A DNA stretch of 64,000 nucleotides. It comes from Flammula alnicola. Taxonomy: Eukaryota > Basidiomycota > Agaricomycetes > Agaricales > Strophariaceae. The DNA lies in contig JADNRV010000049.1 of assembly GCA_015499995.1 (NCBI GenBank), forward strand, positions 248,001-312,000, written 5' to 3'. Under the pieces are notes generated by a model. That model had not been told where the DNA came from. It searched no databases and saw nothing but the letters and a program-made list of their open reading frames with translations. This document shows positions 1 through 64,000 of this stretch, in pieces; the first letter of the stretch is position 1; every line of letters begins with the position of its first letter. The translations under genes were made by a program, and so were the position numbers.

Positions 1-880
1 TCCTCACCGTTTTTCACCGCAACGCTGTCGAGCACCGCAAATATCTGTCGTATATCGGCTATGCCATCTTTGGCAAGATGGCGCATCTCGAATGTGCTCC
101 GGATCATAAATTGGACGAGGGAGACATGCAAGGTCCTGTTTTTGCTTGGGAGGAGTATATGTTTGTTTCTGACAGTGAGTATTAACTGTTTGCCTGTCAG
201 TTCTGGGAATTCATGTTTTCACCCGCCCTCAGACGGGGCATTTTACATCAGTGATATCGACAGTAAGGACGATTGCACGTCTGTTGGCTTTAATAATTGC
301 TCTCTGAAAGCCCTCTTGCGCTACCCATTGGCGCTCCTGTGACGAATACACATGTTGTTTGGCAGATTCCCAAGGAGGAATACGGCCATGACCCCATGTA
401 CAAAGATCTTCAAGAGTAGCAGCCTGAAGCTTCTCCACAACAACAAGTGCTTGAGAATCCACACCAACACGGATGAATGGCCTTTATCTGTGATCTGGCA
501 CTTCTACGGAGGCGGCTCTCAAAAGCTGGCTTGATATTCCAGAAGATGAACGAGAGCTTCTTGCCAAACATGCTCAAGAAACTAACGACCATGGGGATAA
601 TGCTTGCGATGCTCGCTCTGATGAAGACGTTGGCTCTTTGGGCGACGAAAGCGACAACGATAATGAGACCGTCGCAGAAGGGTGTTTCTCTGGGCTGCCT
701 TGGTCAATTCTTCGAATTTACTGGACTGGATGGCCGCAGGCTATCGAGGAAAATAAAAGAATCCAGATGATTCCCGAACAGGAGCAGTTTACAGCAAAGG
801 TCGCAGCTGGATGTCCAGCAAATGGGCAACAAATCTGCAACCCCCCTTGTGTCTGCTGTGCTTCGCCATGATTTTCTTTT
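1..880 (+). pseudogene. Decayed coding remnant, product unknown
   Basis: An open frame enters from the left edge (codons from base 3) and reads well with one 58-bp intron at 175-232 (donor GTGAGT, ATTAAC before the acceptor), giving a stop at 342. Good-looking coding stretches continue in other frames: about 302-410 (ending HDPMYKDLQE) and about 520-870, with an acidic stretch including HAQETNDHGDN and DESDNDNE. Frameshifts and stops separate them, so this is best read as a damaged 3' portion of a gene. I do not recognise the family. The last part (from about 655) is also present, inverted, at 12,300-12,545. Confidence 0.35.
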
Positions 881-3050
881 ATTGTCATGCCTACGGTCAT
901 TTTCTTTAATTTGGATTGAGAGTGGGACGTTGGTCACTGGTGGGAATGACCTCTCTAGCCTTTGGTAATGATCGAGCCTCGCATCCTTTGTTATTTATGT
1001 TGAGTGACTAGACACATCCAGACGATAGCCATTTGTACATGTTTACACAACCTGTTGATCAAGGGCCTATGTGAGCCCTCTCTCTTCTCTGCGCAGCCAT
1101 GCACGTATTGTTTGCGAGTGAAACTAGACGAGCCCATCCTACTAAAGCGTTGGAGTAGTCGTCGGACCGGTCTTCCGTCGCAGGCAGTGCGGGCGTGGTC
1201 ACCGTGCCTGGTCCGAGTCGACATGGCTTGAAGTTCAAGTTGACAGCCACTTCTGAATCATAAACTCACCATGAACATTGACCAATACTTCTCTCACCCA
1301 GAAATCGAGTTCCGGCCAGCACTAAACCGGAGCGAAAAGACTGGCAAGAAGTATAGTCATTCGACTCGTTTGGACCTTCTGGAGGTCTATCTATATCAAG
1401 TGATCTGGGAGCCAAAGCTTGATCATTCGTCGCTTTTGCATCACTTTCGAGTGAGATATCTACGCTGTGTATCCTATTCTTCTCGAAATAACTCCACACG
1501 AACAGAAGGAGGATGATCCGGATACAGAGAAACTACAACCATTGCGGATATTGTGAGTAACCCGATCATGATATGCTTCAAGTCCTTCTGCTAATCACCA
1601 GCGAATTTATCTTTCAGTTTCGTTGACGATTTGGATCTTCAAGCCTCAGACGATGGAAAAAGTGACCCTCTGGAGGTTAATACAACAGCGTATTGGATGC
1701 GGCAACATCTCGGGGTGTCTCCACTATTTTTCAACTGCATTATGTTCCCCCGATTAATTGCCAAAATAGGGAATGCATCCCTCGTTCGCAGAGAGAATGG
1801 AAAGCGCGTGGCGCTAGGTTCGTCTCTGCATGTTGTCCATGTGCATTTCAGTGAAGCTCACCGGTGTATGTAACTCTCGTTCTTTCAGATGGACTGTATC
1901 GCTTTTCTTCGCGAATTAAGGTTCCCGTGGTGACCCATGTGTGGTTCTCGCACAGCCTGATCCAAGGCCGATCCTCAACTTATGTGATACATCAGTGTCC
2001 TGAGAATGCGAAAAAAGCTCTCCTCTCGTACGCGCAAGGGAAAGGTCATTCTTCGATGCTGCTTAGACCTATGGCTATCGATGCCTTTCTTCAAGAAGAC
2101 TGTCTCCACGAATGGGGCCAGGAAATCATTTACCCACGGAACCTCCTTGTTGACTATGTAAGACATCCCAGGGTAATATAACGACCATGACCCTTCCTTA
2201 TGTCATTTTTCTGATAGGAAAACACACGCATCTCAGAGTTTACCCCTGTCGCGACAGCACAAGCCGTGGAGAACCTTCACGGGCTTAGCAGCCAACTTCA
2301 TGTCATTCAAGAAGATCTTAATGACCTACTGGAGAGACTTCAATACCTCAATGCAGTTCACCAACGCCTTATGGATTTGTCTATTAGCATCCTTACAGAT
2401 AACGACGATATCGACTCCGTCCCGGACTCGTTGAACTACCTGCTGTCGAAGACAATCATCTTGAAGCGCTGGGCTGGGAACTACTCTGACCGCACGGGAA
2501 TCCGCATCAACCTCCTTTTCAATCTCTCGACTCAGGCTGACAATCGCACAAACCTGGATATTGCCAAGCTCACCTCCAAGATTGCTGTTTCTACACAGCG
2601 TGATAGCTCTTCGATGATTACGTTGGTTTTCTTCTTCACCTCCAGGTGTACTGAGCTTTGACAATTTTGGTATCTAGGATGGCTGCCGTCACCATGTTCT
2701 TCCTTCCTGGTACGTTTGTATCAGTGAGTCTTCATTTACCTGGGTAATTGCCGCAGCTCTCTTACCGGAGCGGATAGGCTTTATTTAGCATGGTTTTCTT
2801 CAACACAACACCCGACAACTCGCTGAGTGTGGGACCACAGTGGTGGATCTTCCTCGTTATTACTGTTCCTCTCACCGTCGTTGTTTTTGCTACATGGGTT
2901 TTATGGCAGCGCTATCGCAACAGGGTGGACTCGCGAGGCTTGGGCATTGATCGACTCGAGATTATTGCTCAGGTACCTGACAATGAAAAAGATGCAGTAG
3001 CAAATTAGACCCGAATATTTCGGTTTTGTATTGGATGAAACATGTATGTA
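655..3050 (+). repeat. Left arm of a 2.4 kb inverted duplication
   Basis: This segment is repeated in inverse orientation at about 10,160-12,545. Matching starts near the string GATAATGAGACCGTCGCAGA on this side and runs through the upstream region and the whole CorA-like gene to just past its stop codon. The ORF pairs have a constant coordinate sum near 13,212-13,225, so only small indels separate the arms. The two proteins differ at scattered residues (about 90% alike by eye), so the duplication is not recent or is under divergence. Confidence 0.85.
1271..3008 (+). CDS. CorA-like Mg2+ transporter family protein, copy 1
   Basis: Exons that keep one frame are 1271-1450, 1506-1552, 1618-1817, 1889-2157, 2218-2621, 2678-2723 and about 2790-3008. 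The N-terminal half is a soluble domain (VTHVWFSHSLIQ, CPENAKKALLSY). It is followed by a long helix (VENLHGLSSQLHVIQEDLND) and the segment DIAKLTSKIAVSTQRDSSSM, then two hydrophobic segments: MAAVTMFFLPGTFVS, and one containing WWIFLVITVPLTVVVFATWV. This helix plus two C-terminal membrane helices is the layout of the fungal CorA-like family; the canonical GMN loop is absent, as is usual in that family. Ion transport is inferred, not shown. The join between the last two exons (2710-2790) is not clean: a short insertion follows GCTCTCTT, in both copies. Start chosen at the first ATG of the frame. Confidence 0.75.
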
Positions 3051-3058
3051 CGATGCAT

Positions 3059-3750
3059 CACCTCGATCACACAACATCCCAGGCTAATAAACCTTGCATA
3101 GAGGGGGGGGTTTGCTAGGCTAACAAGCCTAGACTCTTAATAAACCTAATACTGTGAGTAAAGCGTACGATAATTTACTCTTAAGGCATCTCTAAGGTGG
3201 TACCTAATGAGGTGGCACCGGTAACCATTGCCGAACGCCATCAACATTCCCATCACCACTGTCACCGCGCATCAATGGTGTTGTGGCTGTTGCCGGCCCC
3301 TTCCCCACGTCATCTCCGACATGCGCGCTCGCTGTTGCGCACAGCGAGCACACATATACCACTATTCCCGTTGTTTTACTCGCGGATTTTTGCTTCCATT
3401 GGCTTATTATAGTGATATAGCCTATTATTAATAGTCTTATAATGTTATATCTATCAATTTTGATGTGTGAGAGTATGTCCAATGTATGGGGTAGGGTACA
3501 TGCTCTACCACCTCATTTCATACAATTTTGAGGCCTCTAAAGCGTCGTTTGAATGGTATTTGGAAGTATATAAGTACTCACATCCTTCCCAGTGGACCAT
3601 AAGGGCCAGAAGAGGTCTCTATCAGGCTATTTACCTGAGGGAGATGAGGAAATACCTTGTTTTCTTCGCATAACTGAAGGTCTGGCCCATATAAAATTCC
3701 TCAAATAACTTTAGGAAGTAGATAGGACATGGGTAAGGCGCTCCCACTGA
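3059..3750 (+). repeat. Left 692-bp terminal inverted repeat
   Basis: Mirror of 5130-5821. It has short open frames (3197-3412, 3467-3673) that recur exactly in the other arm; these are by-products of the repeat, not genes. Confidence 0.92.
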
Positions 3751-5129
3751 GCTGGGCAATCCAGGAAGAGAGGGGGAGACATAATATGGAAGGTAAGGGC
3801 CAAGGTGCATGCATCTATGAATTATCCACCATAGATTGAGCTCAAATTTTACCAGTATATCTGCCTAATGCATAGGGAAGCTATCTATTCAAGCTTAGAA
3901 CTGGCTTAGGGCATCTTTTTCTTGCCAAAATATACTCCTAATGCTTGAGGAGATAAGCCAATAGAGTAAGATCGGGAAGATCCTGGGCTCTGAAATTTAA
4001 CGAGAAGTATTTCTCCTTTATTTATAATACGAAAGTCCTTTTAAAATTGTGTATTTACGATTGGAAGTCAGGTAGATCGATGTGCAGACTGCGCGACGCG
4101 GCGGCGACCCTCATCACCTCGTATCCGCTAACAGGTGATAGTCCTAACTCTCAAAAACTATGCAGGTGCATACAGAGGTTATCTTTAACTCAAATATGTG
4201 GTTCTGAAGGTAATCGTCGCACCCAGCCAACTATCCTGACCGTATCCATATGAAGATACTGAAAATCATGTATTCTAAGGATCGTGCTCGTCTTAAATAC
4301 ATTTCTCCAAGTGTAAAAGGAGAAATAACTAGCACTACATTATATCTACAGAATGCAAAAGACCCGAAGGAAATCGGTTCAGAAATGACGATGCAATGCC
4401 AAATTCTATGTTTTACGAGGTGAACATGTTTCGGATCAAATTTGAGGTTATTTATACATGGTCACAGGCATGACCTCTCGAAAGCAAAATTTTGATATCT
4501 CCCGAACTATCCGTTCGATTTTGGGCGGGTCTTTTTTAATCGAAATGTATGATTTGCCCGCACGTTTGGAATGTGTGTTCGTAAATTTTGCATGAAATTT
4601 GGGTAAGAGAGCCTCGAAATACGTGACAAGGTTGGATGTCTTACCACCACGGCAATAGGTATCATCTACGGACGTTTAAATGCCTCCAGAGTAAATTATA
4701 TATCTACAGGACGATACATAGCACTGATTTATAGAGAACTCTTGGATTTATTATGCAGCTAAACCAGTGTTGGATGGGGTAGGAGGGGGGGATGGTGCAG
4801 CTTGTCAGATGACTGTATTCTAGATAGGGCGGCCCCAATTTAAAGGTCTCCCTGGTATTTAGAATGTAATAAAAGCTCTCTGGCAAAGTGTTGAAGCATA
4901 TGAGATTCTAAATGATATACTACAGCAGCCTCTCCTCCTGGATCTATACAGGTTTTGCAAGGGATCATGGCAGTATATTGCTATTTTAGAATGGTAAGCA
5001 TCATAAAGTAGGTTATATCGTACAAATAGACATTATTTTAACGGAAGAAACACAGTAGGGATAAGGGAAATGTGTCGGCCATGCCTACCCATATGTTGTG
5101 TGTTCCCCATTCTTCCCAGAGCACCTATG
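3751..5129. other. Transposon interior without a gene
   Basis: AT-rich 1.38 kb core. The longest frames are about 60-70 codons with no recognisable motif. No transposase remnant seen. Confidence 0.7.
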
Positions 5130-5821
5130 TCAGTGAGAGCGCCTTACCCATGTCCTATCTACTTCCTAAAGTTATTTGAGGAATTTTATATGGGCCAGAC
5201 CTTCAGTTATGCGAAGAAAACAAGGTATTTCCTCATCTCCCTCAGGTAAATAGCCTGATAGAGACCTCTTCTGGCCCTTATGGTCCACTGGGAAGGATGT
5301 GAGTACTTATATACTTCCAAATACCATTCAAACGACGCTTTAGAGGCCTCAAAATTGTATGAAATGAGGTGGTAGAGCATGTACCCTACCCCATACATTG
5401 GACATACTCTCACACATCAAAATTGATAGATATAACATTATAAGACTATTAATAATAGGCTATATCACTATAATAAGCCAATGGAAGCAAAAATCCGCGA
5501 GTAAAACAACGGGAATAGTGGTATATGTGTGCTCGCTGTGCGCAACAGCGAGCGCGCATGTCGGAGATGACGTGGGGAAGGGGCCGGCAACAGCCACAAC
5601 ACCATTGATGCGCGGTGACAGTGGTGATGGGAATGTTGATGGCGTTCGGCAATGGTTACCGGTGCCACCTCATTAGGTACCACCTTAGAGATGCCTTAAG
5701 AGTAAATTATCGTACGCTTTACTCACAGTATTAGGTTTATTAAGAGTCTAGGCTTGTTAGCCTAGCAAACCCCCCCCTCTATGCAAGGTTTATTAGCCTG
5801 GGATGTTGTGTGATCGAGGTG
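5130..5821 (-). repeat. Right 692-bp terminal inverted repeat
   Basis: Inverted copy of 3059-3750. The outer 8-bp flank CGATGCAT repeats the left flank directly. Confidence 0.92.
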
Positions 5822-6050
5822 CGATGCATTGGTGATTCATTACAGCCTTGGAATTGCCTGGGAATAAGGAAATGGTGCGACCTTGACACGACCCTGACAG
5901 TCACCTGACGACCATGTCGACCAAAAATACCTCGTGTTGGAGGCGTGTTATTCTAGTTTTGAGTGCTGGCCGGGAACGGCGTGTCTCTCCTCTTTTCTCC
6001 TCTATCTCCTTCTCTCTTCTTATTTCTCTCCCCTCGACCGCCTCAGAGTG

Positions 6051-9000
6051 ATGGCGTCTACGTATGTTTTCTTTCTCTTTCATATCGCCCTGCTGACAGC
6101 ATCTTGTCTCTCTGATAGTTCGGCATTTTCAGTGCTGCCCATAATAGGGTATGCTTTGCTGGCCGTTCTCCTCGCTTACCTCGCCCTCCGCCTATTCCGA
6201 CACTTCAAATCGAAGACACGGATATCTGCGTCTACTTCTCTCCCAAAACCGGTTTCTGGAGCTGCGGCGAAGAATACATTTTCATTGGGACGCACGACGG
6301 CTTGGGACTGGAGCAGATGGACGCTGCCGACACTGCCTCGTGTACCCTGGGTGCGGGTTCCCAGTGTATCAGAAATGGCGAGTGGGACGGGTGTAAGTGG
6401 GAAGAGCGCGAAGAACGCGAAAAACCTGAGCGTCGAGTTGTTGCCGACGACCGGGCTGCCCCCACCGCCTAGCACTCCTATATCGATGCCTACACCACAG
6501 CTCGTCGATATCGGCTCGCCGCCTACGCCTGCTCTGACGGCCGCCTCGGGATCTGGAACGTCTACGTCCTACCCTGACTCCCCCGAACGCCCTCGCCGCC
6601 ATTCCTACAGCAACCTCACCTCCATCACGCACATGTACCTAAAACGCTCCACCCTGTACATCATCCGTCTTACCCTCGGCCTCCATCACCTCATGCCCTT
6701 CTCGCCACGACCCCGCCGCAAAAGCACTCCCCACACAAAAGGAGCAGAAGCCTCGGCGGTGTTCCTGTGCGGCGCCTCTCGGGCGGTGCGGCATCCTCGT
6801 TGAGGAACGCAGTCGAGCTTGAGATGAAAGACCTCTCGCACGGTAACAGCCGTGACAAGGACCACACCCGAGGAACAAGCAGGGAGCACCTACTCATCGA
6901 TTTCTCGTCCTCCGGATCTTCAGACGAGATCGACGACGTCTCTCCTGCGGCATCGGATATTGGAGTTTTACCTCTCCGCGCACACGGCCAGCCCTCTTAC
7001 ATCTCCGGCTACGGATACGATTCCACTCATCCCTCCAGATCGAGCTCGAGTTCCGTCCTGACCCTACCCGTGCGTGTCGACGCGAGACGGGTCGGGAGAC
7101 ACGTTCCTCTCGTTGATTTAGGAGATGATGAGACAGTCATCAGCGGTTTGAACGAGGACCGCCATTTCGATGATGATGGGTGGAAGTGGTTTGGTACCGG
7201 ACCGGAGGCCGAACTGACGTCATCTGCGGTGAAGCCGAAACGTGAGGACGGATTCCCCATGGCGAACACGGAGAAGCTCGTGGATGTCGATGTCGATGCC
7301 TATGTGCATCCTGAGCTAGACTCGGGGGTGCAGGTTGTCCACGTCCGACGGGCGGATGTTGGAGGTATCGAGGAGGAGGAGGTACTGGTTGATATGAGCG
7401 AGAAGCGGGCTGCTGTGTTTGACGGGCCGACGAAGGGGGTGAAGGAGGTACCTCTCGTGGATCTGGACACAGTGGATGTGGAAGCGCAATTGGTAGATGT
7501 TGAATCCGGCGAATTCAATCGCGAGGACTGGCCCGAATATGACAATTATGAAACGAAACACGAACATGGCAATGAATTGAACGACGCCGAACACGAATCT
7601 CGACACGAATACCTCGACGACCAACCCATACTCAAGCCATCACCTCCGCTTTCTGTTGTATCATCTGCACCTCCAGCACCTGTGCCGGTCTACGTGAAAT
7701 CAACCTTCTCACATCCTCTGGAGGATGCCGACTTCGTCCGCATCAATGCACCGCCCGAAGAACCATATCCTACTGTGGCAGCCTCGACTGAAGTGGAGGA
7801 CGGACTCCTCTTCGCACAGGCTGAGCCAGCCACGCGCGAACTTGATCACGGAGACAACCCACCGCTCGTTGATGTCGATGCAGAGCATTTGACATCCGCA
7901 GGATCTTCTCATTCTCTTCCGCCATCGCCATCGCCTCTCTTCATGGCCTCCGCACTGGATCCTGAATCTCAAGGCGACGCAGGGTCGTCTTGGTCATGGG
8001 ACGAAGTTGACGTTGACGATCCTTGGAGTAACCATGTCGTTGCTCCAAGCACCAGCACTGGCGCTAGCGCTATTGCTTTCTTGCCCGAGTCCAACTCGGA
8101 TTCGGATCTGATCATGTTCGAGTCGTCGAACACATCCGGCAGCACAGAGACGTTGGCTGTATTGGTGGAGGATGTCCTGGAGAAGAGCCCTGGAGGGTCG
8201 TTAGCGTCTACTGTGCTGAACGAGGATGAAGAAGAAGCTATGCCAGTGCTGGACTTGGAGGCTTTGGAGGGCGGTGTAGGGCATTTCGAGGAGACGAAAA
8301 AGCAGGAGGAGAAAGCTGTGAGTGTGGAAGACGAACGAAGCGAGGTCAGTGTGGAAGAGCAGGAAGAAGAGGAGGACGTTACGCCCAAGCCGACTCCTGC
8401 GTCTCTCAAGATTGACTTGCCAGCATCGGACGTCGAGTTGGATGTCATCGTAGTGCTGCAAGAACAGGCTGCAGAAGAGGCGCAAGAACAACGTATCGAA
8501 GAGGAGTACCCCGACCCGGAGCTCCTACCTCTGCCTCTCGACTCTGACTTACTGCTCGCGTCCAGTCCTATCCTGTCACTCGTGGAAGTTCCTGCTGAGC
8601 AATCTTCTGCGGAAGAACAGCTCATGGAGATCGCCTACGACCAGGAACGCGATGCGAAAGCATCCAAGGCCGCGCTCTCACAGACCCCCACGCCACCCGC
8701 ATCGCCACCTCCCATTTCTGGCTCTCATTTGCGCGTTTTCGGTACTACAAACAGTAACGGCAGCTCTCGAGCTACGTCGCCTGTTTCGCCTCGACTTGCC
8801 ATTGTTCTTCCTCTCGCTCCTCCGCCCCCAGTATCTTTGAATGACAGAGAGGATGGTGACAAGGAGAATGAGACGCCAACGGCGCTCAGTGCGAATGGCA
8901 GACCACTTTGGTCGATTCGGGCGTCGGACGCGCCTGCTCTTGGGTTGCCTAGCTCGGGGCTTGTCATTGGTTCTAGCCCGCGTCCGAGGAGGCGGGTCTT

Positions 9001-9505
9001 GGCCGATGTCACTGCTGATGCCAATGCAGAGCTCGAGGAGAAAATGGAGGTGCAGAAGGGAGTTGAACAGGGAGAGAAGTTGGAAGTCAGGGAAAATGAC
9101 GAGCAGGTCTCGGAGAGCGTCGTAGAGAAGGAAGATGGAGACGTGGAAATCACACTGGCAACAGAGGAACAAGAAATCCACGCGCCTCAAATGAAGCTCT
9201 CTTCGTCTCTTCCTGGCTCCTTCCCCGAATCTGGCCCTCCCACTGTCGTCGTTTCGCCACCCAAAGCTGACACTGAGCCCTCCGCCGCTACGACCAGCAC
9301 CGTCGCTCCCACCCACCAAACACCGGTACGCGCATTTACCTTTCCCTCGGCGCGCAACATCGTGCGCTCGCCGTTGGACATTGCGCTCGCCATGCAGCTG
9401 CGGCCCGGCCTCGGTGCAGGTGCGGACCCCGCGTGGATGGTCCGTTTCTTGATGGCTATGTATGGCTGGTTGGCGCTGGTGATCGCTGGCGGAGGAGATT
9501 TCTGA
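6051..9505 (+). CDS. Large acidic protein with N-terminal membrane segment, function unknown
   Basis: The start ATG at 6051 is followed by a canonical intron at 6062-6118; the spliced N-terminus then holds one hydrophobic helix (LPIIGYALLAVLLAYLALRL) and a basic Ser/Pro-rich stretch. From about 6600 the coding frame shifts to the frame open to the stop at 9505 (over 900 codons), so a second short intron or a frameshift lies between 6578 and 6803; donors GTACCT (6635) and GTACAT (6656) are candidates. The rest is low complexity, rich in Glu/Asp/Ser/Pro, with a repeated short motif (V/P)LVD(L/V/M)(D/G) at five or more sites (VPLVDLGDD, KLVDVDVD, VLVDM, VPLVDLDT, PPLVDVDA). The C-terminus (PAWMVRFLMAMYGWLALVIA) is hydrophobic. 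This looks like a basidiomycete-specific membrane-associated scaffold; no enzyme domain seen. Confidence 0.75.
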
Positions 9506-10159
9506 TGGGTTCTTTCTGTCATTGTTTTATGGGGATTCTTGTGGTGTTTCTGGTTGATGTTTGAACTTTGCACGTTACGAAAAATGGTGGGTTCCTTGAT
9601 ACCTCGCCGAATCTCGTTTCTTTCATGTCTTATGATCGTTGCCTGTGTTTTCGACTTTCGTCGTTGACTTGTTTCCCATGGTCACTTGGCGCTCGCAGAC
9701 TCTCTTTTGATGATTTCCCGATTTCTGTTCCTTCTGCATATCATGACGTCCACCACATCTCTATGCATATTATTTTCCTTTTATTATGTATTAGTCGTAC
9801 TTTCCCTTTCTTCTAAGTAACCGTATCTCGTTTCTCATCCTCTGCGTAGCATATTGGAACATCCCGGAATACATCTTCTCTACATTTCGATACCTACATC
9901 CACACATCACATTCATCCCACACATTCGCAATGGCCATTATCATTTCATGACCACATTCACATCGACCGCAATACATCATCCCCTCATTTTCAGTACCAC
10001 TTTGTTACTTTAGCGCTTTGCATACTTAGGTACTGTCATTAACAATTCATCTCGTATGTTGCTGTAGACCCCTTGGATCACACTTAAGTTCACGCATAAT
10101 CAGAGTCAGTTGGCGACTTTCCGATATACTGGAATCTAGTATAAGGCAAGCAAGAATAA
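9506..10159. other. Intergenic region between convergent genes
   Basis: CT-rich and AT-rich DNA with no frame longer than about 80 codons. It holds the 3' flanks of the acidic-protein gene and of CorA-like copy 2, which face each other. Confidence 0.6.
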
Positions 10160-12545
10160 ATCGCACATACTACCATACAGAACCTACATATTCGACTCGG
10201 AGTCTAATTTTCTACAGCGTCTTTTTCACTGTCAGGCACCTGAGCGATATCCTGGAGTCGATCAATGCCCAAGTCTCGCGAATCCACCCTGTTGCGGTAG
10301 CGCTGCCATAAAACCCATGTAGCAAAAACAATGACGGTGAGAGGAACAGTGATAGCGAGGAAGATCCACCACTGTGGTCCCACACTCAGAGAGTTGTCGG
10401 GTGTTGTGTTGAAGAAAACCATACTAAATAAAGCCTATCCGCTCCGGTAAGAGAGCTGCGGCGATTACCCAGGTAAATGAAGACTCACTGATACAAACGT
10501 ACCAGGAAGGAAGAACATGGTGACGGCAGCCATCCTAGATACCAAAATTGTCAAAGCTCAGCACACTTGGAGGTGAAGAAGAAAACCAACGTAATCATTG
10601 AAGAGCTATCGCGCTGTGAAGAAACAGCAATCTTGGAAGTGAGTTTGGCAATATCCAGGTTTGTGCGATTGTCAGCCTGAGTCGAGAGGTTGAAAATGAG
10701 GTTGATGCGGATTCCCGTGCGGTCAGAGTAATTCCCAACCCAGCGCTTCAAGATGTTTGTCTTCGACACCAGGTAGTTCAATGAGTCCGGGACGGAGTCG
10801 ATATCATCCTTATCTGTAAGGATGCTAGCAGACAAATCCATAAGGCGTTGGTGGACTGCCTTGAGGTACTCAAGGCGCTCCAATAGATCGATAAGATCTT
10901 CCCGAATGATGTGAAGGTGCTTGCTAAGCCCGTGAAGGTTCTCCACCGCTTGTGCTGTCGCAGCAGGGGTAAACTCTGAGATGCGTGTGTTTTCCTATCA
11001 GAAAAATGACATGAGGAATGGTTATGGTCGCGATATTACCCTGGGATCATATCTTACATAGTCAAGAAGGAGGTTTCGTGGGTAAAAGAGTTCCTGGCCC
11101 CATTCGTGGAGACAGTCTTCTTGAAGAAAGGCATCGACAGCCATAGGTCTAAACAGCATCGGAAAATGACTTTTCCCTTGTACGTACGAGAGAAGAGCTT
11201 TTTTCGCATTCTCAGGACACTGATGTATCACGTAGGTTGAGGATCGGTCTTGGATCAGGCTGTGCGAGAACCACACATGGGTCACCACAGGCACCCTAAT
11301 TCGCGAAGAAAAGCGATACAGTCCATCTGAAAGGACGAGAGTTACACCGGTGAGCTTTCACTGAAACGCACATGGACGACATGCAGAGACGAACCTAGCG
11401 CTACGCGTTTTCCATTCTCTCTGCGAACGAGGGATGCATTCCCTATTTTGGCAACGAATCGGGGAAACAGAATGCAGTTGAAAAATAGTGGAGACACCCC
11501 GAGATGTTGCCGCATCCAATGCGCTGTGGTATTAACCTCCAGAGCAGGGTCATCCGTTCCATTGTCCGAAGCTTGAATACTCAAGTCATCAACGAAGCTA
11601 AGAAGACAAGTTTGCCAGCGATTAGTCGAAGGACTTGAAGGTCATCATCATCGTCAGGTTACTCACAATATCCGCAGGGGTTGTGGTTTCTCTGTTTCCA
11701 GAACCTCCTCCTTCTGTTCGTGTGGGGTTATTGCGAAAAGAATAGGATACGCAGCGTAGATATCTCACTCGGAAGTGATGCAAAAGTGACGAATGATCAA
11801 GCCTTGGCTTCCAGATCACTCGATTTGGATAGACCTCTAGAAGGTCCAGACGAGTGGAACGACCGTACTTCCTGCCAGTCTTTTCGCTTGGGTCTAGCGC
11901 GGGCCGGAACTCGATTTCTGGGTGAGAGAAGTATTGGTCGATATCGATGTTCATGGTAAGTTTATGGTCCAGAAGTCGCTGTCAACTTGAACTTCAAGCC
12001 ATGTCGACCAACATCTTGAACCAGGCACGGTGACAGCGCCCGCACTGCCTGCGGCGGAAGACCGGTCCGACGAATGCTGTACTCGTACTCCAACAACTGT
12101 ATTCTTTAGAACTGTGGGCAACTTTGGGCTCGTCTACTTTCACTCGCAAATTGGATCCAACAAGACGCGCATGGCTACGCAGAGCAGAGGGAATACATAG
12201 GATTCTGAACGGGTTGTATAACGTGTGCAAACGCCTATTGTCTGGCTCAACATAAATAACAAAGGATGCGAAGGCTAGAAAGGTCAGCCCACCAGTGACC
12301 AATGTCCCACTCTCAATCCGAATTAGAGGAAACGCCGCTAGACATCACAACAAAAGGGAATCATGGAGAAGCAGACACAGAGTACTGCGGATTTGTTGCC
12401 TATTTGCTGGACATCCAGGCTGCGACCTTTGCTGTGGGCTGCTCCTGTTCGCGAACGCCTGGGTCCTCCAGTCCAGTAAAATCGAAGAATTGACCAAGTC
12501 AGCTCAGGGGAAGACCCCTCTGCGACGGTCTCATTATCGGCCTGA
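10160..12545 (-). repeat. Right arm of the 2.4 kb inverted duplication
   Basis: Inverted, diverged copy of 655-3050. Homology ends near 12,545, where the string TGCGACGGTCTCATTATCG mirrors bases near 660-680. Confidence 0.85.
10204..11954 (-). CDS. CorA-like Mg2+ transporter family protein, copy 2
   Basis: Same exon plan as copy 1 in mirror image. Start ATG at 11,954 (MNIDIDQYFSHPEIEF, two residues longer than copy 1), stop at 10,204. The long helix (LIDLLERLEYLKAVHQRL), SKIAVSSQRDSSSMI and the last membrane helix (QWWIFLAITVPLTVIVFATW) are all conserved. No in-frame stop was seen in the exons, so both copies may be functional. The same short insertion disturbs the penultimate exon join. The gene faces away from the Nudix gene and towards the acidic-protein gene. 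Confidence 0.75.
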
Positions 12546-13353
12546 GATCATTGCACCGTTAAGGAAGATAGCATTGAGAACATCGTTGATATCGGTAATG
12601 CGATCCGTGCTCGAGGGATCCGAGAACACGTCGCAGACCTCCCTTATGTTCTGGAAAGGTGTTATCGTAAGGGAAGAAAGAGGTTTATATTGTCGCTCAC
12701 ATTAGACCCTTTGGAGTGGAGAATCAGGTGCACTGCAGCGTTGCGGTGAAAGATGGTGAGGAGAATGGACAGTCGTATGAATTGTAGCAGGACAGGCGAA
12801 TACGAGTCGTCCAAAGACTGCGACGCACCTTTAGGCAATGTAATCATTAAAGTAAGCATTAGTCTCAGTTGTCATGATGGCGTGGAGGAAAGAGTCAACG
12901 GCGAACGTTTATGCCGAGGCCAAACCAAAGCAGATCGAATGATGTCAGCGACGGAATACTCCATCGCGACTTTTTGAATCTTGATTGCAAATTGGATACC
13001 TTTCATTCGCATGGCTAACGCATAGCACAGAGAATAGGATTGTGAGCATGTTATGTAATGGGTACGAGCTCTCCTAATAACATTAATGAATATCATAAGC
13101 AATCATTAATGATCATTATTATCGCAGAATGAGCACTGACGCAGTACTGTATTGACGGCCTGACTTCGAGTCTTGAACAAAGTATGTAGGCAAAGCGGGC
13201 GCGCAGCCGGGCTACAGTTTCGCAGAATTGGAGAAAGCCTGGGCTTCGATCTCCGTAAAGATATCGAAATTGCGTATCATTGAAATTTCGCCCGTGGACT
13301 AGTGCCGTGTGTTTTTGGAGAAGCATGGAGAAGTCGAGGAATGGCACAAAACA
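12546..13353. other. Region without a supported gene
   Basis: Minus-strand frames at 12,662-12,859 and 12,872-13,102 have plausible composition (IKIQKVAMEYSVADIIRSAL) but no recognisable domain and no continuous splice model. This may be a decayed gene next to the duplication breakpoint. Confidence 0.4.
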
Positions 13354-14453
13354 TCAAGTGAGCCATCCATGGGATTCCTGCATCGAGACGAAGACATACC
13401 GATCCATCTTCACCATTGCCCTATGCAACCGACCCTTGGACCCTTCACGCAGCTCGTCGCCCTCGTATGTGATGATGACGTGTCCATCCTGTTCTTCGCC
13501 CATTTTCCGGGGGTTGATGACCATTCGCCCAAACAAACTGCGAGACAGGGTCTTAACCTTCTCTCGGTAATCCGAGGTATTTATGGAACCATGCAATATA
13601 TCGGCAAGGGTTGATAGGATGTAATGCTGGGGTGGCATGAAGCCGACCTTTCGCTCATAGCACTCTTCCAACGCCTTCCTGGGATGCACGAACCGGGCTT
13701 CGATAACCTCCTGGCCACCGTCTGTGACATCACATGAGTAAACCAAATTCCGGAATATATCGAACAAGGATAGCATACCATGCTTGGGGATCCTCTCCTG
13801 CTTGGCTCCAGAAGAAAACCCCGATGAAGGCGCCGCTGGGAGAAACACGACATAAAACTGGGTGTGGAACCTCCTGAATTCGAACAGCCTTTTCAATACA
13901 GGCCCCTCTGACTGCCAAAAAAGACATACTTCCACGGTCCCACAGGAGTGATCCATTGAGTGAAGGGCAACAATGAGTCGCCATCGGCCTTGAGATTCTG
14001 GGATTCAAGGAAGGTCTGGAATAACAACTTCTGCTGGTGGATGGCATTGCGTGCCTCGTCCAAGACCGCATCAGACGGAAGAGGTCCAGAGAAGACCGAG
14101 GACGCCAGTAATAGACCAGATTCCTCAAAGGTTTCGCGGATGGCGGTAATGGCCAGAGATTGGTCCTGCTTCTTGTCAAAATTTCCTCCGGGAAAGACCT
14201 GCAGCGCAATCTTGTTAGTATATTTGTCATCTTAGCTTAAGCAGTGGGCCTCGCTAAATGGGCGTACATGCATGCCACCAAAGGAACTTGATTTAGGGTT
14301 CCGATGAACCAGCAATATTTCGTTTCGTTCATTCACGATCACTAGGCTGGCCGAAGGACGTGGTGTCGGCACAGTGGAGGGAGCCATTTGTGACGTTGCA
14401 GATAGACTGCGATGGAGTGGCCTATAAATCGTGGAGGTACCGCTGGAAGCCAA
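13354..14453 (-). CDS. Nudix hydrolase, NUDT19-like (peroxisomal CoA/nucleotide diphosphatase type)
   Basis: Four exons (14,268-14,453; 13,930-14,198; 13,779-13,888; 13,354-13,721) join in phase to 310 codons plus stop. After a short N-terminus come the core strand ASLVIVNERNEILLVHRNPK and then FPGGNFDKKQD, followed by the Nudix helix ITAIRETFEESGLLL with the REx2EE metal-binding residues. The glutamate that normally follows the Gly in the Nudix box is Gln here, as expected for the NUDT19 subgroup, where this loop is variable. QWITPVGPWKLFEFRRFHTQ and FYVVFLPAAP match the family's next strands. NUDT19 enzymes cleave CoA and related diphosphates in peroxisomes; substrate here is inferred. I see no clear peroxisomal SKL end, so the last exon boundary may differ. 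Confidence 0.85.
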
Positions 14454-15412
14454 AGTCCTAGGGATAGTAGCAGGAGGGTTGGTACACGGTGGGGGATATT
14501 ATGTTGCATTTCCATTTCCTGAGCCGGTACTCGTCGGCGTCCGTCAACTGAGGCCGCTTAGCGTCGCGGGCATCGCGGAGCGCTGCCGATAGTGGAAGTG
14601 GCGAACAGGGGCAACTGTTAGGCAATTGTTGTCGGTGGACGTTGTGTCTGGAAGCAAGGGTCGCGAGGGGCATACGCTTTAGAACAAACTTGGGCAAATA
14701 ACGCGTCCACCTGAACGTGACTCAACTTGAGCTTGATTCCGCCACAAACACCGCTAGTACTACTAGACTGAGGCTCGTACTCGTATTTGTCTATTTGATT
14801 ACTCCAGGTGTATTCCTCATGCTGTGCTTGCCCGCAGGTCATCTATAATACGCTTTCGCATATGTATGCTGAAAAAAACTGTCTCTAAACTAATACCCGC
14901 AGATGATATCGAGATTCTTGTTCAATGGGCATGATTTGGTACGCCAAATTTCTTGAAGCAAAACTAACGCTGGCCTTATTTCTAACGCAAATCCTGCCGC
15001 AAAACAACAGATCTAACCTATGACACTAACTCCAAGTCGTCCACCGTGGACGGTCTCTTACCACGTGGCACGCCCCTTCCTCCGAGTCCACACGTCGAGC
15101 CCTAATATTGCGCTGCTATCGCAGCACAAGCCATTGTGAATAGCGGCAACACTCGCATGGTTGACCCCAGAATAAACAATACGCGGGTGTCCGGATACGT
15201 TCTATGAAACCTGCTCATCCCCAATTGCAACAATCGCAACATTTCGCTAATCTGACTGGGATTCTGGGAAAGCATATGATGTCATTACCTCTTCAGATAT
15301 TTTCGTCCACGCGCGATCCTTCACAAACTCGCCTGGAGGCTGGCATATTTTGAAACTGGCCGTCATTTCCAGAATAGCCGTCAGCCATTCCTCAGGTGTA
15401 TAAAAGCCTCCC
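14454..15412. other. Intergenic, upstream of the Nudix gene and left flank of element X1
   Basis: No frame above 80 codons and no recognisable motif. It contains the presumed promoter of the Nudix gene (minus strand) and ends at the X1 terminus. Confidence 0.6.
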
Positions 15413-15840
15413 CATCAGGAAAAACACTTTTGCCCCAGGAGTTTCCCAGGAAACTGTAAGGTAGCCTAGGGGACCCTAAGAGTGCCAGGGCAGCCAGGTT
15501 GCAGTTAGCTCCCAGGAGACACTTGGGGCAATCTCTTCCCTTTAGCTTTTACTTAGGACACCCTAGGACGTACTTAGGGTGACCAAATGATCTCCTAGGC
15601 TGCAGTTGAATTTAAGCACTTCTTGCCTGGGTGAACCTAGGTTGCTCTGGGTTGCTCTTAGGTCAGCCAGAGCATATGCTCTGAAACTCTCAGTAAGCCT
15701 CCAAATATACACACAGAAATAATTTTAAATCAATATATTATGTTGCTATATAATGCGTAGACTAATTAACACTACTACTAGTTGGGTACAGGTACCCACA
15801 ACCTGCAAGCACCCATCAGCAAAATGTTATCTACCTAGAC

Positions 15841-16140
15841 AAAAGAGGTGTGGGGGTTGGAGGTTAGCAGTGATGCAAGCAAGGGGTTGTGCTGTGACGT
15901 ACCTGGCGGACTTAGTGCACAGCATCATTACCTGCACAAATGAGGGGGTTAGCAGCAGCGTGAGCGGAGGTTTGCATTGGGACATACTTGGTTTCAGCGA
16001 TGTAGCTCATCGTCATGCAGTCCATGGCATCCTGGTAATGCAACTGCTTGCACAGAGTCATTGCCTGCACAAAAGAGGGGTGGAGTTGGGGGTTAGTGGT
16101 GGCGCAGGCAGAGGGTTGCGCTGCGACATACCTGTGGCCA
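15841..16140 (+). repeat. Two diverged direct repeats of about 230 bp
   Basis: GTGTGGGGGTTGGAGGTTAG (from about 15,848) to a GACGTACCTGG string is repeated from about 16,077 (GTGGAGTTGGGGGTTAG to GACATACCTGTGG), with the intervening CATTACCTGCACAAA / CATTGCCTGCACAAA also matching. Confidence 0.6.
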
Positions 16141-16256
16141 TTCTGTCTTCGGTGTTGTGTTTTGCAACCACTTGTGGAGCCATCTTGGGTTTCAGTTCCA
16201 CTGTATGGCCTGTGGGTGGATTGGTGAGTTGGAGGTAGGGGCAGCGAGAGCAGAAT

Positions 16257-16284
16257 GCGAGATGAGTCATACGACTCATCTCGC
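16257..16284. other. Perfect hairpin, 12-bp stem
   Basis: GCGAGATGAGTC, loop ATAC, GACTCATCTCGC. Confidence 0.85.
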
Positions 16285-16887
16285 GACGCACCAAGTGGGT
16301 CTCCCTCTTCTAGGGCCTCCCCTCATTGTATATGATCCATTTTCTATCATCTATTCCTCTTGAAAGTCAGCCCACATCCCTAACATGAGGGGAGGGGCGC
16401 AAATGCCATCAGCGCGGTTGTTCAGTTCGGGCGAGGAAAGAGGGAGGGAGGACGAAGCATTTCAACTGCGAAACGAAGGTTCAACATGTCAGGTGACCTT
16501 CAATTCCAAACTCCGCTGGAAATGACTTAAGGAATTTCGCAAAGCTCAGATATAATCAGGTGACTAAACGCGTCGCGTCGCGCCCTCAGTTTCGTTGATT
16601 TCTTGACGAATTTGCGACATGCATGTCGCAAATTCGTAACACCTTGCTGGATCATCACTCCCTGCTTACCCTCTTTGCGACTCAGTGCTTATCTGGCCAA
16701 TCCGGTAATTCTCGGAAACTGCCGGATTACGGATCAGCAACGTTGAACGTTGTCGATCTTCGACTCCACGCTTCACCTCAACCCACTCTCTCTCGTTCCC
16801 CTTCTTGTCGAGGGATATAGGTGGGCAGCGAGGGGACCGAGCGATCAAGGGGAGGCCCTAGTAGAGGGGGACCCACAAGGTACGTGA

Positions 16888-16920
16888 GCGGAACGAGTCG
16901 ACAGCACCGACTCGTTCCGC
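16888..16920. other. Hairpin, 13-bp perfect stem
   Basis: GCGGAACGAGTCG, 7-nt loop, CGACTCGTTCCGC, placed directly after the GGTACGT that follows the GGGGAG block. Confidence 0.85.
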
Positions 16921-16975
16921 ACTTCTACTTCAAACCACACAGGACGCTCACCTCGAGTCCCCACAGCTTGTACGA

Positions 16976-17045
16976 GGAGACGACGGACAGCTGTTCGTCG
17001 TCTCCTTAGATTCGAACGTCGTCTGCCTCAGACGACGTTCGGATC
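16976..17045. other. Hairpin pair
   Basis: First hairpin GGAGACGACG...CGTCGTCTCC, then TTAGA, then TTCGAACGTCGTCTG / CAGACGACGTTCGGA. The pair recurs at 26,124 and 33,904, and reversed at 21,135. Confidence 0.85.
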
Positions 17046-17049
17046 TGTG

Positions 17050-17600
17050 CTTGGCACCTCGACCATGGCCTTACACCACCTACGAGTCCCATCCGCTGCG
17101 TTGCACACCCGATGCCTCCACTCTGGCGGCGTCGAGCATGCAAGAGCTTCATGCTCGCCCACGCAGCCACTCCGCCACATCCACCACTGCGGCATCCATC
17201 CTCCTCACCCCCAGCCTCCTCTGCAGCGACGTTGAGCACAAACGACTTTCGTGCTCGCTCATACAGCCCCCACACGGCCCCGACGACCACGATAACTGCC
17301 CCGCCGTGTCCATGACCCGCAATCTCCGTCCTCTCAATCCGCTGCCTCCGCTCCGGCAACCTCGAGCATGAACGAGCTCGATGCTCGCTCCTGCAGCCAC
17401 CTCGCCGCGTCCACGACTGCCGTGTCCATCCGATGATGAATCCACGATGCCGTCGTTGCATCGACGGCCCCACGACACCGCGGGGGCATCGACGACGACT
17501 GCACACCGCCCCAGGTGCGTCGGTGACAGCCCCATGACGCCGGAAGGTGCATCCACAACGCCTCCACAACGCCGCGGGTCCAACATCCACCCACAGGCCG
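17050..17600 (+). repeat. Degenerate GACGACGCC-type minisatellite
   Basis: Irregular units of roughly 30-40 bp around CCACGACnCCGCGGGTGCAT. Open in several frames only because units are rich in codons without stops. Confidence 0.6.
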
Positions 17601-17603
17601 TAT

Positions 17604-17671
17604 GAGGAGACGACGAACACGCGTCGTCTCCTCGTACAACTTGTCGTCGCCTGGGTAAACCAGGCGACGAT
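17604..17671. other. Hairpin pair, variant sequence
   Basis: GAGGAGACGACG...CGTCGTCTCCTC, then TCGTCGCCTGG, 5-nt loop, CCAGGCGACGA. The second stem differs from other copies but still pairs. Confidence 0.8.
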
Positions 17672-17689
17672 GATTCTTTGGACGTGCTA

Positions 17690-17880
17690 CGCCCCGCTGG
17701 CACGACGTCGCAACAGCGGGTGCACCCACAACGACACGACGATGCCGCAGGTGCGACGGCGACGACGACATGACAATGCCGCAACGGAGGATGCAACGTC
17801 GATGACACAGCAATGGCAGGCGCATCGACGACGAGACGTCGCGGCGCCGCGGATAGCACAACGACGACTACACCGCATCA
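17690..17880 (+). repeat. Second GACGACG minisatellite block in X1
   Basis: Same unit type as 17,050-17,600; it leads into the second core module. Confidence 0.55.
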
Positions 17881-17892
17881 ACAAAGGAGCCG

Positions 17893-18021
17893 ACTCCGTC
17901 GCGTGCTCCTCCACTCTTCGAAGGATGAAGGCTCGCTCTCGCAGGATTCAGATGGGAGGAGAAGGGACGGGAAAGCAAGGGAAGTCCCTGGCAGAGGGAA
18001 ACCCGTGAGGTGTGTCGCGGA
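17893..18021 (+). repeat. Core module, second copy in X1, interrupted by X2
   Basis: Matches 32,346-32,436 (GGAGGAGAAGGGACxGG, CCCTGGCAGAGGGAAACCC, GTCGCGGA). Its continuation (GAGCGTGTCG...) is found at 33,713, on the far side of X2. Confidence 0.85.
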
Positions 18022-19313
18022 CATCAGGAAAAACACTTTTTCCCCAGGTCTTCCCAAGGAACTCCTAGGGCAGCCTAAGAGGGCTAGGTCAGTCAGGTTG
18101 CTCATACTCTCTTGGGCGTCAGTTAGGAGATAACTTTTCTTTAGGGTAACCTAGGACACCCTAGGACGCACTGAAGGCAACCTAATGGTTTCCTAGATTG
18201 CAGCCAAATTTACTCAGAGTGTCCTAGGATAACACAATAGATCATAGGATTGGGTCAATTTGCATTTCTATTGCCCTGCGGTTCCCTTGTCCTGCCTCTA
18301 AGCACACTTTGCCAGTAGTTTTGAATCAATATATTATAGTACAGTACAGTACAGGGACTAGCGAACTACATAACTATCTAGCTACATTTAATACATGTCT
18401 AGGATATTGCATGGGTAGGCCATACCTGCCTGGGTCACAGGTATGATTACCAATGGAAATAGGAATGGGTAGGGGCCCAGCTACCGCTGATTCAAAGCTG
18501 CCAATCCCAAGGTGGCAGTGGAGGTTGAACAAACGCCAGGAGATCGACTGGGAGGAACGAGGTGGAACAACGTTAGTGAACTATGCTCATGTGTGCTGAA
18601 GCTGTGCTTACCTTGGGTTGAATCACCTCTGTTGTCGTTGTTTCATCGCTTACTGAACTCTTGAGTGAGCAGCTACATCATTGCACTCAGTTAATGTGGG
18701 TAAGCACACAGATCCATTTTGAACACGTACCTTCAATAGTTGACATTGTCTCCCAGATGCCTCTGCCCATCATCCACACCTGGCATTCGCCCTCAATTCT
18801 CGCCGCCACCGCGTGTCTGAGGCACCATACCGCCCGGTAAGCAGAGCACTCCATCCCACCCCGTTCGTGACTCCAAACTGTCCCAAACAGCGCCTGGATC
18901 GTCTGTGGAATGGCACCTCTGCGACCTTGGGTACATAGCAGCACAACGGTGCAGCGAAGGCACATCCAACCAAGGCACCATCTGCGGTCCTCCAGGCTAT
19001 GGTGTGTACTTCAGGTCGGCCGTGATTTTGAGAAGCTGGAAGTAGTCGACTGCAGCCACTGTCGTCGTTTCGTTGCTTATGAGCCTAGCTGTCAGAATGT
19101 CGCCCATCGGTGGTCGTGGTTGCTCTAGAAGAGGAGAATGAGTCAGCGAGGTGAGGCTGACATTGAAACCAAAGAGGTACGTAAGTTTTCTGCATAGCGA
19201 TGATGGAGGAATCAACGCTGGCCTGCAGCCATTGGGTTTAGCTGCAGCGTAAGGGGTTCCGTCATTCGCGACGACGTGCCAGGGGTTTCGAACCCAGTGT
19301 GGTGTGGTTCTGT

Positions 19314-20066
19314 CACCTGTATGTGCCAGTATCATGTATGATACCTGGGCTGCCTGCCAATAAGGAGTGTACATCCACAAGGCTAACAACCCCCTTGGGC
19401 AGTTGCCCAACACTATGCAACATAATATCTACAGGCTGCCGGGGTGCCAGGGATGGTTTTGGTGCTTGTTGTTGGGGCGGGTGATGGTAAACAGGTATCA
19501 ACAATGCAGGAAATAATGTCCAGCACTGTATTTTGGGTGCTGCTCGTCGTTGGGGGCGCTTTTGGGCGCGGGAAAAATTCTAATAGGGTCTATTAATATA
19601 TTCTGACCTGCCCCCACCATTTGCGCGCCTCGGGGAGGGCGGGGATGGCTGGATTGACGAGAATGGCTTTGGATGACGTTCCTATTTGGGGCGGGGCTGC
19701 TGTCAAACAACTGTCAACAACATGGGAAATGATGCCCGGGGCTGCATTTGGGCTCTTGCTCATCGTTGGGGACGGTTTGGAGCACGGGGAAAAATCTAAT
19801 AGGGTCTAGTAATATATTGCTACCCATTGCCGCCCTTTGCGCGCCTCATGCGGGGCGGGGATGGGTGGATTGACGAGGATGCCTTTGGATGACATTCTAA
19901 AATTAGACGAAAAGCACTAGTGTGATATTTTTAGATGCAAGCGCCGGTGCCTTGTTTCGTTATCTATAGATTAGATAGCCAGAAAGCGCCCACCTCGATA
20001 TTTTTAGATGCAGACGCTTGTGCCTCGGCGCCTGTCACTGTTATCTATAGATTAGATACTTTCTCG
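19314..20066 (+). repeat. Y subterminal inverted repeat (YA left)
   Basis: Matches 24,490-25,237 in reverse, 26,579-27,325 directly, and 31,260-31,970 in reverse. It contains internal degenerate units ending in GGATTGACGAGnATG and copies of the palindromic string ATCTATAGATTAGAT. Confidence 0.85.
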
Positions 20067-20800
20067 TATTTGGGCTCCTGCTCGTCATCGGGGTGGTTTC
20101 GAGCGCGGGACAAAATCCAATGGGGTCCCATAATATATTGCTGCCCAATGCCGCCCTTTGCGCGCCTCACAGGGGGGCGGGAATGGATGGATTGGTGCGG
20201 ATGGGTTTGGATGACATTCCAAAAATAACCGTACAGATCCGGATATTTTTAGAGAAAGTGATGGCATCATAAAATGCGATACCGGGCTTATTTTGGCGCT
20301 TGCACACCGCTCCCGTTAGAATTCCATTGAATTTAATACATATCCGTAATCTACTTGAAAATTCCAATCTAATGATACAATTTTTATCCTGAAATTTGGA
20401 CGGGAAGGGATGGATGCGTTGTTGTCCATCTGGATGATGCTGCCCGAAATGGTTACAAATGATGGGATCATTCTGCCTGCATTAGGATGCGCATGGGATG
20501 CTGGTGTCCATTATGATTTCGCACTTTATGCACCGTTCTTCTTATAATTTTATTAATTGGATTTCATAGATGTAATCTACGGCTGCAGAGGACTCTAACG
20601 CTGTCTTTTATCATTGAATTCAAGGAGGAAAGGCTGGATGGCTTGTCATCCATCCGGATGACAGCTCAACCACCTTCCGAATTCAGAAGCATCACTTTTA
20701 CTCAAAAAAATGTTAGATAAAACAAATATATTATTTTCTAATAAAGATTACATTGATACTGGTAACTACAATGTAAATTCGTGCAGATATCGAGAGCATG
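20067..20800 (+). repeat. Left-end-specific part of Y
   Basis: Shared in reverse with YB at about 30,750-31,255 (for example GGGCTTATTTTGG and GGAAGGGATGGATG), but not with YA's own right arm. This fixes the orientation of YB. Confidence 0.75.
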
Positions 20801-22544
20801 CCGAGCAATAGGGAGATGTGGTGCAACCCAAGGCCACGCCGGCGGCGGCGGATTGTCCCCTCGCTCCCTCTCCATCCACCTGTTGTCAACCGTCAGCTGT
20901 TGTCATTTGCTGGCACGGCGGCGGTGTAGGCCTCGGCATCATCAGCTGTTCATTTTCGTGCCCTTGTTGGCGTTGGCGTTGGCGTTGACGAGCGCGGCTC
21001 ACGAAAGACGCGCAACGTGATAACGAGGGCATCCGTGAGGAGTGAGTGGCATTGCGAGGGGAGGCGGTGGTAACGCCGCGAGCAGAGGTGGCGATGCGAT
21101 CGGAGGCGGCTGTGGTGGAGAGGTCCCAAAGCACAGATTCGAAAATCGTCTACACGAGACGATGTTCGAATCTAAGGAGACGACGAACGTTGGTTCGTCG
21201 TCTCCTCGTATAGCCTTGCGGCTGGCATCTCCGTGTTCTGGTCGTGCTGGATAGGATGGGCAGTGTCGAGCCTCGGGGCGTCATCCAGCCTGCCTCGCGC
21301 TCCTGGTTAACGTGGCTCGTGGGTCAGTCCGGCGCTCTGTCTGTCTGCCTGACCTCTGCCACCTACGATCCCATGGTAGATGAATGTCATCTCCCAGTCT
21401 CGCTAGCCACGTGTAACGTGGAATGGGAGATGGAAGATGTCGGCTGTACGTGGGTCAAGGGAAATGGGAGGTGGCAGGTTGGCGGCATCAACCGGGGGGA
21501 GAGAGATAGCGGGCGGCGGAAAGGGAGGCAGCGGGCGGCGGAAAGGCAGGCAGCGGACGCACCGAATGGGCCTCCCTTTTCATGCCGTCTTGCTATTGAA
21601 GAGCCGGTGCACGTCGAGCTGCAGTCGCCGTGTTGAGGTGAGATGGCGAGTGGATAGGCACGGGGCGATGGCGATCCTGGCATTCAACCTCGTTTACATC
21701 CAATCACGTGCAATAGGAGTCGCCAGCAGGATTCCCGGGCTCGAGGATCCGTGCTGGCAGCTACGCAGTGGGAGGAGCAAACAAGAGGGACGAGGGGGGC
21801 TGGCAGTTCTTGTTAGTTATGTCAAAGGTAGTGGTTGTGGCTGGAATACATACCATGCGGGCCTCCCGCTCCATGGGTCCGCCCTCAGGTTCTTAATCCA
21901 CCTCAAACATGAAAAAGCAGCGAGCGAAGAGGAGGGTGGAGGGTTGCACAACGAGATCAGCAATGTTGAAAATCGTTGATCAGGATTGAAGCGGAGCTTT
22001 AAAGTACCGGACCGGTTAATTTCTGGGCCCCTGTCGTTGTCGAGGACGGCGTCAACGCTGTAACATGCTTCTGGGTAGATTAGAAATTTAATTTATCATT
22101 AGAATATATATGTTACACTCAGTTATTCTAGCATTTATGGCGAATATTTAACTATCCTCTTCTACACAAATGAAATTCATATTCATCTGCCAAAGCGAGC
22201 CTCGAGGTGATTTCGGATTGTCGAAATCGAAAACGCTATGTTTGGCCTCCTCGAGACTTCAAAATTTTAAAGTAACATTGCAGGTATAACATATAGATAA
22301 ATTTAAAGTATTCTAGATACTTGATAAAGCTCCAGACAGATGTCCGAGTCCCAGGGCTCAAAATAACATCAAGAACATTGAATTGATCAAAGATTTGTCT
22401 GCCGTTTCATGCTCAAGTTGACTACAAAGTGTGTGGCATTCCACATACCCTGAGATGGCCTAGAAAACTCTTTTATTTTAGATGCAATAGATTATTTGCA
22501 TTAAGTTATTGATATTTCAGACCTCTCAACAGAGCTTCTGTGCT
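20801..22544. other. YA interior without a recognisable gene
   Basis: Includes a (GTTGGC)n-type run near 20,963-20,985, a 24-bp tandem (GGGCGGCGGAAAGG units) near 21,507-21,560, and AT-rich DNA from 22,080. Frames up to 180 codons (21,437-21,979) have no domain. Confidence 0.5.
21135..21205. other. Hairpin pair in reversed order
   Basis: AGATTCGAA-type stem first, then GGAGACGACGAAC, loop GTTG, GTTCGTCGTCTCC. The order is opposite to X1/X2, so the unit is inverted here. Confidence 0.85.
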
Positions 22545-22658
22545 ACTAAAGGCGGGACAGTTGATCTCGGAAAGCCCAAAATCACCACGCTCTCGATAAA
22601 AGGTGGATAGAGGCATAGCGACGCTTCAATTCTGCGTTCGGAAGTGCATAAATTGTTC

Positions 22659-22666
22659 TATATATC
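22659..22666 (+). promoter_or_regulatory. TATA-like box, conserved in YA and YB
   Basis: CTATATATC about 30 bp before CAATAAAATA; the matching YB site is at 29,351. No transcription data. Confidence 0.4.
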
Positions 22667-23107
22667 TATTATAGATTAATTCCGACAATAAAATACAACT
22701 TTACAAGTCAGTTCGAAGTCGTCCGAGACGTCGTCGACGGGGAGGAACGTACACCTTGGGATCGCATGACGTAATTTGGATATTCATTTCAGTGGAGGAA
22801 ACTAGTTTGTCGTATGTAGGAGTTCGCAAAAAAAATTATTTCAATGAGAGATTTTGGATTTGAGATAAATAACTAATTATAAGTATATACTGATGATTTT
22901 ACAGACAAGGGGTGGACTGGGGTGTGCTTCGGAGACGTTCGAAACGTCGACGACGGATCGGGGTCGACTTTGCCAGCCAATCGTCTCGGTCTCGGAATTT
23001 GCCGGCTAACACATCAACGACGTTGAACATCGCTGATGGTTATCTTTCCTCCACCATCTCCTCGCTCCCTCGTCTCTCCCTACCCCCACAGGCCTCAAAA
23101 ATTATTT

Positions 23108-23164
23108 GTAAGTAATTTAATTAATGCTATATTCCATATTCTAACAAGTTTGCGTAAAAATTAG
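23108..23164 (+). other. Canonical intron in non-coding module (YA)
   Basis: Donor GTAAGT, branch-like CTAAC at about 23,141, acceptor TTAG; 57 bp, a normal size for this genome. It sits between the palindrome region and the GGGGAG block as in X2 and YB. Confidence 0.55.
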
Positions 23165-23694
23165 GCTCGTTACAGCTCGAACGAAACCCATCACCACCTT
23201 GCAGGCCCGTCCCCTCGTCGAGGGATGTGGGCTCACTCTAGAAGGATTTGGATGGAAGGAGAGGGGAACGAGTTACTAAGGGGAGACCCTGAAAGAGGGA
23301 GACCCCCCCGGTGCGATTCGTCTTTCGGTACCCCACGGCTCACCCTTCCAACAACAGACCAACAAGGAGACGCCGAGCATGGGCACGATCGATTGAAGGC
23401 AAGCAACAACGTCGCCTCATATAGACGACGTTCGAAGCTTTGCCTCGGACCTCACCACCACGGCCTTACACGCCCCACAAACCCCGTCCGCAGCGCCATT
23501 TGGCGTCACCCACCGCAGCCGACTAGGCTGCCACCGCGCACCCTGGCTTAGGCACGGCCAACGCCCCCACCTACCTCCTTACCCCTCCACCGGCGTACGA
23601 GTTCGCCTCTGCCCTCACTGATGAGTCCTCGCACACCGCCACCCACCCCTTTCCTCGGCCCAAAGGAGAGACGCTGTTGCTCGGACACGACGAC

Positions 23695-24235
23695 ACGACG
23701 ACGGCGACGAGGTGGGAGCAGCAGCAGCAGAAGCGCGACCGCTGCTGCTGCTCAGATACGACAACGGCGGCGAGACAGCAGCGGCAGCAGCATGACCGCC
23801 GCTCTTCGGATTCGAAGACGATAGCCAGGTGACGGCAGCAGCGCGTCCGCTGCTGCTGCTCGTATATGGCGAGGATGACAAAGTGGGCGCAACACCAGCA
23901 CCGGAACTGCTGCTGCTGCTGCTCCGATGCGGCGACGACGGCGGCGAGGTGGCAGGAGCATCATCAGCATGACAGCAGCCCCTGGGATACGGCAACGACA
24001 ACGGCCAGGTGGCACGAGCAGCGGCAGCACGACAGCTGCTGCTGGGATAACACGACGACGGTAAGGTGGGAGCAGTGGCAGCAATATGACGGCTGCTGTT
24101 GCTCAGTACGGCGACGGCGACGAGGTGGGCGGAGCGCCAGCAGCACGATCGCTGTTGCTGCTCCGTTATGGCGCCGACAACGAGGTGGGAGGGTGGCAGC
24201 GGCGATGCGACGACACGGAGGAGAACGAGGATTAG
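23695..24235 (+). repeat. Hairpin-forming CAG/CTG array
   Basis: About nine degenerate units of 55-65 bp. Each is GCAGCAGCAGC-like, then a short centre (CACGACC), then GCTGCTGCTGC-like, then a spacer GATACGACGACGGCGAGGTG. Each unit can fold on itself. Confidence 0.8.
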
Positions 24236-24489
24236 CAGCAGGAGTGGCGACGACGTGCATTACTCACGTCGACATGTGCCCTCCATGCTCGCTTATCCTC
24301 CTTTCACTCCTGTATCTGATCTTTTCTTTGTTGTATATCTTATGACCAGTACATATCACAGTTAAAATATATCCAATGTGTTCTATTTACTCTGTTTTAC
24401 CTGAGGTTTTCGAGCATGGAGACAGCAGGCCAAAATGAACCATGTCTATTTTTAAACATGTATGGCGTGGGATTAATGGAAAGTATCTA

Positions 24490-25237
24490 ATCTATAGATA
24501 ACAGAGACAGGCGCCGAGGCACAAGCGTCTGCATCTAAAAATATCGAGGTGGGCGCTTTCTGGCTATCTAATCTATAGATAACGAAACAAGGCACCGGCG
24601 CTTGCATCTAAAAATATCACACTAGCGCTTTTCGTCTAATTTTAGAATGTCATCCAAAGGCATCCTCGTCAATCCACCCATCCCCGCCCCGCGTGAGGCG
24701 CGCAAAGGGCGGCAATGGGTAGCAATATATTACTAGACCCCATTAGATTTTTCCCCGTGCTCCAAACCGTCCCCAACGATGAGCAAGAGCCCAAATGCAG
24801 CCCCGGGCATCATTTCCCATGTTGTTGACAGTTGTTTGACAGCAGCCCCGCCCCAAATAGGAACATCATCCAAAGCCATTCTCGTCAATCCACCCATCCC
24901 CGCCCACCAACCGCCCACCCCGAGGCGCGCAAAGGGTGGCGGCAGGTCAAAATATATTAATAGATCCCATTATATTTTTTTCCGCGCCCTAATGCGCCCA
25001 AAACGACGAGCAGCACCCAAAATACAGTGCTGGACATCATTTCTAGCATTGTTGACACCTATTTACCATCACCCGCCCCAACAACAAGCACCAAAACCAT
25101 CCCTGGCACCCGGCAGCCTGTAGATATTATGTTGCATAGTGTTGGGCAACTGCCCAAGAGGGTTGTTAGCCTTGTGGATGTACACTCCTTATTGGCAGGC
25201 AGCCCAGGTATCATATATAATTCTAGCTTACATGGCT
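24490..25237 (-). repeat. Y subterminal inverted repeat (YA right)
   Basis: Reverse copy of 19,314-20,066. The outer 20 bp differ from the left end, so the Y termini are only partly symmetrical. Confidence 0.85.
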
Positions 25238-25616
25238 GGTTCTGTGTGAAACAAGGGGCGGGTTAGTCACGTCATGGGTAGTTGGGTAACCACATACCTT
25301 GTGGCCTTTGTCCTCATCCTCCACTCACTGGTATCCCATCCCCCGGCGTCGTGGATCACTTGGTGTCATTGTTGCTGGGTTTGGCTTGGCCAGGGGCCAG
25401 CCCACATCCCTCTTACGAGGCGGAGGGGCACTCAGCCCCAAGTGCTGCCTGAGAGATTGTAATTAGTAGGAAGAAACGAGACAAGGATGAAGCTAAGTCC
25501 GCTCAGTCGAACATTCGAAGTTCAACATGGGCATGTGACCATGCAGTCATGTGACCAGACGCGTCCTCGCGTCTAAGTCCAACGTCAGCTCAAACCTTCG
25601 TTTATTCTCTGTGACA

Positions 25617-25642
25617 GATTTGCGACATGCATGTCGCAAATC
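25617..25642. other. 26-bp perfect palindrome
   Basis: GATTTGCGACATG and its exact reverse complement, no loop. X1 has a 32-bp version with a different outer stem (ACGAATTT/AAATTCGT) at 16,606. Confidence 0.88.
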
Positions 25643-25705
25643 CGTAACGCCTCGCTGGACTGGAAATCATAACGCCTCGCTGGATCGGCCTGCCCGTCGG
25701 TGGTC

Positions 25706-25775
25706 GCAGTTTCCGAGTCAATCTCGGAAACTGCCAGATAAAGATCAACGACGTTCAACGTCGTTGATCTTTATC
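25706..25775. other. Two adjacent perfect hairpins
   Basis: GCAGTTTCCGAG, loop TCAAT, CTCGGAAACTGC; then GATAAAGATCAACGACGTT, one central C, and the exact reverse complement (39 bp). Confidence 0.88.
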
Positions 25776-25842
25776 TCTAACCACCACCAACAACTCTCTT
25801 GCCTCTCCCCCGTGCGCGGTGCCCCTCAAGACATTCAAAAAG

Positions 25843-25903
25843 GTATTTAACGTATTTTTTTGATTCTCATGTTTATATTTCTAATGTTTTTTGACCCATA
25901 CAG
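25843..25903 (+). other. Canonical intron in non-coding module (X2)
   Basis: AAAAAG then donor GTATTT, CTAATG branch-like, acceptor CATACAG; 61 bp. Position matches 23,108 and 29,606. Confidence 0.5.
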
Positions 25904-26039
25904 GGACTGCCGCACGAACGAACGAGCCGACTCCGTCGCGTGCTCCTCCGCTCTTCGAGGGATGTAGGGTTGAGGTAGGTAGCGAGGGGACAGAGACCAA
26001 GGGTAGGCCCTGGTAGAGGGGGACCCGCAAAGTACGTGA

Positions 26040-26072
26040 GCGGAACGAGTCGGTACTGCCGACTCGTTCTGC
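26040..26072. other. Hairpin after the GGG-block (X2)
   Basis: GCGGAACGAGTCGG / CCGACTCGTTCTGC, about 14 bp with one mismatch. Same position as 16,888 and 29,811. Confidence 0.82.
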
Positions 26073-26123
26073 ACTTCTACTTCAGATGACACGGACGCTC
26101 ACCTCTTCCTACAGCTTGTACCA

Positions 26124-26193
26124 GGAGACGACGAACTGCTGTTCGTCGTCTCCTTAGATTCGAACGTCGTCGCATCAGACGACGTTCGAATCT
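26124..26193. other. Hairpin pair (X2)
   Basis: GGAGACGACGAAC, loop TGCT, GTTCGTCGTCTCC; then AGATTCGAACGTCGTC, 6-nt loop, GACGACGTTCGAATCT. Both stems perfect. Confidence 0.9.
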
Positions 26194-26264
26194 GTGCTTG
26201 GGGCCTCCACCACGGCCTTACACCACCTGCGAGCCCCATCCGCTGGGCCTCAGTCACCAAACGC

Positions 26265-26570
26265 CGTTCACTGCCACGACGCTGCGGGTACAACGACGGC
26301 GGACGCGACCACGATGCCATGATGCCACGACGCTGCGGGTGCAACGGCGGGTGCAGCAACGACGACGCCACGACGCCGACTCAGCCATTATCGCCTCGTC
26401 TCTCTGGTGCATCGATGACGCCACAACGGGTGCAACGACGACAACGCCACAGCGCTACGGGTGACCATACAACGACGATGATGCCGCGACGCTGCGCGTG
26501 CAACGGCCATGACAGCTCATCCGGCAGGTGCAGCGACGACGATGCGACGACGCCAACGCAACGGTCGGTG
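26265..26570 (+). repeat. Minisatellite split by YB (left part)
   Basis: Units of about 33-36 bp around GACGCTGCGGGTGCAACGAC. The array resumes at 31,979 after YB. Confidence 0.7.
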
Positions 26571-26578
26571 CAACAACC

Positions 26579-27325
26579 AGCCATGTAAGCTAGAATTATA
26601 TATGATACCTGGGCTGCCTGCCAATAAGGAGTGTACATCCACAAGGCTAACAACCCCCTTGGGCAGTTGCCCAATCCTATGCAACACAATATCTACAGGC
26701 TGCCGGGGTGCCAGGGATGGCTTTGGTGCTTGTTGTTGGGGCGGGTGATAGTAAACAGGTGTCAACAATGCCAGAAATGATGTCCAGCACTGTATTTTGG
26801 GTGCCGCTCGTCGTTGGGGGCGCTTTTGGGCGCGGAAAAAATTCTAATAGGGTCTATTAATATATTCTGACCTGCCCCCACCGTTTGCGCGCCTCGGGGA
26901 GGGCGGGGATGGGTGGATTGACGAGAATGGCTTTGGATGACGTTCCTATTTGGGGCGGGGCTGCTGTCAAACAACTGTCAACAACGTGGGAAATGATGCC
27001 CGGGGTTGTATTTGGGCTCTTGCTCATCGTCGGGGGCGGTTTGGAGCACGGGAAAAAAATCCATTGGGGTCTAGTAATATATTGCTACCCATTGCCGCCC
27101 TTTGCGCGCTTCACGCGGGGCGGGGATGGATGGATTGACGAGGATGTCTTTGGATGACAATCTAAAATTAGACGGAAAGCGCCGGGTGTGATATTTTTAG
27201 ATGCCAGCGCTTGTGCCTTGTTTCATTATCTATAGATTAGATTGCCAGCAAGCGCCCAGCGTAATATTTTTAGATCCAGATGCTCGTGCCTTGGCTGTCT
27301 CTGTTATCTATAGATTAGATATGTT
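26579..27325 (+). repeat. Y subterminal inverted repeat (YB left)
   Basis: Pairs with 31,260-31,970 inside YB, and with 24,490-25,237 as the equivalent end of YA. Confidence 0.85.
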
Positions 27326-27544
27326 TTATTAATCCCACGCTGCATGTTTAAAAATAGACTTGGTTCATTTTCTGTTTGCTCGAAAATCTCAGGTGAAAAA
27401 GATTAAACAGAATACATTGAATATGTTTAAACTAATGATACTAAGTACATAAGATATACAAAAAAGACCAATAAAATATGCGAGTAAAACGAGGATATGC
27501 GAACAAGGAGGGGACATATCGACGTGAGTGACGCACGTCGACGC

Positions 27545-28140
27545 CTCGCCTGCTGCTGCTCATCCTCATTCCCCTCGTCATTGCTCCCACCTCACCGTCG
27601 CCCCCATAACGGAGCCGCAGCAGCAGCTGGTCGCGCTGCTGCTCGTTGTCGTGGTACCCGAGCAGCAGCGCGACCAGCTGCTGCTCGTTATCGTCGCCGT
27701 ATCCGAGCAGCAGCGCTCGTGCTGCTGCTCGTGGTCGTCGTCGTATCCGAGCACGTTGTCACCGTATCCGAGCAGCAGCGGTCGTGCTGCTGCTCGTCGT
27801 CGTCGTACCCGAGCAGCAGCCGGTCGCGCTGCTGCTCGTTAGCGTCGTCGTATCCGAGCAGCGGCAGCACGATGGCTGCTGCTCGTCGTCGTCGTAGCTG
27901 AGCACGTTGTCGCCGTATCCGAGCGGCAGCCATCGTGCTGCCGCTCCTCCCACCTCGACGTATCCGAGCGGCAGCGGTCGTGCTGCTGCTGCTGCCACTC
28001 GTCGTCGTCGCCGTATCCGAGCGGTAGCAGCCGTCGTGCTGCCGCTGTCAGCTCGCTATCGTCTTCGATCCCGAGCAGCAGCCATCGTACGCTGCCGCTG
28101 CTGTCACCTCGCCGTCGTTGTCGTATCTGAGCAGCAGCTA
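27545..28140 (-). repeat. Hairpin-forming CAG/CTG array (reverse)
   Basis: About ten units read here as CGTATCCGAGCAGCAGC...GCTGCTGCTCGTCGTCG. It is the inverse of the YA array, and the two are joined to matching flanks. Confidence 0.8.
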
Positions 28141-29254
28141 CATCGGCGAGGGAGCCGCCAGCGAGGCGATGGGCTCAGTGGACGGCGGGCCCGGCGTTCG
28201 ACAGGCGCGGAGGCGCAGGGCGAGGGGGTATGGGCAGGTTTTCCACATACCTGGGTTAGTCGCCTGCGTTCTGGCCCTTTTCCATCGTCGGTGTTGCGCT
28301 GCACAGAGGTTCGCGGTGCCGTGTCATGGGTTTCATGCCCATGGAGTTGTTATCTGCACGAAAAAGGGGTGGAGGTTAGCAGGTTAGGAACAGTGTAGCA
28401 GGAGGAGCCACGCACCTGGTGTCATTCATTGCCTCTCTCGTCCTCATCCCGCCCTTTCGCACTGGCATCATCGGGTTCCGTAGCGAGTTGGCTTGCTGAT
28501 GACGCGAGAGTGGCTGCGAGCCCTCGTGGCTTGCTGGTGTGGGTTCTTTCTGCCTTCGTGGGGTCGTCGCGAGCGGGGCTGGTGGGCTGGGGTCGTAGCA
28601 GATGTCAACGGTGGCTGGTACTGGGCGATAGGGAAGTGGGAGGAAAGAAAGAATGTCGACGGTTGATCGAATTTCGGCGAACGCCGAAGTCAATCCGATT
28701 GGCTAAGGCACACGGTCCGCCATTCAATCTCATGCATCCCTCATCGTTGAGCACGTCTCGGAACGAGCACAAACCCTTCTTAAATACTCTATTATAAACG
28801 GAATGTAGTCTAATTATAATATATTTTACATTTATCAAAATCCGAGGAGGTTTGGCTGTTAACATCTCCCTTGATTCATGTTCGGCATCAAGGGTGGTGA
28901 TTTTGGGATGTCTGGGATCTTGTATCTCACCTCTAACCAAATGAAAAGTGTATTAGCAGCTCGTCGAAACAAGTATTTTATCAGTAGAATATTGTTGGAT
29001 GATAACTGTGGTGGTTCTTCGATTTTCCATGCATTTTACGGAATGGTACATGCATTTCAATCAAACAAGGCATGAGACGAGTCAGAAATCCTTCATCAAT
29101 TGGGCATTCCTGACGGTAACTTGAATTTACAAGCTTCCGCGTGGCCTTAGTATGGTTTAAACTATCTAGAATTATTCCATGTCATTCAGCTAATATTCTT
29201 AAGAAGTATTTCTGAATTTAAACTCGATTCTACGAGGGGAAATGGTCGAGATAG
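28141..29254. other. YB interior without a recognisable gene
   Basis: GC-rich up to about 28,700 and AT-rich after 28,790. No domain found in frames up to 122 codons. Confidence 0.5.
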
Positions 29255-29605
29255 ATGATATCAGAAATCCGAAATCACCACGCTCTCGATGAAAGGTGAA
29301 TAGAGGCACGGCGAAGCTTCAATTCTCCGTCCGGACGCGGATAAAGTGTGCTATATATATATTATTAGTATATACCAACAATAAAATAGCTCTTGGATTG
29401 CATGTGGAGTGCCTCGGAGACGTTCGAAACCTCGACGACGGATCGGAGTCTGGCCGGGCCGGGGAATCCAGCCAATTATATCGCTCGGAAAACACCGGAA
29501 AACAGATCAACAAACGATCAACGTCGTTGTTCAACCACCACCACTACCCTCTCAACACTCTTCCTCGCCCGTCCCGCGTCCCGCCACCCCAAGACTTCAA
29601 AAAAG

Positions 29606-29650
29606 GTACGTTAAGTATTTTATTTTGGTTTATTTTATTTTATTTTGCAG
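29606..29650 (+). other. Canonical intron in non-coding module (YB)
   Basis: AAAAAG then donor GTACGT, T-rich body, acceptor TTGCAG; 45 bp. Confidence 0.5.
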
Positions 29651-29810
29651 TTTTACATCTAGCTAGGTATGTAAACGAGTGTGCCGCCACGTCATGTGCC
29701 CCCCCTCCTTTCTGAGGGTTGTGGGCTGACGTTCGAAAGGGTGTGGGTGTGGCTAGAGGGGAAGGGAGCTAAAAGGGGAGACCCTGGGCGAGGGAGACCC
29801 GCCAGGTACG

Positions 29811-29856
29811 TCTCGAAAGGTGCGGTAACGTTGAAACGTTCCGACTCCTTTCGAGA
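29811..29856. other. Hairpin after the GGG-block (YB), unrelated sequence
   Basis: TCTCGAAAGG ... CCTTTCGAGA, 10-bp perfect stem, with an inner AACGTT...AACGTT. Same position as 16,888 and 26,040, but no sequence in common. Confidence 0.8.
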
Positions 29857-30009
29857 TTCCCCCTTTCCTTATCGCGTTGCTCACCCATAGACCAGGTCGT
29901 CATACCAGGTCGTCGTACCACTGTCGCAGTCGCCTTTCAGCCCTGACCACCACCACCCCCATTCATGTCAACTATCGCTGCTGCATTGATCCAACAAAGA
30001 AGGGGTGGA

Positions 30010-30205
30010 GGCATAGCAGCAGCACGATCGCTCTGCTTCGAAACGACGAGGAAGCAGCAGCACGATGCTGCTGCTTGGATACGACGGCGATGGCGAGGTA
30101 AGAGTAGCAGCAGCAGCGGCACGACCGCTGCTGCTGCTCGGATACCGCACCGACGACGAGGTGGGAGCAGCAGCAGCACGCCTGCCGCTGCTTGGATACC
30201 ACACT
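30010..30205 (+). repeat. Third CAG/CTG hairpin array
   Basis: Three to four units in the same orientation as 23,695-24,235. Confidence 0.75.
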
Positions 30206-31259
30206 GACTTGGGCGACAAAGAAGGGCGAGGGAGACGAGGGCGAAGGAGGCGAAGACCCAGCGCCAGCGTCCTCCCCGCAGAGACGCCATGTCTCCACCA
30301 CCCCGGCCCTCGTTTGGCAGGTGCCGGCCTCTCACGAATTCCCTCTCCCCTTGCCCCACCCACGTCCCTACGTCTCCTAGCTCGCGGTCCACGCTACCCA
30401 TGGGTAACGCTGCGAAGAGACGACCAATGGGTTTCAAGTGGCCAATCTGGGGAGGACAAGTGCAGATGCCGCCGTGGGAGCCGACGAGGGAGGCAAGGAC
30501 CCAGCCCCGCTGCCATCGCCCAAGGGGAGCACCCCACTGCCAAGCCAACAAGGTCAACGACAAGCCACTAACGACGCCGCGGGACCGAACGACGAGGTGG
30601 GAGACGAGGGCGAGGGGACAACGCACCGCTGTCATGGGCTGGGGTTGTACGCCGCACCCCTATTGCTCGGATTGCGCCTGCTACGTGCGTTGCCGCCCAC
30701 CGTTACATGCAGTCATTTGTATTCTCGTTGTCTAGTAGTAGTAGTATTATTGATCTAATAATCCTTGTGAAACATAATACATATATTTGTTTTTATGAAA
30801 GATTTTCGAGAGCAGCAAGTGAGTGGAAACACCTTCCGAATGCGGAAGGTGTCCCAATATGGTCCCATCAATTGTTCCCACTCTGGGCAGTGTCATCCAA
30901 ATGAATAAAGATCCATCCATCCCTTCCTCCTCGAAATTTGGGATGAAAACTATAGCACTAGAATCGCGCTTATATGTAGATCACGAATATATGTTTTATT
31001 TAATAAAATTCTAATGGGAAGGGTGTGCAAGGTCCAAAATAAGCCCGTTATCCCATGCCGTGATGCCATCATTTGGTGCGGTTATTTTTGGAACGTCATC
31101 CAAACCCATCCGCGCCAATCCATCCATTTCCGCTGCCCTGTGACGCGCGCAAAGGGTGGCATTGTAGCAATATATTATACCCATTGGATTTCCCGTGCTC
31201 AAAACCACCCTCAACGATGAGCAGGGAACCCAAATAGTAATACAAGAACATATAACAGA

Positions 31260-31970
31260 CAGGCGCCGAGGCACAAGTGTCTGCGTCTAAAAATATCACT
31301 CTCTGGCAATCTAATCTATAGATAACGAAACAAGCACAAGCGCTGGCATCTAAAAATATCACACTCGGCGCTTTCCGTCTAATTTTAGATTGTCATCCAA
31401 AGACATCCTCGTCAATCCATCCATCCCCGCCCCGCGTGAAGCGCGCAAAGGGCGGCAATGGGTAGCAATATATTACTAGACCCCATTAGATTTTTCCCCG
31501 TGCTCCAAACCGCCCCCAACGATGAGCAAGAGCCCAAATACAACCCCGGGCATCATTTCCCACGTTGTTGACAGTTGTTTGACAGCAGCCCCGCCCCAAA
31601 TAGGAACGCCATCCAAAGCCATTCTCGTCAATCCACCCATCCCCGCCCTCCCGAGGCGCGCAAACGGTGGGGGCAGGTCAGAATATATTAATAGACCCTA
31701 TTAGAATTTTTCCCACACCCAAAAGCGCCCCCAACGACGAGCAGCACCCAAAATACAGTGCCGGACATCATTTCTGGCAATGTTGACACCTATTTACCAT
31801 CACTCGCCCCAACAACAAGCACCAAAGCCATCCATGGCACCCCGGCAGCCTGTAGATATTATGTTGCATAGTGTTGGGCAACTGCCCAAGGGGGTTGTTA
31901 GCCTTGTGGATGTACACTCCTTATTGGCAGGCAGCCCAGGTATCATACATGATACTGGCACATACAGGTG
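31260..31970 (-). repeat. Y subterminal inverted repeat (YB right)
   Basis: Inverse of 26,579-27,325. Outer bases match YA's left end. Confidence 0.85.
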
Positions 31971-31978
31971 CAACAACG

Positions 31979-32160
31979 ACGATGCCACGACACGGCGGGT
32001 GCAACGGCGGGTGCAGCGACGACAACGTCACGACGCCAACGATGACGCGGGTGCAACGGCCGATGCAACAGTGGGTGCATCGATGCCACGACGCCGCGGA
32101 TGCGACGACGAAGCCATGACGCCGCGGGTGTGCAACGATGACGCGGACGACTGCCTCGTG
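31979..32160 (+). repeat. Minisatellite split by YB (right part)
   Basis: Continues 26,265-26,570 with the same GGGTGCAACGGC-type unit. Confidence 0.7.
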
Positions 32161-32171
32161 CATGGCTATAC

Positions 32172-32250
32172 GAGACAACGGCGTTAACGACATCGTTGTC
32201 TCCTCGAACGTAGTCTATCGAACGTAGTCTGGTTTACCAGACCGCGTTCG
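32172..32250. other. Hairpin pair, partly decayed
   Basis: GAGACAACG...CGTTGTCTC (CAACG/CGTTG instead of CGACG/CGTCG, still paired), then CGAACGTAGTCTGG / CCAGACCGCGTTCG with two mismatches. Confidence 0.7.
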
Positions 32251-32345
32251 AGTTCGTTTGGACACCCGCTACCACCCACCACCGCCAACTTACCGCCAAG
32301 GAGGACCGCCGAGGAGGACCAGCAGCAGCGACTGCTGCTGCTGGA

Positions 32346-32552
32346 CTCGCCTCGCAGGATTTGGATAGGAGGAGAAGGGACTGGGAACGCAAGGGGAGTC
32401 CCTGGCAGAGGGAAACCCACGAGGTGCGTCGCGGAGCGTGTCGCATATGCGACACATTCTGTGGATCCTCCTTCACCACCCCACCACCCCATCACTCACC
32501 ACCCTTCCACTTACAGGCTGAAAGAGGAGATGACGGCCGTCGTCATCTCCTC
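32346..32552 (+). repeat. Core module, second copy in X2 (uninterrupted X2 target)
   Basis: GGAGAAGGGACTGGGAACGC, CCCTGGCAGAGGGAAACCC, GTCGCGGAGCGTGTCG, an 18-bp perfect palindrome at 32,438-32,455 and a 12-bp-stem hairpin at 32,524-32,552 (GAGGAGATGACG / CGTCATCTCCTC). Confidence 0.8.
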
Positions 32553-32639
32553 TTACATTCGCGTCTGTCCTGGCCGCCGCCCACCATCGACCAATGGGTG
32601 CTCAGTCACCAAGCGCCGCCCACCAGTTACCCGGTTCCA

Positions 32640-33310
32640 ACAGCAACACCACCACGACCGCCTCTGCCCCTTGTCCCATGACGCGCCGCCGCCGCAACGA
32701 TGACGCCACGATGGCGAGTCCATCGACGACGTTGCAATGGCAGGTGCATCGACGATGACCCCACGACGCTGCGGGTACAATGACAACGGCGCCACAGGTG
32801 CTCTCCGATGTCTCGATACAACGAGGAGGGACAACAGCAGCAACCGCCGCCCCCGCCACCACCATTTCGATATAACGACGACGGCCACCACCTGCCAGTG
32901 AACACACTCGAGGCGGGAGCAGCGAGGCGAGGTAGGCGCGGCGAGTGAGGTGACAGCAAAGGGGCGGCAGGTGCAGTGACGGCGAGGCAGGGCGACAGCA
33001 GGATGATGCCGCCGCCGCTGCAACGACGAAGCTGCCATGGCGGGTGCATCGACGACGCCGCAGCTGCGGGTGCATCGACGTTCGCGGGTACATCGATGCC
33101 GCGGGTACAATAACGCCGTCGGTACAATAATGATGACGCCGCAAGAGCGGGTGCATCGCGATGACCCTACGGTGCCACAGGTACTTCGATGATGGCGCAG
33201 CTGCGGGTGCGTCGATGATGACCCCACGAAACCGCAGGTGCATCCATGACGACCCCACAACACCGCGGGTCCAACGACAACAGCGGGTGCATTGACGACG
33301 ATGTCCCAGC
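32640..33310 (+). repeat. Large GACGACG/GCGGGTGCATC minisatellite
   Basis: Degenerate 30-40 bp units (for example CGACGCCGCAGCTGCGGGTG). Long frames here (up to 287 codons on minus) follow from the repeat. Confidence 0.65.
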
Positions 33311-33493
33311 GACAGTGTGAACAAACACGGAAGATCAGCTGGATGTCAAATAATGTTTTAGATATAGCATTAAGTTGTCTACTAAAAGTTCTTATATGTA
33401 TCAAACCCTTTGGCAATATAATTTTACATTATGTAGCTATAAAATGAATTGTATTTGGAAAAAGGCCACCTAGATTCTTAGACCGCTCTGAAA

Positions 33494-33613
33494 GTGTCAT
33501 AGGATATATTAAAATTGACAGAACATGCTGGGAAGTCTCCTGGCGTCACAGGAGTGTCATAGGATATATTACAATTGATGGAACCTTCTGGGAAGTCTCC
33601 TGGTGTCACAGGA
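33494..33613 (+). repeat. Two tandem 60-bp units in the X2 right subterminal region
   Basis: GTGTCATAGGATATATTA begins at 33,494 and 33,554; a third, diverged GTGTCCC starts at 33,614. Confidence 0.85.
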
Positions 33614-33903
33614 GTGTCCCAGGGCACTATATGTGCCCTGGGATGCCCTGGTAGTATGTCTTCCAGCCAAATTTTCCTAGGATGACCTGGGGCAAAAGTG
33701 TTTTTCCTGATGGAGCGTGTCGTATACATGGCACGTTCTGCAAATCCTCCTTCACCACCCCACAACTCACCACCTTCTACCTACAGGCCGAACGAGGGGA
33801 CGACAGCATTCACGTTTGTCCTGGCCGCTACCCACGCTCGACCACGGACGCTCGGTCGCCAAGCGCTGCCCACTGGCTCCCCTGTTCCAACAATAACATT
33901 TAC

Positions 33904-33977
33904 AAGGAGACGACGAACCGCCGTTTCGTCGTCTCCTTAGATTCGAATGTTGTCTGATGCAGACAACGTTCGAATCT
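33904..33977. other. Hairpin pair (X1 right part)
   Basis: AAGGAGACGACGAA...TTTCGTCGTCTCCTT, then AGATTCGAATGTTGTCTG / CAGACAACGTTCGAATCT. GTTGTC/GACAAC replaces CGTCGTC/GACGACG of the other copies. Confidence 0.88.
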
Positions 33978-34912
33978 GTGCTTGGGGCCTCACTTTAACA
34001 CCACCACGGCCTTACACCACCAGCAAGCCCCATCCGCTGTGCCATCTCAGTCACCAAGTGCCGTCCACCAGCTGCCCTGTTCCAGCAACACCACCACGAC
34101 CGCCGCCCCCATTACAAGGACGACAGATGGTGAGGATGATCGACAGGCAGCGAGGATGATCACCGCCTCGTCTCAGTTCCTTCATCTCCTCTTCTAAGTT
34201 CTCTCCTCTCGTCTTTCGTCCTCTCCTGTCCTCCTCTCGTCACCTACTGATCTCAGCTTGAGCCGTCATCGCCAGCACCATCGGACAAGCAGCTTGCCAT
34301 CCATACCACCTGTGTTCACCTCTAATGTCGGTTGGTGTCGTCCCATTCATCTCGTAAGTCTCCATATCCCTTCTTTACCCACATATCGCTGATAATATAA
34401 TAGCTGCAACATCGCATCATGGTCAGCAACGTCCTCGTGTACGCAAACAATGTCGCTACTCACCTTCCACTAACACGCCCGCTGACGAGCCACCCCATCT
34501 AGAGAACACAGCTAGCTATCAGGGCACCATGCCATTGAAAAGCTACAAATAATGCTCGTACTTAGAGTCTTGGTTCATTGTGTAATTTGCTTGTACCATA
34601 TTATATTTAGAATCCATGTACAAATCCAAGTACATTAATTACATTTCATATATTCAATGTTGAGTTTCTGAATTGTTGACCAAATTCAAGCAATGTGCAA
34701 CCTAGGATGTGTGTAACCTAGGACATGTGGAGGTTGACCCAAGTTGCTCTGGGATGGCCTGGGAAATTTGATCTTATCTAACTTGTCATAGGGCCAAAAG
34801 TGGCCTCACAGGAGTATCCAAGGTGCCCCAGGATGCCCTTATAGCGCATTATAATACCTCTTCCAGTCAATTTTTCCTGGGATGACCTGGGGCAAAAGTG
34901 TTTTTCCTGATG

Positions 34913-36684
34913 CCCTTCCTCCCCGTCTCTCTCTATCTCAAACCACCACCATCTCCCACTTCTCCTCTCGATTCTCATACACTTTACTCGATGCAAGCTA
35001 CACTCGAGCTCTATGCTACCACATCCTCTTGACATGTGTGGTGCTGTAGCTTTGTTTCTACCACCCTGCCATGCGCGTGGCTGGTCGTCGTCGTTATATT
35101 GGCCCACGTGAGCCATCTCGCCTAGGCGATATGTCTATCGTAAGTCGACGCCCTTAACGTTTGTTCACCATATTCACGTTTCTCATAGGTCTAGACTCTT
35201 CAATATCTATCCATGGTCGATCAACACCCATCTGTCGCTGGTCCACCAACCACCACTCAACTACTACAACTAGTCATCTTGCTGGCAGCGGAGTCGGCAC
35301 CATAAGGTATGTCCCATCTCAAATCACCACTTTCTTCTCGACTAACCCGCCATCCATTAGACGCCCGCTCGCCGGTCAACGCCATACTGCTCGCCACAAT
35401 ACCAATCTCGCCTATCAACTAGGCTTCGAGTACTCGACCTGTCCTCAGACGCTCAACAACGGCGTGCTCGAACTCATCTCTGCAACGTCTCGTGGTGCCT
35501 GCTTATGGCCTGGAGGTGGCCGCCTCTCGGTACTTATCATTTACATATGCTCTCCTTTATAACTCATGCAACGTCTTCAGCGGCCCCCTTCTCTCTTCCC
35601 TCTCCCAATCTGGCGCCTCGAAAGAGTCATGCATAGCAATAGGGTGACCCAATGTGGGGCACGTCGATCTTCCATGATCTTGCTTCGGCAATTTCAAAGA
35701 TAAACACCACTACCCTTCAACCCAGTACCTGTTGCTATTGCATTGACTCTGGCGATTATGGTCGCCACCGGGGTCATTCACACCACACCATTACCACACC
35801 ATGCAACACTGCCAAAGGCGCGCAAGTTTTTCAGATACCAGGGTTACTGTAGATGTCGGTAGACCTTAGTAGGCCACGACAGTTGGCGGCGCGAGACATT
35901 CCTCGCCTGGGGGGCCTGCGCATCCTGTATGTTGGGATGCAAGGGTCTGCGATGATGATTGACGACAGAACCGCTCATACGATTCAGTGCTCACAGCCGA
36001 CCTATTGCGGCTAGCCCGTCGATAGCTCTCGCCTTCGCATACTTCCTCTTTGAGCCTCTGTCGTCGTCGTCCTAGTTACCCCGGTCGCGATGGATTATCA
36101 GACCAAAAACTGTCAGAGGGCATAAACTGTAGATTAGTTGGGGGTTTGCGGTTGATCACGAGTGGCGGCCATTGCAAGGGGTAGCCCATGCATCCTCAAG
36201 GTGCAAGGGTTCACGCGACGACGACCGACGACAGAACCGCTCACACAATTCAGTGCTCACAGCCGACCTATTGCGGCATGCCCGTCGATAGCTCTCGCCT
36301 CCGCATACTTCCTCTATGAGCTGCAAGACTTCTGTCGTCATAGTCAGAGGCACCTTGGATGGCATACCTCTGGAACCAAAACCGCCCAAGAGGAAGGACT
36401 CAGTTGGAGGAGTCAAAGCATAGATAGCGGCATAGTATGCCATCGCAGTAGAATGGTCGCTTACAATTGTAGCCCATGACGGGTTACTGAGACATTTATA
36501 CAGTTCCATTCACTACATACTCATGATGTTCTGGCTATGTTCGAGGCTGTCCCGATGCTCGATGTCATTCACGCCCATTTTGTAGTGCCAAAAAGTTCTG
36601 TGCGGAAGATGCATTGTTGAGAAGGGCCGTGAGGTGCAGCTCAGGCTACAGCTTCGTAGTCGCCGTATTGTTGCTATTTGCAAT
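34913..36684. other. Region without a supported gene
   Basis: The 133-codon frame at 35,161-35,562 and its neighbours show possible introns but no domain. A diverged direct repeat of about 140 bp lies at 35,941-36,075 and 36,200-36,340; on the minus strand both encode EEVC(E/G)GESYRRA and RNRSAVSTE in frame, the second within a 117-codon frame (36,156-36,509) that may be a gene fragment. Confidence 0.4.
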
Positions 36685-36828
36685 TATTCGAGTCTAAAAT
36701 GACGAGGTATCGCATAAACGTGCTACGACATGGTGGTAAGGGATAAAGAAGGAGACGAACGAAGGCGAGGATAAAGAATCTAATGCTAACACAGGTAAAT
36801 AGCCGAATCGGAATCACGAACTCCAACA
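36685..36828 (-). repeat. 3' LTR, 144 bp
   Basis: Preceded (minus strand) by the polypurine tract TGAGGGGGCA at 36,829-36,838. Confidence 0.85.
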
Positions 36829-37019
36829 TGCCCCCTCAACGAGACAACGGGGAACGGGTCGAAGGTGGAAAGGAGAGAGAGAGAGCGATGAAGGGTGTAG
36901 AGTTATACAGTGATGAGAGGATCAGACTGGCTAGTGAGTAAAATGTACATATTATGCTTGACTGGACTGATGTGAATATGTGCAAGTGAAAGGGATGGAA
37001 GTGGGCGACTGAAGTCGGC

Positions 37020-37860
37020 AAGATTATGTCAAGGTAGGGGGACCAGAGTCGGCGAGGTAGGGTGATCAAAATCGGCAAGGTAAGGCGACCAGAGTCGGTG
37101 AGGTAATAGGGCGACTCGGACTGAAGTCGGCGAGAAGGGAATACCCGAATGTATGCGCAACGTCAATGAGGGCGACTGCAGTCGAGGGCGAGGGCATGCA
37201 AGAATAATGCAGCAAGGTGTATTCATGAGGGCGAGCGGAGTCAAGGGTGAGGGCGTTGAGGTTTCGCGAGAGAAAGTCGTGGTGAGATGAATATGCGAAA
37301 GGAACCGTCTTGAGATGCGAGGTGAAGGTGCAAAAATCGGGCAAAATGATGAGGTTTCGCAAGCAAAGTCGGTGGCGAGACATAGAGGGTAAACGGGGTG
37401 CTAGAAAGTCGTGATAGCGTGGCTGTCGAATGTTACAAAGATAAATTGCCCTAGGTGTTGGTGTTGATATCAGAGATCAAGTTTTCGATTGTGAGAGCCT
37501 GTCGAGTTTGAGGAAACGAGTGTGTATAGAAAGGAAGGGTGTTCCTGTGGAGGATGATTGTTTAGAGGATCGCGCAGAGCGCGGGGATAGAGAGGTATTG
37601 TAGGTATAGCTGATGGCGTGACGACATAGGATAATGGAGCTTGAGGTAAGGCAACCGAAGTCGAGGTAAGGCGATTGAAATCGAGGTAAGGCGACTAAAG
37701 TCGGCGAGGTAGGGCGATAAAAATCGGCGAGGTAAGGCGACCAGAGTCGGCAAGGTGGTAGGGCGACTGAAGTCGAGGTAAGGCAATCGGAATCGAGGTA
37801 ACGCGACTGAAGTCGACGAGGTAAGGTGATCAAAATTGAAGTAAGGTACAGGCAAGACAC
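37020..37860 (-). repeat. Minisatellite inside the LTR element
   Basis: Degenerate units of about 20-30 bp around GTCGGCGAGGTAAGGCGACC. A 140-bp segment containing GTTGGTGTTGATAT and GCGCAGAGCGCGGGG is also duplicated (37,450-37,590 and 38,098-38,205). Confidence 0.75.
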
Positions 37861-38193
37861 TGATGAGGTAGGGCAACCGGAGCCAACAAGATGGGGTTCT
37901 GCCTTGATTCGGCGAGCCTGGAAAAACTTGAATATATGTACAAAGTTGCGGGTGATGTGGTGACGATGAACAAGCCGGGCGAGATAGCGAGGTTTCGCAA
38001 GAGAATTCAATGGCGAGATCTGGAGATGAGATGTAGGACCAGAAAGTAGCAATAGTGTGTCTGTAGAGTGTTGGATTCAATTCGTGAGTCGGCCTAGGCA
38101 TTGGTGTTGATATAAGAGGTCAATCTTTCGACAGCGAGAACAGACTGTTCTGGTGGAGGATGTTTATTTAGAGAGAAAAGAGATGGCGCAGAG

Positions 38194-38209
38194 CGCGGGG
38201 CCCATAACC
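38194..38209 (-). other. Primer-binding site, initiator tRNA-Met half-molecule type
   Basis: Minus strand reads GGTTATGGGCCCCGCG next to the LTR. It is complementary to the anticodon arm of initiator tRNA-Met (GGGCCCATAACC), and the complement continues into GCGCAG of the D-arm side. Priming by an internal tRNA fragment is typical of copia-type elements. Confidence 0.75.
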
Positions 38210-39452
38210 TATTCGAGTCTAAAATGACGAGGTATCGCATAAACGTGCTACGACATGGTGGTAAGGGATAAAGAAGGAGACGAACGAAGGCGAGGATAAA
38301 GAATCTAATGCTAACACAGGTGGCCTTGCTGTGAAACAGAAAGGTTTCCCCGGTGTCTAAACCCCCCCATATAAGGAAGTAAGAGTTTTCTGCGCTTTGT
38401 CAGCTACCCTTGGGTCAAGCTCGACCAAACACTACCTTAGGTTGACCTTTCGTCGAGTTTTCTGCAACTTGTTTGTTTGGCTCTAAGGCTCTCGCCCTTG
38501 ACTCAAGCTTAACCAAACACTACCTTAGGTTGACCTTTCGTCGAGTTTTCTGCAACTTGCTTGGCTCTGTTTGCATTAGGGGTTTTTTGTCCGCATCGTG
38601 CATTTCTGATTTCTGCCCCTCTGTGCTGTATGTACTCTGTATATATGTTCCACGTCATTGCAACGTTGATCATCTTTACTAGCACCACCATGCCAGTACC
38701 TAGGGGAGAACCATGTCACTCATTGTGTCAATGTCAACAAGTGTGCCAACCACTACATCTCCCCACCCTACGGTTTAGCCCTAACTCTAAGTCGGATGAG
38801 TCACCAAAAACTTGTTATCAATGGCGTGTTTGCATTCATCTGGCCGGGCCACTATTCCACTAATTTTCCGAGTCACTAAGTCACCTTTCTCGCACGACAG
38901 TCCTTGGTTTGACCCTGCCTCAGTAGGTGGGAAGAGTAAGGCGAGGCGCCATTGCCGACATGTGGGCATTTTTGCTAATGCTGCAACAAGCAGCGTGAAA
39001 TTGTTGAATTTTTTTTTCTAAAATGCTTCACTCTCACCGTTCACAATAACATTTCATATGGTATGCTGCCTTTCGTCAGCACTGCGAGGAGCCAACCGAA
39101 GGTTGGTGACAAGCAGTGTGAAATCGTCCAAACACAACTTTTATTTCAACAACACTTTATTTTGGTATTTCTCAAATAATTCTCTATCAATTATTGTATG
39201 ATATGCCGCTTTTTGCCAATGCTGCGAGGAGCCAACCAGAGGTTGGCGATGAGCAGCCTGAAATTGCAGAATAGATACATATATATATATTCATAATGCT
39301 TCAAGTTTACAATTCTCTACTGGCCGGGCTAATTTTGTGATAATCCGACAAATAGAAATAAAACACAACACATTAGCTATTACACACAGCAAGGCCATGG
39401 TGACAAAGTCGTCCCTTTATAAATAGCCGAATCGGGATCACGAACTCCAACA
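38210..39452 (-). repeat. 5' LTR, interrupted
   Basis: LTR bases 38,210-38,320 and about 39,420-39,452 are separated by 1.1 kb of foreign DNA. The uninterrupted order (ACACAGG then TAAATAGCCG) is seen in the 3' LTR. Confidence 0.82.
38321..39397. mobile_element. 1.08 kb insertion with 13-bp TIRs
   Basis: Begins TGGCCTTGCTGTG and ends CACAGCAAGGCCA, perfect inverse. About 22 further bases lie before the LTR resumes, so the target duplication is unclear. No gene. It contains an 80-bp direct repeat near 38,405-38,575 (CCAAACACTACCTTAGGTTG) and three copies of a unit around GCTGCGAGGAGCCAACC (38,965, 39,070, 39,210). Confidence 0.65.
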
Positions 39453-39457
39453 GCAAT

Positions 39458-40280
39458 GAAGTTGGTACACCTTTTGTACCCCTTCTGCCTTACCTCCTCG
39501 GAGTCCAAGGCCGTAAGTTTCGGCATCGGGAAATCCTGAAGGTCATTCGCTCTTTCCCTCTATCTTCGTTCCAAGCCTAACAAGAGTGCAGTCACTGCGT
39601 TTGTGGTGAAATATAGACGCCCTCTATTTAGGTATCTATGAGGCACCAATCGCGGAAATAGTGGCCGACTATTTTTGGAATAAGGGCACCTCTATTATGC
39701 CGTTTATTGGTAAGACATTGGGGCCTAAATAGTGCCCTCCATAGGTCAATCATAGGATGTATAGAGGCCCACCATATATCACCAATGAAGGTCTTTATAT
39801 ATTCTATGCCGTAGCAATAGTGGGCACCATTGGGCCACTATTTATTACCTTACAATTTAGAAAACCAGACAGATCCTCGATATATGGAATGAGATCACAT
39901 TGAACATTGATAACTACATATGTTAACGTAAAACATTATGCTTTGCTAATGCTAGGTAACATACACAGGAGGAAACTCCTCTCCCAGCACCTAGTGGTTC
40001 GCCTCCAGCGGGAACGATCTACCTTGCGAGGCTCACCTTGCCTGTACAGACAGCCGTTTCATCCTTCCATTTTCCCTTGGCTGGGCAGCACACGGTCCCT
40101 GCTCAGTGTGTCGTACATCTCCGCCATCTCCTCAGTGCTTGGTGCTGTGGATGCTGAGGTTGAGCAGGGTGTGCACCAGGCCGGTTGGCGTGCATGATGA
40201 CTGACACCCTGTGAGTGGGCGGGGGATATCAAGGCTGCGAGCTCAGGTGGGGTAGTCTGCGAAGATATATGACGGTAAAG
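39458..40280. other. Intergenic, no gene recognised
   Basis: AT-rich to 39,950, then a 96-codon frame (39,907-40,197) without a domain. Confidence 0.5.
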
Positions 40281-41750
40281 ATGCTTAGTGCGGGGTGTGT
40301 GTGAACTACTAGATAATCAAGTAGTCGCTTTCAATAGACTTGTAAGGTCTATTAAAGAGATACTATCAAATCCGACTTGCTTCACTATTAATAACTACTT
40401 TACTACACTCAAACACCCAAATCAATGTTTAGTTGACTTAGTTCATCCAAGGGGAGGATAATAGTTTTATAATATCGATACCTGATAGTAGGTGCGCGAT
40501 AAAAGAAGGTGTTTAACTATGTAACGGCTTAAGCAAGGCCTTAGGCGCGTTTATAGTTAATGGGTCGTTTTAAGTCCAATAGACTTGTGTAAATTCTGGT
40601 CTGGTACTCGGAAACTAGTGCTCTATGCACAAACTGCTAACTGATCTTGCTTTGTCTTGTTCTCCAATTGAGAAGATGGCTCTATGCCCTTTAACTTGTC
40701 TTTACTTGTCTCAAAAACTATACTTGTGGAAAGAGGCGCGCAGATGTCTTATCCGCCGACACTACAGTCCCTTAACAATGGCCAGAGGCGCGTAGACGCT
40801 TTGTCTACCGACACTACAGTCCAGGTCCCCAGATGTCCTTTGACAAAGGGTAGGTTTTGAACAAGTCACTTAGACAGGTTCCTTGGCTTATAACTCTCTT
40901 TACTTGTCTTGGCGAATCACTTAGACACGCGTTCTCGTCTTAACAGTTCGTTTATATCGTTACTTGGTTTCTTTTTATATTATGGGACTCTCGCTTTGAA
41001 GCTACTTGGTACTTAGAGGTGAAACACTTAAGATATAACTCTTAAGCGCTTGTATCTCGTGGGTGGTAAATTGCTTGTATTCTACGGTGTTACAGGGCTG
41101 CTTATATACTACTGAGACGATATATTATTACATAGACACAATGACGAGAATATAGAGGTTTCATGGGCATTTGTGCGCGAGCGGCGGCCTTGTGGAGTAC
41201 AGTTTCCGTGCGCGTCCGCTCAATCATGCCTTTTTGGTTGGATCGGGAGCTCAGATCGTCGTCGGCTCGGCTAACTTAAGCGCCTAAGACTTACTCCTCC
41301 TCGACCGCATGGTATACAGGCTCGTGACCTTTCGTTTTCATTGGTATCTTGTCTTGTCATTGGCTATCGACTGACCAGAGCATAGACGCGCTTACATCTC
41401 GTCGGAGACGCTCGGGCAATCCTCACCCGTTCTGTCCGTGATAATCCTCGTGATTAGGGTTGTAACCCTTCGTCCTCCGTACCCGATACTCTGGTACTCT
41501 CGGCGTGCATCTGGGATCTCGCTGTGTCGAGTTATGCACCCCGGAAATCTTCCTGTACCAAGTTATTACCCGATATGGTATGTGTTCCCAATTTGGTATC
41601 CCTTTGATCCGAGCTTTGATCGGCGTTGCTACAGGCGCGTCTATGGGCGTCTGCTTTACCCATCTGCTCCACTGTCCTCGGTGCCTTCGGCAATGTCACG
41701 CGACCTGTCCTGTAGTGTGCCTAGATGTCCGTTCTTTAATCTAGAGACCC
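40281..41750 (+). repeat. LTR-like dispersed repeat, copy 1
   Basis: ATGCTTAGT...GTGTGTGTGAACTACTAGAT to ...CTTTAATCTAGAGACCC matches 48,220-49,517 in the same orientation. No pol gene is next to it, so it could be a solo LTR; I could not define a target duplication. It has an internal duplication (AGAGGCGCG(C/T)AGA, near 40,733 and 40,784). Confidence 0.65.
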
Positions 41751-42976
41751 GCGCCCTCGCTGTATAGGCCGGATGGTTAAGATATTACTGAAAGGCGCCT
41801 ATTCCGTACACTTCATTAGATGTATTGACTGTTATCTCAATAGTTACTAATGATAATGTCTTTATTAAACCGCGCATTCCTCATTATCTTGCATAGTTTC
41901 CTCTAGTCCTTAGTAGTCTTGTCATTGTAATGTCCGGACTTGTAACATTTAGACTACGGTATAAGCTTTACTAAGTGCTAAAAATAGCTCAGGTAAGGAG
42001 AATAGTAGTCCGTTCACAGCTAGCCGCTCGCGGTCTCTTCAACGGGGACAAGACGATGTCAGTAACGATTTAAGTGGGCTACAGGTTCCGCATCTATGAT
42101 ACCACCTACGCCTTCTTGAATCTTGATGCAGGTACGATGAGATTCTAGGTCCTAAAGACAGCGTCAAGAAAGGTAGCACTTCATTAATAATTGGAAAAAC
42201 ACATACCATATGGCCTGCTACATATATTGCCCTGGTTGAATCATAGAACAATGATATCTAGGGTGAGAAATAAGAGTGTCCTCGACAGTGAAAGGAGAAC
42301 GAACCTCACTGTCATGAACTGTCCTTGCACAATGGTTAGCTATCCGCGCATGTCTAACGTCATTGTGTGCCGGGGGTGTACTGAGTAGCAGAAGAGATTA
42401 GGGAGAGATCACGGAAGGAAGGAAGGAAGGAAGAAGGCGGGCGAAAAAAGTTCACATGCGCAGAATCGGAGTTTGAATGGACTTGGTTCGTTTCAAAACT
42501 TCGTCGGAAAAATAAGTGGTACTGGTGATGCCCTATAGGTATGATTTTTCATCAATAGTAGCTATAGTAGTATATTGTAGATGCTTTTTGGGTACCCTCT
42601 ACTGGTCCGAAATAGTATCCCTCTATTTTTGACCTTCGGAGGCCGCTACATCAGGGGAAACCAACAATTCTATGTAAACCTACGTAGCACCAATAATCAG
42701 GGTAGAGTGGTAGAGTAGTCCCCAAATATATAGATACAGTAGATCTCAGCCATTATTCAGTAGCACCCCGTAGCGCATGCATGTGACTCAGTAGCTCACA
42801 ATTATTCCAATAGCTTTCATGCTACCAGGTCTATCCATTGTATTGGAACTATGGACAGACTGATAGACAGGCTAATTACAATGTAAATCACGCATATATA
42901 TAGGGATGAATAATATGATTTGCGCATTACTCGTAGCTACTACATGACGAATACATGATGAATGCTAAGATAGTCA
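41751..42976. other. Intergenic, no gene recognised
   Basis: AT-rich; a (GGAA)5 microsatellite sits at 42,413-42,432. Short frames only. Confidence 0.5.
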
Positions 42977-43719
42977 CTAATCCTCCATTTCGCTATCAGT
43001 CTCGCCTGTCCTTCCTTGCGCCTCGGACTCCTTGCCCTTGGCTCTGGCACTGCGCGCAGATTGGTATGCTTCAGGTACCTGAAAAGTATTGTTAAGTTAG
43101 CAAGCTGAACAATAACAAACCAAAAAATAAACGTGCATCGTGTTATAATCGTCTACGAGCTCCCGATCTTGCCGCAAGCACAAAGAGTGACGAGCACGGA
43201 AGGCTGCAGGCAGGCCATCGAGAAATGGCGATACGACAATCGACGCACGTCATGCTGACTTATACGATGTTGCTCGCATGTTGTAGGTGAGGGTGCGGGC
43301 TATGACAGTTGGGCGCCGCGACCGAATGATGGGGGGCGAGGCAGAAGTCTTAAACACCCTGCTGCACGAAAGGGAAAAGGTGAGTAGGTTGGGCAAGTCG
43401 AATGAGTTCATACAGGACAAACCTGTGCCCTCGCCGTCCTATCTGTGCCCTGCTTCCATTTGTGTCGCCTTTTGCAGTCACTGGCATTGTGGTGTCGTGT
43501 TTCAGTGCTCGCGGCACAAAGACCTGGGCAAAAGGAGGTGTTACGGTAAACAAAGACACGAGGGTGGGCTTCCACGTACTTGGTGCTGTTGCTACTCCCC
43601 TGGGTCCGACAAGAGAGAGCTCTTGTGGAATTTGAGGGCCATTGAGGAAGGAAAAGGGGAGGAGGAAACAAAGGAGCGACGAATAATGATGTGAAAATTT
43701 CTGAGTGTGTGTCGAACAT
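42977..43719 (-). pseudogene. 3' part of an unidentified gene with an in-frame stop
   Basis: On the minus strand, exon pieces join across introns with good signals: PRALKHDTTMPVTAKGDTNG, then (intron with acceptor TTTCGTGCAG) VFKTSASPPIIRSRRPTVIA, RTLTYNMRATSYKSA, a TGA at 43,250-43,252, RASIVVSPFLDGLPAAFRAR, HSLCLRQDRELVDDYNTMH, and (intron, acceptor TTTTCAG) VPEAYQSARSARAKGKESEA to a stop at 42,977. The stop could be a CGA-to-TGA change. The family is not recognised; the context suggests a remnant of a transposon-borne or expanded gene. Confidence 0.45.
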
Positions 43720-43827
43720 TGTGTTGTGTTTGGTCTGTCGGAGTCTGAATGAACTTAGCGCGTTTGAGATTCATCACATGCTTCGGAGAACACCATGTGA
43801 TCTTATATATTCACATCAAATACTCGC

Positions 43828-43905
43828 GCATTGGCTGAGTGGTAAGATTGCATGGTTCTTTTTGTCCACATCCTGAGTTCAATTCTCTGTCGTCACCAAA
43901 TTATT
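43828..43905 (+). other. tRNA-like sequence with A- and B-box similarity
   Basis: TTGGCTGAGTGGTAAG resembles a Pol III A box, and GAGTTCAATTCTC about 50 bp on resembles a T-arm/B box. The acceptor ends do not pair well, so this is at most a tRNA pseudogene or the head of a SINE. Confidence 0.25.
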
Positions 43906-46519
43906 TCTTCGGATCTATCAACTCTACCAGCTCTACTAGCTATTTCAAGGTACATAGTCTACTGGTGTGGGACCATTACTTAGATAGCACTATTAAATAA
44001 TATGATAACAATTGATAGTTGTACGTGAGTTACCAGGTCTATCTAACAACTGAATTTCTACCTTGTCTATCTGCTTTGAGTGAGAAACTACATAGTCTCT
44101 CGCTTTTCCCTGATGTATCTCTACGATTCATTCCAAATAGTGGCCATTTTACCTCAGAAATAGTAAAGTCACTATCGTTCACTGAAAGCATCCCTCTATT
44201 TGTTACAATCAGTACAATCTAGCTATCTATAAGTACGATACATGACTTATCGTACCTATAGACAGCCCCTTATATTTTGGGCAAAACGCAGTGAGTCCTG
44301 GTCTAGTTGACCTAATATCTGGGCTAGATTGAAGCTTCCAGCCCAAACTACGAGACAAGCAGGGCACTGCACTGTGCGACGTTAGCCGACTCTACTCGAA
44401 TGAAATCCAACCGAACTAGACGCGCGGCGCGCCTGCCAACGAGAAACAACTAAAGGAGAAAGTTCCTCATTACCATACCTGCTTCTATGATCACGAGTTC
44501 CACGTATTGAGCCTCAGGTAACGTCTTGATGATAACTCAGCAATTTTAAACCAAATCTCCAGACGCAGGATGGTACGTTTGACCCGTAGCGGTAAAGAAT
44601 CCCTGGATGCTCTCGTCGTACGCTTGTTTTCTTTTGCAGAGTAAATTCCTTATCAAACAATCTGTAGGCTAAAATCGTTGAAGAAAAGAAGATACCAGGG
44701 TTTGTATTTGGGGCATCAACGGTCGATGAGGAGATCTATTTCAAAGGGGGTGGTTACAATGTTGTCGATGATCCATCCAGTGGCGACGTCAACGAAGACA
44801 GTGTCTTCTGGATCTGTAGCCAAACCAAGTTGATTACCCACGTAGGTCCTCATTACTATGTCGCGTGCTCATGTCGAACGCTAGTCATTGCTTTAGATCG
44901 CTGCCCTCCAGCTCCTCGAAAAAGGTTCAATCGCAGTCGAAACACCCATGGCCGATTATCTGCCAGAGTTCGCCAACCCCGTCATTGTGCATGACGAGAT
45001 GGCAAACACGATTTCATACACGTTTGCGAAGAACACCGTTCGCATCAAGCACCTCCTGAACTTCTCGAGTGGATTGTTTTACCCCATGAAAGGCATGACA
45101 TTGGATAAACAGTTGGCAGCCTATGTAGAGCCACATAGCAAGGAAGACCCAGTGTCGGAATTTCTCTCCATAATCAAGGTCAGTAAATTTACAGAGTCGA
45201 GTCTAAGTATCGATTGCTGATAGCACTGGCAATTATTGCAGGGTGATTTGCCTGGGATCCCTCTGAAATTTGAGCCTGGGTCAGACTGTAACTACAGATT
45301 TATCTCGATTCTCGACTATGTGTAGGCTTAATTTTTTGTTAGTCGTTTATGGATGGAGTTCCGATATCCTTGGGTATGTCATTGAAAAGGTTTCCGGGAA
45401 AACCTTGGAGCAATATTTGTGGGCTCATGTCTCCCAGTCAATGTTTTGTCTGACCTTGACTATTTGCTATCAGGAAGGAGAACGTCTTCGGACCGTTAGG
45501 AATGAAATCGTCTTTTTATCTCACACCAGAGTTAAAGGCAAAATGTGTCGACCTCACATTTCGTCGTAATGGGAAACTTGAACCTTGGGCAGGGCAGACC
45601 AAAATCAATGAACAGGACCCTTCCAAAGGTCCATCCATCATCTTAAGGACGATTCAGAGACGACTAATTGACTTTCGACTCCATTAGTTACACATCTTTT
45701 CGGAGGAGTAGGGTTACACTCGACATTAAAAGACTATCTCACACTCTTGCGTCACTTGTTGCGAATCCATGGTAGGAGGCTTTCTCTCATGTCGCATTTG
45801 ATCACAACGTTCAGCTGACGGTCGAATAGCGGGCAAGGCCACAAATCCGATTTTAAATGCAGACACCGTCCGTGAGCTGTTTAAGCCGGCGCTCAACGAG
45901 GCAGGTGCCAAATCATTGCAAGATTTCATGTCGTCGCTGGATCCCTTTGCACCCGAGAAGGGTTTCCAATGGAGCACCGCTATTGCACTTTGCACGTCAG
46001 ATTGGCCTGGACGGCGGAAGAAAGGGACAGCTTTTTGTACGACATTTCTCACGTGATCATTTTATCATCCTTACTAAAGAGAATCTCTAGGGTCAGGATG
46101 GGCGGGCCAGGACGTTCAGTAGAATTTCCCACTACCCATGTGACACCTTGTGTGACTAAGGTGCCATCACTGATGGCATAGCCCCACGAGCTCGTGGTGG
46201 CTATTTTTACCCATTAACAATGGACGAGCTCGTGTTAATTAAGGAATGGGCAAGCTTGAGGTAGATCAATGGATGAGCCCGCCATCAGGGCCAATGGCGG
46301 AGCTGTTCGCCCTTGGATGCATGGACGAGCTCTTGTTCCATTGATGGACGAGCTCATCAAATTGGTGTTTTTGGGCTGGGGGGGGAGGATTTTGTCGATA
46401 TATTATATAGATTCTGCATTACCTCTTGCTCAGTAATATATTGAATTGCTATGCCGGAGCCATTTTGCATCAGAATTTGCATTGAACGCCAAATCCAGTG
46501 ATTCCTCAGGGAAACCCTC

Positions 46520-46765
46520 TGACAAGTGTGTCTGATCTCTAGGGAAATATATCTGACTTCCGGAAAAGTGCATTTAACTTCCGGGGAGGTGTGTCTGATC
46601 TCCAGGAAAGTGCCGCTGACTTCCAGAAAAGTGAGTCTGACTTCCCGGGAAATGTGTCTGCCTTCTAGGAAAGTGCATCTAATCTCTGGGGAAGTGCATC
46701 TGATCTCTGGGGAAGTGCATCTGACTTCCAGGAAAGTGCATTTGACTTCCAGGGAAACACATTGA
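46520..46765 (+). repeat. 21-bp minisatellite, about 11 units
   Basis: GAAGTGCATCTGATCTCTGGG-type units. Because 21 is a multiple of three, both strands stay open and spell 7-residue repeats (VHLTSRK-like); not a gene. Confidence 0.85.
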
Positions 46766-48110
46766 GTCTCCTGGAATGTACACAGAGCTCTGGAGATGCA
46801 TACAGGTCCGCCGGAATGCATGTGGAGCTCTGGAGATGCATGCAGGTCCCCCGGAATGTATACAGAAAGCTGGAGAGGCTTACATGTCTGCCTAAATTAA
46901 TACGGTCCGGATTTGCTTGTGAATCCGCCGGAATGCACGCGGAGCTCCGGAGATGCATGCAGCTTCGCCGGAATGCACGCAGAGCTCTGGAGATGCATTT
47001 AGGTCCAGACAAATTTATGCATAGTGCCAGAGAGGCTTACATGTCCGCCTAAATTAAACTGGAGTCCGGATTTGCTTGTGAGTCCGCCGGAATGCACACG
47101 GAGCTCCGGAGATGCATGCAGCTCCGCCGGAATGCACACAGAGCTCCGGAGATGCATGCAGGTCCTCCGGAATGCACGCAGAGCTCTGGAGAGGCTTACA
47201 TGTCCACCTAAATTAATACAGAGTCCGGATTTGCTTGTGAGTCTGCCGGAATGCACACGGAGCTCCGGAGATGCATGCAGCTCCGCCGGAATGCACACGG
47301 AGCTCCGGAGATGCATGCAGCTTTGCCGGAATGCATGCAGAGCTCTGGAGATGCATTTAGGTCCAGACAAATTTATGCATAGTGCCAGAGAGGCTTACAT
47401 GTCCGCCTAAATTAAACTGGAGTCCGGATATGCTTCTGAGTCCGCCAGAATGCATGCGGAGCTCCGGAGATGCATGCAGGTCCTCCGGAATGCACGCAGA
47501 GCTCAGGAGAGGCTTACATGTCCACCTAAATTAATACAGATTCCGGATTTGCTTGTGAGTCCGCCGGAATGCACACGGAGCTCCGGAGATGCATGCAGCT
47601 CCGCCGGAATGCACACGGAGCTCCGGAGATGCATGCAGGTCCTCCGGAATGCACACGGAGCTCTGGAGAGGCTTACATGTCCACCTAAATTAATACAGAG
47701 TCCGGATTTGCTTGTGAATCCGCCGGAATGCACGCGGAGCTCCGGAGATGCATGCAGGTCCACCGGAATGCACACAGAGCTTTGGAGAGGCTTAGATGTC
47801 TGCCTAAATTAACATGGAGTCCGGATTTGCTTGTGAGTCCGCCGGAATGTGTGCGGAGGTCCGGAGATGCATACAGGTCCACCGGAATGCACATAGAGCT
47901 CCGGAGATGCATATAGGTCCACCTAAATTTATGCGGAGCTCTGGAGAGGCTTATAGGTTTGCCTAAATTAACACAGAGTCCGGATTTGCTTGTGACTCTG
48001 CCGGAATGCATGCGGAGGTCCGGAGATGCATACAGGTCTGCCAGGATGCACAGGGACCTCCAGCGATGCATACAGGTCCACCTAAATTTATGCGGAGCTC
48101 TGGAGATGCT
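46765..48110 (+). repeat. Left arm of minisatellite palindrome
   Basis: Units of about 40 bp (CCGGAATGCAC, GGAGCTCCGGAGATGCATGC) in blocks of about 113-200 bp marked by GTCCGGATTTGCTTGTGA and CTAAATTAA. Orientation flips near 48,118. Confidence 0.88.
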
Positions 48111-48219
48111 TGCAACAGGATTTCTGGACCGCTGTGTTAATTTAGGCAGACCCGTAAGCATCTCTGGAGCTCCACTTAAATTTCAGTGGACCCGCAAGCA
48201 AATCCAGACTCTGTTAAAC

Positions 48220-49517
48220 ATGCTTAGTACCAGGTGTGTGTGAACTACTAGATAATAAAGTAGTCATATTTAATAGACTTTGTAATGTCTACTAACAGGA
48301 TCACTATCAAATCTAACTTGCTTCACTTCTAATACTAGTAGTCTACACTTCAAACACCCAAATTAATATTTAGTTGACTTAGTTCATCCAAGGGGAGGAT
48401 AATAGTTTTATAATATCAATACCTGATAGTAGACTTGTTATAAAAGAAGGTTCTTAACTATATAATGGCTTGGACAAGGTCTCAAGTGCCTAATAGTCAA
48501 TAGGTCATTTTAAGTCCAATAGACTTGTGTATATTCGTAACTGGTGTTCTGAAGTGCTCTATGCACAAACTGCTATCTGATCTTGTCTTAACTTGTTGTC
48601 TTAACTTGTTCTCCAATTGAGAAGATAGCTCTACGCCCTTTAACTTATCTCAAAACTATGCTTGTGGAAAGAGGCGCACAGACATCTTATCTGCTGACAC
48701 TATGATGGCCAGAAGCACGTAGACACTTTCATCTACTGACACTATGATGGCCAGAGGCACGTAGACACTTTCATCTACTGGCACTACAATCCAGGTCCCC
48801 AGATGTCCTTTGACAATAGGTGGTTTTGAACAAGTCACTTAGACAAGTCCCTCAGTTTATAACTCTCTTTTCTTTAACTTGGTAAACCACTTAGGCATGC
48901 CATCTTATCTTAGACAGTTTATTTAGAATGTTTACTGGTTTTTTATTATATTGGGACACTTGCTTTTGAAATACCTTAGAGGCAGAACCCTTAGATGAGA
49001 TCTTAAGTGCTCAAAACTCATGGGTGGTAAATTGCTTGTCTTCTACAGTGTTACAGGGCTACTTGTATACTACTGAGATTAAATATTATTACATAGACAC
49101 AATGACGAGATTATAGAGAATTCATAAGCATTTGTGCATGGGTGGAAGACTGTGGAGTACAGTTTCCATGCGCTTTCACTTGATTGTGCATTTTTGGATG
49201 CATCAGGACCTCAGATCACCTTCGGTTCAGCTAACTTAAGCACTTAAGACTGTACCCTGTACCCTAGTACCCTCAGTGTGCATCTGGGATCTCGGTATGT
49301 CGTGTTATGTACCCTGGACATCTTACTGTAGCCAGACATACCCGATATGGTATATATTTCCAAATAGGTATCCCTTTGATCCGAGCTTTGATCGGCATTG
49401 CTACAGGCACATCTATGGGCGTCTGCTTTTACCCCACTGCTCCACGTCCTCGGTGCCTTTGGCAATTTCACGTGACCCAGCCTGTAGTGTGCCTAGATGT
49501 CTTTAATCTAGAGACCC
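48220..49517 (+). repeat. LTR-like dispersed repeat, copy 2
   Basis: Copy of 40,281-41,750, inserted near the palindrome centre. It is shorter and rich in C-to-T and G-to-A differences (GGCGCGCAGATG to GGCGCACAGACA; CCGCCGAC to CTGCTGAC). Confidence 0.75.
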
Positions 49518-49519
49518 AA

Positions 49520-51760
49520 GCTCCATATACATTCTGGCAGAGTCACAAGCAAATCCGGACTCCGTGTTAATTTAGGCAGACATCTAAGCCTCTCCAGAGC
49601 TCTATGTAAGTTTAGGTGGACCTATAAGCCTCTCCAGAGCTCTGCATAAATTGAGGTGGATCTGTATGCATCTCCAGAGGGCCATGTGCATTCCGGCAGA
49701 CCTGTATGCATCTCCGGAGCTCTGTGTGCATTCCGGCAGACTCACAAGCAAATACAGACTCCATATTGAGTTAGGTGAACATGTAGGCCTCTCTGGAGCT
49801 CCACATAAATTAAGGTGGATCTGTATGCATCTCCAGAGCTCCACACGTACTCCAGCGGACTCACAAGCAAATCCAGACTCTGTATTAATTTAGGCAGACA
49901 TGTAAGCCTCTCTGGCTCTCTGCATACATTCCGGCAGACCTGCATGCATCTCCGGAGCACCATGTGCATTCCGGCGGACTCACAAGCAAATTCGGACTCT
50001 GTATTAATTTATGTGGATATGCAAGCCTCTCTGGAGCTCTGCATCCATTCCGATGGACCTACATTCATCTCCGGAGCTCCGTGCACATTCCGGCGGACTC
50101 TCAAGCAAATCTGGACTCTGTATTGATTTAGGCAGACATGTAAGCCTCTCCAGAGCTCCGCATAAATTTAGGTGGACCTGTATGCATCTCCGGAGCTCCA
50201 TGTGCATTCCGGCAGATTCACAAGCAAATTCGGACTCTGTATTAATTTAGGCAGACATGTAAGCTTCTCTGGAGCTCTGCGTACATTCCGGCGGACTCAC
50301 AAGCCAATCTGGCCTCCATGTTAATTTAGGTGGACATGTATGCATCTCCGGAGCTCCGTGTGCATTCCGGCGGACCTGCATGCATCTCTGGACTTTCTAC
50401 GTACATTCCGGCGGACTTACAAGCAAATCCAGACTCCATATTAATTTAGGCAGACATGTAAGCCTCTGTGGAGCTCTGCGTGCATTCCGGCGGACCTGCA
50501 TGCAAATCCAGAGCTCCACGTGCATTCCGGCGGACTCACAAGCAATTCCGGACGTCATCTTAATTTAGGTGGACATGTAAGCCTCTCCGGAGCTCCGCGT
50601 ACATTCCGGCGGACCTGCAAGCCTCTCTGGAGCTCTGCGTCCATTCCGGCAGACCTCCATGCATCTCCAGAGCTCCGTGTGCATTCCGGCGGACTCACAA
50701 GCAATTCCGGACTCCATATTAATTCATGTGGACATGCAAGCATCTCTGGAGCTCTGTGTGCATTCCGGTGGACCTGTATGCATCTCCAGAGCTCCATGTG
50801 CATTCCAGCGGACTCACAAGCAATTCCGGACTCCATATTAATTTATGTTGACTTGCAAGCCTCTCTGGAGCTCTGCGCCCATTCCGGCGGACCTGCATGC
50901 ATCTCCAGAGCTCTACGTCCATTCCGGCGGACCTGCATGCATCTCCAGAGCTCTACGTCCATTCTGGCAGACTCACAAGACAATCCGGCCTCTGTGTTAA
51001 TTTAGGTGGAGCTCTACGCCTCTCCAGAGCTCCACATAAATTTAGGTTGCCCTGTATGCATCTCCGGAGCTCCACATGCATTCCTGCGGACTCACAAGCA
51101 CATCCGGACTCTGGTTTAATTCAGGCGGACCTCTAAGCCTCTCTGGCACTCTGCATAAATTTACCTGGACCTGTATGCATCTCCGGAGCTCCACGTACAT
51201 TCCAGTAGACCTGTATGCATCTCCAGAGCTCCATATACATTCCAGCAGACTCACAAGCAAATCCGGAATCTGTGTTAATTTAGGTGGACCTGTAGACATC
51301 TCCGGAGCTCCATGTAAATTTATGTGAACCTCTAAGCCTGTCCAGAGCTCTGGATAAATTTAGGCAGACCCATTAGCATCTCCGGAGCTCCCTGTACATT
51401 CCGGCAGACTCACAAGACATTCCGGCCTCGGTGTTAATTTAGGTGGAGCTCTAAGCCTCTCCGGAGCTCCATGTAAATTTAGACAGACCTGTAAGCCTCT
51501 CCGGAGCTCTGTGTAAGTATATGCAGATCTGTAATTGTCTCCGGAGCTGTGCTTAAATTTAGGTGGACCTGTAAGCACATCCGGATCTCTTCTGTTATTT
51601 TACGTGGACTCACAAGCATCTCTGGACTCCATGTTAATTTAGGCACTGCAGAGCTCTATGTTAATTCAGGTGGACTTGTAAGCAATGAGCATCTCCAGTG
51701 CTTGGTGTTCATTTAGATAAAATTGCAAGCAACTCCAGAGCTCTGGAATAATTTAGGCAG
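49520..51760 (-). repeat. Right arm of minisatellite palindrome
   Basis: Same units as 46,765-48,110 in reverse (GCATGCATCTCCGGAGCTC, TCACAAGCAAATCCGGACTC), more diverged towards 51,700. Confidence 0.88.
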
Positions 51761-52358
51761 ACCTATCCGGTCTGCCTAATTTGACAGACAGGTCTGGAGG
51801 TGTTTGCATCTTGAGACTGAGATGCAGCATGGATTGCAGGTGAAGACCTGATAAATTGACATCCTGGATCAGAAATCTTCCAGACCTTACTCAAATTGAA
51901 GTCATCATTCCAGGTTTGGAGAAGAAAAAAGGTGACGGGCTTGTGAAGAGCTTTGAATAATGAGATGTATTAATAGTATAAATGTTATGATGACTGCCTA
52001 TAGTACATAAGGAATCCACCTAGCAAGCTATTCCAGCATGACAGGCAAGCTTGGCCTTGCTGGCTGGACCTACACGAGCTCGCTTGGCCTCTCACGAGCT
52101 CGTCCATCCTGGATGGGTATTTTTGGCAGCACGAGCTCGTGAGGCTAGGCCATCACTGATGGTACTTATGTCACACAAGGTAATACACTATATATGGTAA
52201 TTAGCTACAGAACTTTCTGGGCGGGCACCTATTTTTTCGTGGATCCAACGACAGGTATCGCAGCCGTTTTTGGAACCCAGATACTCCCAACCCTTGATCG
52301 CGAGTTGCTAATGCTCAATGCAGAATTTGAGAGGGTGCTTTACGCTGGTTTGGAGTGA

Positions 52359-52857
52359 AACTTTATGCATTGAATGCACCATCTCGAACGATTTGTTGAA
52401 CTTTTTTATCTCTTGATTGTTTTAGACTTTTCGCCGCGCAATCAAAGTCTTTCTTCCGCCAGAATCAGAAAAGGAAATAGTTGCCATAAATACTCGTTAT
52501 TTGTTTGTAGTTGGCAAAGGCGTCTTAATTGCTCAATGCCCGCCAAGCCAATGCCAAGTCTATCCGACCTCCTTTACAACAATTTTTATGCTATGAGTGT
52601 GCGTAAACTGTACATGCATCCGGCTCCAAACATCATGTCGATTTCTCAATTTTGTTTTAGTTCTTGAATTTCCCGACCTTCCAGCAGGCCTCACGAATGT
52701 GCTGGGATGTAATTTGCATTCGCCACTCATTGATCTGGCCAAAATCTAACCCAGGAGACTGGCAACGAGGCCGGGAGAGTGTGTGTCTGCCAGTGAGGTT
52801 TCCTGCTGTTTCTCCTATGGCTGTATACTCCGTTGCGGGGCTGGGATTTGTTACTTA
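52359..52857. other. Intergenic between hydrolase remnant and mariner element
   Basis: No supported gene; short frames without motifs. Confidence 0.55.
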
Positions 52858-52913
52858 CAGTGACTTGCATATCAAACTGCACACGCTTTTTTTTTTTTTG
52901 TGGCGTGGCTGTG
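52858..52913 (+). repeat. Left TIR of the mariner element
   Basis: Includes a 13-T run and GTGGCGTGGCTGTG at the inner end. Confidence 0.9.
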
Positions 52914-53362
52914 TTGAGCTGTGACTTTCCCGTCACGTCAGCAACCCTGAACCCTGTGCGACTGCCCACTTTCTCCAAAACCACCATGCCTTGTCGCCTT
53001 CCGAACAACGTTTTCCGTCCATCAAGCCCAACGGCTCTTACCCGCTGCATATCTATTCATCCCAGTGCAGGCTCATGAAGAAAATCCAGTCTAATCGTCT
53101 CATATTGCAGGGTATATATTGCCCAAACCCTGGGCATGGACCTTGGTTGCTGCCTGGTCTGTCTGCTGACGACTTTTGGCTCCATTTTGAACCAGGTTCA
53201 TCAAGTTGTAATTTGGTATGTATTGAATTTCTCTCTTCGCCATCTCAACTGTTCAGGTCTGCTCCATAGGTGAGCCATTGCATACCTTTCAGACAAGTGC
53301 TTGACAACGTGAAAAAAGCAGGACAAGTGGTGCAAGGTTTTTTTTGTCGATGGTATAAAGGT

Positions 53363-55234
53363 ATGAGCTCGATTCCGACTCATTTATCACCCAAAGTGAC
53401 AATGACCCAGATTTCCGAAGATCAATGTGAATCCGCTCAACCTGCTCAGCCCGCTCAGCCCGCTCTCCCTGCTCAACGTCCATCCGACGGATGGCTGCGC
53501 AATCCAGCTTGGATTGGTGAGTGGGACTCTTTTGCTTGAAGAAACATGCATTGATTAGTTTTCGTGTTATTTAGATGGCGCTGTGAATCCTCCGCGCTAC
53601 TACTACTCGCACGAAGAAATTGACGCCACCCTTCTTGCATGGGGGGTGACTCCGCAGCCTCGCTGTGACCTTCAAGCTGCGACGATTACACCCACCCCAA
53701 CCGCGCCTGCGCCACCGACACCTTTGACCCCCGAGCTCGTCAATCCAGGTGAAATGGCTTCGGCATCTGGTAAGTTGACCTATATATATATTACAATGTC
53801 CTGATGTCTTTTCAGCTGCTCGTACTGGACATTTGGTCAATGTCACATTGCTCTACACCGCGCCCACCACCAACGTCACTGGCCGCGGAAAGGCAGCTGC
53901 GAAGAAGGCCAAAATCACGAAGATGGACACCATTATCCTCGAAGGCATCAAGCGGGTCGATTTCATCGCCGCCTTCCTTGCCATCCATGGCTTGTCAGAT
54001 AAGTTCAGTCCTGGCGTCCATTCCGGCCCGGACTTCAAGATGTGGTGGACAGGCGCAACGTACGTCTTGTCGATCAACATCTTCTCCCTTTACTGATTTT
54101 TTTCCATGTAGCGGTGGCAAAGGTGGTGCTCCCTCCATACAAAACAATCACCAATTCGACATTGCTCTTCAAGCACTCTTGAAGAAAGATAAGATCAAGG
54201 CCCAGACCTTTGTCGAGTTCGACACCGATGATATGGAGGGTTACAGAATCAAGCAAGTTGTATGTATTTTCTTTACTTATACAATCTTCATCTGTTGTAA
54301 CTTATATACTATTGACGTTTATAGCTTCCATGGGACGTACCTCCTTCTGAGGGCGAAGACGAGCTAGCATATGGGACTCGAGTAAGTTTACGTCATTATC
54401 TTCTCCCCCTCTCTTAATTTTTTTCTATAGGTCCCGCAAGTCAAGGATTTCAGTGACGAAACCCAGCTTCATGGACGCTTCATCCTTGAATTGAAGAAGA
54501 AGTGGCCCTGCCAGACCCATTCGGGTGAACATGGTGAAGTCGGTCACTGCTACGTTGCTCCAACGGGTGAACACACGCGTCTCAACACTCTCCGCCTCAA
54601 ATCTTGGGCTGCCGCCATCGTATGTGATCAATTTCACTATCTTAACATCATGCTAATGTATCTCGTATAGGCTGCTGGTGACGCAACTCGTCATGAACCC
54701 CCCAATATTGCCGTCTTTGATGGTGCTCGTGATGGGAGGTTGAATGGTCCAAAGCCGCGTGGTCGTACTGGCCCATATCCTGCTCATGTTGATGCATTAC
54801 CTGCTCCATCCGCTGGCCAAGATGCCTTGGCCCTTGTTCTTGCATCTTTACTCCCGGTGCTCATTGGCGGCAAGTTTGGCGGTGATGTTGGCCGCAAACG
54901 TGGCCTCTCTCAATCTGAATTTTCTGAGCCACCCACGACCCCCAAACGCGTGAAGCCTACCTCTTCTTCCTCGGCCCAGTCTCCCATTCCTGAGAAGGGC
55001 CTCGAGCTTCGTGCGTGTTTACGTGACTTCGCAGAATTGCATGGCCATGACTTGACCAATTCCGAGATACCTCTCCGCCTCGAGGACTACACCCCTGATG
55101 TCCTTCCTTTTGTTGAAGATTCCCTGCTTGCAAAAATCACGGGTGCGACGCCTGGCATTGTGATCAAGCTCAAGAGGTTTGCTAAAGAATGGTTCACCCG
55201 TTTCGAGAAGAAGGCCCAGTCTGCTAGGCAGTAA
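53363..55234 (+). CDS. Passenger gene of the mariner element, function unknown
   Basis: Seven exons (53,363-53,516; 53,575-53,769; 53,816-54,059; 54,112-54,259; 54,325-54,381; 54,431-54,619; 54,671-55,234) join to 517 codons including stop. Features in order: a PAQ repeat (AQPAQPAQPALPAQ), RYYYSHEEIDATLLAWGV, a Pro/Thr linker, a basic patch GRGKAAAKKAKITK, a conserved-looking core (FIAAFLAIHGLSDKFSPG, GPDFKMWWTGATGGKGG, LPWDVPPSEGED), a Gly/Leu stretch, a basic PKRVKP motif that may be a nuclear signal, and a helical C-terminus (LRACLRDFAELHGHD, DSLLAKITGATPGIVIKLKR) resembling a SAM-like domain. The start may lie further upstream (frame open from 53,270). The protein could act in DNA binding or transposition, but that is inference from position. 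Confidence 0.75.
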
Positions 55235-55335
55235 GAACACTATATGCATTTCTACATCCCAGATATCATTGCTTGAAAGTTATTTCCCAAATATTGTCGT
55301 ACCGAGCACTGTCTTTACGTAGTTTATATCCAGTA

Positions 55336-56434
55336 CTACTCAAGTCCGACTTCGTTTATAAATGAGTAGCCACAATTTTTAATCCATCCTTCAGCCATCT
55401 CTTGCGTGACAACTTCGGTAGCCTGATGTATCAACCATGGCCGTACTTCAGATGATACTGCTTGAGCTTCTTGTCGCCGAAGCCATGTTTTGATTGAATG
55501 GAATGCTTGTTCAATAGGGTTGAAGTCAGGGGAGTATGGTGGAAGATAGATCAACTTTGCACCTAAACATTGAGCTCTTAAGTCTCAACAAATGTATGAA
55601 TAGACATTTTTCATACCGCAGTCTACCTCAATGATTTGACGAATGTCTTCGTCATGGTGTATAGCACAATTATCAAGGATTACGACACTCCATGGACCAG
55701 GGTGTGGGTTTAATCGAGGGGCCTATCAATCCGACATTCAGATCAATGTAGACGTGAAATTTGAGAGGACAACATACCACTTGTTCGTTTATAAATTGAA
55801 TAAAGCGTTCCTTGTTCACAGATCCTTCGAAGATGTCAAGCGCGATAATTCCTTCTGATGTAAGTGCTGGAAGGACGGAATACCGCTGGCCTCGGATGAA
55901 TGTTTCTCTGCAAACGCAAGCCTGACCAATTGGACTCCATCCATTCGGACGTTGATTGGTCTTGTCGTCAACGCTGGCTTCATCTAGCCAAACACAGTAC
56001 TCTGCCGGTATGTCGCCGTATTCAGCCTGCCAAGTCGCTCGCAGCATTTCATTCCGTTCAAGCGCAGCACTTGCAACCTGTTTATTGCTGATTTCCCACT
56101 GACGCAAAGCCCGTGAAAGCGTAGGAATTGAAACATCTACATCTCGATTGCGAGAAAGAGCTTCTTGAAGCTCGTCGAGGTAAATCTTGGGCTTTGCTTG
56201 GGTCAAAGAAGTGAGGTAGATCATGTCTCCTGTATTCAAAATTCGAGATCGTCCATTGTCACGTCGTGAAAGTGGATTTGTCGTTGTTCCGAAGTCGTTG
56301 AAAAGTTCGAGGACATTGTACACAGTTCGAATGCTGCAACCTACGAGGTCAGCAATCTCGGCAGCTGGTTTCTGTTGCTCGTGAAACCACACAACGATGC
56401 GGTTGCGCATTTCTTGAGACAGATGAGGCGACAT
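55336..56434 (-). CDS. Tc1/mariner (IS630-type) DD35E transposase
   Basis: Exons 55,778-56,434, 55,617-55,722 and 55,336-55,562 join to 329 residues. N-terminal helix-turn-helix: KPAAEIADLVGCSIRTVYNV. A basic linker (PLSRRDNGRSRIL) and second HTH follow. DDE_3 catalytic core: D in CVWLDEASVDDKT, D in VVILDNCAIHHDE, E in YSPDFNPIEQAF; 35 residues separate the second D and the E (DD35E). The PYSPDxNPIE signature is clear. It cuts and pastes the element at TA sites. Its 3' end faces that of the passenger gene, 101 bp away. No frameshift or stop was seen, so it may be active. Confidence 0.92.
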
Positions 56435-56574
56435 ACTAGCAAATCCGATTGCAAGATGTATTCTACTGATGATGCTTTTGAACAGATAAGCACCTCCTGC
56501 CTGGAGATCCGTGAACGCGGCGCCTCGAATCCGGTCAGCAGGTCAAGCCCTGAGTGACATCGGTCACGAAATTA

Positions 56575-56629
56575 CACAGCCACGCCACAAAAAAAAAAAA
56601 GTGTGTGCAGTTTGATATGCAAGTCACTG
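56575..56629 (-). repeat. Right TIR of the mariner element
   Basis: Inverse of the left TIR with a 12-T run. Confidence 0.9.
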
Positions 56630-57062
56630 TAGGTTCGTTAGAGTTGTCTGCGGGCAAGGGCCGGGAATCACGAGGTGCAAGCTCATGCACGCCACGCATC
56701 CATCAGGCACGATACAAAATTCATTGGAGTAGGTTGCAGGGCAGCCTCCTCGCTGCAAACCTGTACCCCGCTGGACCTTTCGCATCGCCTCCAACCCTTC
56801 CTCGACCATTCTCGATTCCAAAGGAAACCAGCGCTCTGGGCAAGTATATTTAGTGAATGGCTCGGGCGACACGGAGGCTTCTGAGGATGGCAACGCGCTC
56901 AGCGACTGCTCTCTTGAAAGATGGGGTTGAATTCCGGTGTTCATGGTCGGTTCTCTTTTGGATACAGATCAGTTGTCTTGGCGGTGTTGACACTTTCCGA
57001 CAATCAAATGAACCTTTGAGAGGTCGATATCCTGGCTGTGCACCCCTCCCATTCCGACATGA

Positions 57063-57068
57063 TATAAA
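57063..57068 (+). promoter_or_regulatory. TATA box of the aspartic protease gene
   Basis: TATAAA within GATATAAATATG, 112 bp before the start codon and followed by a CT-rich leader. Confidence 0.6.
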
Positions 57069-57179
57069 TATGTGCAGTTACAACACACCTGAGCCTCACG
57101 CCCACCACTCCTCCCTTTGTTTCATCTCTATTTCCTGTTCTCTTCCTTTTGTCCCCATTTCACGACGGGTTCGGCGTCA

Positions 57180-59205
57180 ATGCTGAAAAAGTCCTCATTT
57201 ATTTATCTGTTTCTTGTACTCTCCTCTACGACAACATATGCCTTGAACCTGCCATTCCAACGGCGTTCTGTCAAAGGAGCATTGGTCAGCTCTGCTTATG
57301 GCCCGTCGACCTATTCCTTTGGCCAGGCCGCGAATGCGACTATTGGGAATGTTGGTGATTTTCGAGTGCGAAATTTTCTGGCCTTATGTGTTTCTTGATA
57401 CTTACCTTTCAACAATGTCATAGTATGTCACCAATATTACCATCAACGGTGTTCGTGAGTATTGAATTTCTGTTCTCGTTTTCCCTGACTGCTGAACTGC
57501 TTTATTTCTCGCAGAGGTACAAGTAGCCCTCGATACAGGAAGCACAGATCTCTGGTAAGCAGGCTTTGTTTGAGCCCCTCGCCTCCTTCCTTCTGATGAT
57601 GGCTTGCAGGGTGATTCCTCCTGGAGGCATTGGCCAATTTAACGATACCGGAATTTCTCTCGAACTCCTCTACGGTGATGGATCCTATGGAACAAAAGGA
57701 ACAATTGGAGTCGCTCCTTTTACGTTTGGCCCTTATAAAATTGACCAGCAAGCTTTTATGAACGCCGTCGAATCGAATATTGGCTTAATGCAAGATTCGG
57801 GCATCTATGGCCTGATGGGTCTTAGTTTTGACTTCTCGTCTGCTTCGCCCATCAACCAGAAAATCAAAAGCCTCTACGGCCCGGATGCCACCTGGGGTCG
57901 TTCGGTTCTACGAAACATCTTCGCGCAAAATCCTACCGAACCCAATTTTATTGCCATCGATCTTTCCCGCACAGGCGACCTGGAGGACACAAGTGGTGGA
58001 TCGTTCGCCATTGGAGAGTACGAAGACAAATATGCCGCTGTCGCGAACAAGACCAAGCTGACCCAGTACCCTTACGGCGGAGATCGATGGACAACACTTC
58101 TCGAGGGTATTTATGTGGATGGCACTGCGATCAATGTCCAGTCCACGATTCCTAGCGTCCCAGCCGGACAAGCGCAAGCTATGCTCGATACTGGTGATCC
58201 GAGCTCAATCTTCCCAACTGCCATTCTGGATGCCATCTACTCGCGTGTCCCTAGGGCTGCTTTGTACAGCGACGCCACAGGCCGAGTGTGGGTTATTCCT
58301 TGCAACACTACAACTCACGTTGAACTTGTTTTTGGGTGAGTAGCAACTGCTCTTTGTTATGTCTAATTCAACGCTAATGTATGTGTCACAGCTCCGAAAG
58401 ATACGCCATCCACCCTCTTGATCTCAGCACCATTAGCGACCCACTTACAATTGACGGACAACAATACGTGGCATGCGTCTCTTCATTTAAAGGGGCCGAT
58501 AACTGGGGTGCAGGTGACTTTGACATCTCCTTGGGAGACACCTTTCTTCGCAACGTCTACTCTGTGTATGTTCTATTTCGATTTCTATGCTATATACTTG
58601 TGCTGACCCTCAATCGTAGCTTCGACTTTGGTGACACTCTTGCCAATGGTTCTACCGGTGATCCATACATGCAACTACTTTCCAAAATTGATCCAGCGAA
58701 GGCCATCGCTCAGGTTGCCAGCATTCGCGGCCAGACGATGGCTTCGTTGCCTCCAGAGTTAGATCCCGCCACACTCGTTGCCCTCTTGACAGGGTTGTCT
58801 CCTGACCCAACAACTACAAATGGCATCGTTTCTCCCAGTGCCACGGACTCATCGACTCTACCAGATTCTACCAGTGCAGCTGGGGATTCCTCAGATTCGT
58901 CCTCAAAAGGGTCAGGCCCCTCGAATGCCGGAAATAATCTCCTCTCCGCAAACGATAATGGCGGCATCACTGTCGATGAGTCGACGGTGAAACACTATGG
59001 ATTGATCATCGTTTGCTTGCTTTCCGCCAACGTCCTACTCAGTCTTGTTTTGATCGTCCTCGGCATCATGGCTTGCGTCCGCAGAGGCTCCTCGAGGAAG
59101 AATGCGACCCGAGCCGGTGCTCCTCATTATGTTCCCGTCAAGAACGCGGTGGATCCTCAGGATGAAGCGTATTCAGGAGGCTACCAGAAAACATATGTCC
59201 GATGA
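57180..59205 (+). CDS. A1-family aspartic protease with C-terminal membrane anchor
   Basis: Six exons (57,180-57,365; 57,424-57,454; 57,515-57,554; 57,610-58,335; 58,392-58,565; 58,620-59,205) give 580 residues. Signal peptide: SSFIYLFLVLSSTTTYA. First active site: VALDTGSTDLWV. Flap tyrosine: LLYGDGSYGT. Second active site: AMLDTGDPSSIFP, where the usual Thr/Ser after DTG is Asp. The C-terminal part is a Ser-rich stalk (STSAAGDSSDSSSKG) followed by one transmembrane helix (VCLLSANVLLSLVLIVLGIM) and a short basic tail. It would hydrolyse proteins at the cell surface or in the secretory path. The second-site change may alter activity or pH optimum. Confidence 0.9.
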
Positions 59206-59599
59206 TAGGATGAGCTTTAGTTCAACTGGTAGATAGCCTAGTTATTTGTCGTATTTTCTCCGGACCCCCGCATTAATTTGGTTACGACGCATATTTACTA
59301 CACGGACTGAATGGACCTCGATGGACATCCAAAAGCACGATTTGATTACTTATCAACGCCGTTTTTCTGTAATATTCCTATGTCTTGTATATGTCCAGAT
59401 ATATTACGCAAGGACCTGTGATCGAGTCGGCAATGCTGCTGCTTTTATAATTTTAGTCTGAATTGCTAGGTTTTGTTTGTCTCGTTGCAGCTGCGCAAAC
59501 TTCGCACAAACTTTATACTTGCACTCACTCCCAGTGCAAGCCCAGTGAACGAGACATCGTTCGATTGGTCCTTTGATGGCCAGGCACAGAGTCCGGGTA

Positions 59600-60110
59600 A
59601 TCCCGGAGACTTGCCTTTTGTAGGCAGACCCGTGTCACATTCCACTATGCCGATGGTGCCGTGGCGCGTAGACCAAATGCGGAAGTTGCTCCCATCCCGC
59701 TCGCCATTAGCGACGGCGAGAGGGCTATTTCCACCATTCCTCGACCGTTCCCCTTCCTTTTTTTAGGGTTTATAATTTTAAAGTATCCATACATTTTTAA
59801 TATTATGTTATATGCCTGTAGGAGTGCTCTAAAATGCCCATCTTCCACCCTCTCTATATCAAGTCACATATGCCTTCCTGTGGAGTTTTGCGGACGCATT
59901 TTCGTGAAAATAAGGTGATTATATATATAATAAGGTATATTTGACTCTTATGAACCAAAGAAATAAAGGAAAACCCTCGAGGAATGACGGAAATAGCCTG
60001 CTCGCCGTTGCAGACGATGGGAACGAGCCGAGAAACTTCCGTATTTGGGACTTTACCTTCCTGCCGAAGGGCGTGGGTCCAAATGCGCTCTGTGTGACTG
60101 ATGGCAACCG
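59600..60110. repeat. Decayed inverted repeat, MITE-like
   Basis: Bases near 59,670-59,765 (CCAAATGCGGAAG, GGCTATTTCCACCATTCCTC) recur inverted near 59,955-60,052 (GAGGAATGACGGAAATAGCC, CTTCCGTATTTGG). The outer parts are weaker and no clear target duplication was found. Confidence 0.5.
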
Positions 60111-60170
60111 TAAATGGGGAACTTATGTAATTTTGATGGGATCTTAAAAGACCAATCGAACTATGACTCC

Positions 60171-61358
60171 CCAGTGAACTGGTGATCTATTGACGTTTCT
60201 GACACCTGCCCTCAGACCGCTAGGCCTTGTCGTGTTCTTGGAAGGATGAACACATCAGGTCCATATACGCGTCTCTCCAGGAACTGTCGTTCGAGAAAAG
60301 CTCTCTAATACTCTGGGACGCTCGCGACCGGCAGATTCGTCAACTTGAACCAGTAGCACCAGGTCAGTCCTAGTCCTTTGCTAGATGACGCACGCCGACT
60401 TTCAAGTTCTGAAAGACCGTTATCCCATCTCGAGACCATAAAGTTGCCTTCCTGTTGCACTTCAGGATGTTCTCGGGCCCGGTTAACTTCGGTGCTATAC
60501 GGAAGTTGATACGGATCCAGTCCAAAGTTCAAACTGTAGACTGAGCATGACGAAGGCTTTCTCTTATGGTCGCAGATGGTCGCGCGACCTGCCTCTATAC
60601 TTCTATGCTTTCGAGAAATGCGTTGGACAGCAATGATATGATCAAGAAAGCTTTCAACGCCTGGCCTTCTTTCCTCACCCTCACCGCTCCACTCTCTTAG
60701 TTGTGTGCCCCACGCGCAAGGATTTGCTATTCTTCACTGCGTTAACTCGTCGTCTTTCTGCTATCCCAGAGCTTCGGCTTGTGTCTGTCATCAAGGGTTT
60801 CTATCAGAATGTACTCGTGTCTTTCTCCCCCGAAATACGTCGGCATCCGCAACGATTGTGGGATTTCCTCAAACGCCCATCTTTGCAAGAACCAGGTGCT
60901 TGGATGACCATGGAATTCCGCTACGATGCGGATCAGCTGTGACATTGCGGGATTGTGCAAGCTCCACTCCACTTTAACGCCGATCGTCGAGGGGGCACAT
61001 ATCCGGATTCGATTCGAAAATAGTTCGGACTATGAGATACCCAACCTCTGCTTGCCTATACTCTTCATTTTTTGGTCTGCGCTACTATTACGGTTAGTCT
61101 TCGCCATCATTCAAGGTCGTACGTTAGCCGCTGAGATGCCCCGTTCCAAGCTTTCGTCTCTCATGTTTACGTGAAGGCATCCTTTCTTTTCGCCGCTCAA
61201 TTTCCTAACCTAAGTCCACTAGATGGCGAGTAATGGAAGGTGGACTAAATGATAAACTGTATAAAGTCTACAGCGCATTGACATGCCTTCTTGAGGAGTT
61301 TTTATACTTACTGTGTTCAAATCTCCAGGTCACTTTCTCTTGCACTCAAGAAGAAACC
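60171..61358. other. Region without a supported gene
   Basis: Plus-strand coding-like text at 60,703-61,180 (LLFFTALTRRLSAIPELRLV, RLWDFLKRPSLQEPGAWMTM) is broken by at least three stops; a minus frame at 60,305-60,532 also looks plausible. Possibly a dead gene; I do not recognise it. Confidence 0.4.
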
Positions 61359-62261
61359 ATGGTTTTCAACCTCTTTCACTCCTTTACTGTGACTGTTGTA
61401 TTGGCACTTTCTGCCGCCGCCGCTCCTTTCAATAACACTATCTACATCATCTCTAACGCTGAGACGCCGTCTTTGGGACTGCCTGGCTTGACCCCCATTG
61501 GTCTCCAGAGAGTTCAAGACTGCCTTCCTGCTGTGGGTTTAATTCGCTTTATATTTCCCGTTGAAACCCCAGATTCTCAGCCGCTTGACCTTGATTAGCT
61601 GTTGGCGCCTCTTGATATCGGTCTCGTTGTAACCTGTCCCTTCGACCCTGACTCTGGCAAGTGCGCCGAAACCATCGCAACAGCCACTCCAATAGCAGAC
61701 TCCCTTGGTCTTACCGTCGATACCTCCTGGTGAGTAAAGTGAGGCTCTGCACAAAATTGACACCTTACTGTCTCGTTTTTGTGTAGTGGTGCTGACGAAG
61801 AGACCGACGACGACTGCGTTCCTAAACTCTTGAAAAACTTCGGAAAAAATAGCACACAGTCCATGCTTGTTATCTGGGTATGCTTGAATTTTCTCTACCG
61901 TTTATTCCTCCATTCTAAATCCGCGACTCATTAATTATATCCAGGACTTGGGTGACATGGACTCTCTCTTTGAAAACCTCGACGTCGATGACAATAGCGA
62001 TGACGACGACAGCGACGACGACGACGACGACGACGACATAGCTCAGTAAGGATATGTTGTTTATTCTATGTTTGCATCCTCAAATTGAATCCTTGCAGCT
62101 TTGATGTCCTCACTACGGTTGTGAAGAAAAAGGTCACCAGCGCAGTTTCCCAAGGCTGCCCTGGTATTGACGGTCAGGCTCCCGGAACCTTTAGAAGATC
62201 CCTCCGGAGGGCCGTAAAGAAGCGTCGCCTTGCGTCCAGGATTATGGGGAGGCAGGCATAA
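61359..62261 (+). CDS. Secreted phosphoglycerate-mutase-like protein lacking catalytic residues
   Basis: Five exons (61,359-61,532; 61,599-61,729; 61,787-61,877; 61,945-62,045; 62,099-62,261) give 219 residues. A signal peptide ends near ALSAAAAPFNN. The next part follows the fungal secreted histidine-phosphatase pattern: IYIISNAETP (where active members have RHGE), GLTPIGLQRVQDCLP, then ATPIADSLGLTVDTSC. The nucleophilic His and its Arg are replaced (ISNAE), so it is probably a pseudo-enzyme. Late in the chain an Asp tract (SDDDDSDDDDDDDD) is followed by a very basic tail (RRSLRRAVKKRRLASRIMG). Confidence 0.7.
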
Positions 62262-62439
62262 TCGCTTCTGAAAAGTTCGTATTATTTAAACAGAGTTAGC
62301 CTGACAAGTATCTGTCGTCCATTCGTTTTGATAATTCTTCTGCCATGAGCAATATACCCTTATCTTTCCTCGAGAAATATAAATTTCATAAGAACCAAGG
62401 TCTCATGTATGTTAGCGATGGACGGTGTTATAGACGGGG

Positions 62440-63589
62440 CTACCTTAGACTTCCTCTCTGACTAGCCGCCTTCTCTAGCACGGCTGTCCTCATATCCGTC
62501 TCACTCCCTGTTCTTTCTCTTGGAGGAGACAATCGCCGCACACCAGGAGAGTCGCTCCTGTCTCGCTGCTTCATCACAATGCCTCCACTCGGTGTCGTTG
62601 GCGGAGTACCGCTCCTTGATCCTCTCCCCCGAGACGAAGCATTCGAAGCTGCTCTCGAAGGTCCCGGCGGACTGGAGCTTCCAACCCTCGACGCTGAACT
62701 CGGAGGACGGTCCCAGAACATCAGCTTTCCATACCACGTTTTCCGCCGTTCGGTGTACTCTTTCTCCTCACGTCGTCGTTCGAATGCAGATCGATAGCGC
62801 TCGTATGCTTCACGGAAGTTCTTATCCACTCGAGATGAGAATATGAGCTCGCCACGGGGATTGGTAGCTGGCGGTATCGTGTGTATGGGGCGAGTGGTTG
62901 AAGTAGACCTGGGCCTAACTCGCGAAGATGGAGACGGAGATCGTGATGATGTCCTGGACAGGGCAGAGGCCGAGGATTCGTCGGGTCGAGGAAAGAAGAA
63001 TGAAAGAGGGTTCCAATAGAGTTTAGATCGCAATGGTGGTTTTCTGACGTTCAAGTACATGTTGAATGAACGCAAGGCGCGATTGGCATGAGGAACGTAT
63101 CTAACAACTATCAGTCAACATATTCAGACCATGTACTCGGTGCTTACTTGTTGGCGTATGCAATTTTTTCAGCATACATCCCACTGGCAAATACAAGCAC
63201 AAGCGTAGTAACACTCACAAAGAGAAGGCCGCTTGCGATGTATGGATGTAATGTCGTTTTGGGATTCGCTTCGTAGATATTGGGAAGTATTCGCTGGAGG
63301 GCCATCCTATATGGTATTGAAAGAAGCGAAGTTTGCGGAGGCAGAATTACTTCGCCTAACAAAAATGCTATGACGATAAGAAGTTGTAGGAGAAATACTA
63401 TCGAAAAGATGTTAGATTCCGACCCCAAGAATACTGAGTTAACCCACGTTGGTACCGCGATTTTCGGCGTTGAAGGTTGGCTGCGTTCGTCTTGAGTCTC
63501 TCTTCAAAAAGAAGAAGATCTCTGTACGTGGCACTGTCATTTGGTGGACCGAAAGAGCCTTTCAAAGAAGGATTTGAACGAGGGGGCAT
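62440..63589 (-). CDS. SPO7: Spo7-like regulatory subunit of the Nem1-Spo7 lipin phosphatase
   Basis: Three exons (63,448-63,589; 63,148-63,397; 62,440-63,100) join to 350 residues; start at MPPRSNPSLKGSFG. Spo7 hallmarks: ATYRDLLLFEERLKTNAANL and QRRKSRYQ, membrane helix 1 (LLQLLIVIAFLLGEVI), helix 2 (LLFVSVTTLVLVFASGM), YVPHANRALRSFNMYLNVRK, and the C-terminal segment FREAYERYRSAFERRREEKE. Spo7 binds the phosphatase Nem1 in the ER/nuclear envelope; together they dephosphorylate the phosphatidate phosphatase Pah1/lipin and steer lipid synthesis. The Ser/Pro/Arg-rich insert and tail are longer than in yeast (259 residues). It is convergent with the phosphoglycerate-mutase-like gene. Confidence 0.88.
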
Positions 63590-63688
63590 CGAACTTTTGG
63601 TGGATCCTCGGAAGCAAGGTGGCATCGAGTACGGCGACACTCTCATAACACACCAAAACAATGCCGAGCTAAGATAAGATAAGATCTA

Positions 63689-64000
63689 TCAAGGTGATTC
63701 GTATGAATTACTTACTCGAATCATTTTCTCTTTGACACGCTGCCACAAATACGTTCCCGGAATCTCGTTCGCGATGAACTTCTCTGTACCTGGTAGTACT
63801 TGAGCTCCCCACTTCGAATTCGTCGCGCGTACACTTTCTCCCGGATCCGGATCTGGGATGTCTTTCGGGAATCGGAGAACGAACAAATGGGCACTGGGCT
63901 GTACTGGGCTTGGTTCGTGCAATACCTCAGTGCCTTTTGAGCCGCCCTTACACCTTGCGGCAGACAAATTCGCTGGGAAATTTTCTTCCGAACGACCATC
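63689..64000 (-). CDS. 3' part of an unidentified gene running in from the right edge
   Basis: Minus-strand frame open from the edge: HEPSPVQPSAHLFVLRFPKD, WGAQVLPGTEKFIANEIPGT, YLWQRVKEKMIR, then either stops after VSNSYESP or is spliced at GTAAGT. A spliced continuation (SVAVLDATLLPRIHQKFDAP) would overlap the Spo7 start in another frame. Family not recognised; cut by the window edge. Confidence 0.5.
   Translation of the reverse strand, partial: DGRSEENFPANLSAARCKGGSKGTEVLHEPSPVQPSAHLFVLRFPKDIPDPDPGESVRATNSKWGAQVLPGTEKFIANEIPGTYLWQRVKEKMIRVSNSYESP

Follow-up and report, generated by a model that had tools for sequence, protein, structure and literature searches.

The DNA studied here comes from Flammula alnicola (GCA_015499995.1, contig JADNRV010000049.1, positions 248,001-312,000 of the forward strand), and the window, i.e. 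the whole stretch that was analysed, spans 64,000 nt. With a stem of at least 10 bp, a loop of 3-20 nt and at most one mismatch as criteria, it holds 39 hairpins, whereas three sequences resampled at order 1 hold 5, 4 and 5, and 30 of the 39 fall inside 16606-33977, where an earlier note on this DNA had described hairpins kept at fixed positions (Table 1). The repeat family that carries them is dispersed, with copies found on both strands and on 31 contigs among the matches listed. The repeat sequence around the hairpins is apparently non-coding, and the repeat itself would be made of two head-to-head arms (alpha and beta), both of which, judging from their sequence, look transcribed and spliced. 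The window also contains seven GGG-blocks, for 0.00 expected. Behind these blocks, GCGGAACGAGTCG-type stems are seen at 16888 and 26043, a different stem (TCTCGAAAGG/CCTTTCGAGA) at 29811/29847 and an 18-bp palindrome (GTGTCGCATATGCGACAC) in another instance, as had been reported. Known RNA families and tRNAs were searched for in the window and rejected, Rfam giving no match at gathering score.

Table 1. Hairpins, GGG-blocks and intron-like stretches along the window
Feature	Position	Strand	Remark
GGG-block, divergent (alpha) arm, closes exon-like stretch	16297..16324	-	GTGCGT donor-like site next
Intron-like stretch GTGCGT...CTCAC...CACAG, alpha arm, contains H0	16210..16291	-	putative, from splice-site consensus
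H0, 12-bp stem GCGAGATGAGTC, directly behind donor-like site	16257..16284	-	hairpin scan
H1 copy A, 14-bp stem, loop CATG, full palindrome	16606..16637	+	
GGG-block copy A, beta arm	16847..16874	+	
Intron-like stretch GTACGT...CTCAC...CACAG, copy A, contains H4	16880..16966	+	
H4 copy A, stem GCGGAACGAGTCG	16888..16920	+	
H5 copy A, one-sided A to G in left arm	16975..17006	+	
H6 copy A, one-sided change in right arm TTCGGATCT	17008..17046	+	
H6 and H5, reverse-oriented copy	21135..21206	-	
H1 copy B	25617..25642	+	
H2 copy B, arm GCAGTTTCCGAG reverse-complementary to CTCGGAAACTGC, a derived state of this lineage	25706..25734	+	
H3 copy B, 19-bp stem; centre base C, vs G in others	25736..25776	+	
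GGG-block copy B	25999..26026	+	
Intron-like stretch copy B, contains H4	26032..26114	+	
H4 copy B, loop TACTG	26043..26069	+	
H5 copy B, loop TGCT	26123..26154	+	
H6 copy B, left arm with one-base deletion	26156..26193	+	
GGG-block, then GTACGT and TCTCGAAAGG/CCTTTCGAGA stem (29811-29856)	29773..29800	+	
GGG-block, another family member	32391..32418	+	
Intron-like stretch GTGCGT...ACTCACC...TTACAG with 18-bp palindrome (32438-32455)	32424..32516	+	
H5-type hairpin GAGGAGATGACG/CGTCATCTCCTC, directly behind acceptor-like site	32522..32554	+	
H5 and H6 copy C; H6 with a single two-sided CpG change plus a one-sided T.G mismatch	33904..33977	+	

Regarding the GGG-blocks, 60 were scanned, all seven of the window among them; a donor-like site lies behind 59 (3.1% in shuffles), and 54 of the 59 donor-bearing blocks are followed by an acceptor that is preceded by a branch-like site at 8-30 nt (37.8% in shuffles), the copies being related and not independent in both counts. 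Across copies, donor-like site, branch-like CTNAY and CAG or TAG acceptor follow one another in this order, as predicted for a spliceosomal intron. A simple coding constraint on H5 and H6 was rejected, a stop occurring within 102 nt behind the acceptor in 22, 21 and 15 of 32 copies (frames 0, 1 and 2), and none of the three frames, considered behind the acceptor with upstream exons not joined, is open in all 32 listed copies. Processed (spliced) retrocopies were rejected as well: the boundaries of an 80-bp stretch absent from many copies do not coincide with the splice-like sites.

A perfect hairpin of at least 7 bp stands within 60 nt behind the donor-like site in 39 of the 59 cases (2.7% in shuffles); its start lies 6-18 nt past that site, at 7-9 nt in 26 of the 39, and this arrangement recurs in families whose stems differ. 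Moreover, three mirrored positions distinguish the alpha stem from the beta stem (GCGAGATGAGTC vs GCGGAACGAGTC), and in 8 of the 12 listed intron clusters the first 60 nt fold with z <= -3. All this argues for selection on RNA hairpins (some intronic, past the 5' splice site, others in the next exon), a selection that would keep the stems through classical compensatory mutations. The slower change of the stems argues in the same direction. Indeed, among the listed copies (C223_1299653p, C745_28781m and C429_5870m being dropped whole), non-CpG cells are off consensus in 1.65% of stem cells vs 9.0% of flank cells (5.5 times less), and CpG cells in 6.0% vs 15.9% (2.7 times less). Selection for the stems is thus plausible, but at the level of events it comes without the G.U preference expected of RNA pairing: one-sided breaks on a tree of 39 genomic copies are G.T in 28 events and A.C in 25, so that there is no clear RNA-wobble signature, although RNA pairing should tolerate G.U more. 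As for the slow change of the stems, it points to the palindrome being under constraint or to repair templated by the other arm.

The earlier note had also quoted three paired changes (32,524; 32,172; 33,904) and concluded that both arms always change together. The three changes are present in the sequence, and all of them are C-to-T/G-to-A changes at CpG in both arms, but the generalization fails even among the hairpins quoted, since the one at 33939 has AATG opposite CGTT, i.e. a one-sided T.G mismatch, and the one at 32172 a one-sided length difference (left ACGAGACAACG, right CGTTGTCTCCTCG). Covariation over the genomic copies gave the outcome named beforehand as speaking against the claim, one-sided changes as often as paired ones: 57 pair-breaking vs 8 two-sided stem events on the tree of 39 copies, and 84 one-sided vs 10 two-sided cells for H4-H6. 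The event count set aside stems that are truncated or misaligned (H5 and H6 of C223_1299653p, H4 of C429_5870m, H4-H6 of C745_28781m, H5 of C108_35274p and H4 of C108_6911m), as did the cell count and the CpG double-hit test below, in which H5 of C745_28781m was kept.

In the H5 and H6 stems of 34 distinct copies (34 of 41, one truncated copy and C79 being omitted and five identical rows merged), 1087 cells include 7 two-sided, 37 one-sided G-U-type and 22 unpaired ones; 8 of the 37 G-U-type cells come from a single position, and shared ancestry is uncorrected in these cell counts. Both the seven two-sided cells, a number that 1 of 500 shuffles reaches at a shuffle mean of 1.8 (slid controls, 0-6, the 6 coming from one of them), and the preponderance of G-U-type over unpaired cells (37 vs 22) would be in line with RNA selection. 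However, the two-sided events within the family are found at CpG sites only (8 of 8 on the tree), as are all seven two-sided cells, and CpG double hits are matched and unmatched in 10:8 by cell and 8:5 by lineage (lineages merged by hand), no more matching than independent decay predicts. As RNA selection does not predict exact loop inversion either (see below), we regard it as a serious but rather unlikely explanation.

The paired substitutions were hence rejected as a proof of structure, neither the CpG test nor the event count supporting it; CpG-site paired substitutions in palindromes can mimic covariation, a caution for other studies. Together with the reading developed below, we consider it probable that the both-arm CpG changes within the family are coincident hits and that the stems decay through CpG transitions, for the most part in a single arm at a time. 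The CpG location of all two-sided events and the matched-to-unmatched ratios could even suggest that mutation bias alone, decaying both arms without copying or selection, is the whole story. Such a bias is sufficient for the quoted paired substitutions but insufficient alone, as it leaves the inverted loops, the H2 arm, the non-CpG transversion of H3 and the slow stems unexplained, and as a full account it is very unlikely.

Two signs speak better than the paired changes for a copying process at the DNA level, and the first lies in the loops. At one hairpin, H5, exact reverse-complement loops are found between copies (GGCA/TGCC, AGCA/TGCT, CGCC/GGCG, CAAA/TTTG and CAAC/GTTG), and reverse-complement loops occur at further hairpins (CAGTA/TACTG at H4, and ATG/CAT). 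Genome-wide, five such pairs cover 50 of 61 H5 places (attained by none of 20,000 sets under either of two null models), 23 of the 61 having their register from 34 matched letters alone, including nearly all CAAA/TTTG places and about one third of the CAAC/GTTG ones. At H6, two pairs cover 34 of 40 places (993 and 917 of 20,000 null sets) and at H4 one pair covers 18 of 32 (279 and 405 of 20,000), after removal of 10 of 50 and 22 of 54 rows, respectively, which were the other strand of the same hairpins. Loop diversity falls once loops are oriented, from 0.44 to 0.16 at H4, 0.34 to 0.22 at H5 and 0.58 to 0.22 at H6. Flips are seen between close copies: H5 has TGCT in C297 vs AGCA in C357, and H4 has CAGTA in C168 and C176 vs TACTG in C315, copies which are 99.6-99.7% identical over 3.4 kb. 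The loop is thus the exact reverse complement between unchanged flanks, as template-switch loop inversion would leave it.

Parsimony requires at least 18 flips on a single tree of 39 copies (H4, 6; H5, 9; H6, 3), two author-defined orientation classes being used and self-complementary, gapped and a few odd loops scored as missing. Since ordinary gene conversion among similar copies could spread loop states, true inversions may number only 8, that is, one per reverse-complement pair of H4-H6. No flips were seen for H2 in 18 copies, nor for H0 in the 11 alpha copies listed. An unsystematic comparison of copies revealed no flip joined with stem repair, many arms being already perfect.

Because orientations are known here from the assembly, the inverted loops could be sequencing or assembly artefacts of hairpin DNA, and the nearly random distribution of H5 orientation on the tree (9 changes vs a mean of 10.7 and a minimum of 6 in shuffled labels) is also what an artefact would give. 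Nevertheless, orientations of H6 (3 changes; mean 12.1, minimum 8 in 300 label shuffles) and H4 (6 changes; mean 10.6, minimum 7) track the tree, some clades have a common loop state, and five distinct H5 loops each have their reverse complement, making an artefact highly improbable. Cutting and rejoining, by cruciform processing, a recombinase or conversion between oppositely oriented hairpin copies, could turn loops too, since with copies on both strands and palindromic stems short exchanges between inverted copies would swap them. The H4 flip between C168/C176 and C315, however, stays within the 5 bp between the arms and leaves the near flanks intact, and we deem this route unlikely.

The second sign concerns the arms. 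At H2, the 12-bp left arm was turned, in a single lineage, into an exact reverse complement of its right-hand partner, as expected of template switching: 18 of 34 copies have this left arm, their common ancestor spans 19 tips (support 91), and it is missing from the 15 copies outside that clade. H3 shows a stepwise mirrored transversion which is non-CpG. The alternative raised by the earlier note, selection for structure or copying of one arm from the other, is therefore answered in part: copying between arms gains support from evidence it had not cited (loop inversion, H2 arm, H3 transversion), while the quoted paired substitutions, few, all at CpG and matched about as often as unmatched, speak for neither.

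Building on the inverted loops, the one-sided excess, the CpG test, the H2 arm and the conservation of the stems, we favor, as a probable explanation, conserved DNA palindromes in a dispersed repeat, with template switching that flips their loops and at times rewrites an arm. During replication, the new strand would switch to the opposite strand within one arm of a palindrome, copy the loop backwards and then return in the other arm, leaving the loop reversed in place. With different switch points, one arm would be written as the reverse complement of the other, which may account for the birth of H2 and probably for the mirrored change of H3, and stem decay by CpG transitions would run alongside. 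Template switching by itself leaves the slower change of stems than flanks unexplained. It is conceivable, though quite unlikely, that a dedicated DNA-level process keeps and turns the palindromes, frequent strand switching or an activity of the host or element making small invertible loops and the paired arm templating the repair of CpG decay; stems would then be conserved without RNA selection.

Foldback and MITE-like hairpin-rich repeats are likewise dispersed and have strong inverted repeats; the present repeat has several short palindromes inside it, together with intron-like segments. Fungal symmetrical stwintrons and introner-like elements are, in the account given in PMC8469720, repeated introns with inverted repeats and predicted hairpins, which occur as whole introns at new gene positions, some with 45-55 nt terminal inverted repeats. 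In contrast, the hairpin described here is short, stands just behind the donor-like site within copies of one repeat, and is accompanied by hairpins outside the intron.

Regarding the mechanism, template switching is already known, and the recurrent nuclear hotspot would be a variation on it. That one strand switch during replication can account for compensatory changes, for new stems and for the inversion of whole loops has been described (Monttinen and Loytynoja 2022, PMC8794818, with loop inversion in the legend of Fig. 1, panel F), loop inversions being given there as rare (in a large set of rRNA data, 69 alone and 6 together with a compensatory change). The proposed switch is of the same type, but here a single nuclear repeat family shows inversions repeatedly, at several of its hairpins, rather than in RNA-gene hairpins. 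Hairpin-associated minute inversions of plastids (Kelchner and Wendel 1996 and Kim and Lee 2005, as cited in PMC6005162) are presented as loops flanked by inverted repeats and reversed in situ, with homoplasy among close relatives; those are plastid changes across species, while ours are nuclear, fungal and between paralogous copies of one genome. Avian microinversion hotspots, according to the description in PMC3123225, are also recurrent and nuclear, located in introns and presented with no stem-loop association. PMC8794818 asks what maintains hairpins, selection or replication errors that copy arm into arm, in the setting of conserved RNA genes, where loop changes get filtered out. One genome offers here dozens of copies of the same palindromes, with loops seemingly free to flip, so that flip rate, dependence on stem and loop, and strand bias become directly measurable.

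Six hairpins (H1 to H6) lie in fixed order within a module of about 680 bp in the dispersed repeat family, and in the genome assembly (74.4 Mb, 861 contigs) this module as query gave 211 matches, many of them partial or representing both strands of a single palindrome, with 31 contigs among the matches listed. Once the copies had been aligned by their flanks, hairpin loops were found to occur as exact reverse complements. For H5, which starts immediately behind an acceptor-like site, a genome-wide pattern search gave 61 oriented places with five such pairs, namely GGCA (8 places) and TGCC (9), AGCA (6) and TGCT (5), CGCC (5) and GGCG (2), CAAA (6) and TTTG (2), CAAC (5) and GTTG (2), together with the self-complementary GGCC (3) and AGCT (3) and the partnerless GGAA (1), ATTG (1), CGCT (1) and GTTA (2). 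Neither null model, random words or single-substitution words, gave five pairs in any of 20,000 sets. Chance is a moderately unlikely source of the pairing in H6 (ATG 18 and CAT 13, ACG 1 and CGT 2, at 40 places; about 5%) and in H4 (TACTG 12 and CAGTA 6, at 32 places; 1-2%). Copies of H3 differ in their loop at the central base alone, a difference that a substitution could explain.

Loop flips also separate close copies. The H4 loop reads CAGTA in C168 and C176 and TACTG in the near-identical C315, the flip being one of the 9 and 10 difference clusters, respectively, over 3.4 kb; the H5 loop is TGCT in C297 and AGCA in the near-identical C357. Of six close-copy groups compared, two had a flip and four had none, including C203/C100, whose H4-H6 loops agree despite many differences. 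Parsimony on one tree places at least 6 flips in H4, at least 9 in H5 and at least 3 in H6; since gene conversion among copies can spread loop states, the firm minimum is 8 inversions, one per reverse-complement pair. In one region of C68, several matches are symmetric around one point, resembling a large palindrome with H6 loops alike; its arms are not exact copies, since the H5 loops are CGCC and GGCG.

Stem arms, too, appear to have been rewritten. The left arm of H2 is confined to one lineage, being present in 18 of 34 copies; their common ancestor has 19 tips (support 91), the odd one being without a left arm there. The arm is also missing from the 15 copies outside this group, among them C145_26659p, whose flanks are similar. 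In this lineage, the left side changed from a GTTTTCTGACCACTCATG-like sequence to GCAGTTTCCGAG, which matches the reverse complement of the right arm exactly; about 8 bases were lost, and the new arm has since been altered in some copies. For H3 (GATAAAG/CTTTATC in 5 copies, GATAAAG/CTTGATC in 6, GATCAAG/CTTGATC in 6), we infer the order of steps of a mirrored, non-CpG transversion whose mismatched intermediate is extant.

A single strand-switch model would account for both the rewritten arms and the inverted loops. Its mechanism is already known, the model being that of PMC8794818, where loop inversions are counted as rare; as the literature searched (most subscription journals lying outside it) showed no nuclear repeat family whose hairpin loops invert, the present family counts as a new variant. 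Hairpin inversions in plastid DNA provide the closest natural parallel (PMC6005162), avian nuclear microinversion hotspots are without stem-loops (PMC3123225), and fungal symmetrical stwintrons, repeated introns that form hairpins, are of different build (PMC8469720).

The earlier note held that stems always change in both arms, pointing to selection for structure or to arm-to-arm copying. This generality fails: on a tree of 39 copies, H4-H6 underwent 57 pair-breaking changes against 8 two-sided ones, with no reversals, after truncated stems had been set aside. The three paired changes it quoted are indeed two-sided, but all are at CpG and two adjoin one-sided changes in their own hairpin. Counted by cell (one stem pair in one copy), the H5 and H6 stems of 34 distinct copies (1087 cells) contain 7 two-sided, 37 one-sided G-U-type and 22 unpaired cells; seven exceeds the shuffles (mean 1.8; 1 in 500 as high), but slid versions of the structure gave 0-6. 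Selection on an RNA strand would favour G.T over A.C, a preference that the pair-breaking events do not show (28 G.T, 25 A.C, 4 other); the cells lean to G-U by 37:22, uncorrected for ancestry and with a single position supplying 8 of the 37. All 8 two-sided changes on the tree are at CpG. In a palindrome, a CpG stands at the same place in both arms and either may decay to TG or CA, so that independent decay would make matched and unmatched double hits equally frequent; we counted 10 matched and 8 unmatched by cell, or 8 and 5 with sister copies C100 and C203 merged.

Stem conservation remains the part least explained. In the H4-H6 region, diversity is 0.080 in stems, 0.177 in flanks and 0.44 in loops, and cells off consensus amount to 1.65% in stems and 9.0% in flanks at non-CpG positions and to 6.0% and 15.9% at CpG, both flank values being inflated by alignment noise. 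It may reflect a constraint on DNA palindromes, RNA structure or the repair of CpG decay with the other arm as template. Downstream of the acceptor, no one reading frame accounts for the conservation.

Some of the hairpins are set in an intron-like arrangement. The GGG-block AAGGGGAGGCCCTRGYAGAGGGGGACCC occurs 7 times in the window with none expected, and 60 blocks with at least 150 nt behind them were found in 302.7 kb (39 segments, window included). A donor-like site, mostly GTACGT (33) or GTGCGT (14), follows within 14 nt in 59/60 (3.1% of shuffles), a CTNAY-like branch site with a suitably spaced acceptor in 54/59 (37.8%), and a perfect hairpin of at least 7 bp within 60 nt of the donor-like site in 39/59 (2.7%), starting 6-18 nt from it (7-9 nt in 26/39); the copies behind these counts share kinship and are hence not independent. 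The stem at this place varies by family (GCGGAACGAGTC, GCGAGATGAGTC, CAACGAATCGAGTC, ACAGAACGGGTC, GTGTCGC, TCTCGAAAGG). In an incomplete list of 12 intron clusters, the first 60 nt fold at z <= -3 in 8 and not in 4, among them the largest cluster, whose representative is decayed. Judged from these signals, the stretches are probably spliced. Blocks are often paired head to head, which would fit two divergent transcripts of the repeat; a distance of about 500-700 bp separates such pairs in the window, C297, C357, C429, C205, C140, C745, C126, C312 and C545. The alpha arm, one of the two head-to-head arms, has a second intron-like stretch (GTATGT, CTAAC, GTGCAG). An 80-bp GT...AG-like stretch is present in few copies (C805, C157, C153) and absent from many, the missing piece not being cut at the splice-like sites.

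Hairpins with stems of at least 10 bp number 39 in the window and 4-5 in resampled sequence. C117 has a perfect inverted repeat of 194 bp whose loop is 9 bases long; it may have arisen by template switching, represent paired ends of elements or be an artefact of assembly.

Locations of repeats and related features (window positions unless a contig is named)
Feature	Location	Strand	Remark
Head-to-head GGG-blocks	16297 with 16847	- / +	pair spans 16297-16874
80-bp GT...AG-like stretch	25832-25911
CAG/CTG-rich hairpin arrays	27619-28138, 23692-24192, 30015-30202		period ~45 bp in part
Example stem of these arrays	27619-27685		27 bp
Long tandem arrays	46763-51645	two opposite orientations	period ~40 bp, TCTCCGGAGCTCC core
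CATCAGGAAAAACACTTT, exact 18-base copies	15413, 18022	+
CATCAGGAAAAACACTTT, exact 18-base copies	33695-33712, 34895-34912	-
Palindrome-like region	C68:90.7-101.7 kb
194-bp inverted repeat	L050 (C117:22500-31500), 2322-2718

Two of the four copies of CATCAGGAAAAACACTTT, at 18022 and 33712, resemble the terminal inverted repeats of an insertion of about 15.7 kb. This putative insertion interrupts the intron-like stretch of one GGG-block, with GGTGTGTCGCGGA to its left and GAGCGTGTCG to its right; 2 bp, GA, may be a target duplication. Protein matches point to a mushroom-forming fungus, the named relatives of an aspartic protease ORF coming from Pholiota, Candolleomyces and Mycena; the window also contains a Spo7-like ORF and a DDE_3 transposase ORF.
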